Below, in pieces: positions 1 to 64,000 of a DNA stretch of 64,000 bases. The notes beneath the pieces are model-generated. The model did not search any database. It had not been told where the DNA came from and saw only the letters and a list, made by a program, of their open reading frames with translations. The position numbers and the translations under genes are program-made. This DNA is from Tridacna crocea. Taxonomy: Eukaryota > Mollusca > Bivalvia > Cardiida > Cardiidae. Each line of letters opens with the position of its first letter. Within the stretch, counting starts at the first letter, position 1. The DNA lies in the NCBI GenBank assembly GCA_943736015.1, contig OX031059.1, forward strand, positions 17,670,001-17,734,000, given 5' to 3'.

Positions 1-37
1 TCTACAATAGTACCAATGTATTCAGAATTTCAAAAAG
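1..37 (+). CDS. ENPP module A, exon A1 (partial, 3' part only)
   Basis: The reading [12 protein letters not shown] is followed by GTATGT at 38. It matches the 'lVPMY.gF' segment that opens the nuclease-like domain core of ENPP proteins, and the equivalent segments in exon B13 and in gene C. It ends in phase 1, and the next exon completes a GAT (Asp) codon. Its 5' end lies before the window. Confidence 0.82.
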
Positions 38-3000
38 GTATGTACTGTTTAACTCCTTTATTGCCAAATTAATAAACACTGCTGAGCATGACTAAATGAC
101 CTTTTGCAGCCAGTGTAGATCAAGATCAGACTGCACAGAACGTGCAGTCTGATTCTTGATCTACAGTGTCTGATAAGAGATATTATCCCCCAAAATATAC
201 CTTCTAAATAGCAAAGTTTGGGCTTTTATCATTGGTATCAAAGTTGCTCTTTAGTTATTGACAAGGGTTGATGACACATATTAATGTGAATGCCTATTTG
301 GACATGCCTATAATTTTGACATTGGGTTAAAAATTAATCTGCCTAGTAAGTGAAAAGATATTTTTAAACAGCAGAAAACACAAAAACCTTTGGAATTGTA
401 AGGTTGTTCTGGCTGTAATTACCTCCATAGTTTTGTACAATGTAGATTCAAGATTTTTTTTCTTGCATTTTGTGTGAAGTCTGACCGTTTTCTGCACTGT
501 CTGCAAAAACATATGTCATGTTCCCATCAGCACAAAATACATATTTTTTTCCTTTCAGATACCTGGGCTTTGTTATGGTCCTTAGTCAAAGACTATGCCA
601 TAACCTTCAAAAACATTCACATCACAGTCGGACCAATATTTGACAGAAATCATGATGGAAAGGCAGACTTACCCAGTGATAAGTCATTTATGTAAGAATT
701 TTCTAAAATCAGCATTAATTCTTTACTCTTTACCAGATGATGAAATTTTAGCCTTGTCCAAGTTCAAAGCATTTGCAGAAAATGATTCCAATGTGATTCA
801 AATGGTGCAATCTTGCTTTGATAGGGGAGAAAACATTGCTTTACTTTTTTTTTTCAAACAAATCTCAGCAGTTTTTTTTTTCAAACAAATCTTGAGTTGT
901 TTTAATTAGATTTAACCCTTAGGCTGCTTAGCGTGACTCACTGACCTTTTTTGGACAGTGTACATTAAAATCAGACTGCACAGAACTTGCAGTCTGATCT
1001 TGGATCTACTCCGTCTGATAAGGAGACATTATTCCCTATAACATGAAAAGCAATAATTGGGCTTTAACTATCGAAATGAAAATTTCATTTTAGTTATTCA
1101 ACAGGATAAGGGTTAAAGAAGGGGAAAGGCCTTCAAAGTAAGATGGAACTTTTTTGAGAGAAGGTAGGTAGCCTTGCTGTTTGTTGGTTCATGGTAGTTA
1201 TGGTTTGATCAAGAAAAATTCAAAATTCTAAGAGTTTAGAATAAATCGCCAAAAAATTTTCTAGTCTCATCTTTTAGTTAGCATCATAGAAAATATGATG
1301 CAGTTTCATCTAAACGTTTGAAAGAAAATCAACCTTGACTTTCACCACTGTCCTGGTGCCATTCTGAAATTGATGCAAGTAACCTCGATGGTTTTCATAA
1401 AAAGATCAATACAACTTGATATATTTTGTGCCAATATGCAGTCACATGATAGGAAAATATTGCCGTATGACCTAGCAGATGATCATCATGCTTGTTTTGA
1501 AGTAAAACTGCTTGTAATGATTGATTTTAGAGAGTGGGGGTAAATAGTGTTAAGCATGTAGGTGCCGATGACATCGTTTTCATTTCTGGTACAATTTTCT
1601 TCCATTCTATTCTTTTATTTTGAAAAATAAAGTTGGTTAAGGTACAGAAATGTTCAATTCAAGATATTTACAATCAAGATAGAGACCAGAGAAGCCGCCA
1701 GAGGGTGCCGATTTTTGTTATGACGGAAAAAATACTGATTACCTTGAAGCAATATGTACCGTGAACCAACATGTCATGGCTATATGTAGACTTTATAAAA
1801 TATTGCTTTTGTTATCGCTTTTTATGCTCCCCGAAGGGCGAGCATATAGTCGCCGCTTCGTCTGTCCGTCTGTCCGTCCGAAGCCATTTCTCCACAACCC
1901 CTGGACCAAATTGGATAAAACTTCATATATGAACTCCTTAGGGTAATGCGCCGAGGCGACTTTCCCGGTTTTTCCATTTGACCCTGTGTCATGAAAAAAA
2001 GGGGCTTAATGCAAAATTGCATTTTTCACTAATATCTCATTCAGTTTTTGTCAAAATTTCATGAAACTTCATAGTTATATTCTTTATGGAAAGATTCAGC
2101 ATATGCCCTTGCTATTTTTAATCTAGGCGTTTTTTAAGTTGACATTTGTCACGGAAAAAGGGGTTTTTTTTGCAAAATTCCAATCTTTACTAATGTTTCA
2201 TTCAGTCTTGGTCAAAATTTCATTAAACTTCATGGTTATATTGTTTTTTCAAAGTTCCACCATGTGCTCTTGTTTCTTTATCTATGTGTTTTTCAATTTG
2301 ACCCTCTGTCATGGAAAAAGGGGGTTTCTTGTAAAATGCCAAGGAAAAAGGGGCCTTATTGCAAAATTGCAATTTTTATTAATATCTCATTAGTTTTTGT
2401 CAAAATTTCGTGAAACTTCATGGTTATATCTTGTTTTACAAGTTTCAAAATGGGCCTTGTTATTTTCAATCTATCAGTTATTAATAAGCAAATACCTCTT
2501 TCCTGGTTTCTCAATTTGAGGCTACATCACGGAAAAAGGGGACTTCATGGAAAAAATTGTTTTTCACTTGTATCTTCTACATCTGTGCTCAAAGTTTTGT
2601 GAAATTTCAAATCTGAACTTGTTGGAACGTTGCCCAGGTACCTCTCTTCCGGTTTCTCAATTTCAGGCTGTGTCACGGAAAAAGGGGGCTTCTTGTAAAA
2701 AATCGTTTTATGTAATATTTACTACATGACTGCTCAAAATTTTATGAAATTTCGAACTTTGAATTATTATTAAAAAATGCCACAAATTACACACCACTTG
2801 TATTTATTTCAATGATGCAGTATTGCCTTATGGGAAAAGAGGGCTTAAAGGGGGCTTACTGGGCTTGTTGTCCTCTACAAGTTTGTGTTGGCCATCTCTA
2901 AGATAGTAATTGCCTTTTCAATTCAATTTCTGGGGAGCATGAACAGGTCCTTTTAGGATAAAAGAAGTAAATTTATATCAATTTCATATATTTTATGACA

Positions 3001-6000
3001 AGCACTTGTTCGGGGAGCATAACCCGTTTCTGACGACTCTTGTTTAAAAAAATATTTCTTTATATGTTCAAATTTTATTCTATTTGAGTGTGTAAATTCT
3101 ATAATGGATTTTTTTTAAAGTCATCCAGTGTGAATTGGTGTGAAAGTCAATATTATGTAGGTAAATGAAGAATGCCTGTGGTATCCTTTCAGATATGTTG
3201 CTAATAGTTCTACAGTTTCCATACCAACACATTTCTATATGATTGTAACAAGATGTTCTCAACGTGAAATTGAGATTACGGACTGTAGCATTGACGACCT
3301 GGAGATCCTGTCCTTTGTCTTTCCACATATTACAAGAAAGAACAATTGCATGGTATGCTTTAACTCTTTACCACACAATCTTGACTTTTAACCCATTACC
3401 ACACGAGAAAAATTTAGACTGGTCCAAATTGAAAGCGTTTGCAGACGACAAAATAAAGGTGACTGAAAAATTGAAATTTGTTCTGGGAAGGGTAGAAAAC
3501 ACTGTGGGAAAAGGAGAAAATGCTGGTTACCAGCATTTTCTCCTTTTCCCACAGGGTTTTCAAAAGGCTTCTTTCTCAGGGGCGTCAAAAGTAGGGATTG
3601 AGTGGTAATGGGTTAACAACCCTGAGAAAGAAGCCTGTACAAAAAATTTTTGGAAAAGGAGAAAATGCTGGTAACCAGCATTTTCTCCCTTTCTCAAAAT
3701 ATTTTCTACCCAATGAAAGTAAAAGAATCATCCTATTAATAAGATTTAGCATTGTTTTCTGCAGATACTTTAAATTTGGTCCAGTCCAAAAATTTGTAAT
3801 TTGATCAAGAGTTAATATTATACTCTACTCCTCAATTTCAGTCTTCATTAGATTTGAGCCCAGCTCTAGTAAAAGGGGCTTTATTCATCTCAATGATGCA
3901 TTCTACAGAGCAATATGTCACATAATATTGATCCATGAAATTCATTTTGTCTAACAAATTGACTGGATCTTGAGGTAGACTGGTTCTTTGACATGCAGAA
4001 TGTTTAAAAATAGCAAAAAAGTTTCAATGCATGTCAGCCTGTGCAACCTGTGATACTTTTTGCAGATGTTTCACTGAGAGCATAGCTGATTTTTTATTTG
4101 GCTACTTGTTTCATGCAAGGGTACAATGGGTTTACTTGACAGACTGTCCACCCGCATACCTTGTTTAACTCTTTCCAAACAATAAAATTTTAGACTGGTC
4201 CAAATTGGAAGCATTTGCAGACAACAATATGAATGTGACTGAAAAATTAAAATTTGTTTTAGGAACAGCAGAAAACCTGTAAGAAACACTTTCATGAGAC
4301 TTTCACCCCATACCAAAGAATCCTGTGTTTGTAGGGTCCTGAGGAAAGGAGGCTTTTGAAAAACAACATGAGAAAAAGAGAAAAAGTTCACAACGATCAT
4401 TTTCTCCTTTTCTCAGTGTTTTCTATCGTTTCAAAGACTAATCTCACTGTTTGAGCCATGTTTCATTTTTCCTCTGCAGTTGCTTTATATTTGTCAACAG
4501 CTTAAACCTTCACCGAACAATTCCTGGTTTATACGATCCAAAGTTCCAAGCCTTCTGAAAACATTGTGGGAAAAGGAGAACATGCTGGTTTTCTACTCCT
4601 CTAAAGTAAAGTTATAATTTTTAAGTCATGTTTGTTTTGTTGTCTGCAAATGCTTTCAATTCATACTAGACCAAAATTTATTATCTGGTAAAGTTTATAA
4701 CACAAGTTCTGTCTATTTTTACCTCTGATAACCTTCATAAAGAAAGTAGAGCTTGGTTTTTGTCTGCTGAGAATGGGCCTCAATTGGTTTGTTATGTCAA
4801 GGTTTTGGGCCAGACGATGTTTTTAAACTCAGAAAGTTAATGGTATCTGCTACCAGTGTTCAGATGAAAAAAAACGAAGATATAAATGAATAACCAAACA
4901 AAGTCTTTGGGGAAAAAAAAAGTTATATCATGCATTGCCACTAAAACAAAAAGGAAGAAAAATTCAAGCAATTGTTTAAAAAATTTTTTTCAAGGGTGAT
5001 AAAGACTATCTGAAAGACAACATGGTTAGAATTAGAGATATAGAACTACTCACAGGTCTAAGATTGTTGACCAAATTTGAGAGCAACGCTGGTGCAAGAA
5101 AGAGGACATTTTTACCATCCAACATCTGGCCTTCACCATTATTTGCACATTGGATAGATCTACCATGTGATGAGGAAAATGCTTGTGTGTCTGAGTAAGT
5201 CATTTGTCTTAACCCTTTACCACACAACAAAATTTCAGACCTGTCCAAATTGAAAGTATTTGCAGATGACAGTTTCAGTGTGGCTCATATCAAATGATTT
5301 TTCTTTGATTAGGTAGAAAACATTGTGGGAAAAGGAGAAAATGCTGGTAACCAGCATTTTCTTCTTTTCCCACAATGTTTCCAAAAGCTTCCTCTTTCAG
5401 TCATCATTTTATGGTAGAGGATTAAGCCTTTTCTTGAGTTATAACAACCATCAGTAATATAACAGGGACTCTTTTGGACTCTTTGGCAGTTGTAACTTAA
5501 CCTATTGTGTGCCAACAGTCCATTTTTGAAGTCTCAGAAGAAAATCAAAGTGGTTTGCAACTTCCACATTGTCTTTGCTTAGAATGTTTTATCAAAGTGG
5601 ATAGTGTAGACTGAAGAATAGACTTGTTTTGTGCAGTGTGAACTTGATCTACATTGACCTGGAAGGTAACTTCAATTGTGAAAGGCACTTTAAAGGCCCA
5701 GTAAAGGCTAAAATATCAAAGCAGGTATAGTAATACATTTAGGTTTAAAGCATACCATTTAAAAGTATGGAAAATATTGTTGAGATGACAGTCTGTGATG
5801 GTGTGTAAGGCCTATGTTAGCCGCTGGCAGAAAAAGAATTTTGAAATCAGGCAAAAAGAAAACTAAGAGAAACAGCTACCTGGCAGGTTTTAACCTAGTT
5901 TTAAAATTAATTTCTCTGTCGGTGCCTAAGACTTGGACTGTCTATACATTGACAAATTGTCATTTTCACAGCAATTTCCATACTTTTAAATGGTATGATA

Positions 6001-9000
6001 TAAACTCAAATGCATTTAAACTCTAGGTTTGATTACATTGGCCTTTAATGTCACTTTTAGAAGTAAACCATATGACAGTGAAAATCTAGCATTCTTTAGA
6101 GGTCTTTTCTTAGTTTACCAAATTGGACAGGTATAACTTTTCACCTCACAGTCTGGACTTATATAACTACCCTGCAGAGAAAGAACTGTTTGAAAACATT
6201 GTGGGAAAAGGAGAAAATGCTGGTAACCATCATTTTCTCCTTTTCCCACAATGTTTTTTCTATCCTATCAAAGATAGAAATCATCATTTGAGCTACTTTT
6301 AATTTATTGTATACAATTGCTTTGAATTTGGACCTGTCTAAGATTTTGTTATTTAGTAAAGAGCAAAGTGGAATTTGCTTGTGTCTCTGAATAAGCAGTT
6401 TGTATTATTCATTTGAGTGTAGTCATGACCTCATATTTATTCATGAAGCTTATGCAGAGGTTTTGAATGATTCTTTTATATAATCTCCTCCATTGAAAGT
6501 CAGTTTGCAATTTTAGCTAACTTCTGCTAACTTCATTCATTTAACCCATTACCACACAATCCCTACTTTTGACGCCCCTGAGAAAGAAGCCTTTTGAAAA
6601 CACTGTGAGAAAAGGAGAAAATAATGGTAACCAGCATTTTCTCCTTTTCCCACAGTGTTTTCTACCGTTCCCAGAACAAATTTCAATTTTTCAGTCACCT
6701 TTATTTTGTCGTCTGCAAATGCTTTCAATTTGGACCAGTCTAAAATTTTCTAGTGTGGTAAAGAGTTAAATTGTAAGCTTTAGTCTTTTCTCAATGCTAT
6801 TGCCATTTGAAAATAAATACATCAGGGATGCTCTTTAAAAAGGGGGCTAAGTTTATCTACCAAAATTATTGAACCACATCAGCCCCGGCAGCCTGCTCAG
6901 GCTGACATTGATAGAAACTTTTGTTTGCTTTTTCTATTTTTTCTGCATGTCCAAGGACCTGTTTACCTCCAGATTCAGTTGATTGTTTGACAAAATGGAT
7001 TTTATGTAACCCTAATTATGTTAAATTAAATGCTTGGTAATTAACTAAATGCTTGGTACAATGCAACACGGGGATGCAGTAACTCCCTACCAAAACAATC
7101 CCTGGCTTTTACCTGACTCTCAGATAGAGGGCCTTTTGAAAACATTGTGGGGAAAAAAGAGAAAATAATGCACAGGCTAACCTCAGTCGATACTCTTTGC
7201 AGATGCATTAACTCTTTGCCACACAATCCCGACTTTTAATGACCCTGAGAAAGAAGCCTTTTGAAAACTTTGTAGGAAAAGGAGAAAATGCTGGGAACCA
7301 GCATTTTCTCCTTTTCCCACAATGTTTTCTACCCTTCACAAAACGAATTTCAAATTTTCAGTCACTTTTATTTTGTCGTCTGCAAATGCTGTCAATTTGG
7401 ACAAACCTAAAATATTGTCGTTTGGTAATGGGTTAAGCCCCCTTTTCAAAGAGCATGGCTCATATATATTTTTCCACTTTTTCTCCACAGCTATACACCA
7501 CTTCTGTTGATTTCCTTTGATGGATTTCGAAGTGACTACCTGACCAGAAACATCACACCTGCAATTGAAAAGCTGCGTTCTTGTGGTGTTCGTACCCCAT
7601 ACATGACCTCAGTGTTTCCAACAGAGACCTATCCCAATCATTATACAATTATTACAGTAAAGTACCGTTTTCTAGATTTAATTCTTTACCACGTAATCCC
7701 GACTTTTAACGACCTTGAGATAGAAAGCTTTTAAAAACATTGTGGGAAAAGGAGAAAATGCTGGTAACCAGCATTTTCTCCTTTTCCCACAGTGTTTTCT
7801 ACCCTTCACAAAACTAATTTGAAATTTTCTGTCACTTTTACTTTGTCGTCTGCAAATGCTTTCGATTTGGACAAACCAAATATTTTGTTGTTTGGTAATG
7901 AGTTAAAATATCACAAATGACCAAACACATTATATCTACATTAACTCTTTCTAGACTTGCACAAATTGAAAGCTTTTGCACCTTCAATTTCATTTAAGAG
8001 TTGTCATTTGTGATGGAAGGGTAGAAAACACCATTTAAAAAGGGGGAAATCTTGGTTGCTGGCATTTGTTTCCTTTCTCACTATGTTTTCAAAAGATATC
8101 TTTTCAAGGTTTGTTAAAACATAGAGATTGTTTAGTAAAGGGTTGACCGTATACAAATCAGTCATACAAACAACTAAAGGTTTTAAAACTCTTTTTGAAC
8201 AGTATGTATACAGAAAATTGCTTATTACAAGTAAGCACCATGTTTTTCAAAACTATCAATTGTAGGATTTGAATGGTTTGACCAACTATTCAAAGTGCAT
8301 GCTGAAAGCTCCCACAGTAGCTTTAGGTTAACACCGGTGCTTAGAGGTAAATCAACATACCTCTTTAATAAATTGCTGTGCTAAACAGGTATAGGCATAT
8401 AAGTGCTTGTATTTGTAGTTGAAACAGGTTTATCTTAAATCTGCCAAAGGCAATGAGGAATGAGAAAAAACCTCAAGGTATCACAATACCGTTTCACTTT
8501 AAAAGCTACTTTTGTTTCGGAGAAAAAGCATCAAAAAAAGGTTGGTGGTTTGAAAGCAAAATACACTTTCTTCTCCAACTGGTTCAAAGGCCCAGGAATT
8601 TACAGGGATTGCAGTTAGACTTCACTTAAGTTATTGGATAGTGGAACTAATTTGCAGTAACCCTTTACCAGATGACAAATTTTATGACTTATCCAATATG
8701 AAAGCAGTTGCAGACGACAAAATCAATTTTACTGAAAAATTGAAAATTGGTTTGGGAAGGAAAGAAAACATTGTGGGAAAAGGAGAAAATGCTGGTTACC
8801 AGCATTTTCTCCATTCCCCACAATGTTTTCAAAGACTTCTTTCTCAAAAGTCTGGATTGTGTGGTAAAGGCTTAACCCACGCAGTTATGGGAAAGTGGAA
8901 CTAATTAATCTTTCTCCTAAATATGTGTGAAAATATGATGGCATTAGGAGAATTTTATTATCAATTTTTTTTCCGGCTTTTCTTTCTAAGCATTAAAGTT

Positions 9001-12000
9001 TTCCCCAGAGTTATAAGAGTTAAGAACTTATCCAGAGATCATATTCATATCTCGTTCAGAATTTAGTTTCAAATTTCAGGCCCTGCATTCTGATTGGCTG
9101 AGACATTCTGTTTCAGCCAATCAGATTGCTTGTGTATGAGTTTATTATCAGAATGATGATTTAAACCAGGGTAGTTTTCACATGCTGATCTGGGTCAAAT
9201 TCCTTTTCTTTGGATGAATTTTCAAATTTTCAAAGGACCATTCTAAAACACAATTCTGTCAGTTGATAAATTATGGATCTTAATTTTGCCACTGCATGGC
9301 TGAAATAATTATACCCCCCAAAACTCTGTTTGGGGGGTATATAGGAGTCAGCATGTCGGTGGTCGGTCCGTCCGTCAGTCGGTCTGTAACTTTTTGTCCG
9401 CTCTATTTCTCATAAACTATCAGATGTATTTTATTCAAACTTCACAGGTAAACTCAGTATCAAGCAGAGGTGTGAATATGAAATGTTGGTTATGGTTCAT
9501 AGATTTTTCACTGAGTTATGGCCCTTTCATGAAATTTCTTGTCCGCTCTTTTTCTCATCAACTATTGGACAGATTTGGTTCAAACTACACAGATAGTCTC
9601 AGTATCAAGCAGAGATGTGCATATCCTATTTTGGTTATGGTTTATTTAATTTCATGGAGTTATGGCCCTTTGATGATTCTGGACAAATTTCTTTCAAACT
9701 TTATGGATAGACTTTGCACTCAGCAAAGATGTGCATATCATAAATTGTTCTTAGTTAATTAAATAAAATTTCCAAGAGCGTAGCCCTTTTTTGTAGTTCT
9801 CTTTTTGACGGTGCCCTTGCTGAATTGATGAAAATGAATTATACTTTCAATAGAATACTTTTAACACAGCTGTCCGTCCGTCCGTCGGTCTGTAGCTTTT
9901 TGTCCGCTCTATTTCTCATAAACTATCAGACGTATTTTATTCAAACTTCACAGGTAGACTCAGTATCAAGCAGAGGTGTGCATATGAAATGTTGGTTATG
10001 GTTCATTGATTTTTCACTGAGTTATGGCCCTTTCATGAAATTTTTTGTCCGCTCTTTTTCTCATCAACTATTCGACAGATTTGGTTCAAACTACACAAAT
10101 AGTTTCAGTATCAAGCAGAGATGTGCATATCCTATTTTGGTTATGGTTTATTAAGGTTTCATGGAGTTATGGCCCTTTGATGATTCTGGACAAATTTCTT
10201 TCAAACTTCATGGATAGATTTTGCACTCAGCAAAGATATGCATATCATAAATTGTTCTTAGTTAATTAAATAAAATTTCCAAGAGCGTAGCCCTTTTTTG
10301 TCGTTCTCTTTATGACGGTGCCCTTTCTGAATTGATGACAATGTTTTCTTAAGTTTATTATGGTCTTTTTAACATTCATTCAGCCTATTTAACATTTTGA
10401 CAGAACTTTTTGCTTTTAAATTTTGCGGTTTTGGTTCAGTTCAGTTAGTATTACGGTTCCGATTCGGTTCATAAGTTGCTTTCGTTAGTTTCCGTACTGT
10501 ATATGTAAGATGTAGAGTCTGGTCAAAAACATTGCATAAAAAGACATTTGTTGTCTGCAAACCTTTTCATTTAAACCAGTCTCAATTTGTCCAACTGGTA
10601 AAAAAAATGTATCAAGTAAGTTTTATTCTCTCCAAGTCTTCAGTCTGTAACAAAGAGTAATTCTTTGGCTAGAAGCCATTGCAGGATATTCATCACCTTC
10701 AGTGATAGCTCTGGTATAATTGACTCTCCAGTCACTTATTTTGCATTTCTGTGACATTAATCTGTTTTGTGACAAGGAGCTGTTTGGGGGTACGATCACG
10801 TTTAGTGATAGCTCTAGTTTATATTCCAGGGCCTGTACCCAGAGTCACATGGTATTGTGGAAAACTACATGTATGACAAAGAAATGAACTTAACGTTTGA
10901 TGAAAAAACAGAGCTGAATCCTGATTGGTGGAAAGGGGAACCTGTAAGATATGAACAAATTAACCATTTATCACACAGTGACGACTTTTAACACCCCAGA
11001 GGAAGAAAACATTGAGGGAAAAGGAGAAAATGCTGGTAACCAGCATTTTCTTCTTTTCCCACAAAGTTTTTTATCCTATCAAAGCAAAATTGCACCTTTT
11101 GAGCCACTTTGAAATTCTTGTCTGCAATTGCTTTCAATTTGGATAGGTCTAAAATTTTGCTGTGTGGTAACAGGTTAACCCATTACAACACAATCCTACC
11201 TTTTAGCGACTCTAAGGAAGAAGCCTTTTGAAAACATTGTGGGAAAAGGAAGAAATGAAGTTAACAAGCATTTTTCTCCTTTTCCCACAATTTTTTTTAC
11301 CCTGTCAAAGACAGAAACCATCATTTGAGCTACATTTAATTTTTCATATGCAAATGCTTTGAATAATTTGGCAGAGTCCAAAATTTTGATGTTTGGTAAA
11401 GAGTTAAGATATTGTTTTCTTGGAATTCTGTTGCATGAATTATAATATTAACTACTCTCTGTATGTGTTTAGCTTGAGATCTTTTCTGTTGGATAAAATG
11501 CTTTTTTGATATAATATGATTAAAACTGTACTAGACAACATTTTAGACTTTATAACCCCTAGATCTCTGAAAAAAAAAAACAGCAACACACACACGACTG
11601 TTCAGTCACAAAATAAGACCCAAATTATAGCCATTTTAGTGTTGCCTTTGTGAATAAAGATTTTATAAAGCCGATCAAAGAATGAAAGCATTTTGTAGAC
11701 ATCAAATAAAGCATGGTTGAAATAAAGAGTTTTGTCTTTGAAATGGTGAAAATATTATGGGAGATGAAGAACAAGCCTTCACATTCAGATTCAAGATCAT
11801 AACTAGGATTGATTGACTACAGGCTTAACTTGTTGTCTTTAGAATTGTCACAAAATTTCTGATTAATTTTTATAGGCTTGTCGAAGACGGGACGTATTAT
11901 GGGATCACCCATGGCATCCGGGCGAGTCGGTGGCGCCCAATTCTTTTTCCGGAGCATAACTTTGTCATCTCTGGTCTGATTGACTTGAAGCTTTGCATTT

Positions 12001-15000
12001 TTGTTTGTTGCAATGTAACGAAGTGCAGTGCAAAAGAACCTTAACTCTACCTCGTGCTGTCTTTGAGTTATTTCCCTTTGATCGTCATTTTTACAGCATT
12101 TTCAGCTTGTCAGGAGTGTAACTTTGTCATCTTTGGTCCAATTGACTTGAAACTTGGCATTTGCGTTTGTTGCAATAATACGGAGTGCAGCGCAAAAGAA
12201 CCATTACTCTACCTTTTGCTGTCTTTGAGTTATTTCCTTCTGATCGTCATTTTCACAGCATTTTCTGCTTGTCCGGAGCATAACTTTGTCATCTCTGGTC
12301 TGATTGACTTGAAACTTAGCATTTGTGTTTGTTGCAATAATACAGAGTGCAGTTCAAAAGAATTATAACTCTACCTCATGCTGTCTTTGAGTTATTTCCC
12401 TTTGATCGTCATTTTCACAGCATTTTCTGCTTGTCCAGAATGTAACTAATTTTCAGTCTAAACATCTTCAAATTTGGTATGCATGATTGTTGAAAAATTG
12501 TGGAGTGCAGTGCATAAGAATTATAATTCTTTCTAGCACAAATTTTGAGTTATTCCCCTTAGATATTTTTTTTTTAGCATTTCTTGCCTGTCGGGCGCAT
12601 AACCTTGTCATCTTAAATAGGAATGACTTGAAATATGGTACGCTTATTTGTTGCAATATTTAGAAGTGCAGGTTGCAAGAAATGTAACTCTTCCTTGTGC
12701 TGTCTTTGAGTTATTTCCCTTTGATCATCATTTTTACACCATTTAGTGCTTCTTTAGAATATAACTTTGTCATCTCAAGTCATAACGACTTCAAAGTTAG
12801 TATGCATCATTGTTGCCATATTACGGAGTACAGTGCGCAAGAACAATAACTCTACCTAGCACAGATTTTGAGTAATTCCACTTTGATCTTCATTTTTACA
12901 GTATTTCTTGCTTGTCCGAAAGTGAACATTGTCACCTCAAGTCAAATTGACTTGAGACTCGGTAAACATTTTTTGTTGCTGTTATAAAAAGTGCAATGCA
13001 CTGGAACTGTAACCTTACCTAATCCCTTTTTGGAATTATTCCCTTTTCATTATTTTTTTTTACAGCTTTTCATGCTTCTCTACAGTATAACTTTGCCTTT
13101 TCATGTTGGAATGACCTGAAACTTTATATGCATGTTTCCTTAACATTACAGGAGACAATCATGGCTATTTCAATCACTTACATGATTTCTGCTGCACTGC
13201 TATTTTTCTCTACCTGCCCTTTAAGATTATTATTCCCCCTTGACAACTGGCCGTGGGATGGGTGTATCTTTCGACAATTTGCCGCTCTTGTTTGGTTTTT
13301 CTTTTATTTATATCTTTCACACAGCTATGGATAACCAATCAAAAACATGGTAAAAAGTCAGCATCGACTTTCTGGTTTGGAGCTGACATTCATGATCCAG
13401 CCAAAAAGCCGAGCTATACAATGCAGTTTGATGAGGGAGAGTAAGAAAAATTTTCTTATGTTCGTTATTCATATTAGCTTGGCTATTTTCAAGAAAACTA
13501 CAAGTTTTTGTAGAATCTCTAATGTTATTGTCTGCTCTTGCATTGTCATTATCATGCAAAAACTTTGACATTTTGTAATATCTCTAATATTACTGAAAAA
13601 TATTTACTTCACCTTTGGAGAAGTTGTTAACTATCAAAGGGAGAACTCATGCAAGGGCAGATAAACATCAAAGTATTTTCTTACAGTGTTATGCCCCATT
13701 TTTTACTTAGAATTTTCATTGAAAATAAAGAACTTGCAGCCTAGCGTTGTCATCCTCATGTGGTGCTCTTGTTTTAGCTTAGTTAACTCATTAACAGACG
13801 ACAAAATTTTAGACTTGTCCAAATTGAAAGCATTTGCACACGACAAAGTAAAAGTGACTGAAAATTTGAAATTTGCTTTGAAAAGGGTAGAAAACATTGT
13901 GGGAAAAGGAGAAAATGCTGGTTACCAGCGTTTTCTTCATTTCCCACAATGTTTTCTAAAGGCTTCTTTCTCAGGGGTGTCAAAAGTAGGGATTGTGTGG
14001 TAATGGGTTAAGTTCTGTTTTATATTATGTATCGTTTTAAGTTGTATGTTCCAATGTGAAACATTTAAAAATGCATTGTTTCAAATTGAGTAATTTGACT
14101 AGTGTCTGCAAGCTAATGTCGAAATGTTGTAAGTCGTATTATATACATATAATGCATTGTATTTGTCTTGCTCAGTGCTGTTTATTTTATGTCCCATTCT
14201 CTATCCTATCCTAATTCTTTTCCATTTTTAAGATGTTTCAAATGGTAAAGTTCAAAATGACAAATTATAGTGTCCGTTTCACACTAAGTGGCCACCCCCT
14301 CAAGGTGTGCTTTTCATGTATTATATAAGTTGGGGTAGCTCATTAATATATACTTCCTCTTTTTGTTCTCAATATTTTTGTAAAACCACAGTTATTTGCC
14401 TTTGTTAGAATCTATGTTTTTAATGTACTCATCACATGACTGCAGGTATGGTAAAATAATTTTTATATTACAATATACATGTATTATGTATACATAATAA
14501 AGTTTGTCTGCGTCAACTGAATTTTTGATTTCATCATACAGAAACTTCGATATTTTCTTGTATCTCAGATGATAGATTTACTTTAAAGGTTTTACCATGT
14601 TTTGGAAGCAGGTAAATTTGCCTAGAAACAAAGAGTCTTTGATTATTGATGATGAGACTAGGTTTGTTTTTTTTTGTCCTGTAAGTATTACAATTAGTAT
14701 AATTAATCTAAAATTTTCCAAAATAATTCTATTATCTCTGAAATTAAAAGAAATACTACAGTTCCAATTGTTTTGCTATGACATAGTTTATTCCCTGTGT
14801 AATTTTAAACAAGCCCTACATAACAGATTGAGCTGCTTTAATTCTTAACCACACAATCCCGAATTTTAATGACCCTTGGGAAGAAGCCTTTTGAAATCTT
14901 TGTGAGAAAAGGAGAAAATGCTTGTAGCCAGCATTGTCTCCTTTTCCCTCAATGTTTTCTACCATTTCAGGGACTATTCCAATCATCTGAACCCCATTTA

Positions 15001-18000
15001 CCGGTAATGTGTCATCTGTAAATTTTATACATGTATTTAGATTACGATAAGCCTAAAATTTTTGGTTTAATAAAGAATCTAAATAAAAAAAGGGATGATT
15101 TGTTGTTAGGTTAAGGTGATAGGTTTGTAATTTTTGTGATCTTTCTGAACCCAGATCTGATAGATACCAAGATATGATAGAACAAATTGTCACCTGGATG
15201 TCAATGAAGGAAGAGGAAAGGCCAGACTTCATTACGATGTATGTGGATCAACCTGACATACAAGGACATGAGTTTGGGCCCAACAGTCCACAGGTATAGA
15301 GTCCAAAGACTTCCTTATACTGAGCCTGCAGAGAACTGAATATACGCAACAATCAGTTTTAGTTTAGAAATAAAAACCTTAATTATTGCAGTATTTAAGT
15401 TTGCTTTTGTCCACAATGTTTTTAGAATAGCAAACAGAGTAGATAAAAAACCAAGCTGCACATTCTGTGCTGTCTGATCTTGTTCTACATGAGCCACAAA
15501 GCTACAGAATATGTGAAAGGGACAGTAAGAGTTATGCAGGGACCATAACATCAACAGTTATCAAATGTGTTCAAATCCTTAATTGAAGTACTAGCAATGA
15601 GATTGGCTGAGGCATTCCAAGACTAGATATATGATTGGCTGATACATTCTGTTTAACACTAAACCAAATGACAAACATGTAGAATTGTCCATATTGAAAG
15701 CATTTGCAGACAACAAAATGAGTGTGGCTAAAAAATTGAAATTTGTTATAGGAAGGGTAGAAAAGCATTATGGAAAAAGGAGAAAATGCTGGTTCCAAGC
15801 ATTTTCTCCTTTTCCCACAATGTTTTCAAAGGCTTTCTTCTCAGAGTTGTTAAAAGTCAGGATTTTGTGGTAAAGGGTTAAGCCATCAAATAGCAAATCT
15901 TCATCTGAACATGAAATTACTATTGTATCAACTCTTTACCAAACTTAAAAAAAAAAATTAGGCAAGAATTTGGATTGATGGCATCGCAAACATCAAACTA
16001 AAATGTTGCTTAAGTATGGGATGTTGTCTTTGATAAGGAAGAAAACATTGTTGGAAAAGAAAAAAATGGAGGTTACTGGTGTTTTCCATTTTTTGTTACG
16101 CCCGAAGGGTCGTATTATGTTATGGACGCGTCATCTTTCTGTCTATCTGTCTGTCCATCTGTCTGTCGGGGATTTCTTGTGTGTGCAACTCCTCTTACAG
16201 TTTCTATCGGAATGATTTAAAACTTACCACAATGAATCTCTGTGATGTGTAACTGTGCATGTGGCTCATAGAATTTGGATCTCTTTAGGCATTCTAGATT
16301 TTAATCCATTTCACTGACAAGCCCCACTGGGCATAATTATATGCGCCAGTTTTCAAACCTCTTGTTTACCATATTGCTTTAGAAAGTATTCATTTTCAGT
16401 GTTGTTGAAATTAGGATAGTGTAGTAAAGTGTTAAAGACCGTAGGTATCTGGTCTAAATCATGTTTAATATTTAACCCATTACCACACAATACCTACTCT
16501 TGACGACCCTGAGAAAGAAGCCTATAGAAAAAATTGTGGGAAAAGGAGAAAACGCTGGTAACCAGCATTTTCTCATTTTCCACAGTGTTTTCTTCCCTTC
16601 ACAAAACAATTTGAAATTTTCAGTCACTTTTATTTTGATGCCTGCAAATGCTTTCGATTTGTAAAAACCTAAAATGCTGTTGTTTGGTAATGAGTTAAGA
16701 AGTTTCAGTTTTCTGCCATAAACAATTTTAACCCATAGAGAGCCTTTCACAGCTACAGTTGCTACTGTGACAGTATATATCAAGATAAGAATGCACTAAA
16801 TATGCTGTCTGATCTTGATCTACACTGTCCACGTAGCTGCCTAAGACTGTGGGCAAAAGCAATCATTAAAATGTAAATATTTTGGTTGTATTTCTGGACT
16901 AAAATTATCTATTGGGTTTATTCTGCATTCTTAGTTTTGGAAATCGTGTGATAACTTCGTACCAAACAACAACATTTTAGGCTCTCCTACATTTGAAGTA
17001 TTTGCAAACAACAAATTAAATATGGTTATCAGCATTTTCCCCTTTTCCCAAAAAGGTTTTTCAAAGGCCTCTTCTCCTCATGGTCGCTGCAACTTGAGCT
17101 TTTGTTGTGCTGGATAACACCACAGAGACAAGAGCAAACTTCATAGTTGCATTAGTTTGGTATTTTTTTTCCAGTTAAATGACATGCTGAAGTATGTGGA
17201 CAGTCTTGTTCAGACTTTGATGGATGAATTAATGAGAAACAATCTCCACAACTGTGTGAATATTGTGATTGTGTCCGATCATGGTAAAAAATTTACTATT
17301 ACTTCTTACTTTGTATAATATCTAATATGCAGTTGTCTCCTTTTGCTTCATTAGGAGCCCACCTGGGTGGCTCAGTGGTGAGTGTGTCGGACTCATGACC
17401 TGGTGGTTGTGAGTTTGATATCTGGTTGAGGCGAATTTTCTTTCCGGCATATTTTCCCCTCTCATCTCTGCTGGTGCATGTAAAAAAGGTAGTCGGTGGC
17501 TTTGGAAGGAAAGTTGTGTTAGTACTGGTATGAGAAAGCCTGGAAACACAATGTGCGTTACCGACCGCCATGATATGACCTTCGCTGTTAAAGTGGCGTT
17601 AAATCCCAATACAACCAACCAACCAAATCTGCATTAGGAAAGGAAGGCTAGACAAAATTAAATGTAAATGAACAATGTTCTGGTACAAATGGATTTAATG
17701 CATCTCCACTATGTGTTCTACCAAACAAATCATCATATAATTATTGATCATTTTGTCTTATAACTGGCTGAACTCAGAAGTAGAATGGTCTTTGATCATG
17801 CATAAATATACCAAAGAAACAGTTTTTGACCAAGGACAGCCTGTGCAGACCTACCTGGGTTAATACTTTTTGCAATGCACTAAATCTCCATTTTACCAAG
17901 CATTACTCAATATTTATGTGAGGTCTGAGAAGCTATTCTATTCTGGTAACCAGCATTTTCTCCTTTTTCCACATTGTTTTCTGCTCTACAAAGAAAAATT

Positions 18001-21000
18001 GCACCATTAGAGCCATATTGACATTGTCGGCTGCAAAATGCTTTCAATTTGTCATTTAGTAACGAGCCAAGACAGGTTCTATTATTTGAGCCCTATCCAT
18101 TTTGTTGTCTGCAAATTAGGGATGGCAACGAGTAACCGGTTAACCGAGTACTCGATCGAACGTCCGAGTATCGATTACCGAATTTGATATTCGAGTACTC
18201 GGTATTTTTTTCAAAAATGTACAATTTTGCTTCCCGAGGAAAAAATTCTTTGCAAAACAAGACTGCAGCCGATTAAATGTAATCAAAACATCGTTGCAAA
18301 AGTGTGAAAGTCAGCGAAAGATAGCCAAACAATTCACAATTTGACACGTGTTTGTAATAAACAACAACTGTGTCAATTATAAAGTTAAGCCGTTCACGTT
18401 AATCGCCTATCATTAAAGTTTTTGTAATTTCAGTAAATCAGAGGCCGGCTAATATGGTCTAATCAGGGAGTAGAAAGTAATTATCCTTTTTCTTCACAGT
18501 TCGACTGGGAAACTTTAGGGATCGTGCGTACCATGTGATCGCCAACGTGCCGTTGTATACCTACTTTTGGGATAGTAAAAAAAATTTTGTTCGTGTTCCA
18601 ATGCTAAGGTCTATAAAAAATATAAAAAATATTTTATAAGCGGTCCCAAAACTTATGATCAGACAAGACACGCTCACGAACTCCAAGTCACTGACCGCTA
18701 AGCGGCTAACAGGTCGAACAATGCCGACATGAAAAAGCTACGCCATTGATTTCATAAAACCTACACGTGTACGTTCATATGCAGGTTGGTCTATTTTTAG
18801 ACAGATTGGAATTCCAGCGGTCAATTTGTGCACTAAACAGTCCAAAACTTGGCTTTTCCCCATTGTTTTCGTTGATGATTAACTTGTAACTCAATATTGT
18901 CTATATCCTGGGACAACGATGAAGATTGTTACTTTGCGTTTTTTTGTAAAATCATAATATAATTTACCTGCTTACGTGGGGTGAATGACGTAAATTCCAC
19001 TGACAAGGACCTTCTCGACTCGTTCTCAAATTTGATTGGTTCGTCGATCTTCGATCGATAAAACTTGGTTAGATTACTGAATGTTGATTTCTATTTATAA
19101 AGAACGAACCCGACTGACCGTGAAATACATGCCTGTCAACTCCATGGCAACCTCGGATGTATATGTATGTGTATCTTGGGATACAAGCTTTATCACACCC
19201 TTTCTACACTTATATCCGAAATTTGTTGAATTGGGGTTTAAATAGTTTGTCAGGTGATAGGATTTTTCGGTCTTGAATCGGGAAACCCCCTTTCAAATCG
19301 TGGTGAGTTGGGAAGCATGCTTATGACGTTAAACATGTGTGTAGAACGTGAAATAAATGCTTGTAAACAAAGGGTGTCAAACGGATCAAGATTTTTTGTT
19401 GAATAGATTTTCACTGCTTCCAATTCTTAGGACAAAAAAAAATACCGATCTTGTTCTGAAATTTTAGTATAAAATGTAGTAAAAATCGTCCGAGTAACCT
19501 AGTACTCGATCGGAAAAATGACCGAGTACTCGAGTATTAAAATCGATACTCGTTGCCATCCCTACTGCAAATGCATTCAATCTGGACAACTCTATAAATT
19601 TCAAAACGTATTGTGTAAAGTTAACTATATTTCTGTATTTTTACCTAAGGAATGACCCCCGAGTCCTGTCGCAATCAAGTTGCACTGAAAGATTACTACC
19701 CTGAGATAGACGACGTGGTAGCTTTCCTTGGGACCACTGGTATTATCAATACAAACTTCAAGAAGGAAAACTCTGTTGTTGTTCCCAATAAAGATGGTAT
19801 TGTATCAAATTCTTACTAACTCTTCCCCGTCTGAAGTAAATTTATTCAAAGAACTCCAAATTGTTTGCTGCAAATTCATTTCCAAAGAAAAGATAGATGT
19901 AATTATTTTATTCTCATATAAAATGTTTTCTCCTTAACCCTTAACAACCCTGAGAAGTAAGCCTTTTGAAAACATTTGAAAAAAGAAGAAAATGCTGGTA
20001 ACCAGCATTTTCTTCTTTTCCCAATATGTTTTTTTCTTTGTCAAAGGCAAATTTTATTATTTTACCCATGGCCAAGATTCTATCTATGATTTCTTTCAAT
20101 TTGACTTGGGAAAGTTGTATGTGGTGACAAAATGATTAAGTCCTTACAAGAAGGCAAATCTTAAGTTTTGTTCATTTTAAACACAAATGAAAATGATATT
20201 ATGAGTGGTTCAGATGAGTGTATTTCTTTTAAAAAGCTGGAAATTGATAAGGAAAGGGTGATGATGCTTGTTGCTAATATTTTTTCTGTCTTAGAAGGCT
20301 ATTTCTAGTTTGACTGATAGCTTAGAAAAGAGTTAAGAGAATAACAGATAGTGAATATTTAACAGTTAATCAAACAACTTATTTTACCCTCTTCCTATAT
20401 TGAAAAAATCTGCAGACGACAAATTTGAAATTGGTTGAATGTCTATGATTGGATGTAAAAATGCTTGTTACCAACATGTTCTCCTTTTGCCACAATGTTT
20501 TCAAACATCTTCTTTCATAAGATAGTAAAACTACAGGACTGGAAGGTAAAGCATTCAGGTTATACTTTTTGTGTTTATATGGCATTTTACCCCTCTAGCA
20601 ACAGTGTTTCAGCCATGTCAAAGAAACAGCATACCTATTCATGTCTTTCCTAGTTTTTGCACTGCATGGGCTTGGACTGAACAGTGCGTTGTCAAAGGAC
20701 ACTTCAACATGACATAAGCCAACAAGAAAATTGGTAATGGCTGTATTACACTGAGAACAAGGGGAGTCATATGATAAAAGTTTAGATCAGTCAAAATCCA
20801 GAGCTCAACAAATTGAATGGTTCTCATCTGGTGGAATTATTCTCTGAAAGGATAGAAAAGATTGTATAAAAAGGAGAAAATGCTGGTTACTAGAGACATC
20901 TCCTTTTCCCAGTCAATACTTTCAGAAGCTGTTTTTTCTCAGCATCAGTAAAACATGAGATTGCTTTTTGTAAAAATCATACTTTTATTTTTATTTAGCT

Positions 21001-24000
21001 GGTACCAAAGAAAAGTTATTTCAAGCACTAGAATGTAAAAGCAAGCATTTTGATGCCTTTATAAAGGAAACTTTACCTGTCAGATACCACTACACCTATA
21101 ATGACAGAATCGGAGATATAGTTCTTGATGTTAGTGATACATGGATGATAAGGTTTGTACTCTGATCATAATTATATAGTCAATCTTTTACCAAACAATA
21201 AATTTTAGACTCTTCCAATTTGAAAGCACCTGCAGATGACAAAATGAAAAAAAATTCTTATAAATTGCAGGTGTATGATAAGGTAGGAAACATTGTGGAA
21301 AAATGAGAAATTGTTCGTAACATGCTATTTCTCCTTTTCCCACAATGTTTACCAAAGCATTCTTCCCTAGGATGGTAAAAACAAGGGAGAAGTCGGCTTG
21401 TTAAAAAACATTGTGAGATAAAGAGAAAATGCTAGTTACCAGCATGTGTTCTAGACTATCTAATTTAACTCTTTACCACACAAGAAAATTTTAGACTGGT
21501 CCAAATTGAACGCATTTGCAGACGACAAAATAAAGGTGACTGAAAAATTGAAATTTGTTCTGGAAAGGGTAGAAAACACTGTGGGAAAAGGAGAAAATGC
21601 TGGTTACCAGCATTTTCTCCTTTTTCCACAGTGTTTTCAAAAGGCTTCTCATGGGCGTCAAAAGTAGGGATTGTGTGGTAATGGGTTAAATCCCATCATG
21701 TGTGGAATATCTATTTTGTCATCTGCAAGTGATGTCAAATTTGACCCCTCTAAAGTATTGTCATTTTGGAAAGATTCACCCCTTTTCAAATTGACAAATT
21801 TTAACATTTTCCAAATTCAAAACATCTGCTGGATGACAAATTTAAAAGAGGCACAAATAAACTTAAGTTTTCTGATATGGCAGAAATTGTTACAGGAAAA
21901 GGGGAAAATGCTGGTTAACAAAATTTTCTCCTTTTTCTTGAAGTTGTTTTCTAAAGGTTTCTCCCATAGCTTAGTTAAAACTTGGAATTGTTTTGTGAAG
22001 TGTTAACTCCTTACGAAATGATGAAATGTTAGAATTGTCCAAATTGAATACATTTGCAGATGATGTTGCTCAGGACAAAAAATTTCTCTTTGAAATGGTC
22101 AAAAACATTGTCGGAAAAGGAGAAAAAATTGTTGTTGGGAGACTTGTTACAAGTAATTTGACCTTTTTCAACTTTATCTTTAACCCATTACCACACAGTC
22201 CCGACTCTTAACGACCCTAACAGAAGAAGCCTTTTGAAAACATTGTGGGAAAAGGAGAAAATACTGGTAACCAGCATTTTCTCCTTTTCCCACAACATTT
22301 TCTACCCTTCCCAAATCTAACTTCAATTTTTTATTTACATTTATTTTGTCGTCTGCAAATGCTCTGAATTTGGACTAGTCCAAAATTATGTTGTTTGATA
22401 AAGGGTTAAATACTGTTAATTAAAATTGATATCAAAAGATAATCAAGTTAACTTTTGGTGAGCTGGCATACTTTTATTTTAACATCGAAATGCTTAAGAT
22501 AGTCAAAGACCATCTCCACTCTTTACCACACAATTCTCACATGAGAAAAAAGCCTTTTGAAAACATTGTGAGAAAAGGAGAAAATGCTGGTAAACCGCAT
22601 TTTCTCCTTTTTCTTCAATGTTCTTTACCCTTCCCAAAACAAATTTCATTTTTTCAGTCACATTTAATTTGTCATCTGCAAATGCTTTCAATTTGGGCAA
22701 GTCCAGAATTTTATTATTTGGTAAAGGGTTAAAAATGTTCTGTCATAGAAATGAAAATGGTGTTCAAATTTTGACAGTTTAGACTCTTCTTTGCAGATGA
22801 CAATTTCAGTAGCTCTGTATGACTGAATTTTTTTCATGAAAGGTCGCTAAACATTTTGGGAAAAAGGAGAAAATGCTGGTTACTAGCATTTTCTCCTTTT
22901 CCAACAATATTTTGCAAAGACTTTGAATGAAAAAGGTTGTTGAAACTCGCGATTGTGTGGTAATGTATTTTAACCATAGAAAATAACAAACATTGCCATA
23001 ATTTTCAGGCCTGAGAAAAAGTCGAGATGTGGTAAAGGCAATCATGGTTATGATCCAGCCTATAAGAACATGAGAGTGAGTAACTGTTAGTTTCAGTTTC
23101 AGTGTCAAACTTTCCCTACTTTCCAACGATTTGTTTGCTTTGTATCTAACCATTAGGCTATTAACCACAACTCAATGAACTTTAGGGGACAGTTCTTAAA
23201 CTTAATGATACTTTCTACCCATTTGTTTGCTTTGCATCTAACCATTAGATGGCTAACCACAACTTACTGGCCTTTAGGGGAGAGGGACAAGCAAGATCAG
23301 ACTGCAGAAAAGGTACAGTCTGATCTTTGACCCACACTGACAGGGAAGGAGATATTTTTCTCGGAGTAATAAGTTTGAAATAGTATTATTCCGGTTTCTA
23401 CCACTGACTTGAAAATTTTAACTTGTTTAGCAGTTTAACAGTCAATGCTTATTCAGCATTATTGTAGGTAGTTTCAGTGAGACCATCAATACATCATTTA
23501 TGTGTTTTCTGGAGCTTATTAATCCAGCACTATGGGGAATATTCTTTCCAAGCCACTCACTACTTTTTCACAAAGTTCAAGCAAAAGCTCACAGTTGCAG
23601 AAATGAATATTGTTGTGATGAATATCAACAGTTCTCAAGAAGAACTAGCATTTTGTTCTTTTTCCAGAATGTTTTCTTGCATTTCTAAAGCTGCAGTCAT
23701 CTTTGAATTGCATAAAATTCACCCGTTTCCATTCAGACAAGTTTAGAATTTTGTTGTGTTGTAAACGGTTAAAATTCAGTTGAATTTATCAATCTCGGTT
23801 TAACTCTTTATCACACGATCCCAAGTTTTAACAACCCTGAGAAAGGAGCCTATGGAAAACATTTTGGGAAAAGGAAAAAATGCTGGTAACCAGCATTTTC
23901 TCCTTTTCCCTCAATATTTGCAACCCTATCGAACTAAAGATCAACATACTGACAAGATTTGATTTGTTGTCTGCAAATATTGTGAATTTGGCCCAGTCTA

Positions 24001-27000
24001 AAATTTTTGTCATCTAGTAAAGAGTTAATAGTAATCAACTAAAATTTGTTTTCGGGGCATTATAATTAATCAATGTGGATTCAAAAATGTGGAAAATGAT
24101 AAAAAATAATGCTCAATTGAATTATCTTCTAGGCACTCTTTCTTGCTCATGGACCAAGTTTCAAGCAGAACTTTGAAGTAGAACCATTTGAGAATATTGA
24201 ACTGTACAACATTATGTCAGGTACATTTTACGTTATAAGTTGTACGGTCAGGTGGCAGGGGACTTGGAAACTTGTTCACGGCTATGGTGAATCATGTTGC
24301 CCCGAGCCGAAGGCGAGGTGGTGACATGATTCTACAACAAATTTAGTATACTGCAAAGTTTAACCCTTTCATAGCGTGTTAAGCAAAATTTTCCTGTATT
24401 TTATAATCTCATGAATCGAATATGCTGACGAAATAGAAATTCCCTTCTGAGTGCCCCAATTCAATGAAAACTGACGTCGCTGGAAACTGACGTCACTAAA
24501 ACGTGCAGTTTGATGCATAAAATTTAATTGTGCAGTCTGGTTATCGATGGCTGCTGCCATTTTGGATGTTGTGTTGGAGGTGTAGTGATGTTTACGGGGC
24601 ACTCAAAAGGGAGACTGGCTTTAAGTGGTTTTTGCCAGAGAACATAATATGTATGTTCCTGGCATGTTAACCAATCAGATCACGAGAAATTTCTTTGCAG
24701 TATAATAAATTTATTTTTTCTCTGTTAAATTCAATTTAGGCACTTCAAAAGTGAATGTGATTTGTAAGGTTGTTTATTTCATTACTAAAAAAGAAACAAT
24801 AGTTTTATTGTTGAAATTCAAAATAACTATCAGCATTGACTATGGAAACTTGAATTTACACCCAACTGAGTTTTTGCTCTAAAGTTTCATTACCGTAATA
24901 GTTAGAAAATTGGAATTGAATGATTTGTTACAGAGCGCAAAAGAGCAAAAAGCTCTGAAAATAAAGAATATAGGGAACATACATTGGTATATTGTTTAAG
25001 CTTTGGTAGTTGAGTTATTTGGAAGAAGTGTCACGCTGTGAGTAGCCCAGATTGTATGATTTTATTAAGTCAGCTAGAGTTATTTAACTCTTTATCATAC
25101 AATCATGACTTTTAATACCCCTGTTTGAGAAACCTTTCGAAAACATTGTTGGAAAAGGAGAAAATGCTGGTAACCAGCATTTTCTCCTTTTCCTACAATG
25201 TTTTCTTCCCATTCTAAAGCAAAAATCATTATTTCAATTCTATTTAATTTGTTGTCTGCAAATCCTTTCAATTTGGACCAGTCTAAAATTTTGTTGTTAA
25301 TTCTTCCTTTTTCATGTAAATCTGCGTTCTGTCCCATCCTTATTAGGCTATTATCAATCTTGCATAAGTTCATTTGTGGAGCAATGATTAAAGTGCAAAA
25401 GAAAGTGCTCAAGACAAGCTTCGTTATAAATGTCATCAAATAATTGTTGGAAAAATGTAAAATTGCAGTTGAAGAAACAGCACTTCTTCCAGTGAGATGT
25501 AAAAAGTGACTTTGATCTAGTAGAAATCATTGTGGGAAAAGAAGAAAATGCTAATTAGCAGCATTTCTCTTGATTCCAAAATGTTTTAAACTTTTTTAAC
25601 TCATTACAAAACAATCCCTACTTTTGACGACCCTGAAGATGAAGCCTTTAGAAAACATTGTGGGAAAAGGAGAAAATGATGGTAACCAGCATTTTCTCCT
25701 TTTCCCACCATGTTTTCTACTCTTCAGGAAACAAATTTGAAATTTTCATTTAATTTTGTCCTCTGCAAATGCTTTCGATTTGGACAAGCCTAAAATATTG
25801 TCGTTTGGTAATGAGTTAAGACAAACCCCATTACCTAAGCTGCATTGAGCTGAGTAAGAAGGCTTGGAAAAACATTGAGGGAAAAGAAGAACATTCTTGA
25901 AAACAGCATCTTCTTTTTATTCCACAATGTTTTATACCCTACCAAGACAAACCCATCTTCTTATATTCACTTTTGGATGTATATTTAGCCTTCTACTACA
26001 CACTACCAAGTTGGATGACCTTTGGAAAGAAGTCTTTCAAAAACATTGCAGGAAAAGCAGCATTTTGTCCTCTTCCAGCAATGTTTTTTACCAGTTAACC
26101 CTTTACCACATAATAATGACTTTTGACGACCCTGAAAGAGAAGGCTTTAGAAGACATTGTGGGAAAAGGAGAAAATGCCGGTAACCAGCATTTTCTCCTT
26201 TTCCCACAATATTTTCTACAATTTTCATAGCAAATTTTAACTTTTCAGTCACATTCATTTTGTTGTCTGCAAATGCTTTCAATTTGGACCGGCCCAAAAA
26301 TTTGTCATTTGGTAAAGACAAATTACATAATTTGAGTTATAGTTGATTGGACATCTGCAAGTGCCTACAATTTGGACTAGTCTAAACTTTTGTTGTTTGG
26401 TGAAGAGTTATTATAGCTAAGTCTAAAATTTTGTAGTCTGTTACAAAAATTCCATTTTCCTTTACACAGATGTACTGCATATTGAACCAGCACCCAATAA
26501 TGGAACTGTGGGTGCCTTGGACTATATGCTGCGGAAGACACCACAGAATGAAGACCACACACCGTTGTTAGATATACACCCATGTAATGGCACATTTGAC
26601 AGAACGTCAAGCTGCAGCTGTGGTGGTAGTGTGAGTTGCTGGTTACTGTTCAAGATCTTAAACTGCTCAACTATCATTTTCAGAATGAGTTTCTATCATC
26701 CTTTACCACACAATGCCGACTTTTAAAGACCCTGGGAAAGAGGCCTCTGGAAAACATTGTGGGAAAAGGAGAAAATGCTGTTAACCAGCATTTTCTTCTT
26801 TTCCCTCAATATTTTCTACCCTATCATAGAGAAATTGCACCATTTGAGCTGCAATGAAATTTATGTCTGTAAATGCTTTCAATTTGGACAAGGCTGAAAT
26901 CCTGTCATTTGGTAAAGGGTTAAAAAAATTTTAAAATGTGTTAATAAACATTTTTTCAACTCTAAACCTTTTATTAGCTCACCTGAGCATGAAGTGCTCA

Positions 27001-30000
27001 TAGTGAGCTATTGTGATCGTGCTGTGTCTGTCGTGCGTCGTCAACTTTTTACCTTGTGTACGCTCTAGAGGCCACATTTTCGGTCCGATACTCATGAAAG
27101 TTGGTCAGAATGTTTGCCTTGATGAAATCATGAACGAGTTCGAAAAAGGGTCATGTCGGGTCAAAAACTAGGTCACTAGGTCAAATCTTAGAAAAACCTT
27201 GTATACGCTCTAGAGGCCACATTTTCAGTTGGATACTCATGAAAATTGGTCAGGATCTTTGTCTGGATGATATCTTGGACGACTTTGAAAATGGGTCATG
27301 TGGGGTCAAAAACTAGGTCACTAGGTCAAATTTTAGAAAAACCTTGTGTACACTCTAGAGGCCACATTTTCAGTTGGATACTCATGAAAGTTGGTCAGGA
27401 TGTTTGCCTGGATGATATCTCAAAGGATTTTGAAAATGGGTCATGTCAGGTCAAAAACTAGGTCACTAGGTCAAATCTAAGAAAAACCTTGTGTATGCTC
27501 TAGAGGCCACATTTTCAGTCAAAAACTCTTGGAAGTTCTTCAGAATGCTTGTCTTGATGATATCTCGGACAACTTTGAAAATGGGTCATGTCGGGTCAAA
27601 AACTAGGTCACTAGGTAAAATCTTAGAAAAACCTTGTGTACGCTCTAGAGGTAACATTTTCAGTCCGATACTCATGAAAGTTGGTCAGAATGTTTGCCTG
27701 GATGATATCTTGGACAAGTTTGAAAATGGGTCATGTTGGGTCAAAAACTAGGTCACTAGGTCAAATCTTAGAAAAACCTTGTGTGCGCTCTAGAAGCCAC
27801 ATTTTCAGTCCAAAACTCTTGAAAAGTTGTCAGAATGCTTGTCTTGATGATATCTCAAACAAGTCCGAAAATGGTTCATGTATGGTCAAAAGCTAGGTCA
27901 CTAGGTAAAATCTTAGAAGAACCTTGTGTACGCTCTAGAGGCCACATTTTTAGTCCGCTACTCATAAAAGTTGGTCAGGATATTTGCCTGGATAAAATCT
28001 AGGACCAGTTTTAAAATGGGTCATGCCAGGTCAAAGACTAGGTCACTAGGCCAAATCTTAGAAAAACCTTGTGTCAGCTCTAAAGGCCACATTAACAGTT
28101 GGATACTCATGAAAATTGGTCAAGATGTTTGCCTAGATGATATCTCAAACAAGATCGAAAATGGGTCATGTGGGGTCAAAAACTAGGTCACTAGGTCAAA
28201 TTCTATAAAAACCTTATGTACGCTCTAAAGGCCACATTTTCAGTTGGATACTCATAAAAGTTGGTCAGAATGTTTGTCTTGATAATATCTCAGACGAGTT
28301 CGAAAATGGGTCATGTGAGGTCAAAAACTAGGTCACTAGGTCAAATCTTAGAAAAACCTTGTGTATGCTCTAGAGGCCACATCTTCAGTCCAAAACTCTT
28401 GAAAGTTGGTCAGAATATTTGCTTTTATGATATCTTGGACGAGTTTGAAAATGGGTCATGTGGAGTCAAAAACTAGGTCACCAGGTCAAATGTTAGAAAA
28501 ACCTTTTGTAGGCTCTAGAGGCCACATTTTCAGTCCAAAACTATTGTAAGTTGGTCAGAATGTTTGCCTTGATAATATATTAGATGAGTTTTAAAATGGG
28601 TCATTGGGGGTTAAAAACTTGGTCACCTGATCAAATCTTAGAAAAACCTTGTATATGCTCTGGATGCCACATTTTCAGTCCAACACTCTTGAAAATTAGT
28701 CAGAATGTTTGCCTTTATAATATCTTGGATAAGTTTGAAAATGGGTCATGTTGGGTCAAAAACTGGGTCAATAGGTCAAATGTTATAAACACCTTTCGTA
28801 TGCTCTGGAGGACACATTTTCAGTCTGATACTCCTAAAACTTGTTCATAATATTTGTCCTGGTGATACCTTGAATGAGTTTGAAAATGGGTCATGTGGAG
28901 TCAAAAACTAGGTCAATGGGTCAAATATTAGAAAAACCTTGTGTACACTCTAGAGGCTACATTTTCTGCCTGATACTCTTCAGACTTGGTCAGAATGTTT
29001 GTTTTGGTGATGTGTCAAAAGAGTATGATAATGGGTAATTGTTGGGTCCAAAACTAGGTGACTTTGTGAAATCTTAGAAAAACCTTTTGTATGCTGTAGA
29101 GGCCACATTTTTAGTCCAATACTCATGACACTTGGTCAGAATTTTGTCTTATTGATATCTCAAAAGTGTTTGATGATGGGTAATGTCTGATAAAAAACTA
29201 GGTCACTGGGAAACTAGATGGTTCATGTTTGGTCAATAGACTCAGGTGAGCGATTTCAGGGCCATCATGGCCCTCTTGTTAAACATTCCCTCAAGTTGTA
29301 ACGACCATGAGGAAGAGGACTTTTGAAAGCATTGTGGGAAAAGGAGAATAAACTGGTAACGAGCATTTTCTCCTTTTCCCACAATGTATTCTACACTTTC
29401 ACAGCGAAATCTCATAAATCTCTACACATTTAAACTGTTGCGTGCTTATCATTTCAATTTTGACAACTCCATTTTATTTTGGAAGAGAAGAAATAGTTTT
29501 TTAGAGGTAATTTACCCACTTGTATTTATTACTAGTAACATCTTGGAGCCAATGAAAGTAAAGCTCAATTATTGTAGTAACTGTCTGTATTTGTCACTAT
29601 ATCTTTTTTTGGAAGAAAAAAAGAACTTACTTTGCTGTAGATCTTAATGTATATACTATTAGAGCTTGAGCAATGGAAAGAGGAGTGTAACTGTGACAGC
29701 AATATTATAAAAGGTTAATGATAATATTTTTGAAAAAGTATTATGTTGCAAAAATAGCATTCAACTTCTTTATATGTGTATCACATTGTTTTTACCTTTG
29801 CTGGATAGTCAAAACCTATGTTGTATTTGTTCACTTTTATTAGACCTATTTTATCAATGTTGGCAAAAATATTCCATTTTGAATGTTTCACAGGTTTCTG
29901 GTATTCCTTCTGGTAATCATACATACCATGGTGGATTAACATTGGAGGAGAAGAACTTGTCGATTTGTTTTCTAACCAATTCTCTGTTTGCTACAGTTTA

Positions 30001-33000
30001 CAGTAAAGACAACAAGCAACCAACCATGATATCTTTTCTGGCAACTCCAAAACAAGTATTACTCTTGTTACTCTTTACCAGATAATCTGATAATTGAAAG
30101 CATTTGCAGACTACAAAATAAACGGGATTGAAAATTTGAAACTTGACTTTAGAAGAGTAGAAAACATTAAGGGAAAAGGAGAAATGCTGGTTACCAATTT
30201 TTTCAAAAGGCTTCTTCCTTCAGTCTTGAAAACTAGGGATTGTTTTGTAAAGAGTTTAAACCCGAAGGAAGGATGCTTTTGAAAACATTGTGGGAAAAGG
30301 AGAAAATGCTGGTTAGCACTTTAACTCTTTACAAAACAATCCTGAGTTTAACAATGCTGAGACAAAGAACTTGGAAAATATTATTAGAAAAGGAAAAAAT
30401 ACTTGTGACGAGCATTTTCTCTTTTTCCAACAAAGATTTTTATCCTTTCAAAAATGAACCCAGTCAATTGAGCCATACCTACTTTGTCGTCTATAAATGT
30501 GTTCAAATTGGACAAGTCTAAAATTTTAGAGTTTACTAATTAATCTTTATACTTATGCTTTTGAAATCATCCATGTAAATTTTAGATAGTTACCAAGAAA
30601 AAGGTTTAGATTAAAGCTAATCTGACCACTGTTCAGATGAATTAATCAATCAGCCCTCAGTATTTTGTCTGTATGGTCTGTATGGCATATACAGACCTGT
30701 ACTAGCCTGCATAGCTCAATAGTATAGCCTAGGACTCATGAACATCGATATTTCAAGTCACTCTAGGGTGTGGGTTTGATCCCCACCGCTGGCCATCTAA
30801 AATTACTAATAGTCTTTTGGATGAGACATTAAACTGAGGTCCCATGTGAAGGTGCTATACACCAAGCAGGTAATAGAACCAGGCGTAACTTAAGATGGGT
30901 TTCATCCTCTATTAGCACTTTTCTGGTAACAATACAAATTACCTTCAGGGGTAGTTGCCCATATGGGCAACTGGTGATGATGATAAATAAATGCAGATTC
31001 AATTGATCAATCAATCATCAGTCCACCCTGAGTCCTGTTGTCAAAGTCAATAGCATACAGGATTTGAGAACACAGGATCATTGATTTGATGCCAGGCTTG
31101 ACCAATTTCTTTCTGAGGACTGATGACAGTCATTGCGACAGAATTTGTTTCTTTCTCACTGCTGAATATTGTTTCAAGGATGATTATGTGGGAAATCAGC
31201 CAGTGGCTTGAAAAGAAAATTGTGTTGAGTACTTGTAAAAGAGATTCCAGGAAAGCATGGATTAGTGGACTCTCTGCAAAAGGTTGTTATTCTATGTATA
31301 TTTTCTATTTGTAAAAAAGAGATAAAAAAGATTGCTTGCCACAAGACAAAAAATATTTTTGCAGGCAGTAATAAGGTCTTAACAGTCTACGAAATATCTT
31401 TTGCAGGTAAAAATGGTAGCAGGTAGTTGTGTTGTTCCCGATACCAAACTGTCTGATGTTGACAATCCAGATTGCACTGCGTATGAAAACACTGACCGTA
31501 ACATAAATCGGATACACTTGTTTCATCCAGGTAGGGTTTTTTTTAAGCTTTTTATCAAACAATCCTACGTTTACATTGCTGTGAGTAAGGCTTTTTAAGC
31601 ATTGTGAGAAAGTAGAAAATGCTGGTTTTCAGCATTTACTTTAATTGCCATAGTTTTGTCCACCCTTTCAAAAGCAAATCCAGTCATTTGGGCTAAGTTC
31701 ACTCTTTACCAAACAGCAAAATTTTGGATATGTTCAAATTGAAAGCATTTGCAAATATAAAAGTGAATTGAAATTGAATTTTGACTTTGGAAAGGTAGAA
31801 AACTTTGTGGTTACCAGCATTTTCTCCTTTTCCCACAATGTTTTCAAAAGGCTTCTTTCTCAGGGTTGTTAAAAGTAGGGATTGTGTGGTAATGGGTTAA
31901 CCTCAATTTTACTAGGTGGTTTCAGAAAAGTAAATGATAGTGAGTAAAATGATTGTTTTTCTTCAACATAATCTTGTTGTTGGCGTTTTAAAGTTTAACT
32001 CTTTACCAAATGACACAACTTTAGACTTGTCCAAATTGAAAGCATTTGCAGACGACAAAACAAACATGCCTCAAAAATTGAAACTTGACTTGAGAAGAGT
32101 AGAAAACATAGTGGGAAAAGGAGAAAATGCTGGTTACCAGCATTTTCTCCTTTTCCTAAAAGGCTTATTCCTCAGGGTCGTAAAAACCAGGGATTGTTTG
32201 GTAAAGGGTTAATGCATAGATTTATGTGAAAAAAATATGGTAAAGAACAAAATTGGTTATAACAAGCAATTTCTCCTTTTGTCCAGTCTTTTTGAAAAAC
32301 AAAAATGATCAGAAGTTCATGGTAGAAAAATTTGTCTTCAGGAATAACCCCTGGAGTGCTTACTAAACCCAACTGACATTTTCAGTCCAGAAATCCGACC
32401 AAGCTATGTGCAATTTTAATGTTCCTTTCATCCCTAGAGTTTCAGGAAAGTGGACAGTATAGGTCAAAGATCAGACTGCACATTTTGTGCAGTCAGATCT
32501 TGATCTACACTGGACACAAGGGCAACTATAGTTATGAAAGGTGCTGTGAGGTTTCAGTTACTGTAGGAAATTTTCATTTTCTTGTAGACTTCATATCAAC
32601 GGCTTTGGAAGCTTCAGAAGCAGAGCTGTCATCTAATTTAGTTCCCATGTACAATGGATTTTTTAACAGTAAGTTTCTAAGACAATTTTGAATAATATAG
32701 AATATGAGCCCTACCCTGGGAAAAAAGGTTTTTAGTGCATCTGCACTGATGATCATGAGGTCAAAGGATTATTCTAACATGACAGTCACGTGAATTTGGC
32801 CCTATAAACATAGTGCAAGGACAGCGTGGTAAAATCTACGTTGTTCTATGTAGAGTGATGTTATTCCATATAGAGCGACATCATTCTGTACAAAGTAAGT
32901 TATTCCATGAGATATAATCTGCATCCGCATTTTCAGCCAAAGTATGAACTTGTTTTTCCTTTGATTAAGAGTTGGTCATGTTAGAATTGAAGTAATCTTC

Positions 33001-36000
33001 TTTCTATCATGGTATATCGTTCAATAAACCATGTGAGTTATGAGGCGCAATTAATAACCACCTGAGCTATTGCCCTCATGGATTAGTTATTGTGCCTCAT
33101 AACTCACAACTGTGGTTTATTGAGCAATAAACCACGATAGAAAAAAGATTATTTCTTAACCCTTTACCAAACAATCCCTGGTTTTTACGACCCTGAGATG
33201 GAAGCCTTTTGAAAACATTGTGGGAAAAGGAGAAAATGCTTTTCCCACAATGTTTTCTACCCTACTGAAAACAAATTTCAATGTTTGAGTTATGTTTAAT
33301 ATGTTGTCTGCAAGTGCTTTCAATTTGGACCAGTCTAAAATTTTGTCATTTGGTAAAGAGTTAAGTAACCTGTAATGACTACACAGTTTGGTTTTAAGTA
33401 GCTCTTGTGAATATCTTTGATTAAGATCAGACTGTACAAAAATGCAGTATCTTGGATCTTTTCATTTACTACTACATTTTTGAAGCTTGGCTGATTTTGA
33501 AGAAAGCAACAAGTTACTTTCAAAGCCCTGTCGTCGTCAACTTCATCTTGGTAGTGCAAAAACTTTGATATTTTGCAATATACGTTTTATCACTGAAAAC
33601 ATTAATTTCAAACCTGAGCCAGGATTCACCAACCATTCTTGAGAATATTCTAAGTCTTATTCTCCAAGGTTTTCGGAATTTGTAAGTCACACAACTTCTT
33701 ATTGGCTAAACCGAATGGTTTAATTAGCCAGTCAGAAGTTTGTTACTTACAAATACAGAAAATTGGAGAATAAGACAAAGAACATTCTTAAGCCTTTACT
33801 CCACAGATACTCATTTCTACGTATTGCTTGTAGGAGCCTTTGGAAAACATTGTGGCAAAAGGTGAAATTGCTCGTGACGAGCAATTTCACCTTTTGTCAC
33901 AATGTTTTCTATGCTATCAAAAGGTATCATATACACTTAAGAAACTGCATCGTCCTTGCTGTTATTTAGTGTCAAACAGATATACCATAGAAATGCCACA
34001 TGGGGTAAAGGGTTAAGAATGTTTGGTGAAAATGGGCCCTGAATAAGTATTTGACTGTCAACAGGGAAACCTCTACAACAAGGGCATGTAACTATTAACT
34101 CTTTACCAAACAACAAAATTTTGGACTAGTCCAAGTTGAAAGCACTTGCAGACGACAAAGTAAATGTGAATCAAAAACTGAATTTTGAATGGGAAAGGAT
34201 AGCATTTTCTCCTTTTCCAACATTGTTTTCTAAATACTTCTTTCTCAGAGTTGTCAAAAGTAGGCATTGTGTGGTAATGGGTTAAAGTTTTTTTTTTTTT
34301 ACACAGGGTTGCCCCTTTGTTGACTTAGAATTTTCACTGAAAAATCAAGCAGTTGCATCCAAGAGTTGGCACCTGCAAGTGAGGTGCTTAACCCTTCTAC
34401 TGCTCAATAAATTGAATGAATCTTTTCAAGCCCGTAGAAAAACCAAAATGGTGCTATTTCATATGCATTCTTGAAGAAAAACGTCTCCATTAACAGAGTG
34501 TAGATCCAAGATCAGACTGCACACTCTATGCAGTCTGATCTTGATCTATGCTGTTTGCAAAAAGTCAGCAAGTCGCAATCAGCAGCGTAGGGATTAATAA
34601 ATTTTGAGCTACCTGTGTCTTCCCTTGCTTGAAATGGGGTATATTTGTGGCCTTTATGAGAGGACCCTTATTTACTGAAAAAAAATGTGATCTAGTTTTG
34701 TGATCACAACAGATTCTTAAATGTATATTGTTCTTTCCCACTCTGGCTACTAAGTCTTTGGACTGAGAATTTAAGTAGACTTAAGACCAGCTTTTTGAAT
34801 GTTACTTAAAAAGTAGCTTAGGTGATGAAATCTGTCAGTGGAAAGGTTGAAAACATTGTGGAAAGTGGAGAAAATTTCTCGTTTTCCCACAATGTTTTTC
34901 AATGCTTTCATTTTCAGGGTCATCAGAACTCAGCATTGTGTGGTAAAGGATGAACTACTGTCTCTAAATGTTTTTTTCAGATGTATGGGGCCCTGCTATG
35001 GCAACCATTACAGGGTATGTAACCAAATACACAGCAGTCCATGTATCTCTCGGTCCAGTGTTTGACAGAGACTACAATGGTAGAGTTGACATACCAGGTG
35101 CTGTTACACAAGAGTAAGTAGAATGAAAGACCATTTTAAAGACCACCTGAGTTCAAAGACCAATATTTTTATTCTGACCAACCTTGTTTAAAAGAAGAAT
35201 TTTCTGTTTCATTACGAAACAAAGAAAAAATTCCCATAGTTTAACATTTTACCACACAATCCAGACTTTAAATGATGCTGGGAAAAGAGAAAAAAAGAGT
35301 ATTTGCTGTAGTTTAGAAAGCACAGCTATTACCATTCTGCTGAACTGCATTCTATTATTTTCTCTTTTGTTATTTTTATTTACCGGTAATACTTCTCTCT
35401 TGATTTATAGCCTTCTTTTGCCTATATAGCAATAGACTGAATACAGGATCTTGCATGAATGTTTATGTATTAACATCTTTATCACAGATGTTGACATAAA
35501 TTATATATTGCAAGCCTTGTGAAAGCATTGTATACATGTATATTTTAGCCAACTTTGTTGATTAAAATGATTTTGTTTGAACACAAAGGTGAAGTCCCTT
35601 TTTTGAATACATTGAATGACAGAAAAACAGGTCTATGAATATCAATAAAACCGTGAAGGCTTGCCTGGATTGATACTTGTTGTAGAAGCACATACATGTG
35701 TAATTATAACCATAACGGTAGTGCTTATAATTATACTCCCACTAAATGAATGTTTTCAGGGGTATACTAAAATACTCACCCTGTTTGTCTATGTGTCTGT
35801 CTGTGTACATAATACTGTACATAGATGGATTACATAATACATGTACTAGCGATTTCCTGTTTCTGTCAAAGTGCTGGTGGCACTGTTAAGTCACATTCAG
35901 TGACAGCTCTAGTTTTCATTGTTACTATTTCTATTGCAGCTATGTAAAGGACAGCTCAAGTGTACCTGTACCAACTCACTTTTTCATCATCCTGTTGAAA

Positions 36001-37120
36001 TGTAGAAATTCCACTGTACTTCCTGTTGACTGTGATACCAGAGAAATAGATATTTTGTCATTTATACTTCCACATGTCAATAAAATACCAAACTGTAAGG
36101 TAAGTTTTGATGGTTTGTATGGTGTTTTACTCTTTATCAAACGACAAAATTATAGACTGGTCCAAATTTAAAGCATTTGCAGATGACAAAATAAATGTGA
36201 CTGATCAGTTGAGATTTGGTTTGGGAAGGGTAGAAAACATTGTGGGAAAAGGAGAAAATGCTGGTTACCAGCATTTTCTCCTTTTCCCACAATGTTTTCA
36301 AAAGGCTTCTTTCTCAGGGTTGTTAAAAGTTGGGATTGTGTAGTAAACTCTTTACCAAACAACAAAATTTTAAAGAAGTCTAAATTGAAAGCAGTATTTT
36401 CTTTTATTCCCTAAATGTTTATACCCTCGAAAAACGAATGTTTTGGGGGGGGGGGGGGGTGGGGGTATACTGGAATCAGCCTGTCTGTCTGTGTGTCCAT
36501 CCAACCTTGTGTCTGTCTGACTGTGTACAAAGTACTAGTAATTTTTTGTCGTGAACTCCTCCTACAGTTTTCCTTCAATTGTATTGAAATTTTCCACATG
36601 TATTGAAGATTTGCATAACGCAATTTTCAAGTGTCAACTCTTCCTGGTTGAGGATTGTTTGGGAAAGGGTTAATTGTATTTTTCCTTGCTGACTGTAAGG
36701 ATGTATCTTAACCCTTTACCAAACAACAAAATTTTAGACTGGTCCAAATTGAGAGTACTTGCAGATGACAAATTAAATTAACACAAGAATTTAAATTTGT
36801 TTCCGGCAGGGTAGAAAACAATGTGGGAAAAGGAGAAAATACAACCAATATTTTCTCCTTTTTTCCACAATGTTTTCAAAAGGCATCAGTTCTATCTCGT
36901 GGTCGTAAAAACTGGGGATTGTTTGGTAAAGGGTTAATTAAATAGCATGCATATCTTGGTTTTTCTGTTTCAGTCGGTGAATTTTTTTCTGAAAAAGAAC
37001 ATTGTTCGTTTGAGGGACATTGAACTCCTGACTGGGCTTAGATATTTAACAGAGACAGAATGGATGATTGGAGCTAGGAAGAGGACACATTTACCTGCAG
37101 AGTTATGGTCCTTTGATTGA
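1..37120 (+). CDS. ENPP: Tandem-module ENPP ectonucleotide phosphodiesterase gene (5' end outside window)
   Basis: Twenty exons with GT-AG borders encode the C-terminal half of one ENPP module (A, exons 1-4) and a whole second module (B, exons 5-20, about 688 residues). ENPP1-3 type enzymes are extracellular two-zinc phosphodiesterases that hydrolyse nucleotides such as ATP to AMP and pyrophosphate; they carry a catalytic domain followed by an inactive nuclease-like domain. Module B has both. Every splice phase is consistent from exon to exon, including the A to B junction (5194 to 7491, phase 2). No start codon, signal peptide or somatomedin-B exon was found between the modules, so one gene is favoured over two. 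The alternative is that module A stops at the TAA at 5196-5198 and module B is a separate gene whose first exon I failed to see. Family assignment is very sure; the single-gene model is moderately sure. Confidence 0.72.
81..275. mobile_element. Hairpin MITE family 2, copy at left edge
   Basis: The core 112-168 is a near-perfect palindrome (AGTGTAGATCAAGATCAGAC ... TTGATCTACAGTGT). Flanks share CTGAGCATGACT and GGGTTGATG with the better-bounded copy at 912-1116. Confidence 0.6.
559..691 (+). CDS. ENPP module A, exon A2 (nuclease-like domain)
   Basis: The acceptor is CTTTCAG at 552-558 and the donor is GTAAGA from 692. The exon encodes [12 protein letters not shown], then [13 protein letters not shown], which is the calcium-loop motif of the ENPP nuclease-like domain (acidic residues at alternating positions of the loop). 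It is 133 nt long with 2-nt entry and phase-2 exit, identical in length and phase to exon B14. The family's nuclease-like domain is structural and lacks nuclease catalysis. Confidence 0.9.
912..1116. mobile_element. Hairpin MITE family 2, TTAA-bounded copy
   Basis: TTAACCCTTAGGCTGCTTAG at one end and GGATAAGGGTTAA at the other give TTAA at both borders with inverted TTAACCCTTA ends. The core palindrome is built on ATCAGACTGCACAGAAC and its mirror. Confidence 0.68.
1822..3044. mobile_element. Tandem-array element bounded by a GGGAGCAT hairpin
   Basis: It starts ATGCTCCCCGAAGGGCGAGC, a hairpin, followed by a 'GTCCGTCTGTCCGTCC' run, and ends CGGGGAGCATAACCCGTTTC and ACTCTTGTTT. Inside are diverged units of about 170-190 bp recognisable by CACGGAAAAAGGGG. 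It occupies most of the intron between exons A2 and A3. Confidence 0.6.
3193..3352 (+). CDS. ENPP module A, exon A3 (nuclease-like domain)
   Basis: The exon encodes [19 protein letters not shown], then TRCSQ, a [12 protein letters not shown] segment and a terminal NNCM. The 'PTHFy.iv..C' and 'lsFvlPH' signatures are those of the ENPP C-terminal domain. It is 160 nt long, entered with 1 nt and left in phase 0, exactly like exon B15. The donor is ATG|GTATGC. Confidence 0.9.
3388..3616 (-). mobile_element. TTAA hairpin MITE family 1
   Basis: TTAACCCATTACCACACGAG at the left, TGGTAATGGGTTAA at the right, and a perfect hairpin core built on GGGAAAAGGAGAAAATGC with mirror at 3505-3556. It sits 36 bp after exon A3 and shares its right TTAA with the next copy. 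Confidence 0.82.
3613..3815 (+). mobile_element. TTAA hairpin MITE family 1, abutting copy
   Basis: Starts in the TTAA that ends the previous copy; AACAACCCTGAGAAAGAAGC begins it and AAGAGTTAA ends it. The first 14 or so bases of its inverted end are lost. Confidence 0.75.
4165..4275 (-). mobile_element. TTAA MITE family 1, half copy
   Basis: TTTAACTCTTTCCAAACAAT and the arm up to AGCAGAAAACCTGTAA. The hairpin is missing. Confidence 0.55.
4330..4695 (+). mobile_element. Two decayed TTAA MITE family 1 copies
   Basis: GGAGGCTTTTGAAAAACAAC with a hairpin variant near 4375-4415, then a second head AAACCTTCACCGAACAATTC at about 4503 with half a hairpin, ending near CTGGTAAAGTTTA. Confidence 0.5.
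4995..5194 (+). CDS. ENPP module A, exon A4: end of domain plus inter-module linker
   Basis: The acceptor is TTTTTTTCAAG. The exon encodes [20 protein letters not shown], then GLRLLTKF and [12 protein letters not shown], the conserved last helix and 'RtfLP' tail of ENPPs. It then goes on with [14 protein letters not shown], a Cys-containing linker absent from the terminal exons of module B and gene C, which stop about 18 residues earlier. The end is ambiguous. A strong donor GA|GTAAGT at 5195 gives phase 2 and joins cleanly to exon B1. If it is not spliced, TAA at 5196-5198 terminates the protein. The linker resembles the stretch just before the catalytic domain in ENPP1-3, which supports splicing. 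Confidence 0.82.
5209..5425 (-). mobile_element. TTAA hairpin MITE family 1
   Basis: TTAACCCTTTACCACACAAC begins 14 bp after the exon A4 donor, hairpin core 5324-5373, and end GGTAGAGGATTAA. Confidence 0.78.
5520..6154. other. Part of the inter-module intron without repeats
   Basis: I searched for a signal-peptide, transmembrane or somatomedin-B exon that could start a separate module B gene. No hydrophobic frame beginning with ATG and ending at a plausible phase-2 donor was convincing. Confidence 0.45.
6155..6366 (+). mobile_element. TTAA hairpin MITE family 1, ends decayed
   Basis: Hairpin core 6199-6253 with one central mismatch (GGTAACCATC). The right end GTAAAGAGCAA has lost its TTAA. 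Confidence 0.65.
6541..6769 (+). mobile_element. TTAA hairpin MITE family 1, complete copy
   Basis: TTAACCCATTACCACACAAT to GTAAAGAGTTAA, 229 bp. Core arms GTGAGAAAAGGAGAAAAT and mirror, with an AATGGTAACC centre. Confidence 0.85.
7208..7436 (+). mobile_element. TTAA hairpin MITE family 1, complete copy before exon B1
   Basis: TTAACTCTTTGCCACACAAT to TGGTAATGGGTTAA, 229 bp. It ends 55 bp upstream of exon B1, so it covers the expected branch-point neighbourhood. A partial copy (7083-7175) precedes it. Confidence 0.85.
7491..7656 (+). CDS. ENPP module B, exon B1: first metal ligand and catalytic threonine
   Basis: The acceptor is TTCTCCACAG. After one base that completes the previous codon it reads [17 protein letters not shown], then [14 protein letters not shown]. 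In ENPP enzymes the Asp of SFDGF binds zinc and the Thr of T-[KE]-T-[FY]-P-N is the nucleophile. Both are present (module residues 10 and 46), as is the Asn that stabilises the intermediate (residue 49). It exits in phase 0 at GTAAAG. TTAA-bounded hairpin MITEs end 55 bp upstream and start 22 bp downstream. Confidence 0.95.
7678..7906 (+). mobile_element. TTAA hairpin MITE family 1, complete copy after exon B1
   Basis: TTAATTCTTTACCACGTAAT to TGGTAATGAGTTAA, 229 bp, starting 22 bp past the exon B1 end. Confidence 0.85.
7941..8146 (-). mobile_element. TTAA MITE family 1, decayed copy
   Basis: TTAACTCTTTCTAGACTTGC to GTAAAGGGTTGA. The hairpin arms are weak. Confidence 0.55.
8657..8875 (-). mobile_element. 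TTAA hairpin MITE family 1
   Basis: GTAACCCTTTACCAGATGAC to GTGGTAAAGGCTTAA. Core 8772-8826 has a CATTCCCCAC substitution in one arm. Confidence 0.75.
9310..10330. mobile_element. Mollusc-type repeat with two 480-bp internal units
   Basis: A hairpin ATACCCCCCAAAACTC / GTTTGGGGGGTAT is followed by a GTCGGTCCGTCCGTCAGTC tract. Two direct copies (about 9365-9835 and 9875-10325) begin TTTGTCCGCTCTATTTCTC and end CGTAGCCCTTTTTTGT. Open frames in it are by-products of the repetition. Confidence 0.6.
10830..10943 (+). CDS. ENPP module B, exon B2 (catalytic domain)
   Basis: The exon begins [16 protein letters not shown], the family's '[11 protein letters not shown].N.myD' block whose first Thr comes from exon B1, and ends NPDWWKGEP. 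Both borders are in phase 0 (38 codons; donor CCT|GTAAGA). The motif lies near the substrate pocket in known ENPP structures. Confidence 0.95.
10960..11178 (+). mobile_element. TTAA hairpin MITE family 1
   Basis: TTAACCATTTATCACACAGT begins 17 bp after exon B2, and GTGGTAACAGGTTAA ends it in the same TTAA that starts the next copy. Confidence 0.8.
11175..11407 (+). mobile_element. TTAA hairpin MITE family 1, abutting copy
   Basis: TTAACCCATTACAACACAAT to GGTAAAGAGTTAA. The core has AAGTTAACAAGC at its centre. Confidence 0.8.
11877..13296. mobile_element. Tandem-array element, about eight 160-bp units
   Basis: After a head containing GACGGGACGTATTATGGGAT, units of about 160 bp repeat at roughly 11951, 12112, 12272, 12433, 12591, 12752, 12913 and 13077, each with CATAACTTTGTCATCT-like text and GTTATTTCCCTTTGATC. 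It ends GCCGCTCTTGTT at about 13296, 28 bp before exon B3. Later units are more diverged. Confidence 0.65.
13325..13440 (+). CDS. ENPP module B, exon B3 (catalytic domain)
   Basis: The exon encodes [19 protein letters not shown], then ADIHD and YTMQFDEG. It corresponds to the 'P(I/L)W.t....G.kS..ffWpGsd' block of ENPPs. The usual Pro-Gly after Trp is Phe-Gly here, a small departure. The acceptor is CACACAG after a tandem-repeat element that ends about 28 bp upstream. It exits in phase 2 at GTAAGA. Confidence 0.93.
13783..14011 (-). mobile_element. TTAA hairpin MITE family 1, complete copy
   Basis: TTAACTCATTAACAGACGAC to TGGTAATGGGTTAA, 229 bp. Confidence 0.82.
14020..14830. other. Intron stretch without recognised elements
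   Basis: AT-rich sequence between the MITE at 13783-14011 and that at 14838, with no supported exon. Confidence 0.4.
14838..15077 (+). mobile_element. TTAA hairpin MITE family 1, right end decayed
   Basis: TTAATTCTTAACCACACAAT, core around 14903-14955, right end near TTTAATAAAGAAT. It precedes exon B4. Confidence 0.65.
15155..15293 (+). CDS. ENPP module B, exon B4: zinc ligands Asp and His
   Basis: The exon encodes [20 protein letters not shown], then [20 protein letters not shown]. The Asp and His of 'PD..GH..GP' (module residues 166 and 170) are zinc ligands in the family and both are kept. It is entered with 1 nt that completes a Glu codon and left in phase 0 at CAG|GTATAG. Confidence 0.95.
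15315..15562. mobile_element. Hairpin MITE family 2, decayed copy
   Basis: It carries CAAGCTGCACATTCTGTGC, GTCTGATCTTGTTCTACATG and flanking AGTTATGCAGGGACC. One hairpin arm is decayed. Confidence 0.45.
15653..15881 (-). mobile_element. TTAA hairpin MITE family 1
   Basis: TTAACACTAAACCAAATGAC to GTGGTAAAGGGTTAA. One arm reads ATTATGGAAAAAGGAG. Confidence 0.78.
16093..16372. mobile_element. Short hairpin-headed repeat with GTCTGTC tract
   Basis: ACGCCCGAAGGGTCGTATTA heads a GTCTATCTGTCTGTCC tract, and the end reads GGGCATAATTATATGCGCC followed by CTCTTGTTTA. It is the same architecture as other repeats here, without the internal array. Confidence 0.45.
16472..16698 (+). mobile_element. TTAA hairpin MITE family 1
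   Basis: TTAACCCATTACCACACAAT to GGTAATGAGTTAA, with core mismatch CTCATTTTCC. Confidence 0.8.
16730..16870. mobile_element. Hairpin MITE family 2, partial copy
   Basis: TTTAACCCATAGAGAGCCTT starts it, and ATGCTGTCTGATCTTGATCT lies in the middle. The right end is unclear. Confidence 0.4.
16952..17100 (-). mobile_element. TTAA MITE family 1, half copy
   Basis: TTCGTACCAAACAACAACAT, then the right hairpin arm only (ATCAGCATTTTCCCC). Confidence 0.5.
17175..17283 (+). CDS. ENPP module B, exon B5: SDHG zinc motif
   Basis: The exon encodes [20 protein letters not shown], then [11 protein letters not shown] and the first base of the Gly codon. The Asp-His of 'SDHGM' (residues 213 and 214) ligates the second zinc in ENPPs. 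The acceptor lies in a TTTTTTTTCCAG tract and the donor is G|GTAAAA (phase 1). Confidence 0.95.
17357..17628 (+). mobile_element. tRNA-derived SINE
   Basis: Box A TGGCTCAGTGGTGAG begins at 17368 and box B GGTTGTGAGTTTGATATC at about 17404. The tail GTGGCGTTAAATCC followed by CAACCAACCAACC is typical of SINEs in molluscs. It lies in the intron after exon B5. Confidence 0.8.
17940..18070 (+). mobile_element. TTAA MITE family 1, right half
   Basis: Starts at the hairpin apex TCTGGTAACCAGCATTTTCT and runs to ATTTAGTAACGAGCC. The left half is absent. Confidence 0.55.
18075..19624 (+). mobile_element. TTAA hairpin MITE (family 1) interrupted by the hAT-like element
   Basis: The right half of a family 1 copy resumes at 19565 with CTGCAAATGCATTCAAT and ends GTAAAGTTAA. 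Its left part lies before 18109. Confidence 0.6.
18117..19564. mobile_element. hAT-like non-autonomous DNA transposon, nested in a TTAA MITE
   Basis: The 1448-bp element has terminal inverted repeats TAGGGATGGCAACGAGT and its complement, flanked by an 8-bp duplication CTGCAAAT (18109-18116 and 19565-19572). An 8-bp duplication and 'AGGGaTGGCAA' ends are hAT hallmarks. Subterminal DNA is full of GAGTACTCG palindromes. No transposase frame is present. It sits inside the GTCTGCAAATGC segment of a first-family MITE, which it splits. Confidence 0.82.
19650..19796 (+). CDS. ENPP module B, exon B6 (catalytic domain)
   Basis: The exon completes SDHGM and continues [18 protein letters not shown], then a VAFLGTTG segment and VVVPNKD. 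It is entered with 2 nt and left in phase 1 at GTATTG. It corresponds to the variable region after SDHG in ENPP1-3. The acceptor (CTAAG) is weaker than in the other exons. Confidence 0.9.
19934..20138 (+). mobile_element. TTAA hairpin MITE family 1
   Basis: TTAACCCTTAACAACCCTGA to AATGATTAA. The core is shortened to AGAAGAAAATGC and its mirror. Confidence 0.68.
20388..20570 (-). mobile_element. TTAA MITE family 1, decayed
   Basis: CTGCAGACGACAAATTTGAA, GCTTGTTACCAACATGTTCT and TTTGCCACAATGTTTTCAAA are recognisable. Confidence 0.45.
20999..21152 (+). CDS. ENPP module B, exon B7 (catalytic domain)
   Basis: The exon encodes [20 protein letters not shown], then [20 protein letters not shown]. 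It matches the ENPP stretch 'lP.r.hy..n.RigdivL...' that precedes the last metal-binding His. It is entered with 2 nt and left in phase 2 at AG|GTTTGT. The acceptor follows a T-rich tract ending TATTTAG. Confidence 0.92.
21186..21405 (-). mobile_element. TTAA hairpin MITE family 1, decayed end
   Basis: CTTTTACCAAACAATAAATT begins 30 bp after exon B7. The core centre has changed to TTGTTCGTAACATGC. Confidence 0.6.
21465..21689 (-). mobile_element. TTAA hairpin MITE family 1
   Basis: TTAACTCTTTACCACACAAG to TGGTAATGGGTTAA. Perfect core except one T insertion (CTCCTTTTTCCAC). Confidence 0.82.
21780..22007 (-). mobile_element. TTAA MITE family 1, diverged
   Basis: CATCTGCTGGATGACAAATT and a core AATGCTGGTTAACAAAATTT, ending GTGAAGTGTTAA. 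The next copy starts at that TTAA. Confidence 0.55.
22004..22170 (-). mobile_element. TTAA MITE family 1, left half abutting the previous
   Basis: TTAACTCCTTACGAAATGAT to CGGAAAAGGAGAAAAAATTG. It stops within the hairpin. Confidence 0.55.
22180..22409 (+). mobile_element. TTAA hairpin MITE family 1, complete copy
   Basis: TTAACCCATTACCACACAGT to TGATAAAGGGTTAA, 230 bp. Confidence 0.83.
22515..22732 (+). mobile_element. TTAA hairpin MITE family 1
   Basis: CCACTCTTTACCACACAATT to GGTAAAGGGTTAA. The left TTAA has changed to TCCA. Confidence 0.72.
22790..22980 (-). mobile_element. TTAA MITE family 1, decayed
   Basis: TCTTTGCAGATGACAATTTC, core GGTTACTAGCATTTTC, end TGTGTGGTAATGTATTTTAA. It ends about 28 bp before exon B8. 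Confidence 0.6.
23009..23075 (+). CDS. ENPP module B, exon B8: last zinc-binding His
   Basis: This short exon (67 nt) encodes [20 protein letters not shown] and a final MR. The His of 'G.HGyD....M' (module residue 327) is the remaining zinc ligand and is present. Acceptor ATTTTCAG, donor GTGAGT, phase 0 exit. Confidence 0.93.
23160..23425. mobile_element. Hairpin MITE family 2, duplicated head
   Basis: The head CATCTAACCATTAG-GCTATTAACC is present twice (23143 and 23230), before AGATCAGACTGCAGAAAAGG and AGTCTGATCTTTGACCCAC. Confidence 0.5.
23800..24028 (+). mobile_element. TTAA hairpin MITE family 1, complete copy
   Basis: TTAACTCTTTATCACACGAT to AGTAAAGAGTTAA, 229 bp. A strongly decayed copy (23620-23775) lies just upstream. 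Confidence 0.8.
24133..24220 (+). CDS. ENPP module B, exon B9 (catalytic domain end)
   Basis: The exon encodes [20 protein letters not shown], then NIELYNIMS, the very conserved 'iF.a.GPaFk......F.niEvYnlm' block of ENPPs. It exits in phase 1 at G|GTACAT, and the next exon completes an Asp codon. Confidence 0.95.
24252..24712. mobile_element. Repeat with ATACTGCAAAG ends, copy 1
   Basis: TAGTATACTGCAAAGTTTAA near 24348 and TTTCTTTGCAGTATAATAAA near 24690 are inverted ends of a unit of about 360 bp. Just before it lies GGTGGCAGGGGACTTGGAAA. The whole is similar to the reverse of 60942-61437. Confidence 0.6.
25084..25300 (+). mobile_element. TTAA hairpin MITE family 1, shortened right end
   Basis: TTAACTCTTTATCATACAAT. 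The right end ATTTTGTTGTTAA lacks the usual TGGTAAAG. Confidence 0.72.
25596..25819 (+). mobile_element. TTAA hairpin MITE family 1
   Basis: TTAACTCATTACAAAACAAT to GGTAATGAGTTAA. One apex base differs between arms (GATGGTAACCAGC). Confidence 0.8.
26095..26318 (+). mobile_element. TTAA hairpin MITE family 1, right end decayed
   Basis: TTAACCCTTTACCACATAAT; the core has GCCGGTAACCAGC; the right end is TTGGTAAAGACAA. Confidence 0.75.
26470..26630 (+). CDS. ENPP module B, exon B10 (linker to nuclease-like domain)
   Basis: The exon encodes [20 protein letters not shown], then [18 protein letters not shown]. The 'l.l.PapNNGT.g.l...L' motif closes the ENPP catalytic domain, and the Cys-rich CSC stretch matches the linker to the nuclease-like domain in ENPP1-3. 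Acceptor TTTACACAG, donor AGT|GTGAGT. A MITE copy starts about 70 bp downstream. Confidence 0.94.
26698..26923 (+). mobile_element. TTAA hairpin MITE family 1 after exon B10
   Basis: ATCCTTTACCACACAATGCC to GGTAAAGGGTTAA. It starts 67 bp past exon B10. Confidence 0.76.
26975..29280. mobile_element. Tandem-array element, about 15 units of 145 bp, AGCTCACC/GGGCCATC ends
   Basis: It begins AGCTCACCTGAGCATGAAGT, where GAGCA...TGCTC forms a hairpin, and ends GGGCCATCATGGCCCTCTTG, another hairpin. Between them run about 15 units of about 145 bp, marked by CTCTAGAGGCCACATTTTCA, GATGATATCT and CTAGGTCACTAGGTCAAAT. Central units are similar and edge units diverged. Element ends of this kind are abundant in bivalve genomes; a Helitron-like origin is possible but unproven. 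Confidence 0.7.
29297..29480 (+). mobile_element. TTAA MITE family 1, partial
   Basis: GTAACGACCATGAGGAAGAG, core ACTGGTAACGAGC. The left end is cut by the tandem-array element that ends at 29280. Confidence 0.6.
29894..30055 (+). CDS. ENPP module B, exon B11 (nuclease-like domain start)
   Basis: The exon encodes [20 protein letters not shown], then [20 protein letters not shown] and a final LATPKQ. It is 162 nt, phase 0 at both ends (donor CAA|GTATTA). Position and 'l....y..G' spacing fit the start of the ENPP nuclease-like domain, but conservation is low, so the call rests partly on phase and neighbouring exons. A MITE begins 13 bp after the donor. Confidence 0.83.
30068..30259 (-). mobile_element. 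TTAA MITE family 1, deleted arm
   Basis: TTACTCTTTACCAGATAATC begins 12 bp past exon B11, and the right hairpin arm is missing after GGTTACCAAT. Confidence 0.62.
30321..30542 (+). mobile_element. TTAA hairpin MITE family 1, variant core
   Basis: TTAACTCTTTACAAAACAAT. The core centre is ATACTTGTGACGAGCAT and the outer arms are weaker. A half copy (30280-30318) precedes it. Confidence 0.6.
30700..31019 (+). mobile_element. tRNA-derived SINE, second type
   Basis: Box A-like GCATAGCTCAATAGTATAGC at 30710 and box B GGGTTTGATCCCCAC at about 30772-30786 are followed by a conserved-looking core (GGATGAGACATTAAACTGAGG) and a tail of ATAAATAAATGC and ATCAATCAATC repeats. It lies in the intron after exon B11. 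Confidence 0.75.
31040..31290 (+). mobile_element. SINE body of the third type (head decayed)
   Basis: GACAGTCATTGCGACAGAAT, GATTATGTGGGAAA, CAGCCAGTGGCTTG and GGAAAGCATGGATTAGTGG are shared with 49443-49710, 54925-55105 and 57235-57460. Confidence 0.55.
31407..31530 (+). CDS. ENPP module B, exon B12 (nuclease-like domain)
   Basis: The exon encodes [20 protein letters not shown], then [12 protein letters not shown] and IHLFHP. It corresponds to the ENPP segment with a '..C...D.R......C..Y' pattern just before the 'LyPp' turn. Acceptor TTTTGCAG, donor G|GTAGGG, phase 1. Confidence 0.87.
31545..31695 (+). mobile_element. TTAA MITE family 1, left half
   Basis: TTATCAAACAATCCTACG, core AAATGCTGGTTTTCAGCATTT. 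The right end is replaced by the next copy. Confidence 0.55.
31698..31900 (-). mobile_element. TTAA MITE family 1, one hairpin arm deleted
   Basis: TTCACTCTTTACCAAACAGC to TGGTAATGGGTTAA. Only GGTTACCAGCATTTTCTCC remains of the hairpin. Confidence 0.7.
31995..32212 (-). mobile_element. TTAA hairpin MITE family 1
   Basis: TTAACTCTTTACCAAATGAC to TTGGTAAAGGGTTAA. The outer part of one arm is deleted (CTTTTCCTAAAAGG). Confidence 0.78.
32425..32560. mobile_element. Hairpin MITE family 2, partial copy
   Basis: GTCAAAGATCAGACTGCACA and TGCAGTCAGATCTTGATCTA form the palindromic core. It lies just before exon B13. Confidence 0.5.
32588..32668 (+). CDS. ENPP module B, exon B13 (nuclease-like domain)
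   Basis: The exon encodes [20 protein letters not shown] and then MYNGFFN. 'sNlVPMY..F' is an ENPP1-3 signature. It is entered with 2 nt and left in phase 1 at A|GTAAGT. The partial exons A1 and C-3 carry the same block. Confidence 0.93.
33003..33152. mobile_element. Foldback hairpin repeat
   Basis: TCTATCATGGTATATCGTTC and onward to ATGAGGCGCAATTAATA is mirrored by ATTGTGCCTCATAACTC and GCAATAAACCACGATAGA. Inverted arms of about 55 bp surround a loop of about 40 bp. It directly abuts the TTAA of a family 1 MITE at 33156. Confidence 0.65.
33156..33364 (+). mobile_element. TTAA MITE family 1, hairpin apex deleted
   Basis: TTAACCCTTTACCAAACAAT to GGTAAAGAGTTAA. The core jumps from GAGAAAATGC to TTTTCCCACAATG, losing about 20 bp at the apex. 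Confidence 0.75.
33651..33778. mobile_element. Foldback hairpin repeat, second type
   Basis: AGTCTTATTCTCCAAGGTTT at the left is mirrored by AAAATTGGAGAATAAGAC at the right. Arms of about 60 bp are imperfect and meet near GGTTTAATTAG. Confidence 0.62.
33788..34016 (+). mobile_element. TTAA hairpin MITE family 1 with changed but still perfect hairpin
   Basis: TTAAGCCTTTACTCCACAG to GGTAAAGGGTTAA. Both arms read GTGGCAAAAGGTGAAATTGC and its exact mirror around CTCGTGACGAG, so substitutions occur in matching pairs. Confidence 0.75.
34095..34285 (-). mobile_element. TTAA MITE family 1, one arm deleted
   Basis: TTAACTCTTTACCAAACAAC to TGGTAATGGGTTAA. The left hairpin arm is gone. Confidence 0.7.
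34388..34597. mobile_element. Hairpin MITE family 2 copy
   Basis: TTAACCCTTCTACTGCTCAA at the left, the core CAAGATCAGACTGCACACTC and mirror, and CAGCGTAGGGATTAA at the right. Confidence 0.58.
34838..34952 (-). mobile_element. TTAA MITE family 1, short remnant
   Basis: GAAAACATTGTGGAAAGTGG, a hairpin with a shortened apex (AAATTTCTCG), and GTGTGGTAAAGG. It ends about 30 bp before exon B14. Confidence 0.5.
34981..35113 (+). CDS. ENPP module B, exon B14: calcium-loop motif
   Basis: The exon encodes [20 protein letters not shown], then [16 protein letters not shown]. The D-x-D-x-N-G-x-x-D loop (module residues 571-579) is the EF-hand-like calcium site of ENPP nuclease-like domains. It is 133 nt with phase-2 exit at GA|GTAAGT, as in exon A2. 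Confidence 0.95.
35114..35729. other. Intron after exon B14, mostly unique
   Basis: It holds one degenerate MITE head (CATTTTACCACACAATCCAG near 35245) and AT-rich unique sequence. I found no additional exon. Confidence 0.45.
35730..35915 (+). mobile_element. Short repeat ending GACAGCTCTAGTTT
   Basis: Begins TATACTCCCACTAAATGAAT, continues with GTCTGTCTGTGTACATAATA, and ends TCACATTCAGTGACAGCTC. It sits about 25 bp before exon B15. Relatives are at 36421-36655, 53462-53762 and 63388-63552. Confidence 0.5.
35940..36099 (+). CDS. ENPP module B, exon B15 (nuclease-like domain)
   Basis: The exon encodes [20 protein letters not shown], then [20 protein letters not shown] and [13 protein letters not shown]. 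'PTHFF.il..C' and 'l.FilPH' are ENPP C-terminal signatures. It is 160 nt, as in A3. A short repeat of the mononucleotide/'gtctgtct' type ends about 25 bp upstream. Confidence 0.95.
36126..36350 (-). mobile_element. TTAA hairpin MITE family 1
   Basis: TTTACTCTTTATCAAACGAC begins 27 bp past exon B15. The core is perfect and the right end GTGTAGTAAAC runs into a second partial head (CTCTTTACCAAACAAC). Confidence 0.72.
36421..36655 (+). mobile_element. Short repeat with G-run and GTCTGTC tract
   Basis: ATACCCTCGAAAAACGAATG, then a run of about 20 G near 36445-36464, GGGTATACTGGAATCAGCCT, and GTCTGTCTGTGTGTCC. It shares TTTTCAAGTGTCAACTCTTC with 53.6 kb. Confidence 0.5.
36708..36937 (-). mobile_element. 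TTAA hairpin MITE family 1 before exon B16
   Basis: TTAACCCTTTACCAAACAAC to TTGGTAAAGGGTTAA. The apex is deleted to ATACAACCAATAT. It ends 36 bp before exon B16. Confidence 0.78.
36974..37120 (+). CDS. ENPP module B, exon B16: terminal exon with stop
   Basis: The exon encodes [20 protein letters not shown], then [20 protein letters not shown] and PAELWSFD followed by TGA (37118-37120). It is 147 nt, the same as the terminal exon of gene C. Both end with '(A/T)ELWS(F/M)D' and a stop, unlike exon A4, which runs on into a linker. A MITE copy ends 36 bp before this exon. Confidence 0.96.
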   Translation, partial: SVNFFLKKNIVRLRDIELLTGLRYLTETEWMIGARKRTHLPAELWSFD

Positions 37121-37260
37121 AGCAATGAACACAAGACTTTTGGTTGAAATCCATGAATTGTTGACTAAACAATTTAGTATGCTGCCTTAGTGTTTTAGCA
37201 ATCTTTAAGCAGGCTTTTTTAAAGACCTAACAAAAGCTGTTGTCAAAAGCTGATAAAAAA

Positions 37261-37266
37261 AATAAA
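37261..37266 (+). promoter_or_regulatory. Candidate polyadenylation signal AATAAA
   Basis: AATAAA lies 141 bp after the module B stop codon and is the first in-orientation hexamer I noticed there. In AT-rich DNA such hexamers arise often, so this is only a candidate. Confidence 0.4.
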
Positions 37267-37500
37267 GGACATAATGGTAAAGAACAAGAAAGAGTGTACT
37301 TCTGTAGGATTTTAACTAGGATTGTCTCCTTTTCCCATGTCTTATACTATTTCAAAGACCAAAAGCATCATCTGAGCTATTTTTATGTTGTCATCTGCAT
37401 ATGACGTAACTTGGTTAGGTCAAGAATTTTGTGGTATGGTTTTTTATTTTGTTTGATAGTTATACTTGTATAGTGATTGATAAAGGAAGCTGTAAACTGC

Positions 37501-37729
37501 TTACCCCTTTCCCAAACAATCCCTGGTTTTTACGGGTCAGGAATAGAAGCCTTTTGAAAACATTGTGGGAAAAGGAGAAAATGCTGGTAACCAGCATTTT
37601 CTCCTTTTCCAACAATGTTTCCTTACCTGCTAGAAACAAATTTTGCATTTTCAATAACATTAATTTTATCGTCTGCAAGTGCTTTCAGTTTGAACCAGTC
37701 TAGAATTTTGTCGTTTGGGAAAGGGTTAC
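37501..37729 (+). mobile_element. TTAA hairpin MITE family 1, downstream of the gene
   Basis: TTACCCCTTTCCCAAACAAT to GGGAAAGGGTTA. Both ends share the CCCTTTCCC variant, so the inverted repeats changed together. Confidence 0.75.
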
Positions 37730-37957
37730 TCTTACAAAAAGTCCATATATAAAATTTTAAACACCACCCCTCTAATGGCACTTCTATTACTGTTCTGGTT
37801 GCTCAGCAGAGGTTGAGTATATAGCTCTAACCTATTGTGTTAGATTGTTGCTAGGATTTACAAAATGTATGAGTGATTTGTATGAGAAAAGCTAGCATAG
37901 AAATATACAATAACACTAATAAAACTGACAATATGTTGCCTGTTTGTTATTGTCGTT

Positions 37958-38600
37958 TTTAGCTTACATGAGCACCAAGTGCTCAAGGTGAGCTTTTGTG
38001 ATCACACTGTGTCTGGCGTGTGCACTCTAGAGGCCACAAATTCAGTCAGAAATTCATGTAACTTGGGTCAGAATTTTTTTCTTGATAATATTTTGGACAA
38101 CTTTGAAATTTGGTCAAAAAGTAGGTCACCAGACCAAACCGTAGAAAAACCAAGTATGCACTCTGCAGACCACATTTTGAGCCAGATACTCTTGATAGTC
38201 AGAATAATTGTCTTGATGATATCGTGCACAAGTTTAAAATTGAGTCAAAAAATAGGCCATGGGGCCACATCTTAAAAAAACCTTGTATGAAGTCTGCAGG
38301 CTATATTTTCAGCCTAATACTCATGGAACTTGGTCATACTCTTTGTCTTGAAATATCGGACAGGTTAGAAAATGGGCAACATATGGTCTAAAGAAGGTCA
38401 CTGGACCCAATCTTTGGAAAACCTTGTATGCACTCTAGATAGAACATTTTCAACCTGATACCTATGATATAAGTTCAGAGGGTTTGATGTGATGATATCT
38501 TTGACAAAAATTTAAAATTGGGTCACCTCAGGTAAAAAGTTGGTCACTAAACCAACAAATCTTAAAAAAAGAGGGCTAAGATGGCCCTGGATTGCTGCAA
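37958..38600. mobile_element. Diverged copy of the 145-bp tandem-array element
   Basis: Starts AGCTTACATGAGCACCAAGT and GTGCTCAAGGTGAGC, followed by four or five diverged units carrying CTCTAGAGGCCACA-like text. It ends near GAGGGCTAAGATGGCCCTGG. It is the first repeat after the end of the ENPP gene. Confidence 0.55.
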
Positions 38601-38859
38601 TCGATGATCAGCCTTTCTCCTTCCATGGCTCTGCTAAACTTTTCCACAAACTCAAACAATTTCATGTAGATGTATTTGTATGCTTGTTTTTTTTCTTGCC
38701 ATTTCAAAAACAGTATTTCAGTTCTCTTTATTTCACCCATTTGTATGCCCTTGGTATCTTTGTGACAAATTAACAGGGCATTTGGTTTTAAAAATTCTTT
38801 AACAGTGGACAATAAGATTCAACCTGTCCAAATTGTAAGCACTTGGAGACAACAAAAAC

Positions 38860-39590
38860 AAGAGGGCCATGATGGCCCTGTATCGCTTCACGATGTCAGG
38901 CAATACAAGCATGCTATTTCACTGGCATGAAAGGTAAAGTTCTAGGGAAAAAACCCTGAATGATAGAAACCTTACAATGCATTAATTATTCTACTAATGT
39001 GAGCATAACTATTAGCATCAAAATGAATCACTCTCCCTGAAAACAAAATATTTTCTATCAAAAAACTTAATATTTAGCACAATGCAGTTTGATAATCAAG
39101 GAAAGTAAATAGTAACAAGCTTTATCCTTTATTTAAAAAAAAAGATAGTTGTTTCCCTTGATTAATGTTTCAATTGAAGTGACTATATTTATGTTAAACT
39201 TGTGATCCCTGGAATGGAGCCAATTTTGACATCAGGCCTATAATATGAAGAAACTAGTTAAAGGTACTTTGGACAAAGTTACATGCCAAATTCAGTAGCC
39301 CTGGGCCTTGTGGTTTCAGAGAAAAAAAATTTAATTTTTTTTTTTTTCAGTTTTGTTGCCATGGCAACAAGAGTTTCTGAAGGAATCAAATTCTTTCAAG
39401 AAATTCTGAAGAGGACAATGACAGGATCTTTTCTGTGAAGTTTCACCAAATTTGGATGGGTAGTTTCTGAGGAGAAGATGTTTGAAATAAACGTTAATGC
39501 ACAGATGGACACACAGACTACCGGACAGACACACGTCGGACGCCGGGCCATGGCATAAGCCCTCTGGCCTTGGGCCAGTAGAGCTAAAAA
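38860..39590. mobile_element. Hairpin-bounded repeat (GAGGGCCATGATGGCCCT)
   Basis: The left end is the hairpin AGAGGGCCATGATGGCCCT. The right part reads ACAGATGGACACACAGAC, GGACGCCGGGCCATGGC and GGCCTTGGGCCAGTAGAGCT. It interrupts a family 1 MITE remnant at 38818-38857. Confidence 0.5.
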
Positions 39591-39632
39591 GTATGGTCCA
39601 AAATATGTTACAAGCAAGGTGGGATACATGTG

Positions 39633-39690
39633 ACTCATGCAGGACCTATGGTTCGAGGCAAGTGCTCTACCACTGAGCTATGCATTCCAC
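39633..39690 (-). repeat. tRNA-like fragment
   Basis: The minus strand reads GCATAGCTCAGTGGTAGAGC followed by tRNA-like text. It lacks the pairing for a full cloverleaf, so it is probably a SINE head and not a tRNA gene. Confidence 0.4.
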
Positions 39691-40769
39691 TGAAGTGTGA
39701 TGTAAACACTTATTAGGTCATTTTTGTGAAAGGGCCAAAGTTCTATCAACCTTTAGGAAGAAGCCTATTGGGAAACATTTTGTCCTTTTTCCCACATCGT
39801 TTTCTATCCTTCAAAAAAAAAGTCAAGTTTTGGGCAAAATTAAGTAGGCTATGTATGTATACACAAGTTTAATTTTTTCTCATTTGGTAAAAAGTTGAAA
39901 AAGACTGGAACTGGAAAGAGACAAACACAGTCATAGAAGATTAAAATACTTATTGCATGAATGCATTTCAACAAACTCTAACAAATGCATTCCTGAATCA
40001 AAGCGTTGAAAATGCTGAAGTGGTATTTGTCAAGGAAATCCATTGTGTGGAATTAATAGTTTGAAAGAAACAGAGACATATTGTTCAGATATTGGCTAAA
40101 AGTCAACCCACTAAGTAAATGAATACCTTTTCGGTTGAAGGGAGAGTATTCATGACAAAGTTTGGTTTATTTTTGTATAAGTGGTCTCCTTTTGATCATG
40201 AGGAAGAAGCAGGAGTAACGCCCCTTGACAGTAGGATGCATGACGAACAGAGAGAAAAATCCTGTTGATATATCGAACAAAATTAAGTTTTTTCCAGAAA
40301 ACTATAATTTTGAAATATCTCTAGCATTTTACATTCAATTTCCAACATTACAATCAATAGATGGTAAGCGATATTTCCTTTTTATCCTAAGCGGCGCACC
40401 AGTAGTATCACGTGACATCGGACAATCAAAGCATTATTTCAGTAACAAATGCCGTATGTCCCGTTTGCAAATCCTTTAAATTTGGACAAATTTATAACTG
40501 AAAAGAAAATGACACAGCAAGAAATCTATGGAAATCAATTCTAACACAATTCAAACATATTTCATGATTAAGAAAAAGAAAATCACAAACAGACAAAATA
40601 TGCATTTTATAAAATCGTATTTAAATAAAGAGCATGTAGAGACTAAGAACGGACTTAGCCTCTGAAACCTGTATAAAATTCATAATCCTGACCATAAGTG
40701 ATCACCAAAGGGGTAAATTAATATGAAACAAGAAGAGTCAAATTAATGTGACACACGTGTGTGCTAATT

Positions 40770-40972
40770 CTTACGAACAAAGTCCGTAACAAAGAAACAA
40801 ATGAATAAATGCATGGCAGAAATAAGGTACCGAGCGGGATTAGAACCCCGAACTCCCGGACGCAAGGCCAATACCTTAACCACTGAGCCAAAGAGATATC
40901 TCCCTGACGCAGTAGCCAGGTATTGTATTTAAATCGGGAGAATGCCATGCAGGAAGGTGTGGTCTCCCGTAA
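40770..40972 (-). repeat. 3' LTR of the miniature retrotransposon
   Basis: Near-identical to 41092-41294. On the minus strand, box A lies at about 40896-40880 and box B at about 40849-40837, with tRNA-like spacing. Confidence 0.78.
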
Positions 40973-41091
40973 CACACACCCTCTTAAAGTCACCATTTAT
41001 TGATGACTCAAAGCCTTATTAGGCAGGAAGTCCGATTTTGGACAACAAATGGGATTAATGGCTCAATGGCCAATCCCGGACGAGCCCCCAT

Positions 41092-41294
41092 CTTACGAAC
41101 AAAGTCCGTAACTAAGAAACAAATGAATAAATGCATGGCAGAAATAAGGTACCGAGCGGGATTAGAACCCCGAACTCCCGGACGCAAGGCCAATACCTTA
41201 ACCACTGAGCCAAAGAGATATCTCCCTGGCGCAGTAGCCAGGTATTGTATTTAAATCGGGAGAATGCCATGCAGGAAGGTGTGGTCTCCCGTAA
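41092..41294 (-). repeat. 5' LTR of the miniature retrotransposon
   Basis: This LTR is followed on the minus strand, after one base, by the tRNA-Pro-type primer-binding site at 41090-41073. The near identity of the two LTRs implies a recent insertion relative to the older host repeat. Confidence 0.78.
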
Positions 41295-43390
41295 AATAAT
41301 CTGTAAGAAGCAAGTACATTTCAGCTGTTCTAAAGGTCACCCACTCTGCAGTGCGATACCGAGATCAAAGGAACACAGATTTAACCCTCCACCCATTTTT
41401 TGTTTGGTAAGACTTCATTAGATACATATTTTTTATACTCAAAATGAAACTTAAAAGAAGTTATGGAAGGTCTGAAATTTGATCTGAAGCCACGTTTCTT
41501 TTGTTCATGATCGATAACATGAACTTATTCGTCAATAGGTACATGCTTGAAAGTGCAACAAGGATGTTTGATAATAGTACTTTAAATCACTAAATGGACT
41601 GTCCCTGTCTTTCTGAAGACACTAAACAGCTAATCAACCTTTTACCAAAGTATTTCGAGCGACCCGTTTAAAAAGGGGGCAGACGTGCTGATTTGCCCCA
41701 CTGTCTGTTATTTGTCTCACTTTCTCAACCTTAACACATTTCTACTCCCCCCCCCCATACACACACTTTCAAAAAACCGAAAACTGAAAGTAATCAATAT
41801 GTAGTTCATAAACATCTGTGAAAAAACGAATTTTCAAAGTGTGAGAGAAAATATTTGAGGAAAAAAGGAAGGGCTTGCAACATACATGTTCTCCTGTTTC
41901 AACAAAAGTTGTTTTTTTACTTTTTCAAAGACAATTACAACCATTTGACCCACGTTTATTCAATCGTCTCCATATGCTAAGTATCTGGACGAGTCCAAAA
42001 TGTTGTCGTCGGGTGAAAACATTTGCAGTAACTATTTAAAACCCTATGCCACATAACCCAAGTTTTTTAAGACCCTTAGAAATATAGGTTTTTAAAAATC
42101 TTGTTGAAAAGGGTTAAAGTTCAAGTAACCAACCTTTTCTTGATTTTTTTTAAATTTGCTTTTATTGCATATTGATGAAACATCTTAGCTAAGCTTTTTC
42201 TCAAGTTTAAATGCCATCTTTTAAACATTTTATAGATATATATTAGAAGATCTATGACCCTTATTTTGTCCGCCATCTTGGATTTTGGTGGCCATCTTGA
42301 ATTGCCCAATGATGCCAATCTGGCATCATCCAGATTTCAAATCAGGATACCAATACCTACTTATTTCTGCAAAAGTATTTTCTATAGACGCTACTGCACA
42401 GTCATCTTGGATTCATGCTGGACTAATTATGACACGTGTGAGTTAGTCGGTGCCTAAAAAGATCATATAGATCATCCACTTTGACGGAGAAATACTGAGA
42501 TCAAACGAACACCCAGCTAACCCTTGACTAGCTTTCCAATGAAAACAAGTATAGCACGTATTCGCATCCTGAAAATGAATCTCTAACATATCTCTTTTCT
42601 AGATGGAATGGAAGATTTGAAATTTGAATTAAACTTTGTTATTACGATAGTCAACCTATAAAGTAGTTCAAACAGGAACATCGCAAACATGCAACTATAC
42701 AGATTTTTAAAAATGTCGTTTCAAAGTTAGGACTTTCGCTATAAATTCAAAATGTATGATGTCCCAGTTTTTTGTTAGTAGACTGTCTCTGTCTTTTAGC
42801 AGATACTAGAACGATTTTTTGGAAAATTATAACATTAATAGTTTAAATAAATCAAACCACAGATTCCTTGACTTAGAGCCTGTACGTCACAAACTTAGGT
42901 ACAGAAGTCCGCAAAGATTGGTTGAATAATCAGACATAATAACAGGAAAGGTCTGCTGCAGGTATATTGATGATATCCCCCCACCCCATTTTTTACAACA
43001 CTGAATCTTTCACCAACTCTTTACGAAACAAAAATTTGAAACTTGCCCAAATTGAAAGTCCTTATAACAATTTGAATGTGGCTTAAAAATGAAATTGTCT
43101 TTGGGAAGGGTAGCAAGGGAAAAGGAGAAAAGGTTGGTTACTAGAACTTTATCCCTTTTCAACAACATTTTTAAAAACTATATTTCTACTGGTTGTAAAA
43201 AGCTTGGGTTATGTGGCATAGGGTTTTAAATAGTCACTGCGAATGTTTTCACCCGACGACAACACTTTGGACTCGTCCTGATACTTACCATATGGAGATG
43301 ATTGTATGAACGTGTGTCAAATGGTTGTAATATATATTGTCTTTGAAAAAGAAAATACCACTTCAGCGTTCTCAACGCTTTGATTTACCT

Positions 43391-44480
43391 CAGTGATATC
43401 TGTTTACAATTAATTACCATATGGTGCATTTTTATTCTAGTGGGATCTTACCTTGAATTCCAATATCAAATATTGGCGGGTATAATTATCATGAGATACA
43501 AGGGAGATTAGGCCTGTATATCTACCGCCTGTTTAGAAAAATATTAATTTGTCTAAATGTTTTTTTTTGCCTGATGGCATGTCGTCTTCAGAAAAGTTAA
43601 AAATTAACAATTTGACCATATGAATTGATTCAAATGATCGTTTGTCATACATACCCTCAGATCGTTTCTACAGACGTAACCGTGTTTATTCGACCTCGGT
43701 TTTACGCTTGCTCTTGGCTGGCATTTTTCTGTAAGGTGCACAGGCATATACAGACCAGAGACAGGAAGAGGCGGTTCCATGTTCCGTCTTCTGTATATAA
43801 CTGTGGACATACTATAGCTGCAGTCATTTAACACTACCGGAACTGGACAAAGCGAGGCTTTGGGTGGAGCCTGTCTCTTGTAGGCGTACCTTCCAAGGAA
43901 TGTGGCTATTTACGACGTGAAGCAGTCGGAAATAAGCTCTTTCCTCTTCAATAAGGGAGGCAACTCTGGCATTACTAATTACAAAATTTTGTACGAGTTG
44001 CTTCCCTTTGACCATTATTCGTTCACCGATCTCTTTCAAGTGTCTTACTTTGTGAACAAAAATCAGTTCAGAACAAAAAGCAAAGCAACAACTCAGATAA
44101 AATGGACGAAAATAGGCTAAAGATGCAAGAAAAAAAAAAAAGGAAATTGGGCAAAAAGACCTGAAAATGTGTGTAACGAAAATCAGTTGATACGAAATGA
44201 ACGAGCGGGAAATAATCAAAGGAAATTTAAAAGAAAGCAAGATAGTTTTTCCTTGGTACGTTGTGATTGGACTGGTGCTTCGGGTTTTAAGTCATGGGTC
44301 ATTTCTAAAAACAAAAATCGCGTGTATCTTCACATAATGAACTGTAAATACCCCCCCCCCCCCACCACAAAATACATGAAACATTGACGAGTTTTATTTG
44401 CACAGTATCCGGATTGTAGATATATTCGGGTAAAAGTTCGGCTTTGTAGAAGAATTGTAAAAGTCCTGTTCATAGAACAC
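43391..44480. repeat. 1.1-kb dispersed direct repeat, left copy
   Basis: The stretch from 'TTACCTCAGTGATATCTG' to about 44480 is clearly similar, in the same orientation, to 51664-52745. It contains the unidentified minus-strand frame and starts exactly where the foldback element at 39995-43387 ends. Confidence 0.7.
43604..44240 (-). pseudogene. Unidentified small membrane-protein-like frame, copy 1 (frameshifted)
   Basis: I do not recognise the family. The minus strand reads a hydrophobic segment, then HLKEIGERIMVKGKQLVQNF, SNARVASLIEEERAYFRLLH and VV. It then loses frame relative to copy 2 by one base near 43889-43895. The expected C-terminal membrane segment (TWNRLFLSLVCICLCTLQK) survives in another frame near 43720-43775. 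The surrounding kilobase is repeated, in the same orientation, at 51.7-52.7 kb. Two copies sharing codon-level similarity suggest a former protein, but both are broken here. It may also be part of an unknown transposon. Confidence 0.4.
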
Positions 44481-46430
44481 TTCATTTAATTTTGGAAAAA
44501 TAAATAACACAAAAAATGGAGGAAGGGTTTGATAAGCATTTTAATATTTAGCAGATGACGAACTTTTTGACTGCATCAACGTGAAAGGTTTAGCAGACGA
44601 CAAATCTACTTCTGTCTTTGATAAGATAAGAAAACACCGTGGTAAAGTGAAAAAAATGCTGGATAAGAGTATTTTCTCCTATTTCCATATTGGTTTCAAA
44701 AGAACATAGAATTTTTAAGGATGTTTGAAGGCTTGAAGCTTAGTCTCAATAATGAAACGCTTTGGGGATATTTTTATATTTGGACATTTATTATGTACCA
44801 GGTCCATTATAAATTTTCTAGTAACGTTACTTAGCAAAAGTAGAGCGCTATACAGACTTTCTGTTTCGTCGGTTAAATTTGTATTGCAGCAAAATGCAAC
44901 TGAGATTTTAATAATAAATATGACCAAAGACAGCAACACTTTCATTACATAAAGAGCTTGTAGAAGTCGTTTATTACATGTAAATCTCAGAAAAAACACT
45001 GGGGAAATTTGTCATGGATGGTGGCCATTTTGTGTGTATTTGGGAACGTAAATAACTCAAGTAACAGACAAAATGCATGGTTCTCTCTGTGAATGATAGA
45101 ATTTGCCATAAAAAGGCAGAGCTCCAGATAGAGGGAGTGATTTTGATTTAGATGGATTTAAAGTACCATCATTCCTTCTTATCTTGAGCTCTGAAAAGGG
45201 AAGAAACATTGTTGGAAAAGGAGAAAATGTCATTCACCATGATGTTTTAAAGGTGGCCCTTCAGATTTTAGGATGAAAATTTTACAAGAATGCAAGAAAA
45301 TCATCTTTATAATCCCAAAGCCTTTTAATTTGATTCATAAAACAGCAGTAGTCGGAAACCATCCGACAGCAAGAGAAATAAGAGATTTACTACGGCCCAG
45401 GTCGATACCAATGGGAGACACGTTCTATTTTTACATGTGTATTTCACCCATTTACATACAGGAAATACACAGGCAAAGCTTCCAACATAGTGTGTGAAGA
45501 AGACATTATGGATAACAATCATTACATGTTTGTTATGTAATGGAATTAAGCATTATTAGTCACATGCAAGTCACTTGACATTCCCACAATGCTTTTTTGA
45601 TTTTTGGTCCGAAATCTAAAAATACCTGAAGAGGCTACGTAGCCTTTTAAGGGAATACCATCAAAAAAATTTTTGTTTGTAATTTTATGAGTCTTATTTA
45701 TTGATGATTTGTATTGTTTTTTTTTTTCATATAAATCTCAGTGAAATATATATATATATCTTAATTTGATGAGATGTTGAAAACCTAAATACCCACCTTT
45801 AAAAACAAGAAAAGTCTTCAGAAAAGATAGCTGGCATAAAAGGTACTGAAAAATGAATGTTGGAATTGTTTTGTGGCTTGATCAATATGAAGTAAAATAA
45901 TGAGAAATGACCGGCAAGTTATTGCCTTTGTTCATCACTGTTTTTAATTTTGTTGAAAAATAATTGATCTATTGGGTTGTTGGGTGATGCTCCATGCTCG
46001 TAAATAATGGTGTGATAAATGTTCAAGAAAATATGGCAGCAAATTTTTCATATCACGCACAATCAGTTGAATATCTTCTCCATACATGTATCAGCGTTTG
46101 CTGCATAAGATCTAATGCCAGAATTTTTTTTTATCGCTTCAGTAGAAATGCATGTCACACCTTTCATAAATAAAGAAGTGGAGTACAAGATATGATACCC
46201 TGGAGTCAAACAAGATACTAATGCGGCATATTTCTCAGCCAAGTGGTGTAAAAGTTTGATGATCAACAGACAGCGATGTACTATACAATAGAGAGAAATG
46301 GATGAATACTTAAGTGGAAAGTTGCTTTGGTGGATGGTAGCACTCAGCATAGCTCCAGATAAAGGCAGAAATTTTGATTTCAAAATTGAAAATACGTGTA
46401 TTATGAATTCTCCACTAATTCCTATGTTGT
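44480..46430. other. Gene-free stretch
   Basis: AT-rich sequence with only decayed MITE traces (about 44560-44700 and 45190-45250) and unsupported short frames. I see no exon-like conservation. Confidence 0.5.
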
Positions 46431-46487
46431 GGGTACTCATTAGAATTGTCCCATTGAGATAATTCTAATGAGTATCCACAGCATAAG
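46430..46487. repeat. Small hairpin
   Basis: GGGTACTCATTAGAATTGTC is mirrored by GATAATTCTAATGAGTATCC with a very short loop. Confidence 0.55.
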
Positions 46488-46799
46488 GTTTTGAAGAAAA
46501 TTAAAGGATTTAGAAAACCATCATTCCCTCTTATCTGGAGCTCTTACTGGGGAAAGCATGAAAATCTTGAACAGAAACTGTTTCTGCTGAACTCAAACTT
46601 AAGTGCAAGAAAAGTGACAGTTACAAGTGGTGTCCTTGTGTGTGTGGCTGAAACGTTTGGACCTAAGCTATGTATTCAAGACAGGGGTGTGGAAATCTCG
46701 TGTCCAACTCATCAGACTCGGAAAAATTTGTTTTTGGACAAATTACTTTTTTCAGTCTAGTTGTGAACATTTGGTCTACCTCAAAAAAGAACAAAATGC

Positions 46800-47011
46800 C
46801 TAACCCTTTACCAAACAAACCCTGGTTTTTACGACCCTGAGATAAAAGCCTTTTGAAAACATTGTGGTTACCAGCATTTTCTCCTTTTCCCACTCTGTTT
46901 TCTACCCTGCTGGAAAAAAAAATCAATTTTTCAATTAGGTTTTTATTTTGTCGTCTGCAAGTGCTTTCAATTTGGATCAGTCTAAAATTTTGTCGTTTGG
47001 AATAGGGTTAA
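46800..47011 (+). mobile_element. TTAA MITE family 1, left arm deleted
   Basis: CTAACCCTTTACCAAACAAA to GGAATAGGGTTAA. GGTTACCAGCATTTTCTCC follows directly on AACATTGT. Confidence 0.68.
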
Positions 47012-47044
47012 CTCATGATAACTGAAACTACAAAATTTTCCAAG

Positions 47045-47275
47045 TTAACCCTTTAACACACAATGCCGACTTTTGATGCTCCTGGAAAAGAAGCCTTTGG
47101 AAAACATTGTTGCAAAAGGAGAAAATGCTGGTAACCATATATTTTTTCCTTTTTCCACAATGTTTTCTACTCTATTAAAGAAAATTTGCACCGCTTTAGC
47201 CACATTGAAATTGACGTCTGCAAATGCTTTCAAGTTGGACAAAGGCTAAAATTTTGTCGTCTGGTAAAGGGTTAA
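47045..47275 (+). mobile_element. TTAA hairpin MITE family 1
   Basis: TTAACCCTTTAACACACAAT to TGGTAAAGGGTTAA. The right arm is decayed (CATATATTTTTTCC). Confidence 0.75.
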
Positions 47276-47471
47276 AATGTTTTGCACACTGTAAATTACA
47301 TGTAGCTAAAATTATGAGATTCATGATTTAAAAGAGCAAAAACACTGATGGAAAAGGAGAAAATGCTGGTATCTAAGGTTTTTCTCCTCTTCATTCTTCA
47401 ATGTTTTCAACACATTTTGAAATCAAATCTCAAAACATGGAGCTAAATTCAAACTGTCCTCTTCAACTGCT

Positions 47472-47700
47472 TTAACCCTATACCACGCAATCCTAACTCT
47501 TAACAACCCTGAGGAATTTGGACTCTGAAAACATTGTGGGGAAAGGAGAAAATGTTGGTAACCAGCATTTTCTCCTTTTCCCACAGTGTTTTCTACCCTG
47601 ATGGAAACAAACTTAATTCTTTGAGTTTCATTTATTTGGTTGTCTGCAAATGCTTTTAGTTTGGACAAGTCTAGAATTTTGTTGTTTGGTAAAGAATTAA
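47472..47700 (+). mobile_element. TTAA hairpin MITE family 1, complete copy
   Basis: TTAACCCTATACCACGCAAT to GGTAAAGAATTAA, 229 bp. Confidence 0.82.
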
Positions 47701-47869
47701 ATTATGGTTGACGGACATGGATTAAGATTTATTGTAAATTAATAATTTGTGGCTAAAGTAATATTTGAATAGCGAAAAGGCTAATAATGATGAATTGTGT
47801 GGTGCACAGAGTAGGAAAGTTTTCTTTGAAAGGAAAGAAAACATTGTCGGAAAATGAGAGAATGGTGCC

Positions 47870-48072
47870 TTTCAGACCAGTCCAAATTGAAATCATTTGC
47901 AGACAAATTAAATGTCAACAAAATCTTGAGATATGTCTTGGAATGGATTAAAAACATTGTGAGAAAAGCAGAAAATGCTACTTACCAGCGTTTCTCTCCT
48001 TTACCTCATTGTTTTCGAAAGCCTTCATCATCTGGATTGATAAAACAGGATTATGTGGAAAAAAAGTTAAAT
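47870..48072 (-). mobile_element. TTAA MITE family 1, decayed
   Basis: CAGACCAGTCCAAATTGAAA, core GCTACTTACCAGCG, right end AAAAAGTTAA. Confidence 0.52.
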
Positions 48073-48134
48073 ACCTGCTGGTACAATTGATTGTTTTGAT
48101 TGTATGGTGTTTAGAGCCACTTTAGTATTATTTC

Positions 48135-48420
48135 AATAAAATTGAAGTGGCCAGTTCACCTATTCATGTTTTCCTGGAGTCTCTTTTATCAGTACTCCAC
48201 ACAGTTTTCTTTTCCAAACCCATGGCTGCTTTCCCACATAACCATTGCCAAGGCACTAGCTGGTGTTGGGAGAGTAATGATTCCTGTGGCAATGACTATC
48301 GGTTATCCCCAAAAAGAAATTGGTCGAGCCAGGGATGGAACCCACAACCTCTTATTCCCATATCCTGTGTGCTACCGAATGAGTTACCAGGGCTTGACCT
48401 CCCCTAGGTATAAAGCTTTT
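48135..48420 (-). mobile_element. SINE of the third type, minus strand
   Basis: On the minus strand the B-box-like GTTCCATCCCTGGC precedes the family body, including GGTTATGTGGGAAAGCAGCC. Long open frames here are accidental. Confidence 0.6.
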
Positions 48421-48594
48421 AAAAAGATTGTGGCAAAAGAGGAAAATGTAGATGACCTACATGCTGTTTTTCCCAAGTATTTTTTAACAACTCAAAACAG
48501 TAACCATCCCTTGACCCACATTTTGTCAGTTGCAGATGCTTTCAGTATATTTTGTTTGTTAAAGTATTAGCTTCAGGTTCAGGAAATAGTGAGA

Positions 48595-48760
48595 ATGTAA
48601 ACATTGTGGGAAAAGGAGAAAATGCTGATAACCAGCATTTTCTCCTTTTCCCACGATGCTTTCTACCCTGCTGGAAACAGATTTCAAATTTCTAGCTACA
48701 GTTATATTGTGGTCTGCAAGTGCTTTCAATTTAGACCAGTCTAAAATTTTGTTCAGTAAT
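48595..48760 (+). mobile_element. TTAA MITE family 1, ends lost
   Basis: Perfect core 48603-48655 (AATGCTGATAACCAGCATT). Neither terminal TTAA is recognisable. Confidence 0.6.
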
Positions 48761-49021
48761 TACACACAGAGAACTTAATATTTTTGTAAAATACATGTAT
48801 ATATATGTACAGAACCGAATTGTTAAATAAATAAGGTTTGTTTTATGAATTTCTATCTTTTTATCTTGTCATTCTTTTTACCTCATTCCACACAATCCTG
48901 AGTTTTAACAACCCCAAGTAGAGAAGTCTTTTGAAAACACTGTAGGCTTTCTAAAACATTGTAGGAAAAGAAAAAAATGTTGGTAACTAGACAGGATGCC
49001 TTTCAAGAAAAAGAAGGCTTT

Positions 49022-49256
49022 TTAACCCTTTACAACTCAATGACGACTTTAAACACCCTTGAGGAAGAAGCCTTTGTAAAACACCACAGGAAAAGGAGAA
49101 AATGCTGGGAACCAGCATTTTTCTCTTTTTCCCACAATGTTTTCTGCCCTATCAGGATCAAATTTCATTACTTGAGTCCCATTTAAATTCTTGTCTGCAA
49201 ATACTTTCAAGTTGGACGAGGTCAAAACTTTGTTGTCTCGTGAAACACAGAGTTAA
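49022..49256 (+). mobile_element. TTAA hairpin MITE family 1
   Basis: TTAACCCTTTACAACTCAAT to AACACAGAGTTAA. The core has ACCACAGG in place of TTGTGGG in one arm. Confidence 0.72.
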
Positions 49257-49447
49257 ATCATTGAAGGTTTTTGGAAACATTGTGGGAAAAGAAGAAAATG
49301 CTGGTGACCAGAAGAGAAGTCTGTCAGATAAAGAGACGGCTTTTGAAAACATTGTTGGAAAAGAAGAAAATGCTGTGACCAGAAAAGGAGAATTCCTCTG
49401 AGAAATCAACAGCTTTTGAAAACATTGTGGGAAAAGATGAAAATGCT
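49257..49447 (+). repeat. Tandem array of MITE half-hairpins
   Basis: Three successive left arms, each 'TTTTGGAAACATTG...AAAATGCT' followed by '(G)TGACCAG' and a short spacer: near 49266, 49338 and 49410. No right arm separates them. A SINE follows. Confidence 0.6.
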
Positions 49448-49710
49448 CTGTAGCTCAGTTGGTAACAACATTTGAGGGAGCGTGTTGCTGGTACAAATCT
49501 CCAGCTTGCCAATTTCTCTCAGAGAATTGATGATAGTCATTGCAACAGGATACATTCCTATCTTGCTTCTGAATAACCTGTGTATGATGCCCTAGATGGT
49601 TATGTGGGAAAGCAGCCAATGGTTTTGGAAGAACATAGTGAGAAATGCTGGAAAAGAAATGCTAGGAAAGCATGGATAGGTGAAGTGGCTGCAGCTGTAA
49701 TATCATTGAA
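49443..49710 (+). mobile_element. tRNA-derived SINE, third type, best-preserved head
   Basis: Box A TGTAGCTCAGTTGGTAAC at 49448 and a box B-like GGTACAAATCTCCAG near 49490, then the family body with GATAGTCATTGCAACAGGAT and GGTTATGTGGGAAAGCAGCC. It is inserted directly after a tandem array of MITE half-hairpins. Confidence 0.72.
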
Positions 49711-49726
49711 AGTATTTTATTATATC

Positions 49727-49937
49727 AACTCTTAGGCTGCTCAGTGCAACTCAAGGACCTTTTGCAGACAGTGTTGATCAAGATCAGATTGCACAAAACA
49801 TATAGTCTGATCTTTGATCTACACTGTCCAATAAGGGGATATTTTATCCTGAAAAAATATCTTTGAAATAGCCAAATTTTGGTTTTTGCTATCAGTTTTG
49901 AAGGTTTCATCTCAGTTACTTAGTAGGATAAGAGTTG
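49727..49937. mobile_element. Hairpin MITE family 2 copy
   Basis: CAACTCTTAGGCTGCTCAGT at the left, core ATCAAGATCAGATTGCAC and mirror, and GGATAAGAGTTGAA at the right. The terminal TTAA has decayed to TTGA at the right and TCAA at the left. Confidence 0.6.
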
Positions 49938-50164
49938 AATTTTAAACGAACAAATCTACCAGACTATAAAAGTTCTGTACTATTTAGTATTTATAACATT
50001 TACAGATAGAATTTGGTCAAAAGTTTCTCAAAAGAGACTTTGCAAAGGATATGAAATCATTGTGGCAAAAGGAAAATAGCATGTAACCAGCAATTTTCCT
50101 CAAGATTCTCATTATGTTTTCCAAAAGCCTAAACAGTGTCCCTAAGTATCGGGACTGTCTTGTA

Positions 50165-50800
50165 AAGAGTTAAATTCCATGAGAATTATTTGATTAAAAT
50201 GTATAAGAAAGAGTCATATACAAGCATACTGTTTGACAAAATTTTTCATCGTTTTAAATAAGCTACGGTGTGGTCTACATAATTATGTGCAAATATGATT
50301 TTCCTTGTTTCATATATGACGAAAAAAATAGATAAATAACCGTTTTTCTCAATTAGATACAGTTGAATTACAATATCGAATTATATCTTTTATCAATCAA
50401 CCCAATAAATGATGCCCATAGACTCGTGCTGCAAAACTATCGCGGCCGGGATTTTTTAAAAAAAATTATGGTCTAGGGGAGAAAACTCGTACTGTCTAGG
50501 AGTAAGAGTAAAGCAAGAGTAGCCTCCCTTATAATGATCGGCCCTTCATCATTTCTCCTAGACGCTTGACGGATCAAAGTACTAAACACCAGGGAAAAAG
50601 GTGACGTGCATGTAACGTTTTTAATCTGTTTTTGATGAAGATTTCAATTAATTTTAACAAAACAGTGTCATTGATATTGATTTTAATACAAAACACTAGA
50701 ATCTAAGTTTTAAATAAGATTATTTCCTGCTTTTTCTACTTGAAATTCGAATGGAATCACCGAGAAAGGTTTGAATCTTGAAAATCGCCATTTGCAAAGG
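50165..50800. other. Gene-free stretch
   Basis: Sequence not resembling the repeats elsewhere in the window. No supported frame, RNA gene or motif was seen. Confidence 0.45.
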
Positions 50801-50989
50801 TATGAAGCTTGCGGACGGCATAGTTTGATATGACGCTTCGCAGAATGTACGATCTGATTCTGAGTCTACATAGTTTACTTGTTTCGTAAACCTTTCAGTA
50901 CAAAATAAATAAACTTAAATTCCAGCGGACGGCAATAAATACAATCTGTTGAAACTTACAAAGATTTTGATTGTATAGGCTTGACTGCA

Positions 50990-51100
50990 TCAGCGGGCGG
51001 CATAGATCAAAGACCAGACTGCACGTTCTGTGCAGTCTGATCTTGATCTATGCCGTCCGCAAAAGTCTCTGCTTTCGCCTAAGGCGCCGAAAGGGTTAAG
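50990..51100. mobile_element. Hairpin MITE family 2, perfect core
   Basis: GCGGGCGGCATAGATCAAAG to ATCTATGCCGTCCGC forms a long near-perfect palindrome, and GCGCCGAAAGGGTTAA closes it. Its ends differ from other copies, so it may be a subfamily. Confidence 0.58.
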
Positions 51101-51227
51101 CCTATTTGGATAGAGTTAAAATCTTTACAAGATAGATCTAGAGGGCTCTAGTTCCGGTAAACTGTTTGTTCAAATCGTCGACAGAGGTTCGATGTCTAAG
51201 GCGCGTAAAAACGAAAACTTCAAAGTG

Positions 51228-51335
51228 CCATATATAACGAAAGTTGCCTTTGTGGTCTGTGTAGATAATGATCAGACTGCACAGAACGTTCAATCTGATC
51301 TTTGATCTACAGCGTCCACTTTCCTCAGACTTTCT
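51228..51335. mobile_element. Hairpin MITE family 2, partial copy
   Basis: GATCAGACTGCACAGAACGT and CAATCTGATCTTTGATCTAC are the arms. Confidence 0.5.
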
Positions 51336-51663
51336 GGACAATTTTATTCAATTTTAAAACGTACCTTAATTGTTCGGAAAGTTTTTTTTAGACTGAAATT
51401 ATCTCTTGTTTATTTGGCGCTCTATGGGTTTGAAACGGGAACGGTTTGATATTCCTTGGGATTTATTTTAATTAAACATCATCTTCCTACATAAGCCAAT
51501 TTATGTTTTGAAGTTGAGCTATAAAATGACCTGCTATATTTTAATTTAGCGATATATGTCGATATCGTTATTGAATGAAAACATAGTTTTGTTTGTATAA
51601 GTTTGCATTAAGTTATCGTAGTGGTTATCATTAACTCATTAATTTCATTTACTGAACATCTAT

Positions 51664-52745
51664 TACCTCATGATATCTGTAACCAAATGTTGCATTTTAT
51701 TGTAGCGCGATCTTACATTGGATTCCAAATTCAAATATTGGCGGTTATAATTAACATGAAATAAACGGGAGACTACCTGCCGCCTGTTAAGAAAAGTAAT
51801 AAGTTTGACCAATTTTTTTTTTCTGTCTGGTGGCATGTCGTTTTCAGAACGGTTAAAATTAACAATTTGACCATATGAACTGATTGAAATTCGTTACACC
51901 TAGATGAAAAATAATCGTTTGTCAAACAGATCGTCTCTACAGACGTTACCGTGTTTATTCGTCCTCGGTTTTATGCTTGCTCTTGGCTAGCATTTTTTGT
52001 AAGATGCACAGGCATATAAGGACCAGAGACAGGAAGAGGAGGTTCCATGTCCCGCCTTCTGCATATTCAATGCACATACTGTAGCCGCAGTAATTTAGCA
52101 GCTCCCGGAAGTAGCTAAAGCGAGGTTTTGGGCGGAATCTTTGTTTTGTAGGCGTACCATCCAATGGTATGCACGTACTCACGACGTGAAGCAGTTAGAA
52201 ATAAGTCCTTTCCTCTCCGATAAGGGAGGCAACTGTGGCATTACTACTTAAAAAATTTTGTACGAGTTGTTTCCCTTTGACCTTTAGTCGTTCATCATTC
52301 TCTTGCAAGACTCTTATATTTTGAAAGAGTATCAGCCCGGAACAAAAAGCAAACCAAAGTGGAGATAAATGGACGAAAATAAGCGATAGTAGCATCAAAT
52401 TAAACAAATTAAGGAGAGAAAGCAACGTAAATTGGTGCTACAAACAAAAATTGATGCGAAAGGAACAAACCGGAAATAGCAAATAAGCTTGGTAGAGAAG
52501 ATATGGCACTATTTCCATGATTTCATTACGATTCTACGGGTGCCAATGGTTATAAGTCGCATGTATCTTTTTTTAAAGTTAACACAAATTGTATATCTTT
52601 GCATATGAACCATAATAAAACAGTAAACATGAACGAGATTCATTTGTTCAGTATCCGGATTGTAGATATATTCGGATAAAAGTTTGAATTGTGAGAAAAA
52701 TTTGAAATATATTCAATACAACACTTTAAGTGAGTTGAAAAGAAA
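51664..52745. repeat. 1.1-kb dispersed direct repeat, right copy
   Basis: Counterpart of 43391-44480. Shared landmarks include 'CATATTGGCGG'-like text near the start, 'GGCATGTCGT', the coding block, and 'AGTATCCGGATTGTAGATAT' near the end. The copies differ by scattered substitutions and small indels. Confidence 0.7.
51955..52425 (-). pseudogene. Unidentified small membrane-protein-like frame, copy 2 (internal stop)
   Basis: A 157-codon frame is interrupted by a single TAA at 52195-52197, where copy 1 has CGA (Arg). It shows a first hydrophobic segment (LIFVHLSPLWFAFCSGLIL), then VLQENDERLKVKGKQLVQNF and SNATVASLIGEERTYF. After the stop come LLHVVSTCIPLDG, FRPKPRFSYFRELLNYCGYS, a second hydrophobic segment NLLFLSLVLICLCILQ and a charged tail. 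This gives two membrane passes with several Cys between them. Family unknown. Confidence 0.42.
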
Positions 52746-53340
52746 ATAAGAAAATAACATAATTGAGAGAGTTTAGTATAAATACTTTGTAAAAACTTGT
52801 TTCTATCGAATGGCAGTCATTTGAACACCCAGTAATTTCGACATCCAGTCATTTCGACACATTTTGGTCATTTTGAGCCCCAGTGGAAAAATGTTTGCAA
52901 ACTTTGGTCATAGCGACGCCTCATTTTTTAGAGCACTTTTTAAACTCGACTTTTTATTATCAAGTTACTTTAATTTCTTTTAAAGATGTCATATCGTTAT
53001 AATTTTGTGTTGGTGTTTGACCAAACATGAATTTTAAATAACTTCATTCAAGGGTAATTACTCCGAGTATGGGTATATCTGTGCAATTTTCTGTGTTCTT
53101 CTCAGCCCTTTATAAAGAGATTAATATGTAGTATAATATTTATCACACCTTCACCTGTCTTTAACTGTGTTTGACTTCACATTTTTATTGATCGGAATAA
53201 ATCATAATTAATGAAAATCCTACAAAATATAACAAATGCCAAGACTAGACCTCTTAAAAAAAAGTTAAGAAAACATATATCCTTCACACGTTCAAGATAA
53301 AAATGTATCTACATACAGTATGTCCATTTTACCAAATCTG
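52745..53340. other. Gene-free stretch
   Basis: Contains a short run of the type CATTTGAACACCCAGTAATT / CATTTCGACACATTTTGG (a 15-20 bp near-repeat), otherwise nothing recognised. Confidence 0.4.
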
Positions 53341-53461
53341 TAATTTACAGAAACCCTGAAAAAGAAGCCTTTTGAAAACATTTTGGGAAAAGGGGAAGAT
53401 GCTGGTAACTACAAACTACATGTACTTCTATATAAATTACCAAAACAATGAGAGATTTTTG

Positions 53462-53762
53462 TACCCCTCCACAAAACGAATGTTTTCTGAGGTATACTGG
53501 AATCATCCTGTTTGTCTGTGTCTCTGTCTGTGTGTCTGTGTACAAAATACCAGTAATTTTGTGTCCCAAACTCCTATAGTTTTCCTTGAACTGTATTGAA
53601 ACTTTGCAAATATATTAATCATTATATGGAAGATTTGCAATATGCCTTTTTCAAGTGTCAACTCTTCCTGGTTGAAGAATTATCTCCCCTTTAACTTGAC
53701 ACTCTTTTCTGTCAAAGGGCTGGTAGGGGTATTAAGTCACATTAAGTGACAGCTCTAGTTTG
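53462..53762 (+). mobile_element. Short repeat of the GACAGCTCTAGTTT family
   Basis: ACCCCTCCACAAAACGAATG, GGTATACTGGAATCATCCTG, GTCTGTGTCTCTGTCTGTG, and the end TTAAGTGACAGCTCTAGTTT. Confidence 0.5.
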
Positions 53763-54114
53763 ACTTGCTGAAATAAAAAGGAATTGCAGACAACAAATGA
53801 AGTGTAGTTCAAAGCATGAGATTTGTCTTTGACAGAGTCGAAAACATATTGGGAATGTAGTTCAAAAACGGGTTTAGTGTTTGATAGAAAAAAAAAAATT
53901 GTCAGAAAAAGAGAAAATGCTAGTTCCCAATATTTTCTTGTTTCCACATTATTTTCAAAATACATTTTCCTAGAGGTAAACAAGGGTTAATGAATTTTTT
54001 TCTTTCCATCTTTGTAGTGTGAATATGGAAGTGAGGTGCAAAACGCAGAAACTAGTTTACCTTGTTGGAGAAGAGAGAAATCACCAAGCATGAGACAAAA
54101 AACCTTAATATTTT

Positions 54115-54450
54115 TCAGGAAGAAGTTGTGAAGTTTTTAACAAAAAAATTGGGCAAGAGTCTTCCACCATCCACACTCAGTGGTTTTTTGAAAAACAAAG
54201 AGAAATGGACCAGTGGTTCAGAAGATTACAGGGTTTAGACTATCACACCAAAACACATGAGCCTGGATGAAACCCTTTATCGTTGGTACTCAGACTTAAG
54301 TTCAAGAAATATTGATGCAAGTGTTAATATGCTTGTCAAGAAGGTGAAGAAACTCGGCTGTGAGCTGGGGATTCAGGATTTATCTTATTCCAATGGATGG
54401 CTGGCCAAATTTAAGAAATGCCATAGCACTGCAGCATGCAAACCTAAATG
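54115..54450 (+). pseudogene. CENP-B/pogo (Tigger-like) transposase N-terminal fragment
   Basis: The plus strand reads EEVVKFLTKKLGKSLPPSTL and SGFLKNKEKWTSGSEDY, then a TAG, then (in frame +1) LDETLYRWYSDLSSRNID and SNGWLAKFKKCHS. 'StlSgfLknKekw', 'leetLy.Wf' and 'SnGWLakFk.rh' are the helix-turn-helix and CENP-B-type DNA-binding signatures of pogo/Tigger transposases. No DDE catalytic region follows; a MITE begins at 54489. A decayed fragment, not a working gene. Confidence 0.72.
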
Positions 54451-54488
54451 TAAGAATGTTTCAAGTCCAACCCAAGTTTTTACTGGAT

Positions 54489-54717
54489 TTAACCCATTAC
54501 CACACAATCCTCACTTTTGACAACCCTGAGAAAGAAGCCTTTGGAACATATTGTGGAAAAAGGAGAAAATGCTGGTAACCAGCATTTTCTTCTTTTCTCA
54601 CAGCGTTTTCAACTCTTCACAAAACAAATTTCAAATTTTTAGTCACTTTTATCTTGTCGCCTACAAATGCATTTGATTTTGACAAGCCTAATATATTGTT
54701 GTTTGGTAATGAGTTAA
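54489..54717 (+). mobile_element. TTAA hairpin MITE family 1 next to the Tigger fragment
   Basis: TTAACCCATTACCACACAAT to TGGTAATGAGTTAA, 229 bp. Confidence 0.8.
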
Positions 54718-54897
54718 TTCTTTATCTAGACCAAATTCCTGTTGACTATTTTTTTTCACCAGCATTTGCTCCTTTTCTCACAATAATTTGTACTCTTTAC
54801 AAAACAAATTTCAAAGTTTTAGTCACCTTTATTTTGTCATCTGCAAATGCTTTTGATTTTGACCAACCTAAAATATTGTCGTTTGGTAATGAGTTAA
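54714..54897 (+). mobile_element. TTAA MITE family 1, abutting copy with deleted arm
   Basis: Starts in the TTAA that ends the previous copy, has only the right arm (CACCAGCATTTGCTCC) and ends TGGTAATGAGTTAA. Confidence 0.7.
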
Positions 54898-54924
54898 CTC
54901 TTTATCTCAACGATAGGATTAATT

Positions 54925-55105
54925 TCTCGCCCATCGCTGACCATTGTTATGATGATGATCATGTGGGAAAGTAGCTAGTGGCTTGGGAAGAAAATTATGC
55001 AAAGTACTGGTAAAAGAAACTACAGGAATGCATGGATAGGTGCACTGGCCACCACGATATAACTGAAGTAATGTTGAAAATGGTGTTAAACACCATTCGA
55101 TCAAT
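54925..55105 (+). mobile_element. SINE fragment, third type
   Basis: Shares GATCATGTGGGAAAGTAGC, AGTGGCTTGGGAAGAAAAT and GCATGGATAGGTGCACTGGC with the copy at 49.5 kb. The tRNA head is missing. Confidence 0.55.
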
Positions 55106-55107
55106 TA

Positions 55108-55330
55108 TTAACCCTTTACAAATCAATCCTTGGTTTTTATGACGCTGACATAGAAGGCTTTTGAAAACATTGTGGGAAAAGGAGAAAATGCTGGTAACCT
55201 GCATTTCTCCTTTTCCCGCAATGTTTTCTACCCTGCTGGAAACAAATCTCATTTTTGAGTTACATTTATTTTTTTGTCTGCAAGTGCTTTCAGTTTGGAT
55301 CAGTCTAAGATTTTTATTGTTAAAGAGTTG
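55108..55330 (+). mobile_element. TTAA hairpin MITE family 1
   Basis: TTAACCCTTTACAAATCAAT. The core has GGTAACCTGCATT. The right end TTAAAGAGTTGA is decayed. Confidence 0.72.
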
Positions 55331-55431
55331 AAACGTCAGATTTAGCTGCAGGAACAGTCAAAATTTAATGCCAATCTGCTCTTTCAACAGGAAAAATGAA
55401 TCTACTGACTTTTTTTGTTTTCATGATTTGT

Positions 55432-55660
55432 TTAACCCTTTCTCAAACAATCCCTGGTTTTTACGGCCCTGAGACATAAGCCTTTTGAAAACGTTGTGGG
55501 AAAAGGAGAAAATGCTGGTAACCAGCATTTTCTCCTCTTCCCACAATGTTTTCTACTCTTCCTAAAACAAATTTCAATTTTTGAGTCACATTAATTTTGT
55601 TGTCGGCAAATGCTTCCAATTTCGACAAGTCTAAGATTTTGTTGTTTGGTAGAGAGTTAA
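55432..55660 (+). mobile_element. TTAA hairpin MITE family 1, complete copy
   Basis: TTAACCCTTTCTCAAACAAT to GGTAGAGAGTTAA, 229 bp. Confidence 0.82.
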
Positions 55661-55779
55661 TCAATTGTCTCGTGGAAGATTTTTATAAAATAAGTGTATA
55701 AATATGCATAAAACTGTATTTAGAAATAAATAAAATTTATTTTATGACTTTTTGTCTTTATATTTCCTTTACTAGTTAT

Positions 55780-56103
55780 CATACAGTCTCCACTTTTAAC
55801 AAAACCCAAGAAGGCTATTGAAAACAGTGCAAGTCTTCAAAAACACTGTGGGAAAAGAAGGAAATGCAGGTGACGAGAAAAGAAGGCTGTTGAGAAAAGA
55901 GAAGGCTTTTGAAAATACTGAGTGTTTTGGAAAACATGTTGGGAAAAGAAAAAAATGCTGGTAACCAGCATTTTCTCCTTTTCCCACAATGTTTTCTACC
56001 TTACAGAAGACGGAAATTATTGTTTGAACAGTAGTCAATTTGTCTTATATAAATGCTTTGAATTTGGTCCAGTCCATATAATTATTGTTTGGTGTAAGGG
56101 TAA
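55780..56103 (+). mobile_element. TTAA MITE family 1 with repeated left arms
   Basis: Several left arms in tandem (near 55815, 55837, 55900 and 55930) precede one full hairpin at 55935-55995. The right end is GTTTGGTGTAAGGGTAAA. Confidence 0.6.
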
Positions 56104-56251
56104 ATCCTGTTGTAGAGATTTGCTGACAAAGGCTGTATTTTGCTGAAGTATGTAAGGGGGAGGTCAAAGCTTTTGCCTGCCTCTCATATTTTATCAGTAA
56201 AAAGGTGAAAAAAGATGTTCTGTTTAACTCCTTACCACACAATCGCAACTT

Positions 56252-56476
56252 TTAACCCTTTCCCAAACAACAAATTCTGGACCCTTCCAAACCGAAAGAG
56301 TTTGTAGATGACAATTTTAGATAGGGGAAAATTGCATAAAGTTCTCAAAAAGGGTAGAAAACACTGGGAAAGGAAGAAATTGCTCGTTACAAGCAATTTC
56401 TCCTTTTCCCAAAGTGTTTTCAAAATACTTTTACTGCAGACACTTAAAAACCAGGGATTGTTAGGGAAATGGTTAA
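56252..56476 (-). mobile_element. TTAA hairpin MITE family 1 with alternative apex
   Basis: TTAACCCTTTCCCAAACAAC to AGGGAAATGGTTAA. The hairpin reads AGAAATTGCTCGTTACAAGC with its mirror, a different apex from the common form. A second head (TTAACTCCTTACCACACAAT at 56224) precedes it. Confidence 0.72.
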
Positions 56477-56666
56477 TGACCATGAGAAAGAAGCCTTTTG
56501 AAAGCATTGTGGGAAAAGGAGAAAATGCTGGTAAACAGCATTTTCTCCTTTTAACACAACGTTTTCTAACCTTCAAAAAAAAATTTTGAGTCACTTTTAT
56601 TTTTGTCGTCTGAATGTGCTTTCAGTTTTGACCCGTTTAAAATTTTGTCGTTTGGTAAAGATTTAA
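56473..56666 (+). mobile_element. TTAA MITE family 1, abutting copy
   Basis: Starts in the TTAA that ends the previous copy (AATGACCATGAGAAAGAAGC) and ends TGGTAAAGATTTAA. Confidence 0.72.
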
Positions 56667-56773
56667 TGTCAGGATATTCAGCCAGCTGCTGGTGTAGCAA
56701 GATGTCCAGTTTATGTTGATGTTTCTCTTACCCTTCCCAACCCTCTCAAAGTACAGCTTAGCCCAGCAACTCC

Positions 56774-56944
56774 TTAACCCTTTACCAAACAATCCCTGGT
56801 TTTAACCAGCATTTTCTCCTTTTCCCACAATGTTTTCTACCCTGCTGGAAACTGATTTCAATTTTTGAGTTACAATTATTTTGTTGTCTGCAAATGTTTT
56901 CAATTTGGCCCAGTCTAAAATTTTGTTGTTTGGTAAGGGGTTAA
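56774..56944 (+). mobile_element. TTAA MITE family 1, left arm deleted
   Basis: TTAACCCTTTACCAAACAAT to TGGTAAGGGGTTAA. It goes straight from CTGGTTTTAACCAGC into the right arm. Confidence 0.72.
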
Positions 56945-57460
56945 TGTACAGGACTTGAGAAAAAAGATGTCACTGGTTCAAATCTCCAGCTTAGCCTCTC
57001 TCTCTGGGAAAATATGTCACCCGTCATGCAAAAAGGGACCATCTGGGATTTCTGTACATGAATTATTTGAAAACAGATCAACGATAGTGCAGTCAGTTTA
57101 GGTTGATATTCATAAATGATCATACAACAAGGTACAATGACCACTTTTCATAAAGAAAACATCATTAAAGCAATTTGTGCAGTCTGATCAGGGTTGACAC
57201 TTTTCACAGTTCCCAGAAGGTCCCTTTTAGTGTGATGGGTCACGTATATGATAGTCACTGCGACTGAATTACATGACTGTATTTTCTCTCTTCCTACTGA
57301 TGATTGTTTAGATCATGCCACAGCTGGTTGTGTGGGAAAGTAGCCAGTGACTAGGGAAGAACATTGTGCAAAATCCTAGAGAAGAAATGCTAGGAAAGCA
57401 TGGATAAGTGAAGTGGCTGCTGTGGTTTCATTGAAAATGTTGGAATGGTGCTAACTGAAA
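56945..57460 (+). mobile_element. SINE of the third type, diverged and interrupted
   Basis: A B-box-like GGTTCAAATCTCCAGC at about 56973 and a body starting GATAGTCACTGCGACTGAAT at about 57249. About 230 bp of unrelated sequence, including a family 2 hairpin remnant, lies between. Confidence 0.5.
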
Positions 57461-57559
57461 AACAAATCTGGCAGACTACAAAACTGATTTTTTCAACATT
57501 GATAGAACTTCAGATGACAAATGAAAACCAAAAACAAAATCTTTGGACCTTGTCTATAC

Positions 57560-59716
57560 ACCCAGCTAATCCTTGACTAGCTTTTCAATGAAAACAAGTA
57601 TAGCACATATTCGCTTCCTGAAAATGAATCTCTAACATCTTTTTTTTCTAGAGGGAATGGAAGGTTTGAAATTTGAATTAAACTTTGTTATTACGATAGT
57701 CAACTTATAAGGTAGTTCAAACAGGAACATTGCAAACATGCAACTATACAGATATTTAAAAATGTCATTTCAAAGTTAGGATCTTTGCTATAAATTCAAA
57801 TGTATGATGTCCCAGTTTTTTGTTAGTAGACTGTCTCTGTCTTTTAGCAGATACTGGAACGATTTTTCGGAAAAATTATCACATTAATAGTTTAAATAAA
57901 TCAAACCACAGATTCCTGGACTTCGAGCCTGTACATTACAAACTTAGCTACAGAATAACGCAAACATTGGTTGAATAATCAGACATAAAAATAGGAAAGG
58001 TCTACTGCAGGTATATTGATGTTATCCACCCCCTCCCCCACACCCCATTTTTTACAACACTGAATCTTTCACCAACTCTTTACGAAACAAAAATTTGAGA
58101 CTTGCCCAAATTGAAAGTCTTTGCAGATACCAATTTGAATGTGGCTTAAAAATGAAATTTTCTTTAGGAAGGATAGCAAGGGAAAAGGAGAAAAGGTTGG
58201 TTACTAGAACTTTATCCCTGTTCAACAACATTTTTAAAAACTATTTTTAAGGGTCGTAAAAAGCTTTGGTTATGTGGCATAGGGTTTTAAATAGTTACTG
58301 CGAATGTTTTCACCCGACGGCAACACTTTGGACTTGTCCAGATACTTAGCATATGGAGACGATTGAATTAACATGGGTCAAATGGTTGTTATTGTCTTTG
58401 AAAAAGTAAAAAAAAACCCAAACTATTGTTGAAACAGGAGAAAATGCATGTTGCAAGCCCTTCCTTTTTTCCCCAAATATTTTCTCTCACACTTTAAAAA
58501 ATTCGTTTTTCGCAGATGTTTCTGAACTATATATTAGTTTCAGTTTAATCACGTTTTTTTTGAAAGTTTGTGGGGGGGGGGGGTTGTGTTATGGTTGAGA
58601 AAGTGAGACAAATAACAGACAGTGGGGCAAATTAAGCACTATTATCAAACATCCTTGTTGCACTTTCAGGCATGTACCTATTGACGAATACCTTCATGTT
58701 ATAGATCATGAACAAAAGAAACGTGGCTTCAGATCAAATTTCAGACCTTCCATAACTTCTTTTAACCTTCATTTTGAGTATTAAAACTAATGAAGTCTTA
58801 CTGAAAAAAGAGAAAATGGGTGAAGGGTTAAACCGGTGTTCCTTTGATCTCAGTATTGCACTGCAGGGTTAGTGGCCTTTAGAACAGCCGTAATGTACTT
58901 GCCTCTTACAGATTAGCACACACATGTCACATAAAATTGACTCTTCTTATCTTTTGTTTCATATTAATTTACCCTTTGGTGATCATTAATGGTCAGGATT
59001 ATGAATTTTATGCAGGTTTCAGAGGCTAAGTCTGTTCTTAGTCTCTACATGCTTTTTTATTTAGATAAGATTTTATAAAATGCATATTTTGTCTGTTTAT
59101 GATTATTTTTTTCAAAGGCAATATCATGAAATATGTATGAATTGTTTTATAATTGATTTTCATAGATTTTTTGCTATGTCATTTTCTTTTCAGTTATGAA
59201 TTTATCCAAATTTAAAGGATTTGCGAACGGGACATACGGCATTTGTTACTGAAATAATGCTATGATTGTCCGATGTCACGTGATATAATGATGTGCCGCT
59301 TACAATAAAATGGAAATATCGCTTATATCAAACCTAATTGGCAAATCGTCTATTGATTGTAATGTTGGAAATTAAATGTAAAATGCTAGAGATATTTCAA
59401 AATTATAGTTTTCAGGAAGAAACTTAATTTTGTTCCATATATCAACAGGATTTTTCTCTCTATTTGTCATGCATCCGACTGTCAAGGGGCGTTACTCCTG
59501 CTTCTTCTTCATGATCAAAAGGAGACCACTTATACAAAAATAAACCAAACTTTGTAATAAATACTCTCCCTTCAATCAAAAAGGTATTCATTTGCTTAGT
59601 GGGTTGACTTTTCAGTCAATATTTGAACAATATGTCTCTGTCTCTTTCAAACTATTAATTCCACACAATGGGTTTCCTTGATAAATACCACTTCAGCGTT
59701 TTCAATGCTTTGATTT
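57560..59716. mobile_element. Foldback-type repeat element, right copy (truncated, without TRIM)
   Basis: The 57560-58400 part is collinear with 42512-43345. The 58400-59716 part is the reverse complement of 41900-40000. It ends with the same inverted terminus (ACCACTTCAGCG). It lacks the 527-bp insertion: the sequence runs straight through GATTAGCAC at 58911. Confidence 0.65.
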
Positions 59717-60235
59717 AGTTTAACCATAGATTATTCATATAATTTACATAGACTAGTTTAACATTAATTCAAACACAAAAAGGATTAGAAAGTAAGCTTA
59801 TAGCTTATATAGTTCCTCTCCAATTTATGGTTAGGTCATTAAATGAAGTCTACTTATAATTGAACCTTACTCCGGCAATAGGGGGCCTTATGCAAGCAAG
59901 ACATCACCTACATGTAGTTATAGACATATCAACTCCTTTTTGTCTAACCTTTGGCTATATCATGGGGTAGAGTTACCCTTTGACATTCAGTAAAATGTAA
60001 AGATATCGAAAAGTTTTAGCCCATGTCAGCCAGTGCAGACTGTGAAGGATGACATAGGTTGATAGTTTTCATAAATGCAATAAGCCCCCCTTTCTCAGAG
60101 CATGGCTCAATTACTTTACTATTTTGACATACATATGAACAGTGAAAGATAAGAAATAGGATCAACAGTATGAAATTAACAAAGAAGGAAATAAACAGTT
60201 TATTTAGATTGGAAATTGTTTGTCAAATTCTATAA

Positions 60236-60346
60236 AATATCTTGGGAAAAGGAGAAAATGCTGGTGACTAGCATTTTCTTCTTTTCCCACAAGTTTAAAA
60301 AAGGTATATCCTTGGGTCATCAAAAATAAGGATTGTGAAGTAAATA
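60236..60346. mobile_element. TTAA MITE family 1, core remnant
   Basis: GGGAAAAGGAGAAAATGC, apex TGGTGACTAGC and mirror; no ends. Confidence 0.5.
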
Positions 60347-60351
60347 GTTAG

Positions 60352-60579
60352 GAACCCTATCCCAAACAATCCCTGGTTTCTACATGTCTGGAATAGATGC
60401 CTCTTGAAAACATTGTGGGAAAAGGAGAAAATGCTGGTAACCAGCATTTTCTCCTTTTCCCACAATGTTTTCTACCCTATCATAGACAGAAATCATCTTT
60501 TCAGCAAGAGTTGAAATGTCGTCTTCAAATGCTTTCAATTTGGTCTAGTTCAAAAGTTTGTCGTTTGGGAAAGGGTTAA
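60352..60579 (+). mobile_element. TTAA hairpin MITE family 1 beyond gene C stop
   Basis: GAACCCTATCCCAAACAATC to TGGGAAAGGGTTAA, with a perfect core. It lies 39 bp downstream of the gene C stop on its transcribed strand and may be part of the mRNA 3' end. Confidence 0.76.
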
Positions 60580-60617
60580 AGCACAGATAAGAATGATCAA
60601 TGGCCATGATGTAAAAC

Positions 60618-60764
60618 TCAATCCATTGACCACAGTTCAGTTGGCAAATAAGTCCTGATTCTAGCAGCCAGGGTCCACTCGGCTTCCATAAAGAATCTAA
60701 ACCCTGTCAGGAGTTCAATGTCCCGCAGTCGAACAACATTCTGCTTTAAATAGTCCATGACAGT
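60618..60764 (-). CDS. ENPP gene C, terminal exon
   Basis: The exon encodes [20 protein letters not shown], then GFRFFMEAEWTLAARIRTYL and PTELWSMD, ending in TGA. It is 147 nt, exactly as B16. A hairpin MITE ends at 60579, 39 bp beyond the stop and so probably inside the 3' untranslated region. Confidence 0.95.
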   Translation of the reverse strand, partial: TVMDYLKQNVVRLRDIELLTGFRFFMEAEWTLAARIRTYLPTELWSMD

Positions 60765-63700
60765 CTGAAATGAATAGTAAGGATCCACTACTTCTTTTTA
60801 GCCAATAAAATATGCCTAGACAATATGTAAAATATGCTGATTGTCAAAAATATTTAGACAGTCACCTACAAAATGTATGGGTTGTCAATAACTTCTCTGA
60901 GCTTGAAGTACATATCTTCAGAAATCACAATAGACATTACATATTATTATACTGCAAAGGAATTTCTCCTGATCTGATTGGTTAACATGCCGGGAACATA
61001 TATGTTCCCTAGCAAATACCATGTAAAGTCAGTTTCCCTTTCGAGTAAACATCACTACACATGCAACTAAACATCCAAACTGGCAGCATCAATTGATCAC
61101 CAGACTGCACATTTATGCACCAAACTGCATGTTTTAGTGACGTCAGTTTCCAGTGATGTCAATTTTCATTGAATTGGGGCACTCAGAAGGGTATTGCTAT
61201 TTTGTCTGCATACTCAATTTGTGAGATTATAAAACATGAAAATTTTGCTTAAAGTTCTTTGAAAGGGTAAAACTTTGCTGTATAATAAATTTGTTGCACG
61301 CTCAGGTGGCAGGGGACTTGGAAACTTGTTCATGGTCGTGTCGAATAATGTTGCCACCTTGCCTTCCACTCGGAACGACATGGTTCATCACAGCCATGAA
61401 TAAGTTTCCAAGTCCCCTGCCACCTGACCGTACAACTAATAATGTCGAAGTTTTAGCTGAATTATGACAGAGACAAGGCAAAAGATGCAATCTTTCAACA
61501 TTTCCTTCAAAAACAGCTTGACTAATTAATTGTAATATGGTACAATTTCTCTGAGAGGCCACCTCTATTAAGCAATCAACTTGTTTTTAGTAAGCATAGA
61601 CTTAGTAACTAAAGAAGGCATATATTTTGAAATGTACCTGAATTCAGATAACACCTGTATTGAGAGAGCACAAATGTAAATGTGTCGCAGGTACTTGAAC
61701 AATTTTAGACTATTCTGAATTCAAAGCATTTGCTGACAACATATTAACTTTAGCTAAAATGGTGGTAATTGTCTGTGAAAGTGTAGAAAACCTTGGTGGA
61801 AAAGGAGAAAATGCTGGTTACCAGCATTTTCTCCTTTTCCAACAAGGTTTTCAAAAGGCTATTTCCCCAGGGTTGTTAAAACTTCGAGACTGTGTTGTAA
61901 AGAATTAATACAGATTTGAGTATACTTCAAACATTTAACTTACCTTGCAATTTGGAGTTGAACTAACATGTGGAAGGACAAATGATAAAACATCTATGTC
62001 TGCCACATCACACTCACTGACTTGCTTTACAGTTTCATTTGTACATCTCATCAGAATGGTGTAATAATGTGTAGGTACTGCCACTTTCGAGCCAACTTTC
62101 ACAAAGCTGTAATAGATTGTAGCTAGGTTAGCATCCAAACACGTAAATGAAGTAAGGTACATATCATTTTCTCCACATATATTTTTTAACACAGTATCTT
62201 TCAAGGTCACTTTGAACTGTGCAAAGCAAGAAATGGCTACTCATGTGGCACAGTTTGTTGCACTTTTTCATGCATGTCTCTTTGTATGTCATCTATCTTT
62301 CTATTTACCTCATTGGCGGTCTTAAAGCTTCACAACACAATCTCAAGGGATGACTTCCCTGAGAAAGAAAGCTTTTGCAAACCTGTGGAAAAAGAACATG
62401 CTGGTTAACAGCATTTTCTCCTTTTCCCACAATATTTTCTACCATGCCAAAGACAGAGCTCATCATTTGAGCTATATATTTAATTTGTTGTCTGAAAATG
62501 CCTTTAATTATGACTTAAGTCAAAATGTTTGTCCGTTGGTAAAGATTTACTGCTGTTTTGAGTCAATTCAAACAATATTCAAATAGTCATAGCAGCAACT
62601 TTTAAATGTATGTTTCCTAGTTTTTACTAGCACAGGGCTGTGCTTTATTCAACTATGAAAACTAATGCCCGAGAAAATACACCAATAATTCTATACCAAT
62701 AATTTTAAAACTCAAATACATGCATGGGAAGCAGTTAGAATACCACAATGGACAGAAAAAATCTGTCTCCGCACACTGTGAAAAACAGTCTTGTGTGATC
62801 TAAAATTTTCTCAGGCTGCTTGAATCAGATACAAGCACAGGGAAAGACAACAGCTCAATAAATAACAGGTATAGGGCTTCAGAGGGTATGTTACAAGCAT
62901 TTCTTCTTTTGCCTCAATGTTTCCAAAGTGGTCTGAAGTATGACAAAAAAAGACTGTCTAGAAAGTAACAAAATAATTACCACACTTACACTTGTTGTAC
63001 AGCCTCATCATCAACTCTACCATCATAGTTCCTGTCAAACACTGGTCCTGAAGTGACATGTACTGTCCTGTGCTTCCTCACAAAGGCACTTATTGATGAT
63101 AAAAGGGAACTCCATATACCTGTCCATATCACAAATAAACCTGTACCAAAATCCATGTAACTCTGCAGCTAATGGCATTTGAAATCTTGAGAAAGGAGCA
63201 ATTACTTGTAAAATGCAATTGCTTCCCTTTGAATGTTTTCCATACAAGTTATAGATATCTCTCAAAAACAGTTTGATGATTACATAACGAAGTTGACTCA
63301 GTCACTAGACATACCAACTTGCAATCTTTAACCCCTAGAGCACTACATAAACCTACCCACACATTTACAGCCATAAACATTATCTAAATTAGAGCTGTCA
63401 CGGAATGTGACTTAATACCCCTACATGCGCTCTGACAGAAACAGGCAATTACTACTATTTTGTACACAGACTGACGCAGAGACAGACACATAGACACACA
63501 GGCTTATTCCAGTATACCCCCCCCCCCCAAAAAAAATGTTTTGCAGGGGTATAACAAATGCAATTTGTTGATTACTTTGGCCCAGAATGTTTTAGCAAAG
63601 TGACAGTGTAGATCAAGATCATACACATTTTGTGCAGTCTGATGCTGTTATACACTGGCCGCAAAGCCAACTTAGTTTTTACAGCTAATAATTTATACAA

Positions 63701-64000
63701 TCAAGAATTTCAGTGCCTCTGACAGCAACTGTTTTGTGGCAGTGTCCAATTCATGCTCTTGACTCCAAGTAAGTTTTCATGTCCATAAGATAATTTCAAC
63801 CCTAGCAATAATAATGTTGCCCCTTTTAGAACAAAAAATACTTACAACATATCGAAATTTTACTTTTGAAAGTTGGTTTGAAAAATGAAAATGGAAACCA
63901 AAGTTCAATTGTCAAAATAGTGTTATCTAAATACCTGTATAGAATCCAGAATACATAGGAACTAAGATGGAAGACAATCTGTGAACATCTGCGGATTCTG
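60618..64000 (-). CDS. ENPP: ENPP gene C, 3' end (four exons, 5' part outside window)
   Basis: Four minus-strand exons encode the end of an ENPP nuclease-like domain, with the same intron positions and phases as module B: 64000-63935 (partial), 63119-62990, 62106-61944 and 60764-60618. Motifs seen are ILVPMYSGF, GPVFDRNYDGRVD, VPTHYYTIL, LSFVLPHV and [16 protein letters not shown]. The gene is a paralogue of the plus-strand gene and converges on it. Whether it too has tandem modules cannot be seen here. Confidence 0.93.
60942..61437. mobile_element. Repeat with ATACTGCAAAG ends, copy 2 with long hairpin
   Basis: TTATACTGCAAAGGAATTTC at 60948 and CTTTGCTGTATAATAAATTT near 61270 are the inverted ends. 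After them, CAGGTGGCAGGGGACTTGG (about 61303) and its inverted copy (about 61410-61430) form a hairpin with arms of about 30 bp. It lies in the last intron of gene C, while copy 1 is in the module B intron after exon B9. Confidence 0.6.
61692..61908 (-). mobile_element. TTAA hairpin MITE family 1 in the last gene C intron
   Basis: GAACAATTTTAGACTATTC to TTGTAAAGAATTAA. The core arms have both become GGTGGAAAAGG and CCTTTTCCAAC-like, nearly paired. Confidence 0.68.
61944..62106 (-). CDS. ENPP gene C, exon C-1
   Basis: The exon encodes FVKVGSKVAVPTHYYTILMR, then CTNETVKQVSECDVADIDVL and SFVLPHVSSTPNCK. Acceptor ATTACAG, donor AAG|GTAAGT. It is one codon longer than B15, with the same phases. 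Confidence 0.94.
62322..62549 (+). mobile_element. TTAA hairpin MITE family 1 in gene C intron
   Basis: TTAAAGCTTCACAACACAAT. The left arm is shortened (AACCTGTGGAAAAAGAACATG). The right end is TTGGTAAAGATTTA. Confidence 0.62.
62990..63119 (-). CDS. ENPP gene C, exon C-2: calcium-loop motif
   Basis: The exon encodes IWSSLLSSISAFVRKHRTVH, then VTSGPVFDRNYDGRVDDEAV. The calcium loop D-x-N-x-D-G-x-x-D is intact. It is 130 nt, one codon shorter than B14. The donor at GT|GTAAGT keeps phase 2. Confidence 0.92.
63388..63552 (-). mobile_element. Short repeat of the GACAGCTCTAGTTT family, minus strand
   Basis: The plus strand reads AGAGCTGTCACGGAATGTGA, later ACACATAGACACACAGGC, a C run and GGGGTATA; this is the reverse of the copies at 35.7 and 53.5 kb. 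It lies in the intron between exons C-3 and C-2. Confidence 0.5.
63590..63680. mobile_element. Hairpin MITE family 2, partial copy
   Basis: AGTGTAGATCAAGATCATAC and GTGCAGTCTGATGC are the remaining arms, in the intron of gene C. Confidence 0.42.
63935..64000 (-). CDS. ENPP gene C, exon C-3 (partial)
   Basis: On the minus strand this reads ESADVHRLSSILVPMYSGFY and ends in phase 1 at G|GTATTT. It is the counterpart of exons A1 and B13. The upstream part is cut by the window edge. Confidence 0.85.

Follow-up and report, generated by a model that had tools for sequence, protein, structure and literature searches.

A Helenus-type TRIM element with tRNA-type promoter boxes in its LTRs, and its hybrid insertions with a Gypsy family

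Miniature LTR retrotransposons (TRIMs) with tRNA-like LTRs have been described under the name Helenus, with 51 families in bivalves (Kojima 2024, Biology 13:119, PMC10886601). In the parts of that paper available to us, Helenus elements are 311-1263 bp long, have no coding capacity and are flanked by 4-bp duplications in animals. A tRNA-Pro primer-binding site (PBS) is found among the bivalve families, Gypsy-13_CGi is named as a tRNA-Pro Gypsy, and Gypsy elements are proposed as helpers of animal Helenus on the basis of PBS similarity. The molluscan hosts tabulated there all belong to Pteriomorphia. The author of PMC10886601 knew of no helper for Cassandra, a TRIM of plants. An earlier reading of the present locus (the sequence-only reading) had supposed that a tRNA-type version would be new; Helenus had already been described in the same paper.

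The window analysed here is the whole stretch of 64 kb. The results support a TRIM with tRNA-type promoter sequence in each LTR for the 528-bp sequence at 40769-41296 on the minus strand. A repeat search of the window gave direct repeats of 204 nt, 99% identical, at a spacing of 322. The complete Helenus-type element, the ends of which are fixed by an empty site, consists of a 5' LTR of 206 bp (41091-41296; TTTTACG...CGTAAGA, where most copies start with TGTTACG), an internal region or centre of 116 bp (40975-41090) and a 3' LTR of 206 bp (40769-40974; TGTTACG...CGTAAGA), all on the minus strand. The second sense base of the 5' LTR is T, against the TGTTACG start of the 3' LTR, and the pair has 3 differences in total (1.5%). 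The PBS (41072-41090, minus strand) lies directly at the 5' LTR end, and these first bases of the centre, TGGGGGCTCGTCCGGGATT, are the complement of the tRNA-Pro 3' end plus CCA over 19 nt. In the parts of the two papers available, its first 18 nt are a tRNA-Pro primer site (PMC1769482) and all 19 nt open a tRNA-Pro-TGG reverse primer (PMC12217144). Allowing up to 3 mismatches, a search for the first 18 nt gave a single site in the window and none in 100 shuffles. The polypurine-tract (PPT) region AAGAGGGTGTG (40975-40985, minus strand) adjoins the 3' LTR, the purine tract itself being AAGAGGG, then TGTG.

The LTRs, PBS and PPT, together with the promoter boxes described below, confirm the miniature LTR retrotransposon with tRNA-like boxes proposed by the sequence-only reading, as well as its purine tract before the second repeat. 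Its locus was also right, although it gave 40770 as the start and the element is on the minus strand. The direct repeats exist, but had been taken as 203 bp with two differences; the 119 bp assigned to the centre are too long by the comparison above; and the tRNA-Pro match extends to 19 nt, not 18, without the one base that had been placed before it.

The target site can be read from a paralogous repeat without the element at 58634-59718 (plus strand), in which ATTA is present once (58912-58915), whereas at the filled site ATTA stands at both sides of the element. This paralogue is identical to the flanks of the element at 524 of 578 aligned bases. The unoccupied copy with its single four bases fixes both element ends and an exact 4-bp duplication, TAAT at 40765-40768 and TAAT at 41297-41300, in place of the 5-bp duplication TAATT/TAATC suggested before. 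Judged by divergence, the LTRs (1.5% apart) are much younger than the two host repeat copies (9% apart). The larger repeat of which these are part has two copies, 39993-43355, which holds the TRIM, and 57558-59718, which is empty; they are 88-91% identical, with segments in rearranged order and about 230 bp inverted (42140-41915 / 43126-43355).

Several other features were seen in the window. Much of it consists of an interspersed repeat of about 230 bp (3388-3616, 6541-6770, 13783-14011, 21464-21690 and many more), with about 80-95% identity on both strands, and one copy has a translated frame. A tandem array with a 145-bp unit in 14.9 copies is located at 27051-29207. At 17291-17660 there is a SINE-like sequence, single in the window, having an A box TGGCTCAGTGG from about 17368 (plus strand) and no B box in the scan. 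Two minus-strand frames at 60621-60797 and 62989-63168 show weak similarity to the C-terminal region of ectonucleotide pyrophosphatases, with best E values of 0.0036 and 0.0067, and are probably exons of one gene; a Pfam search with 10 window frames, including these two, returned no family.

Each LTR of the element carries an exact A box TGGCTCAGTGG and, 32 bases apart from it, a B box GGTTCTAATCC with 1 mismatch. On the minus strand, these are at 41202-41212 and 41159-41169 in the 5' LTR, and at 40880-40890 and 40837-40847 in the 3' LTR. Pairs of this kind had a mean of 0.0 in 40 simulated 64-kb sequences, and the A and B boxes at tRNA-like spacing in each LTR, as originally noted, are upheld. 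No tRNA was found in the window element by ARAGORN or Rfam, and Rfam gave no match at E up to 1 in 40000-42000, a 5S rRNA-type promoter included. Folding of the sense LTR RNA (40769-40974, minus strand) gave -77.4 kcal/mol compared to -53.1 for shuffles (z -5.5; 0/200 as good). The LTR forms a long hairpin, in which the A-box region pairs with a partial inverted copy of itself upstream of the A box, also found as inverted repeats; the folding of the centre alone is unremarkable (z -1.6).

We infer that the A and B boxes of the 5' LTR may recruit RNA polymerase III. Alternatively, the TRIM could be transcribed by Pol II from a TATA-like LTR box, the tRNA-like part being a passenger from an old SINE insertion. 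The box in question is TTTAAAT at LTR base 42, which could serve Pol II, and the tRNA-like part has no tRNA score and, in the window copy, a mutated B box. The majority B box over 39 LTRs is nevertheless a perfect GGTTCGAATCC, the sole AATAAA of the element lies in the centre, upstream of the 3' LTR, which is awkward for Pol II 3' ends, and the sense strand has no TTTT (T4) in its predicted transcript. We regard transcription by Pol II as rather unlikely.

Pol III stops at runs of at least four T. Predicted to start at LTR base 73, some 12 bases upstream of the A box, the RNA would extend for 456 nt to the element end, and no TTTT is found on the sense strand in these 456 nt, though 159 of them (35%) are T. 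Shuffling of the 456 nt gave a mean of 5.5 TTTT with dinucleotides preserved (0/2000 at zero) and 4.3 with mononucleotides (0.6% at zero). When only a single non-redundant unit (322 nt) was shuffled, the means were 3.2 (0.9% at zero) and 2.5 (5.7%), respectively, and this last value, from the most conservative shuffle, limits the weight of the T4 absence. A runs are not depleted in the transcript (1 seen, 0.6 expected). Pieces of the window with similar T content and without TTTT numbered 0 of 1311 when overlapping and 0 of 166 when non-overlapping, the element being excluded. The longest T4-free stretch of the minus strand of the window, 618 bases, is at the TRIM element. That of the plus strand, 431 bases from 40605, also overlaps the element, in keeping with the scarcity of A in the element (87 of 456 sense bases) rather than with Pol III. 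The LTR holds no T-run terminator, and the first T4 is met 91 bases into the flank.

The same property was looked for in 24 fetched elements, i.e. 23 two-LTR copies and L021, leaving out the window copy. TTTT is absent from 23 of them, the exception being L018, and the LTRs of two further loci, L092 and L107, which are 6-7% diverged, are likewise T4-free. As the TRIM copies are near-identical, the T4 result has roughly the weight of a single observation, to which the diverged LTRs of L092 and L107 are added.

The genome search covered a 1.05-Gb assembly of 31 contigs. The LTR query gave 41 matches, the best 40 or so of 2233 first-look candidates being scored, and these fall into 31 loci including the window copy, all of which were read (L035 and L036 are one locus). 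Among these 31 best loci there are 24 two-LTR copies (504-528 bp), 2 solo LTRs (L027 and L044), two loci with three LTRs, of which L021 has the order LTR-centre-LTR-centre-LTR, 1 two-LTR hybrid, an element with an enlarged centre (L039) and a 3'-truncated one (L029); Gypsy sequence is present in L023 and L036. The sampled copies are the youngest part of the TRIM family, since only the best-scored matches were taken, and the number of solo LTRs is probably too low in this sample of the 31 best loci.

An exact 4-bp duplication is present at 27 of the 31 best loci, the exceptions being L019, L024, L029 and L042, or in 20 of 24 when eight loci of one shared flanking repeat are counted once. In these eight (L016, L017, L026, L028, L030, L034, L043, L045) the TRIM is at the same site of another repeat and, because the flanking repeat is common to all of them, they probably derive from one TRIM insertion multiplied along with its host repeat. 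Likeness around the TRIM was also seen at L011, which agrees with L012 at 99% over about 1.9 kb and with L013 over the whole 3.2 kb fetched.

Of the 24 fetched elements, 18 have an exact 19-nt PBS; across all 24, the LTR pairs show a median of 3 differences. The 61 LTR differences of L038 stem from a deletion left unaligned in that comparison. The PPT AAGAGGGGG was present in 17 of the 19 non-solo loci printed. The LTRs of one pair differ in a block at about bases 99-147 in L025, L032 and L033, at sites common to another subfamily, a pattern suggestive of an exchange of the tRNA-like part, either following insertion or in the course of reverse transcription. No relatives of the element were found in genome contigs; in viral contigs a 16-base A-box word occurred in 7 contigs and the other searches for relatives gave none. 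A search for the LTR word in papers gave no hit.

These copies bear on the idea that the element is a chance dimer of tRNA-derived SINEs. The A/B box region of each 206-bp unit does resemble a SINE head, and solo units exist. They make up only 2 of the 31 best loci, however, against 24 two-LTR copies; of the two, L027 has no tail and is flanked by a TTTG duplication, and L044 lies inside an AT repeat, so that its ATAT duplication is weak evidence. The PBS, the TGTTACG...CGTAAGA ends, the centre and the 4-bp duplications recur among the copies. The chance SINE pair was rejected, and we give it almost no credence. The sequence-only reading had likewise set SINE dimerisation aside, naming a majority of single units without a PBS as the finding that would speak for it, and this is not what the genome holds. 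It had further proposed a search for two-LTR forms, solo LTRs and duplications, all of which were found, with 4 bp in place of 5, and a search for an autonomous partner with the same primer site, for which a candidate Gypsy was found via hybrids.

The foreign part of the hybrid L023 contains a frame of 222 aa, and we take its family to be Gypsy from the look of its gag and its LTR ends; Pfam searches with the hybrid gag and two fragments gave matches below cut-off only. Using this frame as query, 150 of 23718 first-look candidates were scored, and many of these 150 copies have open frames of about 1600 aa. In the copies read, the Gypsy LTRs are about 560 bp, TGTTATG...CGTAACA, and three of them that were checked have TATAAAA, AATAAA and 8-9 T4 runs each. 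The LTR is followed by a GAAAT spacer and then by the same tRNA-Pro PBS as in the TRIM; of 14 Gypsy loci, 12 match the TRIM centre exactly over its first 21 nt. The Gypsy PPT is CAAGGGGGGAAG. All five Gypsy copies with both ends read have a 4-bp duplication, two of these having been seen after the BLAST-drawn LTR edge was shifted by eye, and the LTR pairs of five copies read are near-identical (99.5-100%). The family is abundant and has undergone a recent burst. Beyond their similar tips, the TRIM and Gypsy LTRs are unrelated (local score 20; shuffle mean 20).

Four hybrid insertions were found, each bounded by a Helenus LTR on either side and flanked by an exact 4-bp duplication. The Helenus LTRs enclose Gypsy sequence (PBS, leader and gag), which meets the TRIM centre at ATTGGCCA. 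Comparing the Gypsy (AACTTAAATTGGCCAAAAGAGC), TRIM (CCGGGATTGGCCATTGAGCC) and hybrid (AACTTAAATTGGCCATTGAGCC) sequences, the junction reads as one switch within the shared 8-base word ATTGGCCA. Beyond the PBS, the TRIM centre and one Gypsy copy (2.2 kb, 5' part) have only the 8-mers ATTGGCCA and TTTAAGAG in common. A genome search for the hybrid junction, allowing up to 2 mismatches, gave 4 sites, versus 0 in the reversed control. We also considered that the TRIM centre is decayed gag and that TRIMs are deletions of a longer element; this was rejected, as the Gypsy gag diverges after ATTGGCCA, and its different continuation past this word makes the long forms hybrids.

Hybrid (a), L023 on C7, is 1354 bp long, with the duplication ACTG and 0/206 LTR differences; its order is TRIM LTR and PBS, foreign leader, the 222-aa frame, TRIM centre from base 17 and TRIM LTR. 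Hybrid (b), L092 on C5, has the duplication ACGT and 1/206 LTR differences, its LTRs being about 93% identical to those of the window. Hybrid (c), L036 on C9, is a TRIM unit plus a hybrid unit with a common LTR, with the duplication ATAG and a rearranged first LTR. Hybrid (d), L107/L108 on C3, known from its left and right end pieces, measures 6874 bp between outer ends, with 0/206 differences between the TRIM LTRs and the duplication ATGG. The left piece comprises TRIM LTR, Gypsy PBS, leader and gag, and the right piece comprises PPT, Gypsy LTR, PBS, leader, gag, junction, TRIM centre and TRIM LTR. A further two-LTR TRIM with an ATCG duplication (L108:1719-2250) lies in opposite orientation about 270 bp from this 6.9-kb composite.

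Post-insertion DNA recombination or gene conversion could also be thought to have produced the hybrids, which would then be no sign of shared particles. Unequal crossing-over could form the shared-LTR and tandem forms (L021, L036 and the C3 composite), gag tracts could be converted, and L036 lacks clean outer LTR copies, its first LTR being rearranged. On the other hand, the outer Helenus LTRs of L023, L092 and the C3 composite differ at just 0, 1 and 0 of 206 sites, their 4-bp duplications are exact, as for single reverse-transcribed insertions, and the joint is one of two 8-mers common to the TRIM centre and 2.2 kb of a Gypsy copy. An origin at the DNA level is improbable in our judgement.

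The number of switches was approached through the gag parts. That of L023 differs at 3/656 positions from one Gypsy copy and that of L092 at 2/626 from others, whereas the two differ from each other at 22/626 plus 30 gap columns. For L036 the nearest Gypsy in the sample is at 17/566, with no close donor. The gag of L107 differs from that of L092 at 2/593 positions plus 33 gap columns, and on account of this closeness the two hybrids may share an origin. The gag tree had 42 rows and 404 columns outside the charged repeat. L082, whose place is the same as that of L092, and L083, L089, L100, L101 and L102, in which the start or end word is missing, were omitted, and one further sequence set left out L076, L083 and L089. 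In the AU test, with L107 outside it and one set of identical rows on both sides left free, a single clade for the gag parts of hybrids (a)-(c) was rejected (p = 0.00018; 0% of 200 bootstrap trees). Two or more independent switches are therefore needed, unless later conversion affected the gag tracts. The hybrids probably point to an abundant, recently active Gypsy family as the helper of the TRIM.

Taken as a whole, we have high confidence in a young non-autonomous Helenus-type LTR retrotransposon, with a putative Pol III RNA and probably mobilised by a Gypsy element with the same tRNA-Pro PBS. The anatomy, the 4-bp duplications, the dispersal as two-LTR copies and the hybrids with one Gypsy family are observed directly. 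In the proposed mechanism, Pol III recruited by the A and B boxes of the 5' LTR would start the RNA shortly upstream of the A box, and the RNA would cross the T4-free element, to terminate either within the 3' LTR or where the flank has its first T-run. A read-through RNA would still be workable in first-strand transfer, because presumably only the 3' end of the strong-stop DNA must pair inside the 3' LTR. The TRIM RNA would be packaged in particles of the Gypsy with the same tRNA-Pro PBS and similar LTR tips, where it would be copied into DNA for insertion by the Gypsy integrase.

For the hybrids, the minus strand would begin on TRIM RNA, cross the 3' LTR and most of the centre, switch at ATTGGCCA to a co-packaged Gypsy RNA and reach the Gypsy PBS. 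The plus-strand TRIM LTR would then land on the Gypsy PBS, with (a) and (b) as the outcome. Alternatively, the minus strand could reach the 5' end of the Gypsy RNA and continue on a second Gypsy RNA by ordinary R transfer, giving (d). Sharing of particles is a requirement for trans-mobilisation. The more specific proposal, that a T4-free Pol III RNA enters the particles of a Pol II-driven Gypsy and that repeated switches at the 8-base word enclose the gag of the helper in tRNA-promoter LTRs, and in one 6.9-kb insertion a Gypsy-sized body, stands in our opinion evenly between right and wrong. If it is true, a TRIM can capture helper sequence, and the helper could gain Pol III-type LTRs. One genome with a young tRNA-promoter TRIM, a young abundant Gypsy and hybrids of both makes cross-packaging testable in one organism, along with the question whether a Pol III RNA can be the genome of an LTR retrotransposon.

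Compared with known systems, the window element is assigned to Helenus by its structure. Like Helenus, as far as described in PMC10886601, it is a short non-coding LTR element (528 bp with a 116-bp centre), has A and B boxes in each LTR, a full tRNA being neither present here nor demanded there, has a PBS (19 nt, tRNA-Pro) and a PPT between the LTRs, and makes 4-bp target-site duplications (exact at 27/31 best loci). For TRIMp3, a TRIM driven by Pol III, the features observed are the promoter boxes and the absence of TTTT. The bivalve biv-TRIM (Satovic 2019, PMC6934838), from the available parts of its description, is similar in its 202-218-bp repeats and its solo and tandem forms, but has a 77-80-bp centre, a PPT that is mostly GGGGAGA and no unambiguous PBS; the 116-bp centre, exact PBS and other PPT set the present element apart by description. 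The marks of tRNA-derived SINEs, i.e. single units, an A-rich or simple 3' tail, no PBS and no LTR pairing, do not describe it. Cassandra is likewise a TRIM with a small-RNA promoter in the LTR, and tandem LTR arrays are reported for it in the accessible text of PMC10853983, PMC10886601 and PMC7215508. Its promoter is of the 5S rRNA type, in contrast to the tRNA type here, where Rfam returned no match, and according to PMC10886601 its transcripts stop within the 3' LTR, whereas no T-run terminator is found in the LTR here.

Hybrids of a small-RNA-promoter TRIM and its helper were not reported in the literature searched, which was mostly open-access and covered mainly at abstract level, and a word search of the available text of PMC10886601 gave no mention of TTTT. 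The complex LTR insertions of Triticeae (PMC1950507, in part) are comparable, being template-switch daughters of two parents, also with two elements having a common LTR; the parents here differ in being a TRIM with tRNA-type LTRs and its probable helper. TRIMs with a tRNA promoter were thus already known. What is added to the account in the accessible parts of PMC10886601 is the T4-free predicted transcript and the Gypsy hybrids, by which the candidate helper is tied to the TRIM beyond the shared PBS.
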